Below, in pieces: positions 1 through 20,039 of a stretch of DNA of 20,039 bases. Made by a program: the position numbers and the translations under genes. The notes under the pieces were generated by a model. That model saw only the letters and a program-made list of their open reading frames with translations, did not search any database and was not told the origin of the DNA. The DNA comes from a virus: positions 1-20,039 of the IMG/VR virus record IMGVR_UViG_3300021425_003593. One strand, 5' to 3'. How positions within the stretch are numbered: the stretch's first letter is position 1; the number at the start of each line of letters is the position of its first letter.

Positions 1-1
1 T

Positions 2-34
2 GGAAGTGAAATTTATTTCTACCGAATAAGATAG
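2..34 (+). CDS. C-terminal tail of an upstream gene (partial)
   Basis: Frame 2 is open from the left edge and reads GSEIYFYRIR followed by TAG at 32-34. It is on the same strand and just ahead of the gp25-like gene, so it is probably the end of the preceding operon gene. Ten codons are too few to identify it, and a chance open stretch of this length is easily possible. Confidence 0.35.
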   Translation, partial: GSEIYFYRIR

Positions 35-41
35 ATAAATA
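34..41 (+). promoter_or_regulatory. Possible T4-type late promoter (GATAAATA)
   Basis: GATAAATA differs at one base from the T4 late-promoter octamer TATAAATA and lies 21 bases upstream of the gp25-like start. A second similar string, TATAAATG at 58-65, overlaps the start codon and could not supply a usual leader. In an AT-rich genome such strings arise by chance, so this is only a candidate. No strong Shine-Dalgarno sequence is visible ahead of the start at 63. Confidence 0.3.
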
Positions 42-62
42 ATTATACGGATTTTCTTATAA

Positions 63-440
63 ATGTCACGTTTTTCAGATATAGATTTAAAATTTATACC
101 ACATCCTATAACTCGTAAAGTTAATAATCTTGATGCGAAGTCTGCTATTTTTCGGTCATTGAATCATATTTTATTTACAAGAAAAGGTGAAAGGTTATAT
201 AATAATTCATTTGGTGTTGGTATACAAGATTATATATTTGAAATCAATAACTTTGTTCTTCAAGACAATATAAAAACTGAAATAAAAACTCAAATAGCAA
301 ATTTTGAACCAAGAATAATATTAGAGGACTTTCTTTTAGTAGAAGATTTGCATAACATTGAAATTTCAATATATTTTCGTTTAAAATCAGAACCTTCAGA
401 ACTACTTGTTTTTGAAAAAACACTCAAACGAATAAGATAA
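63..440 (+). CDS. 25: Baseplate wedge protein, gp25-like
   Basis: The 125-residue product matches T4 gp25 (132 residues) in size and character. In T4, gp25 belongs to the baseplate wedge and is the family that helps nucleate the tail sheath. Visible support is the EPR tripeptide in NFEPRIILEDF (about residues 80-90), a motif conserved across gp25-type sheath initiators, followed by an alternating beta-strand pattern ending in a basic tail. The N-terminal half has the usual conserved block around AIFRSLNHILFTRKGERLY. The stop codon is immediately followed by the ATG of the gp6-like gene, with no spacer, which suggests translational coupling. Like gp6 it should be an intracellular virion-assembly protein made late in infection. 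The family assignment is firm; no oddities were seen. Confidence 0.85.
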   Translation: MSRFSDIDLKFIPHPITRKVNNLDAKSAIFRSLNHILFTRKGERLYNNSFGVGIQDYIFEINNFVLQDNIKTEIKTQIANFEPRIILEDFLLVEDLHNIEISIYFRLKSEPSELLVFEKTLKRIR

Positions 441-2327
441 ATGGCAAAGATACCTCCAGAAAATATTAATGAACTTGACTTTAACGAGATTCGTGATAAT
501 TTTTTGTCTTTTGTCAAAAATAATTCTGAATTTAAGAACTATGATTTTGAAGCTTCAGGTTTAAATTTTCTTGTTGACCTTCTTTCATATAATACACAAT
601 ATACAGGATTTTACTTAAATCAAGTAGCAAGTGAAATGTTTTTAGATACTGCTCAAAAAAGAAAAAATGCAGTATCTCATGCCAAACAAATGGGATATAC
701 TGCTAACTCAAAAAAAGCAGCAATAGCAGATATAACATTTCGTCTAACAAATACTCAAAATTTATCAGGTACGATTACAATACCAAGATACACTCTATTC
801 TATGGTAAAAATAGTGTAGGTGAAGTATATCCATTCATGTCATGGAATACAGTTACTCTTCATCAATCAAATCAATTTACTGCTGAACTGAATTTAATTC
901 AGGGTCAATTTGTAAAACAGCAAATTACAATTAATAATTTACTACTTGAGAAAAAATATAAATTAGAAAGTCCTGATGTTGACCTAGACAATTTAGACAT
1001 TTATATCAAGAAAGACCGTTTTGCTAAAAGAGAACAATATAAACAAGTTTATGATATTACACTTTTAAATAAAGAATCAAAAGTTTTTTATATTGAACAA
1101 GATTATGATCAAAAATATCAAATTATATTTGGTGATGGTGTTCTTGGAAGAGAAGCTGAAAATAATGAAATTATTGAGGCTGAGTATATTATTACAACCG
1201 GTTCAAAAGGTAATGGTTGTGTTACTTTTGATATAGCAGACCGGGCAATCTTACCTACTACTTATGTAATTGTAACTAAACAATTTTCTTCACAAGGTAC
1301 AGAAGAAGAAAACATTGAAACAATACGACATAACTCCCGAAGATTATTTTTAAGTCAAAATCGTTCAGTAACTGAAAGAGATACTGAAGTTCAAATACTT
1401 CGCTACTTTCCTTTTATTGATTCTCTTGCTGTGTGGGGTGGAGAAAAAAATACACCACCTATGTATGGAACTGTCTATTGTGCAGTCAAACCAAAAAATC
1501 GTGGTCTACTTACCATTGATGAAAAAGAATTTATCATTAGTCGTCTTGAGCAATTAAATGTAATTACAATTGTTCCTAAAATTGTAGATCCGGAATATAT
1601 TTATTTAAAATTAGATGCCCGAGTAATTTATAATTCAGTTCACTTAAACATGAGTCAACTTGAAGTAATTGATTTAGTAAAAAATAAAACTATTACATAT
1701 GCTAAAGAAAAATTATTAAAGTTTAATAGGTCGTTTCAATTAGCCAATTTAACAAATGAAATAAATGACTTGAATGAATATTTTATGGGAACAACTGTAA
1801 AAGTAAGAGTATATCAAAAACGAGATATTCGAATAGGTGTTGGTAAGTATTATAATATTGATTTCAATGGTAAAATTGATAAAGAGACTCTCGTAACAAC
1901 ACAATTTGTTTATAATGATGCTAAGGGAAATCCTATATCAAATTGTTATTTGAAAGAAAGTGGAGAAAAGGTTGAAGAAGAAGCAGAACTTTCTCGGTAC
2001 GCTACAAAAGCAGTTCGAAAAAGCGAAAAATATAATATCGATATCGCTTTTGATTTAAATGGTACACCAAAAATTTTATATAAAGGTATTGGTAAAGTAG
2101 ATTATGAATCTGGCATTTTAGAACTTGAGGGGTTTTCTCCAGTCTTTGTTCAAAACAATTCAACTGAAATGATTTTTGAATTTGGTACAAGTGAATATTT
2201 ATTAGTACCTAAAAAAGATCAAATTTTTTCAATTACAATCGATGATGTAATTGTTGATCCAAGACCGTTTGTAGACAAATTAGCAACATCATCATCACTC
2301 GAAAAAGCAAGTTTATTTGACTCATGA
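441..2327 (+). CDS. 6: Baseplate wedge protein, gp6-like (Baseplate_J type)
   Basis: The 628-residue product is close in length to T4 gp6 (660 residues), which dimerises to join wedges into the baseplate ring. The N-terminal block around residues 50-95 (LLSYNTQYTGFYLNQVASEM, then AQKRKNAVSHAKQMGY) is typical of gp6 homologues in T4-like phages. IIFGDGVLGR near residue 231 matches the FGDG motif of Baseplate_J-like proteins. The central part (about 260-480) contains the usual SRRLF and ERDTEVQILRYFP segments. The gene starts directly after the gp25-like stop, and its TGA overlaps the ATG of the giant gene (ATGA at 2324-2327), so the three are probably translationally coupled. The gene is complete and in frame throughout. 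Confidence 0.88.
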   Translation: MAKIPPENINELDFNEIRDNFLSFVKNNSEFKNYDFEASGLNFLVDLLSYNTQYTGFYLNQVASEMFLDTAQKRKNAVSHAKQMGYTANSKKAAIADITFRLTNTQNLSGTITIPRYTLFYGKNSVGEVYPFMSWNTVTLHQSNQFTAELNLIQGQFVKQQITINNLLLEKKYKLESPDVDLDNLDIYIKKDRFAKREQYKQVYDITLLNKESKVFYIEQDYDQKYQIIFGDGVLGREAENNEIIEAEYIITTGSKGNGCVTFDIADRAILPTTYVIVTKQFSSQGTEEENIETIRHNSRRLFLSQNRSVTERDTEVQILRYFPFIDSLAVWGGEKNTPPMYGTVYCAVKPKNRGLLTIDEKEFIISRLEQLNVITIVPKIVDPEYIYLKLDARVIYNSVHLNMSQLEVIDLVKNKTITYAKEKLLKFNRSFQLANLTNEINDLNEYFMGTTVKVRVYQKRDIRIGVGKYYNIDFNGKIDKETLVTTQFVYNDAKGNPISNCYLKESGEKVEEEAELSRYATKAVRKSEKYNIDIAFDLNGTPKILYKGIGKVDYESGILELEGFSPVFVQNNSTEMIFEFGTSEYLLVPKKDQIFSITIDDVIVDPRPFVDKLATSSSLEKASLFDS

Positions 2328-5300
2328 CAACTCCTAAAGATCTAATCGAGAGCCAACTTCCTGGTTACTTTCTCGAGCAATACCCACAATTTGCCGAGTT
2401 TGTCCGAGAGTATTATAATTTTCTTGAATCATCAGTTCTAGTTCTTGATCAAATAAAGAATGTTCAAGAAGGTGATTTTATCTATGGTTCTCTTTCAAAA
2501 GCAAAGGGAGTTGTAAAAACAGTTACACCAGATCGAATTTATTTTGATTACTTAACTAAAGATAATCAATTCTATAAAGATGAAGTAATTGTAAACGGAA
2601 CTTCAGGTGAAATATATTTTATACGTTCTCTGTATAAAAATATCTATCAATACATCGCAGACATTGAAGAAAATTCAGTCTATCAAACTACACTCACTCT
2701 TTTCAAAAAATATTTTCATAAAAATGTTTCTTTAGACCATAGTATTTTTCGTAAACTAGATCCTAAAACTCTTACGAAAAAAATTCTTGACTATTACAAA
2801 AAAAGAGGAACAGAAAATTCATACTATTGGTTTTTTCGAATATTTTTTGATGAACCAATTGACTTATATTTTCCCAAAGTTGATATCCTAAAATTATCTG
2901 ATAGTGGTTATTATCGTGAAAATTTAGTTGCGATTAAAAACCACGACACACCATCTCAACTTTCCCAAAAAAGAATATACGGTACATCATCAAAAGCCTC
3001 AGCAATATGTCGTAAGATTATTTCGGCTTCAAATAATGGTGTGGTTAGTATGTACATGGATCTTGTGTATTTGAATGGAAAATTTACTGCTGGTGAAAAA
3101 GTCAATATATTTGATATGACAACTGGTGAAAAAGTAACCGAAGTAATTATTGACTTTTCAGTTACTGACCTAAAAATAGCTGATGGTGGTATTGGACATG
3201 AAGTTGGTGATGAATTTAGATTTGCTGATGGACGAGCAAGAGTTACAAAACTTGAAGAATATTCAATTACAAAGATGACGATTGAAGATCCTGGTATTTG
3301 TTATGCTCTTGGTGATGAAGTCATTTTTGAAAATGATTTTACTGGAGCGACAAAATTTGCTAAAGCTCATGTTTCAGCAATCTATAAAGACCCATCTCTG
3401 ACAACTTTTTTCAATAGTCAATTCAATAAAATAAAGAATCATGAGTTATCAAAATTTGCTCATGTAAAATTAGATGATCCTTTGTTTTCTAATGCTACAC
3501 AACCTGCTAAAGATTCTACACTTAATCAAATTCTTCCTGCTTCAATGTTTCCAGCTTATGAAGTTGGACAAATTCAAGAGATTACATTTGAAGATTCTGG
3601 ACTTGATTATAAATTTGCGCCACCAGCTTATGTAAATTCATCAATTCAAGAAGCTCAGACAATGCTTGTCTTTGATTTGTTATTAGATGATAGTGATGCA
3701 AATAATGATTTTATTGTTACAAATACAACAATTGAATTATCTGGTGCTGGAACAAATCTAAACAATGATGCTTACTATATTGGCGATGTGTCTGTTACAA
3801 ATAGTATGATTCTACTTCCGGGCCTTTTAGCAGAAGATCATATTGCTAAAAGATTTGCTTCCCAAAGGTCAATGGCTGATTTAGAAAATGATGCGATATT
3901 CACTTTTACTGATACTGGTGGAAATGTTCGTACCTGTAAAATTGTAGATTTAGTAAATGTACAACCTCTCAGTGATACCGCAAAAATAACGGCACATTTA
4001 GGTGATGGTGTAGCTGGTCTTGAGATTTTAGAACCTGCTCTTCAGAAGGGACGAAACTTAACACCTTTCTTTTTCAATGCGCCCGAAACTAAGAATTTTA
4101 GCAATCCTCTAAGAGAACCAAATTATCTCCGTTGTCAGCACGGCTTGACGTTTGAAGTTGAACCTGTATTTGACGTTCATCATCGTCCTTATGAAGAATA
4201 TCGTAACAATCAAAGTATGCTATCTTCTGATAAGTATTTCTTTGACAACTATTATTATCAATGGTATTCTTATGAAATCATTACAAAAATACCAGCAACA
4301 GCAATCGAACCGCTTCTTCTTGACGAACTTCATCCAGCAGGTTTCTTAGCTTTCATTCGCAATCGTTTTGATTCTGAATTTAGGCTTCGATTTATGAATT
4401 TTGAAATGCCTGAGATTGAAATTGAATCACAAGGCTACTGCCATTCTGTAATTTATCCTCATATGGAACAAGAATGGGAAAGATTTGGAGAACTTACTGT
4501 TAGTCAAATATTACAGCCTGAACTTGAAACCGATCTAATGCAGTATGAAGTTGTCAAAGCAAAAGAATATACTGAAATTGATGTTGATGGTATAGCTGAT
4601 ATCTATCGAGCTTTCAAGTATTTTATTGATGATACTGTAATACCTCCGCATTGGTCAGGTGTTCGTAGACCTTGGAAATTTGATAACCGTGACGTAGGGT
4701 TTGGTACAAGAATAGGTAATAATTCAAGGCGCTCAATTGTTCAGAGAACTGTATCAGAAGAACAAGTTCTAATTGCGAATACACATCGTAGTCTTGATGA
4801 AGAATTTGATGATTATATGAGTGACTTATCAGAGCCTCACATTTCAACCAATAGTGCTGTCTATGACCTATTGATGGCCACACAATCTTGGACAAAACTG
4901 ATTAATGTAGAAGACAGAGCAAACTGGATCGCACAAACAATTGGAACTCGTTCGGGTCCAATTGAAACAATGGCAGATAAGACAATTCACCAACATCGTG
5001 TTTGGATTGATGACCTCAAAACATATATTTCAGGAACAAACATTGGTGGTATGATCATTGCGAGAGATCCATTTCTATCACCAATTACATCTGCGAATAC
5101 ACTAGGTGCTACATTTGATTCAGATAATGTTCAGATGGCAAACTCATTGGCTGATTTCTCACAGTCAATCTTCACCGCAGCCGCTGATTTTAGTTCTTCA
5201 GACTTAACTTTAGATAGTGGAAATATTGGATTTAGTTTTGCTCGACAAACCGCTTTCATGCCAGTTGTAACTGGTAACTCACTGTCAAAACAAGGTGCTT

Positions 5301-8300
5301 ATTTACCTGATGCTGAAATTCTAACAGAAAACGGTTGGGTTCAATTTCAAAATTTAGAGTATGGTGTCAAAGTTGCTGAAGTGCGAGCCGATGGTATTGT
5401 AAAATATACAGAACCTTCTGAAGTCTATTCAACTCATTTTGAAGGAAATATTTACACATATACTGATGGTTCAACCTTTTCAATTACAGTAATCTCAGAT
5501 CAAGAACTAGCTTTAAGTGATACACATGACCTTTTATATAAGAAAAAATCAAGTGACATCAATCTCTCAAGAACTTCTGATGGTATAGCAATTGTAGATG
5601 ATACAATCGTTGAAGCTGGTAAAAGTCCCATCGCAGGTAAAATTCCAGTCAAAAATACTGTAAAGGTAATCAAAAGTAGATATTCAGGACCTCTATTTTG
5701 TGTGATGATTAATAACTTTGAAGGCTTTGCTAAGATGCCAACAGAGGCTACTGAAGTTGATATGGATGAACTTGAATTACACTATATTATTGATAACAGT
5801 TATACTTTACCGGAAATATACACTGATGAAAGTAAACGAGTAAGTGAAGAAAACTTTTCAGTTGACCTTGAATATAATCAAAATTTTATATTGCCCGTTT
5901 ATATGGAGCCAATTGTTTTTGATTATCAAAATCCAGAAGGGTTGGCTCTTCATGGGAATACAGCAAATGAATCAAATTATACACTGACTACAACCACTCT
6001 TGATGCTAATACATTAAATTATTCCCAAGATCATTATCATAGAATTCGCAATCCTTATCCGGAGGTGGCAGCGACCGAAATTTTTTTTTTGATAAGAGAC
6101 CAGAAGAGCGCCACCGGGGTTCCCTACGGCCTGGTGCCATCGATAGTGGCCTTGCCCAAAACAATGTCCCCGTCACTTGAACATGTTATTCTTGCCCGCC
6201 CTGACGTTAACATTTCACTCATACAAGATCGAGAAATAACTGTTGATTATGGAGGAGAAATCTTTCATTACTCCAATACAACCAACACGTATTTCTCAAA
6301 CTTAGGATTTGAGTCCTTTCAATTTTCCACTGTTGATATTGATGAAAGTTTCAAATGCGCTCCTGTACATGTAAAGGGTGTGCCAGAATCTCAACTCACC
6401 ATTGATATGTCAAAAAATTATTTTGAATTGGATGCGAATAATCATAATCGGCCAATTCAAAAAATTGTAATTGAAAATGTTCAATATAATCAAGCAAATG
6501 TAAGTACTTCAATTATACACACTGACCAACATTTATTTCATGATTGGCAAAGAAATTATAGTGTACTTGTTCATGAAGGTGAAAGTGCCAATGTTACAAT
6601 TCTTGGGTTTGAACAACAGGACCGCAATAAAGTATCTCTATTATCTTTTGAAACATGGATAAAAGCAAATGAAAAAACAGATATCAATGGCAGACCCATT
6701 ACATATTCAAAGGTAAATCTTTATAACATTGAACATTATGAATTACCTGAAGTAATTTCTTTTGTTGAAACAAGAAGAATTGAACATTATCCATTAGATG
6801 AAAGAATAAACATCAATCCATTAGCAATGGATCCTGATGCTTTGAATGATCCAAGAAATCGTGATGGGAATTTAATTTTAGATACCAAAATCAACGCATT
6901 TCAAAGAAGTGGTCATCATGGTAAGTTAATGTTTCCCTATGGCTTTAACTCAATATATGCCAAGTTTGATGAAAATCATTCCTTCTTTGATTTAGATACA
7001 ATTTATTATCAGCCGGGTGAACTTGAAGTAGCAATCAAAGTAGATTTTATTAACATTACAAATGTAAATGATTTTAAACTCAATGCTGTTTTTGATGAAA
7101 ATGATTTTTATGTTTTAGGTGAGTTAGTAGTTGATCCAAATATTGAAACAAATATTTATTTTGCTGCTGACAATATGAATGTTCAGAATGCTGTTGCTAC
7201 TTACCAAAGAAATTATACATTTGATTATAGTCAATATGATTTATATAATCGTCAAGAATTTATGGTTGAGTTAAGTAATCTTGATGGAACATCTTCAAGT
7301 TATTGGATAGTTGAACAAGAACGTGAATTTGAAATGCCTGTTGACGCAACAATATGGATGCCAGATGAATTTATTTTTGACAGAGAATTATTGAGTCATG
7401 TATTTGCTTATGGTGAAAGACCACCTTTACCTTTATTTGGTGATACTCCATTTGTATTTGATAGTAAAGAATATGCATTTGACCGAGGGTATTTTTATCC
7501 ACACAAAGGACTTACTTTCTGGGATAAAACAAATTTCATGGCTAAAATTGAAATGCCTCTTCTTGAAAATTGGTTTCACTGGGATAATGAACTCAAAAGA
7601 GAAAATATAAAAATCAAAAGTACTTTGATTAGTGGTGGAATTGATCCTGTCTTCTCCTATGAAAAACATAAAACAGATACAGCAAATAATATAAAAACAG
7701 TATTAGATTATGACCTTGAAAAGCATATTGGAAATCGTTGGTTATATTTTGATTTTGATAAACAAATTCGTAATGAATATACAGACTGGACTAACAAGGT
7801 ATTTGATCCCTGGTTGAAAGCACGAAGTAAGTCTTGGCTTGGTGATACAATACCTTCAGTCTCTGCTTATCATGAACCGACAATTTATTTGGCGCCAATG
7901 GAAAAGAAAATTCCAATGGTTGAATATGTTGAAACAGGATTAGAAGGAAACACAAACTTTATTGATAGCACAATTAATGATGACATTTATAATTATGCGA
8001 TTGAACATTTTCATGTTGAAGACCGTAATCCTTATTTTCAAACAACAGATATTATTGAGCCTTGGGTAAGAACAAGAATTTATGATTGGTTCAATAGTAA
8101 GTTTACTGATTACTTTGGTGATAAAATTCCAAGTGTTTCAGTTCTTTCTCATCCTAAAATTTTCACAGCAAATAATTATGTTGTAGATTTTGGATATGAA
8201 GCAACAACTACGATCTATTTCCCTAATACAACTTTCTTAGACGCAACTCCTGTTTTCACTGAAAGTGTTTTCGATGTAAAAACTAAACTTGCGATACCAA

Positions 8301-11284
8301 ATCGTAATTTACTTTTCATGCTTGATGATTTTGTTGAATATGATTTACTTAATGATTTGATTCGAAACGCATTTATTCCACAAAGACTTGTTGAGTATAC
8401 TAAAGATGGTTTACCAGGAGCCCTTGTAATTCCTCAAAATGAAATTGAAATAAATGCTCAAATAAATGAAGAAGCTGAAGACCTAAAAGGATATCAATTA
8501 CCTGTATATAACGCTGACCAAATTATATATTTCCCTAATACAACTTTCTTAGATGGTTCATCTTCAAGAGAAGTTTATAAAGTTGATCAATTAGAAGGTG
8601 TTGTCGACGTTGTAAACAAAAATACATCATTTGCTTTATTTGATATTTTCAATCATCGTTGGTTGAAAAGAAATATCAAAGAGTTTATGAAAATAGCGAT
8701 TCGCTTGAGAGACTGGGGAGGTGATACTATACCTTCTGTTCAATGTCATCCTCAAAGTGAATTTGAATATTCACCTCAATTATACTGGCATTATGGTAAG
8801 AATGTTGAAGATCAATATGTTGATGAAAATTTTGAAGGAACTAACTTTTCTTTTGATGTAAAAGATTATTATATACAAGACACAATTGTTTATTTTCCCA
8901 ATACAACTTTCTTAGATGCTACATCTGCAAGTGAAGTTTATATAAGAACTAACATTGAAAAAGAAAATAAAATTCTTGATTCACATCGTAACTTTGGTTT
9001 AACTGACATTATTGATTTTCAATTACTTGACCGTCAGTTGACTGGTGGTATGTGGAGTATGGTTTTGAGAGATTGGGCGACCGATACTTTACCTGGAGTG
9101 AGAGTTCTTCCTCATGTTGAAATTGATTATAAACCTCAATTATATTATAACTATACAGATTCAAAGAGTAAGTATGTAGATGAAAACTTTGATAATTATC
9201 ATAATCGTGATGTACAAGATTATTATATGCCAGAATCGATTTGGAATGATGGAAATACAACCTTCTTTGAACAAACTGTTCAAGCTTGGGATGCTGCTGT
9301 AAAAGTGATGGAAGATGTCAACATTTATGATAGTTGGAAAGTTTTTGCTCTGAGTGATAAGATCAAAAATAATCGACTTGACTATCCTATATCTGGGGAT
9401 ATGTTTGGTTTACCAATTACAAATTGGGGAGGTGAAGCGATTCCTTCTGTCTCTGCTAAAAATGAACCCGAAATTACCTATAAGCCTCAGTTATATGCCC
9501 ACTACTTTGATGCCGCAGATAAGTATGTTGATGAGCATGAAGATGCTTTAGCATTCAAAGATATACAACCTTTCTATTCAATTGATACTACACTATATTT
9601 TGCTAATACAACTGTTCTTGATGCTACTTCAGATGTTCCTTTACCAAGAACTTTGATTTATGGTGATGTGAATGTCTTTGACCGCAATCAATATATTTCT
9701 CTTGATGGTAGAATATTTGGAACTGATATTATTGATCATCAGATTGGAGATTATTTACTTGCAAAAATAGCGGTGAATAATCGTGAGCATATACCTTCAG
9801 TAGGTGCCAAAAGTATGTTTGAAATTACATACAATCCACAGTTTTATTCTCATTATAAAGATGCTGCGGATAAGTATGTTGATGATAGTCCACAAACAAT
9901 TATTCCTCAACAAAATATTCAACCATATTATTCTATTGATACAACTTTATACTTACCAAATGGAACTTTCTTAGAAGCTGGAACTGAAGTTCATGGTGAA
10001 TTCAATCAAATCTTTACAGAAAAAGATCATATTTCAGATCGATTTATTATTCGAGGTAATGAATTAATTATTGGGCTCTATACTCAACGCATTGAAGATT
10101 ATTTGAAATTTGAACTTGTTCAAGAATATGGTGAAATTACGAGAACAGTTAAAACAAATTATGAAAGCCAACAAGCAATTTCAATACCAAGAGATCTTTC
10201 TGATAATTCGCATGTAATGAATCCTTTAGCTTCGCCATTTGTTGAGTCTTCTGAGTTTGTATTACTCAATCATCATACAAATTTAATTGATTCTGGAATA
10301 TATGCGGGTGAAACTTTTGTCGAGTACAACAAAATTGATGACTTGAAAGTTGAAGAAAGTGTAATCAACTTACATGAAAAAATTACACAAGAGTTTTTGG
10401 ATCAACCAATTACTCATCGTGAATTAATCAAGAACACTTCTTATGATGTCAAGAAATCAAATCGCACTGTTGATGCTTCATCATACTTTACATTTGCGAT
10501 GTATAATGAATTCGAATTGAATGAAGATGGAGATAAAGTATCGGATATTCTTAAAACAAAACTCAAAGAAGTTCAGACATCACTCGAAACAGAAGCAAAC
10601 TTTGTTGATGGCTCAGGAGAAATTGCTGAGAAAGAATATGTATTTGAATTTTTAAATCAAGTAAAGAATGCTGACCGTATGATTGATACTGAAAAAAGAA
10701 TTGATCATAATGTATTGAATGAATATATTCTTGACCGAATGGATACTTTTGAAATTACTGATTCAATACGAACACATTTGAAAGGTGGGTCAGTTCATTC
10801 TTTGACAGAACAAATGTTTGAAATTAAAAAGTTCCGTCAGAAAAATTATAAAGATGGTGGATATGAATATACATCAGGTGTAAATTCAAATACAGCAATC
10901 ATGACTTCTTTGAATTTGGAAGAAAATGTCGAAGCCCCTTTCCAAATTTCTGAGTGTAAAATAAGTAATATAAATACTACAATGCTTTTAGGTGATGATT
11001 TTTTAATTTCTTCAATGTTGGGACCATATCTTGACGTTGATATATATAAAATGAATAATAAACGATTTAAAGCAAAGAGTTTAAAAAACGATTGGAGAAA
11101 ATTTACAAACACGAATTTACAGATGAAAACAGGTAGGTTAGAAGGTTATTTATGGGAAACTTCTAAACTAAATACATTTGTTACAGATTTTGAGGCAAGC
11201 ATCCAAGAAGTAGAGTTTTTGGAAAGTTCTAGAGGAATTGCTTATCCGATGTATGCTAATACAAAGTCTGAGTGTTTTGTTTAA
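2324..11284 (+). CDS. Giant baseplate/tail structural protein (gp7 position)
   Basis: This 2986-residue virion protein sits between gp6-like and gp8-like genes, where T4 has gp7 (1032 residues). The first 40 residues (LPGYFLEQYPQFAEFVREYY) resemble the start of large structural proteins of cyanophages and related T4-like marine phages. Residues about 286-340 hold two small GD-containing beta modules (GIGHEVGDEF, GICYALGDEV). HPAGFLAF at residue 670 resembles an HPAG motif of the same proteins. A Hint-like remnant covers about 991-1136, and degenerate 118-residue repeats cover about 1840-2556. I see no enzymatic domain or transmembrane helix. Likely role, inferred from position: the wedge scaffold, perhaps with a fibre-like extension. 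Oddities are its length, the Hint remnant and a GC-rich patch at residues 1246-1285. The reading frame is intact. Confidence 0.72.
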   Translation: MTTPKDLIESQLPGYFLEQYPQFAEFVREYYNFLESSVLVLDQIKNVQEGDFIYGSLSKAKGVVKTVTPDRIYFDYLTKDNQFYKDEVIVNGTSGEIYFIRSLYKNIYQYIADIEENSVYQTTLTLFKKYFHKNVSLDHSIFRKLDPKTLTKKILDYYKKRGTENSYYWFFRIFFDEPIDLYFPKVDILKLSDSGYYRENLVAIKNHDTPSQLSQKRIYGTSSKASAICRKIISASNNGVVSMYMDLVYLNGKFTAGEKVNIFDMTTGEKVTEVIIDFSVTDLKIADGGIGHEVGDEFRFADGRARVTKLEEYSITKMTIEDPGICYALGDEVIFENDFTGATKFAKAHVSAIYKDPSLTTFFNSQFNKIKNHELSKFAHVKLDDPLFSNATQPAKDSTLNQILPASMFPAYEVGQIQEITFEDSGLDYKFAPPAYVNSSIQEAQTMLVFDLLLDDSDANNDFIVTNTTIELSGAGTNLNNDAYYIGDVSVTNSMILLPGLLAEDHIAKRFASQRSMADLENDAIFTFTDTGGNVRTCKIVDLVNVQPLSDTAKITAHLGDGVAGLEILEPALQKGRNLTPFFFNAPETKNFSNPLREPNYLRCQHGLTFEVEPVFDVHHRPYEEYRNNQSMLSSDKYFFDNYYYQWYSYEIITKIPATAIEPLLLDELHPAGFLAFIRNRFDSEFRLRFMNFEMPEIEIESQGYCHSVIYPHMEQEWERFGELTVSQILQPELETDLMQYEVVKAKEYTEIDVDGIADIYRAFKYFIDDTVIPPHWSGVRRPWKFDNRDVGFGTRIGNNSRRSIVQRTVSEEQVLIANTHRSLDEEFDDYMSDLSEPHISTNSAVYDLLMATQSWTKLINVEDRANWIAQTIGTRSGPIETMADKTIHQHRVWIDDLKTYISGTNIGGMIIARDPFLSPITSANTLGATFDSDNVQMANSLADFSQSIFTAAADFSSSDLTLDSGNIGFSFARQTAFMPVVTGNSLSKQGAYLPDAEILTENGWVQFQNLEYGVKVAEVRADGIVKYTEPSEVYSTHFEGNIYTYTDGSTFSITVISDQELALSDTHDLLYKKKSSDINLSRTSDGIAIVDDTIVEAGKSPIAGKIPVKNTVKVIKSRYSGPLFCVMINNFEGFAKMPTEATEVDMDELELHYIIDNSYTLPEIYTDESKRVSEENFSVDLEYNQNFILPVYMEPIVFDYQNPEGLALHGNTANESNYTLTTTTLDANTLNYSQDHYHRIRNPYPEVAATEIFFLIRDQKSATGVPYGLVPSIVALPKTMSPSLEHVILARPDVNISLIQDREITVDYGGEIFHYSNTTNTYFSNLGFESFQFSTVDIDESFKCAPVHVKGVPESQLTIDMSKNYFELDANNHNRPIQKIVIENVQYNQANVSTSIIHTDQHLFHDWQRNYSVLVHEGESANVTILGFEQQDRNKVSLLSFETWIKANEKTDINGRPITYSKVNLYNIEHYELPEVISFVETRRIEHYPLDERININPLAMDPDALNDPRNRDGNLILDTKINAFQRSGHHGKLMFPYGFNSIYAKFDENHSFFDLDTIYYQPGELEVAIKVDFINITNVNDFKLNAVFDENDFYVLGELVVDPNIETNIYFAADNMNVQNAVATYQRNYTFDYSQYDLYNRQEFMVELSNLDGTSSSYWIVEQEREFEMPVDATIWMPDEFIFDRELLSHVFAYGERPPLPLFGDTPFVFDSKEYAFDRGYFYPHKGLTFWDKTNFMAKIEMPLLENWFHWDNELKRENIKIKSTLISGGIDPVFSYEKHKTDTANNIKTVLDYDLEKHIGNRWLYFDFDKQIRNEYTDWTNKVFDPWLKARSKSWLGDTIPSVSAYHEPTIYLAPMEKKIPMVEYVETGLEGNTNFIDSTINDDIYNYAIEHFHVEDRNPYFQTTDIIEPWVRTRIYDWFNSKFTDYFGDKIPSVSVLSHPKIFTANNYVVDFGYEATTTIYFPNTTFLDATPVFTESVFDVKTKLAIPNRNLLFMLDDFVEYDLLNDLIRNAFIPQRLVEYTKDGLPGALVIPQNEIEINAQINEEAEDLKGYQLPVYNADQIIYFPNTTFLDGSSSREVYKVDQLEGVVDVVNKNTSFALFDIFNHRWLKRNIKEFMKIAIRLRDWGGDTIPSVQCHPQSEFEYSPQLYWHYGKNVEDQYVDENFEGTNFSFDVKDYYIQDTIVYFPNTTFLDATSASEVYIRTNIEKENKILDSHRNFGLTDIIDFQLLDRQLTGGMWSMVLRDWATDTLPGVRVLPHVEIDYKPQLYYNYTDSKSKYVDENFDNYHNRDVQDYYMPESIWNDGNTTFFEQTVQAWDAAVKVMEDVNIYDSWKVFALSDKIKNNRLDYPISGDMFGLPITNWGGEAIPSVSAKNEPEITYKPQLYAHYFDAADKYVDEHEDALAFKDIQPFYSIDTTLYFANTTVLDATSDVPLPRTLIYGDVNVFDRNQYISLDGRIFGTDIIDHQIGDYLLAKIAVNNREHIPSVGAKSMFEITYNPQFYSHYKDAADKYVDDSPQTIIPQQNIQPYYSIDTTLYLPNGTFLEAGTEVHGEFNQIFTEKDHISDRFIIRGNELIIGLYTQRIEDYLKFELVQEYGEITRTVKTNYESQQAISIPRDLSDNSHVMNPLASPFVESSEFVLLNHHTNLIDSGIYAGETFVEYNKIDDLKVEESVINLHEKITQEFLDQPITHRELIKNTSYDVKKSNRTVDASSYFTFAMYNEFELNEDGDKVSDILKTKLKEVQTSLETEANFVDGSGEIAEKEYVFEFLNQVKNADRMIDTEKRIDHNVLNEYILDRMDTFEITDSIRTHLKGGSVHSLTEQMFEIKKFRQKNYKDGGYEYTSGVNSNTAIMTSLNLEENVEAPFQISECKISNINTTMLLGDDFLISSMLGPYLDVDIYKMNNKRFKAKSLKNDWRKFTNTNLQMKTGRLEGYLWETSKLNTFVTDFEASIQEVEFLESSRGIAYPMYANTKSECFV
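5294..5740 (+). other. Degenerate Hint/intein-like domain within the giant protein
   Basis: Residues 991-1139 resemble a Hint (Hedgehog/intein) fold. LPDAEILTENGWVQFQNL (994-1011) matches intein block A, the stretch around SITVISDQELALSDTHDLLY (1053-1072) matches block B, and SGPLFCVMINN (1121-1131) resembles the GPVYCVTVP strand near the C-terminal end of such domains in T4-like phage proteins. Splicing residues are lost: the position of Cys1 is Tyr993 (or Ala992), the block B TxxH is SDQE (1058-1061), and no terminal His-Asn followed by Cys/Ser/Thr is seen. It should therefore be a fixed, non-splicing domain. Assigned from motifs only. Confidence 0.55.
6059..6180 (+). other. GC-rich compositional island inside the giant gene
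   Basis: By hand count 65 of the 120 bases at 6061-6180 are G or C, despite a run of ten T at 6081-6090; the flanks are clearly AT-rich. Codons such as CCC, GGC, CTG and GCC, rare nearby, cluster here. The giant frame stays open and reads PEVAATEIFF and onward. The frame beginning at 6061 is also open (GGGSDRNFFF onward) until TGA at 6178-6180. The hexamers GGTGGC (6064-6069) and GCCACC (6110-6115) form an inverted repeat around the T run. Origin unknown: a small recombination insert, paired indels or an assembly error are all possible. Confidence 0.6.
7841..9990 (+). repeat. Degenerate tandem repeats of about 118 residues in the giant protein
   Basis: Two motifs recur in phase. GDTIPSV-type motifs begin at residues 1840, 1932, 2133, 2253, 2370 and 2487. 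FPNTTFLDAT-type motifs have their Pro-equivalent at residues 1967, 2071, 2192, 2310, 2427 and 2545. In the last four copies of each the spacing is 117-121 residues, or about 354 bases. Between them lies a third shared block, YKPQLYxHY followed by KYVDE, seen four times. Copies have diverged in sequence (for example NDGNTTFFEQ and LPNGTFLEAG), so this is an old protein-level duplication rather than a simple DNA repeat. Such arrays usually build elongated beta-rich shafts; that reading is inference. Confidence 0.8.
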
Positions 11285-11286
11285 TT

Positions 11287-11307
11287 TATAAAGTAATTTT
11301 CAAGGAG
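11287..11307 (+). promoter_or_regulatory. Leader of the gp8-like gene: TATAAAGT and strong RBS
   Basis: The 30-base gap after the giant gene holds TATAAAGT at 11287-11294, similar to the T4 late-promoter octamer TATAAATA, and a clear Shine-Dalgarno AAGGAG at 11302-11307, seven bases before the ATG at 11315. The ribosome site fixes the start with confidence. The promoter part is only a candidate, but it would let this gene be expressed independently of the 9-kb giant gene upstream. Confidence 0.5.
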
Positions 11308-11314
11308 AAAAAAG

Positions 11315-14164
11315 ATGCCCGCATTAGTGCATACTACTTTTCGTGTAAGTAACGCAAAGCAATTTAAAGAAAGCTTTGAGGAAAAAACAGAACATGGTGT
11401 AGGTGGATACATTCCTTTAGCGAATATGAACGTTGATCCTGCTACTGGAGAACCTTCTCTTGGTTCTGATCTTTTACAGGGAGACGGTAACAAAATTCCT
11501 TTCTATGCTCTTGATGACCAAATGTATTTGTTTATTGGTCGTGTATCAGCTTGGAATGCTTATGATACTACAGACGGTGTTCCTAACCCAAATATCAACG
11601 AGAATGCTCCACCATTCCCAGTTGATAGTATGAAAGATTCTCATTTCAATCACTGGGATGATATGATTGCTGCTAAAAAAGTATCAGCAAAGGAAGTTTC
11701 TCATGTAATCAAACGAGAACGTGCCGATGAAATCCAGGAAGGTGTAAGAAACTGGAAAATCGGTATGCGATATGATGGGTATGATGACCGTGCAGATAAC
11801 CTTTTTGATGATGACATTCTAATTCATACTGTAAACGAAAGATTCCGTGTTTATAAGTGTATGAAACAAGGTGTTGGACGTTTTCAAAAGTATGCTCATG
11901 ATCCAGTAAATATGAATTTAGCCAGTGTATTTCCTTTGGATATGACTTACAAAGATGGTAGTGATAACCTTTATATCTGGAATCATAATTCTTTCCGAGA
12001 ACCACAAACTACAATCACGGATTCTGGACTGTCTGAAGATTTTATGACAATCGGTAATGAATTTAATGATGGTTATCAATGGAAATATTACTATACAATT
12101 GATGCTGGTGAAGCACTCAAATTTGTAACAACTTCTTATATTCCTGTACGAACTGTTCGTAAAGAAAATGGTGAACGACCAATTGATTATACAGATCAAT
12201 ATTACATGGAAGAGAATGCTCGTCCAGGTGCGATTATGAATGTGCTTGTAGATAAAGCACCTGTTGAAAAGTCAGATGGAACTGTTCTTGGATATGAAAT
12301 CACTGGTGGTGGATGCGGATTCTTCCAGTTGGCATTTGAAAATTGTCAGCTAGACATCGATCATGCAACCAAAGAACTCAAATTTACAATAAATGACCTT
12401 GTTGCTGACTTAACACAATGTCATTGGCCAGATGCTAATGTAGCAGTTAGTTATGTAGATACTGCCTGTAATCAAAATAGATTTGATATTGGTAATCCCG
12501 CTGACGCAACAACAAACGGCCCAGGTCTCGACGGTATGCTTCGAAGACTATTTGATAGTGCTACACCGGCTGCAGCTAACGCTCTTGGTGACATCATGAG
12601 AGGATATTCAGTTTGGATTCGTGAAGGTATGACTAATACGGCTGCTGACAATAACATGCATGATCGTTACGGATCAATTGCCTGGGAAATTACATCTGTC
12701 GGATGGGCCGGCACTAAGCTTGAACTGTTCTGTGACCAATCTGTTTATGAGAAATATGTAGGAACATCTCATTATGACAAGTCACTCACACCTAAAACGG
12801 GAATTGACGTTGCTACTGATATTGGTGCGTTAGCATCACATACTGGCCTTATACTTGAAATTCATCCTAAAGTAATTGTGAAAGCAAATCATCAATCTTC
12901 AACAGTATCTGATACTGTTGATTCTTTTGAAGCAATTGCGATTTGTGAACCATTCTTTAGTGCTGCCGAAGTGGATGCAGGTAATGCTGCTACCGCTTAC
13001 CAACAAGCCGCTCTTGGAAGGATTGTAGATGTTCGTGTGTTAAATCCAGGACGCTATCATTATCGTATTGATAGTTGTGAGTTGGCTGCTAATATCGCAG
13101 AAGTATTTGATTCAACTACAGTAATTGGAGGAGCATTTGCTCTTCTTGGTGGTGGAGCATACTCAACTTATCAAGTATGTGCTGGTGTGGCTCCAACATT
13201 CCAAACTAGTGCTGCCGCTGTCGGACTTGCAGACGCAGGAAGAGTACCAGCAGAACCTAAACTGTTTGCTTCAATTCCTCCCGTTGGTGGACACGGATTT
13301 GATCCAGTTGGAGAACTTGGTGGATTCAATGTTATGATTAACGCTCGTTTTGAAGGAACTGAATCTGATGAGTTCACAGTAGGTAACGAATTCCGAAAGA
13401 TTGGTATTCTGAAAAATCCTTTGGGCTACACAAATGCGGCTTCTTATGTTGGTGGACACGATGGTGGATATACTGATCCAGATGCCAGAATCGCATTGAA
13501 TACTTTGTGGATGGAGCCTTCTGAATACTCACAATTGTTCAGAGGATATAAAACTGACCAATGCTATCGGTTTAACTTAGATAATGATACATATGTACTA
13601 AGCGATCCTCATGCCACAGGTGATATTGTCAATTTTGAGCCAGACATGGATATTCAATTTATTGCGAATAATATGAATAATACTATTGGTGATGGAACAT
13701 TTACTACATGGAAGTCTGCTACACGTGTAAATCCAGATGGAACACCTTTTGAGTATGTTGACGGTGACGTCATCGCAACAGCAAAACTTGTTGACCATGA
13801 CCGAATCAATAAGAAGATTCGTGTAATTAAGCCAAGAGGAGATTTCTATACTGTTCTACAAGGACACGCACCTGCTCCTTTGCAGATTCAGTCTATAACT
13901 CATCATAGTGTTAAAGGTGAAGAAATTTGGGGTACCTCAAAACTAGGAGATGAACTTGCTGAAGAGCCAGGTATGATGCCCGGTTCTGGACAGATTTTGT
14001 ATGTTGAGAATCGCTCAATGGTGTCAAGATCGCAGAACCAGACAGAGGACCTAAAAATCAGTATCCAATTCATTGATTCCGACATCAAAGTTGACACTGC
14101 ATTCAACAACCTTGATGTGTTAAGTGATGTGGCACCTGACTTTTTGACAGGTGTTTGGAAGTAA
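11315..14164 (+). CDS. 8: Baseplate wedge protein, gp8-like, strongly enlarged
   Basis: T4 gp8 is a 334-residue wedge protein; this homologue has 949 residues. Its N-terminal part follows gp8: LFIGRVSAWN (about 72-81), APPFPVDS, HWDDMIAAKKV, a HVIKRER stretch (T4 has AVIPRRDW), YDGYDDRADNLF, then FRVYKCMKQG and DGYQWKYYYTI. The gp8 C-terminal signature is also clear: GQILYVENRS followed by QNQTEDLKISIQF (about 891-919; T4 has EMIYMENRP and DQTEEINILF). Between them, about residues 330-700 form a large insertion rich in Ala and Gly, and the DNA there appears less AT-rich than in the neighbouring genes. The start is set by AAGGAG seven bases upstream. A terminator follows the stop, so it closes the baseplate operon. 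Confidence 0.87.
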   Translation: MPALVHTTFRVSNAKQFKESFEEKTEHGVGGYIPLANMNVDPATGEPSLGSDLLQGDGNKIPFYALDDQMYLFIGRVSAWNAYDTTDGVPNPNINENAPPFPVDSMKDSHFNHWDDMIAAKKVSAKEVSHVIKRERADEIQEGVRNWKIGMRYDGYDDRADNLFDDDILIHTVNERFRVYKCMKQGVGRFQKYAHDPVNMNLASVFPLDMTYKDGSDNLYIWNHNSFREPQTTITDSGLSEDFMTIGNEFNDGYQWKYYYTIDAGEALKFVTTSYIPVRTVRKENGERPIDYTDQYYMEENARPGAIMNVLVDKAPVEKSDGTVLGYEITGGGCGFFQLAFENCQLDIDHATKELKFTINDLVADLTQCHWPDANVAVSYVDTACNQNRFDIGNPADATTNGPGLDGMLRRLFDSATPAAANALGDIMRGYSVWIREGMTNTAADNNMHDRYGSIAWEITSVGWAGTKLELFCDQSVYEKYVGTSHYDKSLTPKTGIDVATDIGALASHTGLILEIHPKVIVKANHQSSTVSDTVDSFEAIAICEPFFSAAEVDAGNAATAYQQAALGRIVDVRVLNPGRYHYRIDSCELAANIAEVFDSTTVIGGAFALLGGGAYSTYQVCAGVAPTFQTSAAAVGLADAGRVPAEPKLFASIPPVGGHGFDPVGELGGFNVMINARFEGTESDEFTVGNEFRKIGILKNPLGYTNAASYVGGHDGGYTDPDARIALNTLWMEPSEYSQLFRGYKTDQCYRFNLDNDTYVLSDPHATGDIVNFEPDMDIQFIANNMNNTIGDGTFTTWKSATRVNPDGTPFEYVDGDVIATAKLVDHDRINKKIRVIKPRGDFYTVLQGHAPAPLQIQSITHHSVKGEEIWGTSKLGDELAEEPGMMPGSGQILYVENRSMVSRSQNQTEDLKISIQFIDSDIKVDTAFNNLDVLSDVAPDFLTGVWK

Positions 14165-14184
14165 AAACTCCTAACTCACTACTT

Positions 14185-14216
14185 AAAGGCAAGTCGTTAA
14201 GGCTTGCCTTTTTTTT
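14185..14216 (+). terminator. Rho-independent terminator after the gp8-like gene
   Basis: AAAGGCAAG at 14185-14193 pairs perfectly with CTTGCCTTT at 14203-14211 around a nine-base loop, and the stem runs into a T tract at 14209-14216. It lies 21 bases after the gp8-like stop and ends the + strand transcript. The T tract overlaps the stop codon of the - strand endonuclease gene (14215-14217), so the same stem lies immediately past that gene's end; only a short T run follows it in that direction. Confidence 0.9.
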
Positions 14217-15144
14217 AGGCCTTGACTTTACGTCGATCTCTTCGTTCTTGCTTCAGTGCCTCGACTTCTTCCTTCGTTAGATTAGGATTCTTCAAACAGT
14301 TGTCAAAATGAAATGATTTCATGTTTGCTTCACCACCTTCTTTAGGACAATGGGGGCACTTGACTTTCTTTTGTGGTTCTCTTTCCTTGTTTTCCTTACC
14401 ACACACCTTCGCATCAATATGGTATCTCTTGAGATGACCTATTGAACACTCTCCTTGGCACTTGACACATGATACTCTTACTCTTTCAAGTCCGGTAAGC
14501 GACTCACTGATTTGATCCTTTTCACTTTGCGGTCGTTCTCTACCTTTATTGGCATCACCAATTGCTTTTGCATGTTCAGGTGTACGAACATAATCAGAAG
14601 CCGCCCAGCCATCTCTTATTGCTTGTTTAGCTTCTTCTGTTCTCGGTACACCAAATAGTGGATGTGCCTCACCTGTAACACCAAACATTGCATTGTTAGC
14701 ACCAGACATATCTTTACCAAAATTGTGATGGTCTTTTCCGGTGCGTTTGAAAGCATTGTTTGGATCATTTTTTTGTCTTACGCTTTGTGAGTCTTTGAAT
14801 TCTTGTGAATGTTTAAAGCCTCTTGTTCCACCACCACCTAAGGTATCGTTATAACCATTATGAAACGAATCATATTTGGCAATGAAATGAATCTCCCAAT
14901 GGTCAAGTTCATTATCAAGTTCTTCAACTAAGAAGTTCATAGGGACTTCATGAATTATCTCAATCTTGAATTTGTCAACACCATGCTTTCGCATAGCTTG
15001 ATGTATCGTGTAGGTACATCCATTGTTAGTGCTTGTCTTATGACCATTCCATCGGGCCTTCAAACCGTCAGAGGTTTGACCAATGTAAAGTTTATTATTG
15101 ATTGAATTTGAGATTTTGTATATGATATACATACTTGCAGACAT
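14215..15144 (-). CDS. Free-standing GIY-YIG homing endonuclease (Seg-like)
   Basis: The 309-residue product begins with a GIY-YIG nuclease domain. IIYKIS (7-12) is the GIY strand, LYIGQT (19-24) the YIG strand, Arg31 in LKARWNGHK the catalytic arginine, and Glu84 in DHWEIHFI the probable metal-binding glutamate; GYNDTLGGGG (97-106) closes the domain. NUMOD3-type DNA-binding motifs follow (NFGKDMSG, NAMFGVTGEAHPLFG; about 141-167). Two Cys/His modules end the protein: Cys226, Cys229, His237, His242, Cys248; and Cys263, Cys266, His279, Cys283 (CPHC with MKSFHFDNC), as in Seg-type enzymes of T4-like phages. Such enzymes cut alleles lacking the gene and spread by repair. AAGGA nine bases upstream supports the start. 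It lies outside any intron, on the strand opposite to gp8. Confidence 0.9.
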   Translation of the reverse strand: MSASMYIIYKISNSINNKLYIGQTSDGLKARWNGHKTSTNNGCTYTIHQAMRKHGVDKFKIEIIHEVPMNFLVEELDNELDHWEIHFIAKYDSFHNGYNDTLGGGGTRGFKHSQEFKDSQSVRQKNDPNNAFKRTGKDHHNFGKDMSGANNAMFGVTGEAHPLFGVPRTEEAKQAIRDGWAASDYVRTPEHAKAIGDANKGRERPQSEKDQISESLTGLERVRVSCVKCQGECSIGHLKRYHIDAKVCGKENKEREPQKKVKCPHCPKEGGEANMKSFHFDNCLKNPNLTKEEVEALKQERRDRRKVKA

Positions 15145-15266
15145 GACGCATTCCTTTTCAATGAGTTGTGTTTAGAGGATGTCAGAGGCCACGAACCTCT
15201 GACTTTCTTGTTAATGCATATGTATCAACAGCGAGATAAAATATCTTTTTTCAGTTGAAATTTCGA
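15145..15266 (-). other. Intergenic leader with an 8-bp hairpin
   Basis: This 122-base gap lies between the fibre gene stop and the endonuclease start. GTCAGAGG (15181-15188) and CCTCTGAC (15196-15203) form a perfect eight-pair stem with a seven-base loop. On the - strand it sits 36 bases ahead of the endonuclease ATG and is not followed by a T tract, so it is not a clear terminator for the fibre gene. It could stabilise or regulate the endonuclease message. On the + strand it is followed by TTTCTTGTT, at most a weak terminator. No TATAAATA-like octamer was found ahead of the endonuclease. Confidence 0.6.
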
Positions 15267-17270
15267 TCAAGAAGTGACAACTGGTGCGCCATTGATAAAC
15301 ACACCATAAGAGTTTACTGTAAGATTTGTTCCACCGGCAATAATTTTGATTGTTCGTGCTTCACCTTGTTGATCTGATGCTCCAGTTCCAGAAGAACCTC
15401 CTTCTCCAAGTAAAATCACTGAACTATTCAAATCCTTTTCTTCATAAGCTTCGATAGCAGCAGAATAAACATAAGGTCCGCCCATATATCCAAGGTCTGA
15501 ATAATCAGAAAATGTTTGTTGAGCAAGTGATTCACCTGTAAGTGTTCCACCAGTTTCAATAACTCTTGTGAATAGATTCTTGACTTCAAGATCATTTGCT
15601 GCAATTTCATCAGCAGAAATTACAGCAGAACCTGAAGATAGATTATTATCAACTAAGAACTTGATTGCTTCAGTAGTAGCAAGTGTGTTATGATTGGTAG
15701 TTGATGCTGTTATAAGTGTTGTGATATCCGTAACAACTTGACCACCCTGAATACTGAGTGAGTTTAGCCGAGCAGATAAAGAATTATCAGTAAGAAGATT
15801 GTAAACAGCATTTGCGGTAACTAATGTAGTATCATTGATTGTTGTGAAATCAGTTGCGATTGAATTGACAACAACATTACCACCAGGACCCGCACCAGGA
15901 AATGAAAATGTATTTGCGGAAATGGGTAGAGGAGGAACACTGACAACAGCACCTGTAAGTAAATCATAGATGGCGCCTGTTGTCGCAATTGTTGTATTGT
16001 TTGTATTTGCGGCATCAATCATGTATGTAATTGCATTGACTGAATAACCCGCAAGAGTAAACAATGTGTTTGCGCTAACAGATTCTACATTTCCTGAACC
16101 CAAGAATTTATGAATCGCATTTGTAGTTGCGAGAGTGTGGTCGTCTAAACTAAGAATATCTCTTGAAATCGCATTGATTGTGATTTCAAAAAGATTGGCT
16201 GTGTTTGAAAGGAAAAATTCTTTTGAAGAAAGATAAGGAACTGTCAGACTGTTTGCAATATTGGCTGTATTACCAACAAATAGGTGACCACCAACGAATA
16301 AATCTTCACTAATATTTCCAGTATTTGCTGTAACATTATAATTTAAGAAAATATTGTTTGCTTGAATTTCTAAATCATAATTTCCACTTTCAAGGTAGTT
16401 TTGAACAGCAAGTGTAGAAGGTAGTGTATTACTTTGAATTAGAGTGAAATCATCTCGTATTGAATCAATTAGATGAGTTTTGATTTTAAGTGAAGTTCCT
16501 TCAAGTGTTCGTATGTCTTTGTCTGCTCCACCAACTAACTCATAAATACCTTTGGCTGTAATTAGAGTTTCATCATCATTATGTGTAACAAAATTATTGG
16601 CAATACGAATAACTTTATTACTACCTGCTTCACGAAAATCAAGTGAACCCAACTTCAAATCTAAAGGTGAGCCTGAGCCTGACAACCAACCCTCAATTGC
16701 TTTAGCACTTACAACTACTGAATGTGATACATCTGAAAAATCATGTTTGAATCGGTAGATTGCCCCATCTGAACCGGGGAGTGTTATTTGTCTTGGTTTC
16801 AAGTCAAAAGAATTATGCGGATGTCTCACACCTCCCAAAAGTTCATATATAGCATTTGCTGTAATTGGCTTATCATAATTACTCACATATCTTGATTGAA
16901 CCATATCTGGTACCTGAAGTACCTGGTCTAATTCATATCCATCACCAAAGTTAATCGAATTTGCTTTTAACTTTAATCTTAAAGCTGTACCTCCTGTTAA
17001 TAAATCATAAATCGCTTTTGAAGTAGCAAGAGTGTTATGATTATTTGTAAAGAAGCTTTGTTGAATCGAATTGATTGTATAACCAGAAAAACTTATAGCA
17101 CTTGTATCAATTGTATTCGCTGATAACGAACCGCTTGAATCAAACCGAACCATAACATTTGGTTGAAATACAGAATTAGCCAAATTGAATTCATCAATTA
17201 CATCATTAATTCTGTTCATAAATTCGCCAAAGGTATTTGACGAAAGAAGTGGCTGTATATAATAACTCAT
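15267..17270 (-). CDS. Repetitive fibre-like virion protein
   Basis: This 667-residue protein lacks a signal peptide or membrane helix. Its start, NTFGEFMNRINDVIDEFN (residues 12-29), resembles the N-terminal segment of many T4-like marine phage virion proteins and may attach it to the tail. Residues 66-541 contain nine copies of a roughly 50-residue unit ending in a TLATxxAIYxLLTG-type helix, a style common in phage fibres. A stretch at 318-345 (GNISEDLFVG, HLFVGNTANI) resembles short G-x-V-G-N beta repeats of trimeric fibres. The C-terminus (about 560-667) is Gly/Ser-rich and could be a tip or trimerisation domain. It is probably a tail fibre or neck/whisker-type fibre, but I cannot tell which. 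The start has only a weak upstream GGA. It is transcribed away from the divergent gene at 17367. Confidence 0.65.
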   Translation of the reverse strand: MSYYIQPLLSSNTFGEFMNRINDVIDEFNLANSVFQPNVMVRFDSSGSLSANTIDTSAISFSGYTINSIQQSFFTNNHNTLATSKAIYDLLTGGTALRLKLKANSINFGDGYELDQVLQVPDMVQSRYVSNYDKPITANAIYELLGGVRHPHNSFDLKPRQITLPGSDGAIYRFKHDFSDVSHSVVVSAKAIEGWLSGSGSPLDLKLGSLDFREAGSNKVIRIANNFVTHNDDETLITAKGIYELVGGADKDIRTLEGTSLKIKTHLIDSIRDDFTLIQSNTLPSTLAVQNYLESGNYDLEIQANNIFLNYNVTANTGNISEDLFVGGHLFVGNTANIANSLTVPYLSSKEFFLSNTANLFEITINAISRDILSLDDHTLATTNAIHKFLGSGNVESVSANTLFTLAGYSVNAITYMIDAANTNNTTIATTGAIYDLLTGAVVSVPPLPISANTFSFPGAGPGGNVVVNSIATDFTTINDTTLVTANAVYNLLTDNSLSARLNSLSIQGGQVVTDITTLITASTTNHNTLATTEAIKFLVDNNLSSGSAVISADEIAANDLEVKNLFTRVIETGGTLTGESLAQQTFSDYSDLGYMGGPYVYSAAIEAYEEKDLNSSVILLGEGGSSGTGASDQQGEARTIKIIAGGTNLTVNSYGVFINGAPVVTS
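15648..17075 (-). repeat. Nine-copy, about 50-residue protein repeat in the fibre gene
   Basis: The conserved AI/AV pair near the end of each unit falls at about residues 86, 140, 191, 241, 288, 385, 433, 488 and 535. Spacings are 47-55 residues, except one of 97 between copies five and six, twice the unit. Each unit runs ANxLxF, VNSIxxDF, TLATxxAIYxLL; examples are NTLATSKAIYDLLTG and TTLVTANAVYNLLT. The gap (about 295-365) holds GNxxVGN-type sequence instead, so one unit may have been replaced or degenerated. Confidence 0.85.
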
Positions 17271-17366
17271 GAATTTTTTTCCAGATATGTTCGTTATAAA
17301 TGATTATTGGTTACTTTTATTTATCATACTAAATACTATCTTTATAACAACCAACAAGGAGTAAAT
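17271..17366. promoter_or_regulatory. Divergent control region with late-promoter-like octamers
   Basis: The 96-base spacer separates the - strand fibre gene and the + strand exported-protein gene. On the + strand TATAAATG (17295-17302) is one base from TATAAATA and 65 bases ahead of the ATG at 17367. On the - strand GATAAATA (read 17325 to 17318) lies 48 bases ahead of the fibre ATG and is identical to the octamer at 34-41. AAGGAG at 17356-17361 is the ribosome site for the + gene. If both octamers work, the two transcripts would start within a few bases of one another and overlap. Confidence 0.4.
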
Positions 17367-17912
17367 ATGAATTCGATTAGAATCCTTGTTATGGCTGTGT
17401 TGACCGTTTTTCTTATGTCCATTCCTGCCCACGCTGAATTACATTCAGATACCGTCATTCTTAATCATGCCGAATATGTTGATATTCGCCGATCTCTTTC
17501 AAGAGGAGGTGTTCTCTATCCGATATATTATACCTCAAAAGAAGATCTTTACGCATATCCAATTTCGATTGCATGCGAAATGTCCAACACATATTATGAT
17601 GATCTGTTTTCTGTACTTGAAGAACAGTATAAAGATTATGAACTTGAAGCAACAACTTATAAAGATTTAGGTGTGACAATCTATGAAACAAAACATCCTT
17701 ATGCTCTCAAAGAAATTTATCGAGACTTAGATGTTCTTGACATGCATTCATACTGCCAGTTAAATGGTGTCACTAATCATCCTGATATGGGATTAACATA
17801 TGTTGTGCCCATAGAGGGAGAAACTTCGCCTGCGGGAAATACTATGACGTGGTGGACGAAGTTTGATCGAATGCTGACAACTTTTCCAAGTTCATTCACT
17901 CCTAAAAAATGA
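17367..17912 (+). CDS. Small exported protein of unknown function
   Basis: The 181-residue product starts with a textbook signal peptide: MNSIRILVMAVLTVFLMSIP then AHA before ELH, so cleavage after Ala23 is likely. An upstream in-frame ATG at 17307 would hide this signal and has no ribosome site; the ATG at 17367 has AAGGAG six bases ahead (17356-17361) and is preferred. The mature part is rich in Tyr, Asp and Glu, with just two cysteines (Cys70 and Cys130) that could form one disulfide in the periplasm. There is no lipobox, transmembrane helix or catalytic motif I recognise. Its stop abuts the stop of the convergent cyclase gene. Possible roles are a periplasmic partner of that receptor, an envelope-modifying or exclusion factor; none is shown by the sequence. 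Confidence 0.75.
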   Translation: MNSIRILVMAVLTVFLMSIPAHAELHSDTVILNHAEYVDIRRSLSRGGVLYPIYYTSKEDLYAYPISIACEMSNTYYDDLFSVLEEQYKDYELEATTYKDLGVTIYETKHPYALKEIYRDLDVLDMHSYCQLNGVTNHPDMGLTYVVPIEGETSPAGNTMTWWTKFDRMLTTFPSSFTPKK

Positions 17913-20039
17913 TCACATAAAATGAATCATTCTGCGTTCTGCTGAGAGATGTTCACCTTCCTCACTACATCGTTCAAGATAAATCTTCGCAACGTGATCC
18001 GAAGGGTCACCCTCTAAGATTTCACGGAACAGAAGTTCAGCACGAACAAAATCTTCTGATTGAAATGTATCATATGCTCGGTCAAAGAGAGGGAGCAATT
18101 TTTGCTTCCTCGTGATCATCTCCTCTGTGTAGACATCTAAAACCTGAAAAATATCGGTTTTTTCTTGTTTCCCTTTCACTGCTACTCGGTCTATCATTCG
18201 GAGCCGGTAGCGAGACTCTGGGAGCTTCTGGACCGTATGTCCAGACAATAGCACCGGCACATTATAGTACTTGGTCATGGCTTCGAGCCGGGCAGCGAGA
18301 TTGACCGCATCTCCAATCACTGAGGTTTCCATACGGTCATGAGTTCCTAATGTCCCAAGCATCAATCGTCCTGAGTTAATTCCAACACCAATCTTGATTG
18401 GATTTTGATCATTTGCAATCAAATGATTGTTGAACACTTGAAGTTCGTGAATCATATCGATCGAAGCATCAACTGAATCTGAAATTTCACGATGAAAAAT
18501 TGCCATGATTGAATCCCCAATGAACTTGTTCACAAAACCATGATTCTTTTTCACAATTGGTGTCATATGATTCATGTAATCATTGATGAATTTAAAATTT
18601 TCTTCAGGTGTCATCTTCTCACTGATTGTTGTGAAGTTACGAATATCAGTGAAAAGAACTGCCATATCATAGGCTTTTTGCTGACCGAGTGTAATATCAA
18701 CAATGCTTTTCTTGTTCAATAATAAATTCAATTCTTCTGGCACAAAACGAGCATAGGATTCTTTGAGTGCTAATTGTGTTGTCAAATACTCTGATTCTGT
18801 CTGTCGTATCTTGAGTGTTGCGGTCACACCTAATAGACAAATCAAACCACCTAATAAAAATTCTGAACTGGGTAAGGCATCAAAAGGCACGTTGAATTTT
18901 AGAATCAAAGTATATTTGACTGGTATCAGCAAAAGAAATAACATGCTGACTAATAATGAAATTGAATATGACGTACCTCTCTTACAAGATATAGTTGCAA
19001 AGATAATCAAAGGAATCAACTGAATCATCCAAAAGATAATAATCGATAAAGGTGGTATGAAAGAAGGGCCTAAAGGTATATCATAGATTGGAAATTGATT
19101 TAAGTTTGTTTCAAATTCTGTAGGAAATAAGAAGAGTAATAGTATATTACCAATCAAAGCAAATACAGTAACACTTTGCATTACAATTTGAATTCTTTTA
19201 AGATTCTTATAGTAATGCTCAGTTTGAATCATAATATAAACAAACTGATTATATGAGAGAATTCCAAGACCAACTATAATCGCATATAGATTTGAAATTG
19301 AAAAAAGCTTTGGCGCATGAATATAATAGCCAACACCTATTTCGCCGAACGTATATAAGGAGGCAGTACAGACTGTGATTGTAAAAAGAAATAGATTATA
19401 TAATCGAAAGTTGATCAGAAGTGTGATGAGAAAATAAAGAGCAAAAGTCCAAGCAAAAACAACAAAGATTGATTTTGAACCTATCGTGAAGAGAATATCT
19501 TTTTCAAGTGTGTCCCATTCTGTTAGATATATTTGTTCATATGGTCTTGTATTTCCATACCAACGATTATAAGGATTTGCTTTTATCCAGCTATAAATTG
19601 TAACAGAAGAACTAGGAGAAATTCGTATACGAATGTTATCATATAAATCTAAACCTGTCAATGATTCAAGAATTGAAAACTCATTATGTATATAAGTATG
19701 CTTCTCAACTTGATCTCTTACTTCAGCATAAACATATGCTTCTTCTAAATTTTCATGACTAAGACCAAAGTATGTAAAGTTTGTTGTATTATGAACTGTT
19801 AACTTGATCCAAAATCCACGAACATATGACTGTTCATTTTCTAAACTGTCTTTCCATTCAGCTTTTTCTAAGTCAGCATAAGACCTATTTTTATTTCCTC
19901 CTAAACGATTCTTTGTTTCAAGATAAGAAACATAAGTTGATAGGTCAATTTTAGATTTTTCTTTTGATTGAATAATGTATGTTTCTTTTGTGTATGCTAG
20001 AGTAGCGATCAATAACATACACAAAAAAAGAAATAATGA
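17913..20039 (-). CDS. 7TM receptor-type class III adenylate/guanylate cyclase (5' end outside window)
   Basis: The frame remains open to the right edge (SLFLFLCMLLIATLA ahead of YTKE), so the start lies beyond 20039; residues here are numbered from TTG at 20024. After an export signal, residues 20-170 resemble a 7TMR-DISM extracellular domain (FWIKLTVHN at 71-79). About seven hydrophobic helices follow, near 186-206, 209-228, 243-266, 281-300, 322-345, 352-372 and 388-404, then a linker. The cyclase domain spans about 450-630. Metal aspartates are Asp460 (LFTDIRNFT) and Asp504 (FIGDSIMAIF), base-selecting Lys is Lys500, and transition-state residues are Asn575 and Arg579 (GDAVNLAARLE). The second base-contact position is Ser568, where class IIIb adenylate cyclases have Thr. 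Residues 640-690 look TPR-like. Probably an inner-membrane sensor making cAMP; cGMP is less likely. Confidence 0.88.
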   Translation of the reverse strand, partial: SLFLFLCMLLIATLAYTKETYIIQSKEKSKIDLSTYVSYLETKNRLGGNKNRSYADLEKAEWKDSLENEQSYVRGFWIKLTVHNTTNFTYFGLSHENLEEAYVYAEVRDQVEKHTYIHNEFSILESLTGLDLYDNIRIRISPSSSVTIYSWIKANPYNRWYGNTRPYEQIYLTEWDTLEKDILFTIGSKSIFVVFAWTFALYFLITLLINFRLYNLFLFTITVCTASLYTFGEIGVGYYIHAPKLFSISNLYAIIVGLGILSYNQFVYIMIQTEHYYKNLKRIQIVMQSVTVFALIGNILLLFLFPTEFETNLNQFPIYDIPLGPSFIPPLSIIIFWMIQLIPLIIFATISCKRGTSYSISLLVSMLFLLLIPVKYTLILKFNVPFDALPSSEFLLGGLICLLGVTATLKIRQTESEYLTTQLALKESYARFVPEELNLLLNKKSIVDITLGQQKAYDMAVLFTDIRNFTTISEKMTPEENFKFINDYMNHMTPIVKKNHGFVNKFIGDSIMAIFHREISDSVDASIDMIHELQVFNNHLIANDQNPIKIGVGINSGRLMLGTLGTHDRMETSVIGDAVNLAARLEAMTKYYNVPVLLSGHTVQKLPESRYRLRMIDRVAVKGKQEKTDIFQVLDVYTEEMITRKQKLLPLFDRAYDTFQSEDFVRAELLFREILEGDPSDHVAKIYLERCSEEGEHLSAERRMIHFM

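Follow-up and report, generated by a model that had tools for sequence, protein, structure and literature searches.

We describe a receptor-type class III nucleotide cyclase that is very likely encoded by a group of T4-like phages. Judging from its sequence, we favor, with modest confidence, the reading that the gene is accessory cargo of these phages, a receptor adenylate cyclase that would set the lifestyle of the host by ligand-gated cAMP production. The gene is the last open reading frame of a 20,039-base virus record from IMG/VR (the window, meaning the whole stretch analyzed) and lies at 17913..20039 on the minus strand. The frame is open to the contig edge with 708 residues seen, and its relatives start with ATG (MKS) two codons ahead of the first codon in the window, so the window gene is practically complete, lacking two N-terminal codons. 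An internal TTG that had been taken as the start codon is unlikely, as the start of the relatives lies further upstream. From its N-terminus, the protein comprises a signal segment, about 165 residues of ectodomain, seven helices in the membrane, the catalytic domain, and a C-terminal tail (residues 637-698; 17946..18131, minus strand) that is shared with spirochaete cyclases; at the position of this tail, 4 out of 10 bacterial proteins scanned gave tetratricopeptide repeat (TPR) matches below the cut-off. The frame is intact in every full-length copy, and the GC content of the gene (34.2%) is close to that of the window (34.0%). The dN/dS ratio over the gene ranges from 0.146 to 0.21 (Nei-Gojobori, six pairs) with a synonymous divergence of up to 1.4, values that indicate purifying selection on the cyclase.

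Pfam (E 0.01) recognizes a single domain in the window cyclase, Guanylate_cyc (PF00211; residues 454-627; 18159..18680, minus strand; E = 2.3e-22), and its score of 79.9 bits against a curated cut-off of 21.9 places the protein in class III, as the original prediction had proposed for this open reading frame. That prediction also listed Asp460, Lys500, Asp504, Asn575, and Arg579 as present; these are exact in its TTG-based numbering (in the 708-residue frame they become 465, 505, 509, 580, and 584) and are invariant in the five aligned phage cyclases. In an alignment of 70 catalytic domains, all five phage 7TM cyclases keep the metal-binding aspartate pair (D465 and D509) and the transition-state asparagine and arginine (N580 and R584) of class III cyclases, together with the base-contacting pair K505 and S573. 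A lysine with a threonine or serine partner is the mark of class IIIb adenylate cyclases. Photoactivated adenylate cyclases are the closest chains of solved structure (E = 3.6e-27), CyaB ranks lower, and in the alignment the two base positions of one photoactivated cyclase, 5x4t, hold K and T. Lysine at this base position has been linked to adenylate cyclases and glutamate is usual in guanylate cyclases (PMC4886424). The catalytic residue set is thus complete and, as far as sequence can tell, of the adenylate cyclase type, with cAMP as the predicted product.

The sensor had been described as a DISM-like ectodomain followed by about seven helices. At a hydropathy threshold of 1.3, all four full-length phage proteins have one N-terminal segment and exactly seven more at residues 191-413, an arrangement of an ectodomain followed by seven transmembrane helices as in 7TMR-DISM receptors (residues 191-411 in the window, 18807..19469, minus strand); at the stricter threshold of 1.6, the second of the seven is missed in the window protein. 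The spacing of the helices is like that of a spirochaete protein (L058) in which Pfam finds both 7TMR-DISMED2 and 7TMR-DISM_7TM. The helix count thus holds, and the DISM label of the predicted periplasmic ectodomain (residues 18-185; 19485..19988, minus strand) is less firm: Pfam finds no match above its cut-off in the phage sensors, with PF07695 (7TMR-DISM_7TM) absent from the helices as well, and weak evidence points to a 7TMR-DISMED2/RetS-like fold. The best Pfam sensor match is PF07696 (7TMR-DISMED2) at E = 0.033, below the cut-off and in one relative (L003) only. A HMMER model built from 17 spirochaete sensors did not match the phage proteins, and a model of the phage sensors matched no bacterial open reading frame examined better than E = 0.059. 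Eight of these 17 sensors were run through Pfam, and all eight contain 7TMR-DISM_7TM and two also DISMED2; the other nine were chosen by length and match. Profile comparison with hhalign aligned a four-row phage sensor profile in register with the spirochaete 7TMR-DISM-type sensors at 78.9%, against less than 1% for one reversed and five column-shuffled controls. Single phage sequences reached 33.5-93.4% against the spirochaete profile, and seven out of eight non-cyclase multi-TM control proteins 0.2-5.9%. The eighth control reached 91% and is itself a below-cut-off 7TMR-DISM_7TM match, a 7TMR-DISM-like kinase, to which the phage sensor profile gave only 0.4%. In a structural comparison with VIA-align, the periplasmic domain of RetS ranked first of 996 chains for the modeled ectodomain (Z 6.0, 119 residues, rmsd 4.7), although a Z of 6 falls in the chance-match range and unrelated folds come within 1 Z of RetS; Foldseek returned nothing at E 0.001 or better for the same model, with RetS at rank 2 (E = 0.066). 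These structural matches are only suggestive because the models are poor (AlphaFold2 pLDDT of 34.4 for the whole cyclase from a five-row alignment, and 52.5 for the ectodomain). Taken together, the number and spacing of the helices, the hhalign result, and the RetS match make the phage sensor a likely, though not proven, member of the 7TMR-DISM family.

The prediction that baseplate genes lie nearby is borne out by the rest of the window. On the plus strand, it encodes gp25-like and gp6-like baseplate wedge proteins (63..2327), a giant gp7-like wedge protein of 2986 residues (2324..11284), and a T4 gp8-like wedge protein (11315..14164). These are followed by a fibre-like gene on the minus strand (15267..17270), which is named by its position and relatives and has no Pfam or PHROG match, and by a plus-strand gene for a small secreted protein (17367..17912) that is convergent with the cyclase and abuts it. 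The secreted protein has no family in Pfam at E 0.01, nor in NCBIfam or PADLOC, and one weak PHROG match of unknown function (E = 0.0045). Five relatives with 75-89% identity, two of which are partial, were retrieved when viral contigs were scanned with the cyclase protein. Scanning with gp8 yielded 14 loci, of which 12 are informative for the place of the cyclase: six carry it (L033, and L026, L027, L031, L034, and L036, which are the contigs L004, L003, L005, L002, and L006, respectively), six have no cyclase there (L028, L029, L030, L035, L037, and L038), and two end before it (L025 and L032). Since L029, L030, L035, and L037 are nearly the same, the six loci without the cyclase represent about three genotypes. 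With the window included, seven contigs carry the cyclase beside fibre and gp8-type genes, at 72-89% identity to the window. Two of them from different datasets (L003 and L004) share 12,887 bases without a difference, and another two (L005 and L006) differ at 3 positions in 11,152 bases, so that the seven amount to about five genotypes. The junction seen in the window, with fibre gene, convergent secreted-protein gene, and cyclase, is repeated in L002, L003, and L004. L005, L006, and L033 keep the cyclase at this position but have different genes between it and gp8: these comprise a 174-residue protein in place of the secreted protein, a short open reading frame, a 765-residue frame (seen in L005 and L033) with only a 95-residue match to the window fibre protein, and a frame of 417 or 418 residues. 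A chimeric join near 17300-17900, which the original prediction had named as a threat to the phage link, is most unlikely given this recurrence. The 84-kb L003 contig is T4-like: of the 10 proteins scanned on it, 8 had matches in T4-type families for replication, nucleotides, or the tail, including DNA polymerase, UvsX, replicative helicase, primase, both ribonucleotide reductase subunits, and baseplate hub and wedge proteins. It is colinear over about 71 kb with the 146.5-kb L038 contig (55-127 kb of the latter), except for one match out of place and two swapped neighbors. L038 has no counterpart to the cyclase, the two PilZ genes, or the secreted protein of L003, and the cyclase model does not match anywhere in the L038 record.

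The sequence beyond position 20039 is seen in L002, where a compact row of genes leads towards the cyclase: RCC1 repeats, a SOUL-family protein whose N-terminus we read as lipoprotein-like, PilZ1, and PilZ2. PilZ1 overlaps PilZ2 in L002 and L003, and the stop codon of PilZ2 overlaps the cyclase start in all three distinct relatives that reach this point (L002, L003, and L033). In L033, an additional 207-residue protein lies between the PilZ genes and the contig ends within SOUL. The motifs RxxxR and D/NxSxxG are the c-di-GMP motifs of PilZ domains; PilZ2 carries RxxxR and DxSxxG in all three relatives, and PilZ1 has both motifs in none of the three. PilZ matches occur in 4 out of 12 records, namely the four of the seven cyclase records that reach past the cyclase start. 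A domain that binds cyclic nucleotides was found in none of these 12 records, which are fragments, and the control search was positive in 11 out of 14 genomes. Among 50,697 phage records, neither the PilZ2 and SOUL proteins nor, at the DNA level, the 2,058 bases before the cyclase had a match, and PilZ2 was found in none of 120 Spirochaetota genomes at E 1e-6 in a search without a positive control. Scans of viral contigs with RCC1, SOUL, and PilZ1 returned nothing that extends further upstream than L002; they are not exhaustive because exact peptide matches were required, and the SOUL scan missed the SOUL gene of L033.

The catalytic domain resembles those of spirochaetes, in agreement with the spirochaete-like type that had been suggested. 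Searches of bacterial genomes gave 20 matches at 1e-75 or better in 120 Spirochaetota genomes (best 7.9e-90), 14 matches at 1e-45 in 146 Myxococcota genomes (best 4.4e-79), and 3 at 1e-45 in 101 Chloroflexota genomes (best 1.7e-71). The best plasmid matches are from Leptospira (40.6% over query residues 426-693) and Legionella lytica (43.1% over 422-633, in a CHASE4 protein). Among bacterial stretches, a narrow scan for close relatives found none in 34, and a core-motif scan gave three loci, with Pseudomonadota covered through plasmids. In a quick tree of 70 domains, the five phage sequences fall inside a mostly spirochaete clade of 46 rows (SH-aLRT 99) and adjoin L058 (support 88) on a stem of 0.76; these supports deserve less trust than those of a full analysis, and Pseudomonadota are thinly sampled. 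For this reason, we call the domain spirochaete-type, a safer label than one that derives it from a spirochaete. The 7TMR-DISM class III cyclases of Spirochaetota (Leptospirales) share the domain order and the C-terminal tail of the phage protein, and the catalytic part is 40.6% identical in Leptospira interrogans, whereas HMMER does not recognize the sensor in either direction and the stem of the phage clade is long. A dihydrolipoyl-dehydrogenase-like gene on the L003 contig has its nearest plasmid relative in marine Gammaproteobacteria, and at 44% this match is too weak for us to name a host.

Contrary to the original prediction that no T4-like phage was known to carry such a gene, the Pelagibacter phage HTVC008M and the Methylophilales phage Melnitz, both Kyanoviridae, also encode a class III receptor cyclase near baseplate genes. 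Adenylate cyclase has been reported in the curli clusters of pelagiphages of the Podoviridae and Myoviridae, with discussion of a regulatory role (PMC9599517); we found no tested function for these receptor cyclases in the literature. The main text of the Melnitz paper does not contain the word 'cyclase' (PMC9004378). The cyclases of HTVC008M and Melnitz have a CHASE2 sensor (PF05226) and follow CsgF, CsgG, curlin-repeat, and FecR-type genes, whereas the window cyclase has no PF05226 match. The matched part is 26.5-35.5% identical, and the CHASE2 cyclases are placed elsewhere in the tree. Given the different sensor and cassette, and a catalytic domain that clusters with spirochaete-type cyclases, the group described here is, on these sequences, a second kind of phage receptor cyclase that appears on the tree as a separate acquisition. 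Our literature search returned no paper on a phage 7TMR-DISM cyclase. The 7TMR-DISM receptors RetS, LadS, and NicD have histidine kinase or GGDEF outputs, unlike the phage cyclase, and act in biofilm control (PMC6107284).

We weighed four other explanations, two of which concern whether the gene belongs to the phage and is of use to it. If a bacterial chromosome had been joined to phage DNA by an assembly error or at a prophage boundary, the phage itself would have no cyclase. All seven contigs end inside the cyclase gene or at most about 2 kb upstream of its start, so that the phage location is seen from one side only, no contig crossing the cassette into phage genes on its far side; moreover, RCC1, SOUL, and PilZ look cellular, and SOUL and PilZ2 as proteins, like the 2,058 bases as DNA, are without matches in deposited phages. 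However, the cyclase holds the same place in about five genotypes, the most distant at 72% identity, with the exact window junction in four contigs (three genotypes) and other small genes in three (two genotypes). The 12,887 identical bases come from two datasets, the GC content of the cyclase matches that of the phage, and the phage sensor model matches none of the bacterial open reading frames examined. In addition, L003 and L033 start at one and the same base of the SOUL gene, within a 99%-identical 250-base stretch (248 out of 250 bases), and this shared stretch suggests an assembly break. We consider such a chromosomal join quite improbable, and the cyclase very likely to be phage-borne. 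The gene could also be active and yet of no lasting use to the phage, as cargo spread by recombination, which is visible at the 3' end of the cyclase; the gene is also missing at this place from half of the informative gp8 loci. The low dN/dS at high synonymous divergence and the intact frames speak against this explanation, which we regard as unlikely, if a little less so than a chromosomal join.

The other two explanations concern what the cyclase does. The original prediction raised interference with cyclic-nucleotide defence, and a phage-borne Pycsar-type cyclase might shield the infected cell from other phages. The catalytic domain is matched by ten PADLOC PycC models (best E = 3.3e-18), and this similarity is all that we found for such a role. 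It is explained by the class III fold that PycC and the phage cyclase have in common: the general Pfam model and solved adenylate cyclases match better, the adenine-type lysine and its Thr/Ser partner are kept, and PADLOC recognized no effector or other match among the five neighboring proteins scanned. A defence role is therefore, in our view, the least probable of the four. The protein might instead be a guanylate cyclase, or its ectodomain might sense phage or envelope damage to time lysis rather than a nutrient ligand. The authors of the Melnitz study argue for a role of its curli pore in lysis timing (PMC9004378); on the other hand, Lys505 is of the adenine type, where guanylate cyclases usually have glutamate (PMC4886424), and no lysis gene was recognized among the neighbors scanned. 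Among the alternatives we give this one the most weight, and still think it unlikely.

Under the reading that we favor, of a receptor adenylate cyclase carried as accessory cargo, the receptor would be inserted into the host inner membrane during infection and dimerize. Its RetS-like ectodomain would bind a periplasmic ligand, perhaps a carbohydrate or an envelope fragment, and cAMP would then be made. This cAMP would act through a receptor supplied by the host, since no cyclic nucleotide-binding protein was found on the phage contigs. The partner PilZ2 could couple the cAMP signal to c-di-GMP, and the phage may gain from a reset of the infected cell's surface structures, adhesion, motility, or use of carbon. 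That the surface or motility would change is a guess by analogy with bacteria, and a surface or lifestyle role is the most natural one because RetS, LadS, and NicD act in biofilm control. More tentatively, and with considerable doubt, we propose that the genes form a portable two-messenger cassette, in which a ligand-gated, spirochaete-type 7TM receptor that makes cAMP, a co-translated c-di-GMP-binding PilZ protein, and a SOUL lipoprotein would together sense the periplasm and reset the lifestyle or surface of the host. The occurrence of a second cyclase type in other T4-like phages, with another sensor, another apparent bacterial source, and another cassette (PilZ/SOUL), suggests repeated selection for a rise of cAMP in infected cells, and a virus of this kind may rewire its host cell's signaling. 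With a c-di-GMP-type PilZ beside the cyclase, it can be tested whether phages both produce and sense second messengers of the host in the course of infection.

With respect to regulatory elements and RNAs, the late-promoter motifs TATAAATA and CTAAATA are no commoner than expected by chance in the window. Rfam at gathering thresholds gave nothing in the window, L002, or L033, and no tRNA was found in nine loci. The sequence CTAAATACTATCTT is absent at the corresponding place from L033, which has no secreted-protein gene; in the window, L002, and L003, it lies 27-29 bases before the match to a ribosome-binding site and start codon of the secreted-protein gene.

Comparing the cyclase gene of the window with that of L003, a viral contig with a related cyclase at the same place, we found 93-100% identity in the final four 100-base blocks compared (window ~17930-18340) versus 63-86% in the upstream blocks. 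Within this upstream part, the cyclase of another such contig, L002, is closer to that of the window than L003 is. Together, these block identities point to recombination between phage lineages, visible at the 3' end of the cyclase gene.

In the phage contigs, the cyclase is accompanied by a SOUL-family gene and a pair of PilZ genes (L002:452-2062, L033:19296-21113, and L003:1-1037). Searches of 50,697 deposited phage records gave no match to the SOUL gene or to PilZ2, the PilZ gene overlapping the cyclase start. The contigs L003 and L033 come from separate datasets and begin at the same base inside SOUL. Over this stretch (L003:1-250 and the corresponding end of L033) they are nearly identical, despite clear divergence between their cyclases.

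Outside the phage group, a FecR-domain gene directly precedes the cyclase in three of the five alphaproteobacterial plasmid loci examined (L099, L100, and L102), an arrangement resembling that of the pelagiphage clusters. The stretch examined of the GenBank record 'Acinetobacter phage MD-2021a' (L103), which contains mfd, isc genes, and a cyaA, looks like bacterial chromosome.

Between gp8 and the fibre gene, a GIY-YIG homing endonuclease is encoded in the window (14215-15144, minus strand; with a NUMOD3 motif) and in L002 (7175-7798), and is absent at this position in L003. The L003 contig also carries a dihydrolipoyl-dehydrogenase-like gene (L019:6072-7523) that has no counterpart in L038, a colinear T4-like relative without the cyclase. 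The gp7-like baseplate protein of the window (2324-11284), assigned by PHROG profile matches, comprises 2986 aa and thus far exceeds the length of these profiles (497-978 positions). Judged by eye, it appears to contain repeated segments.
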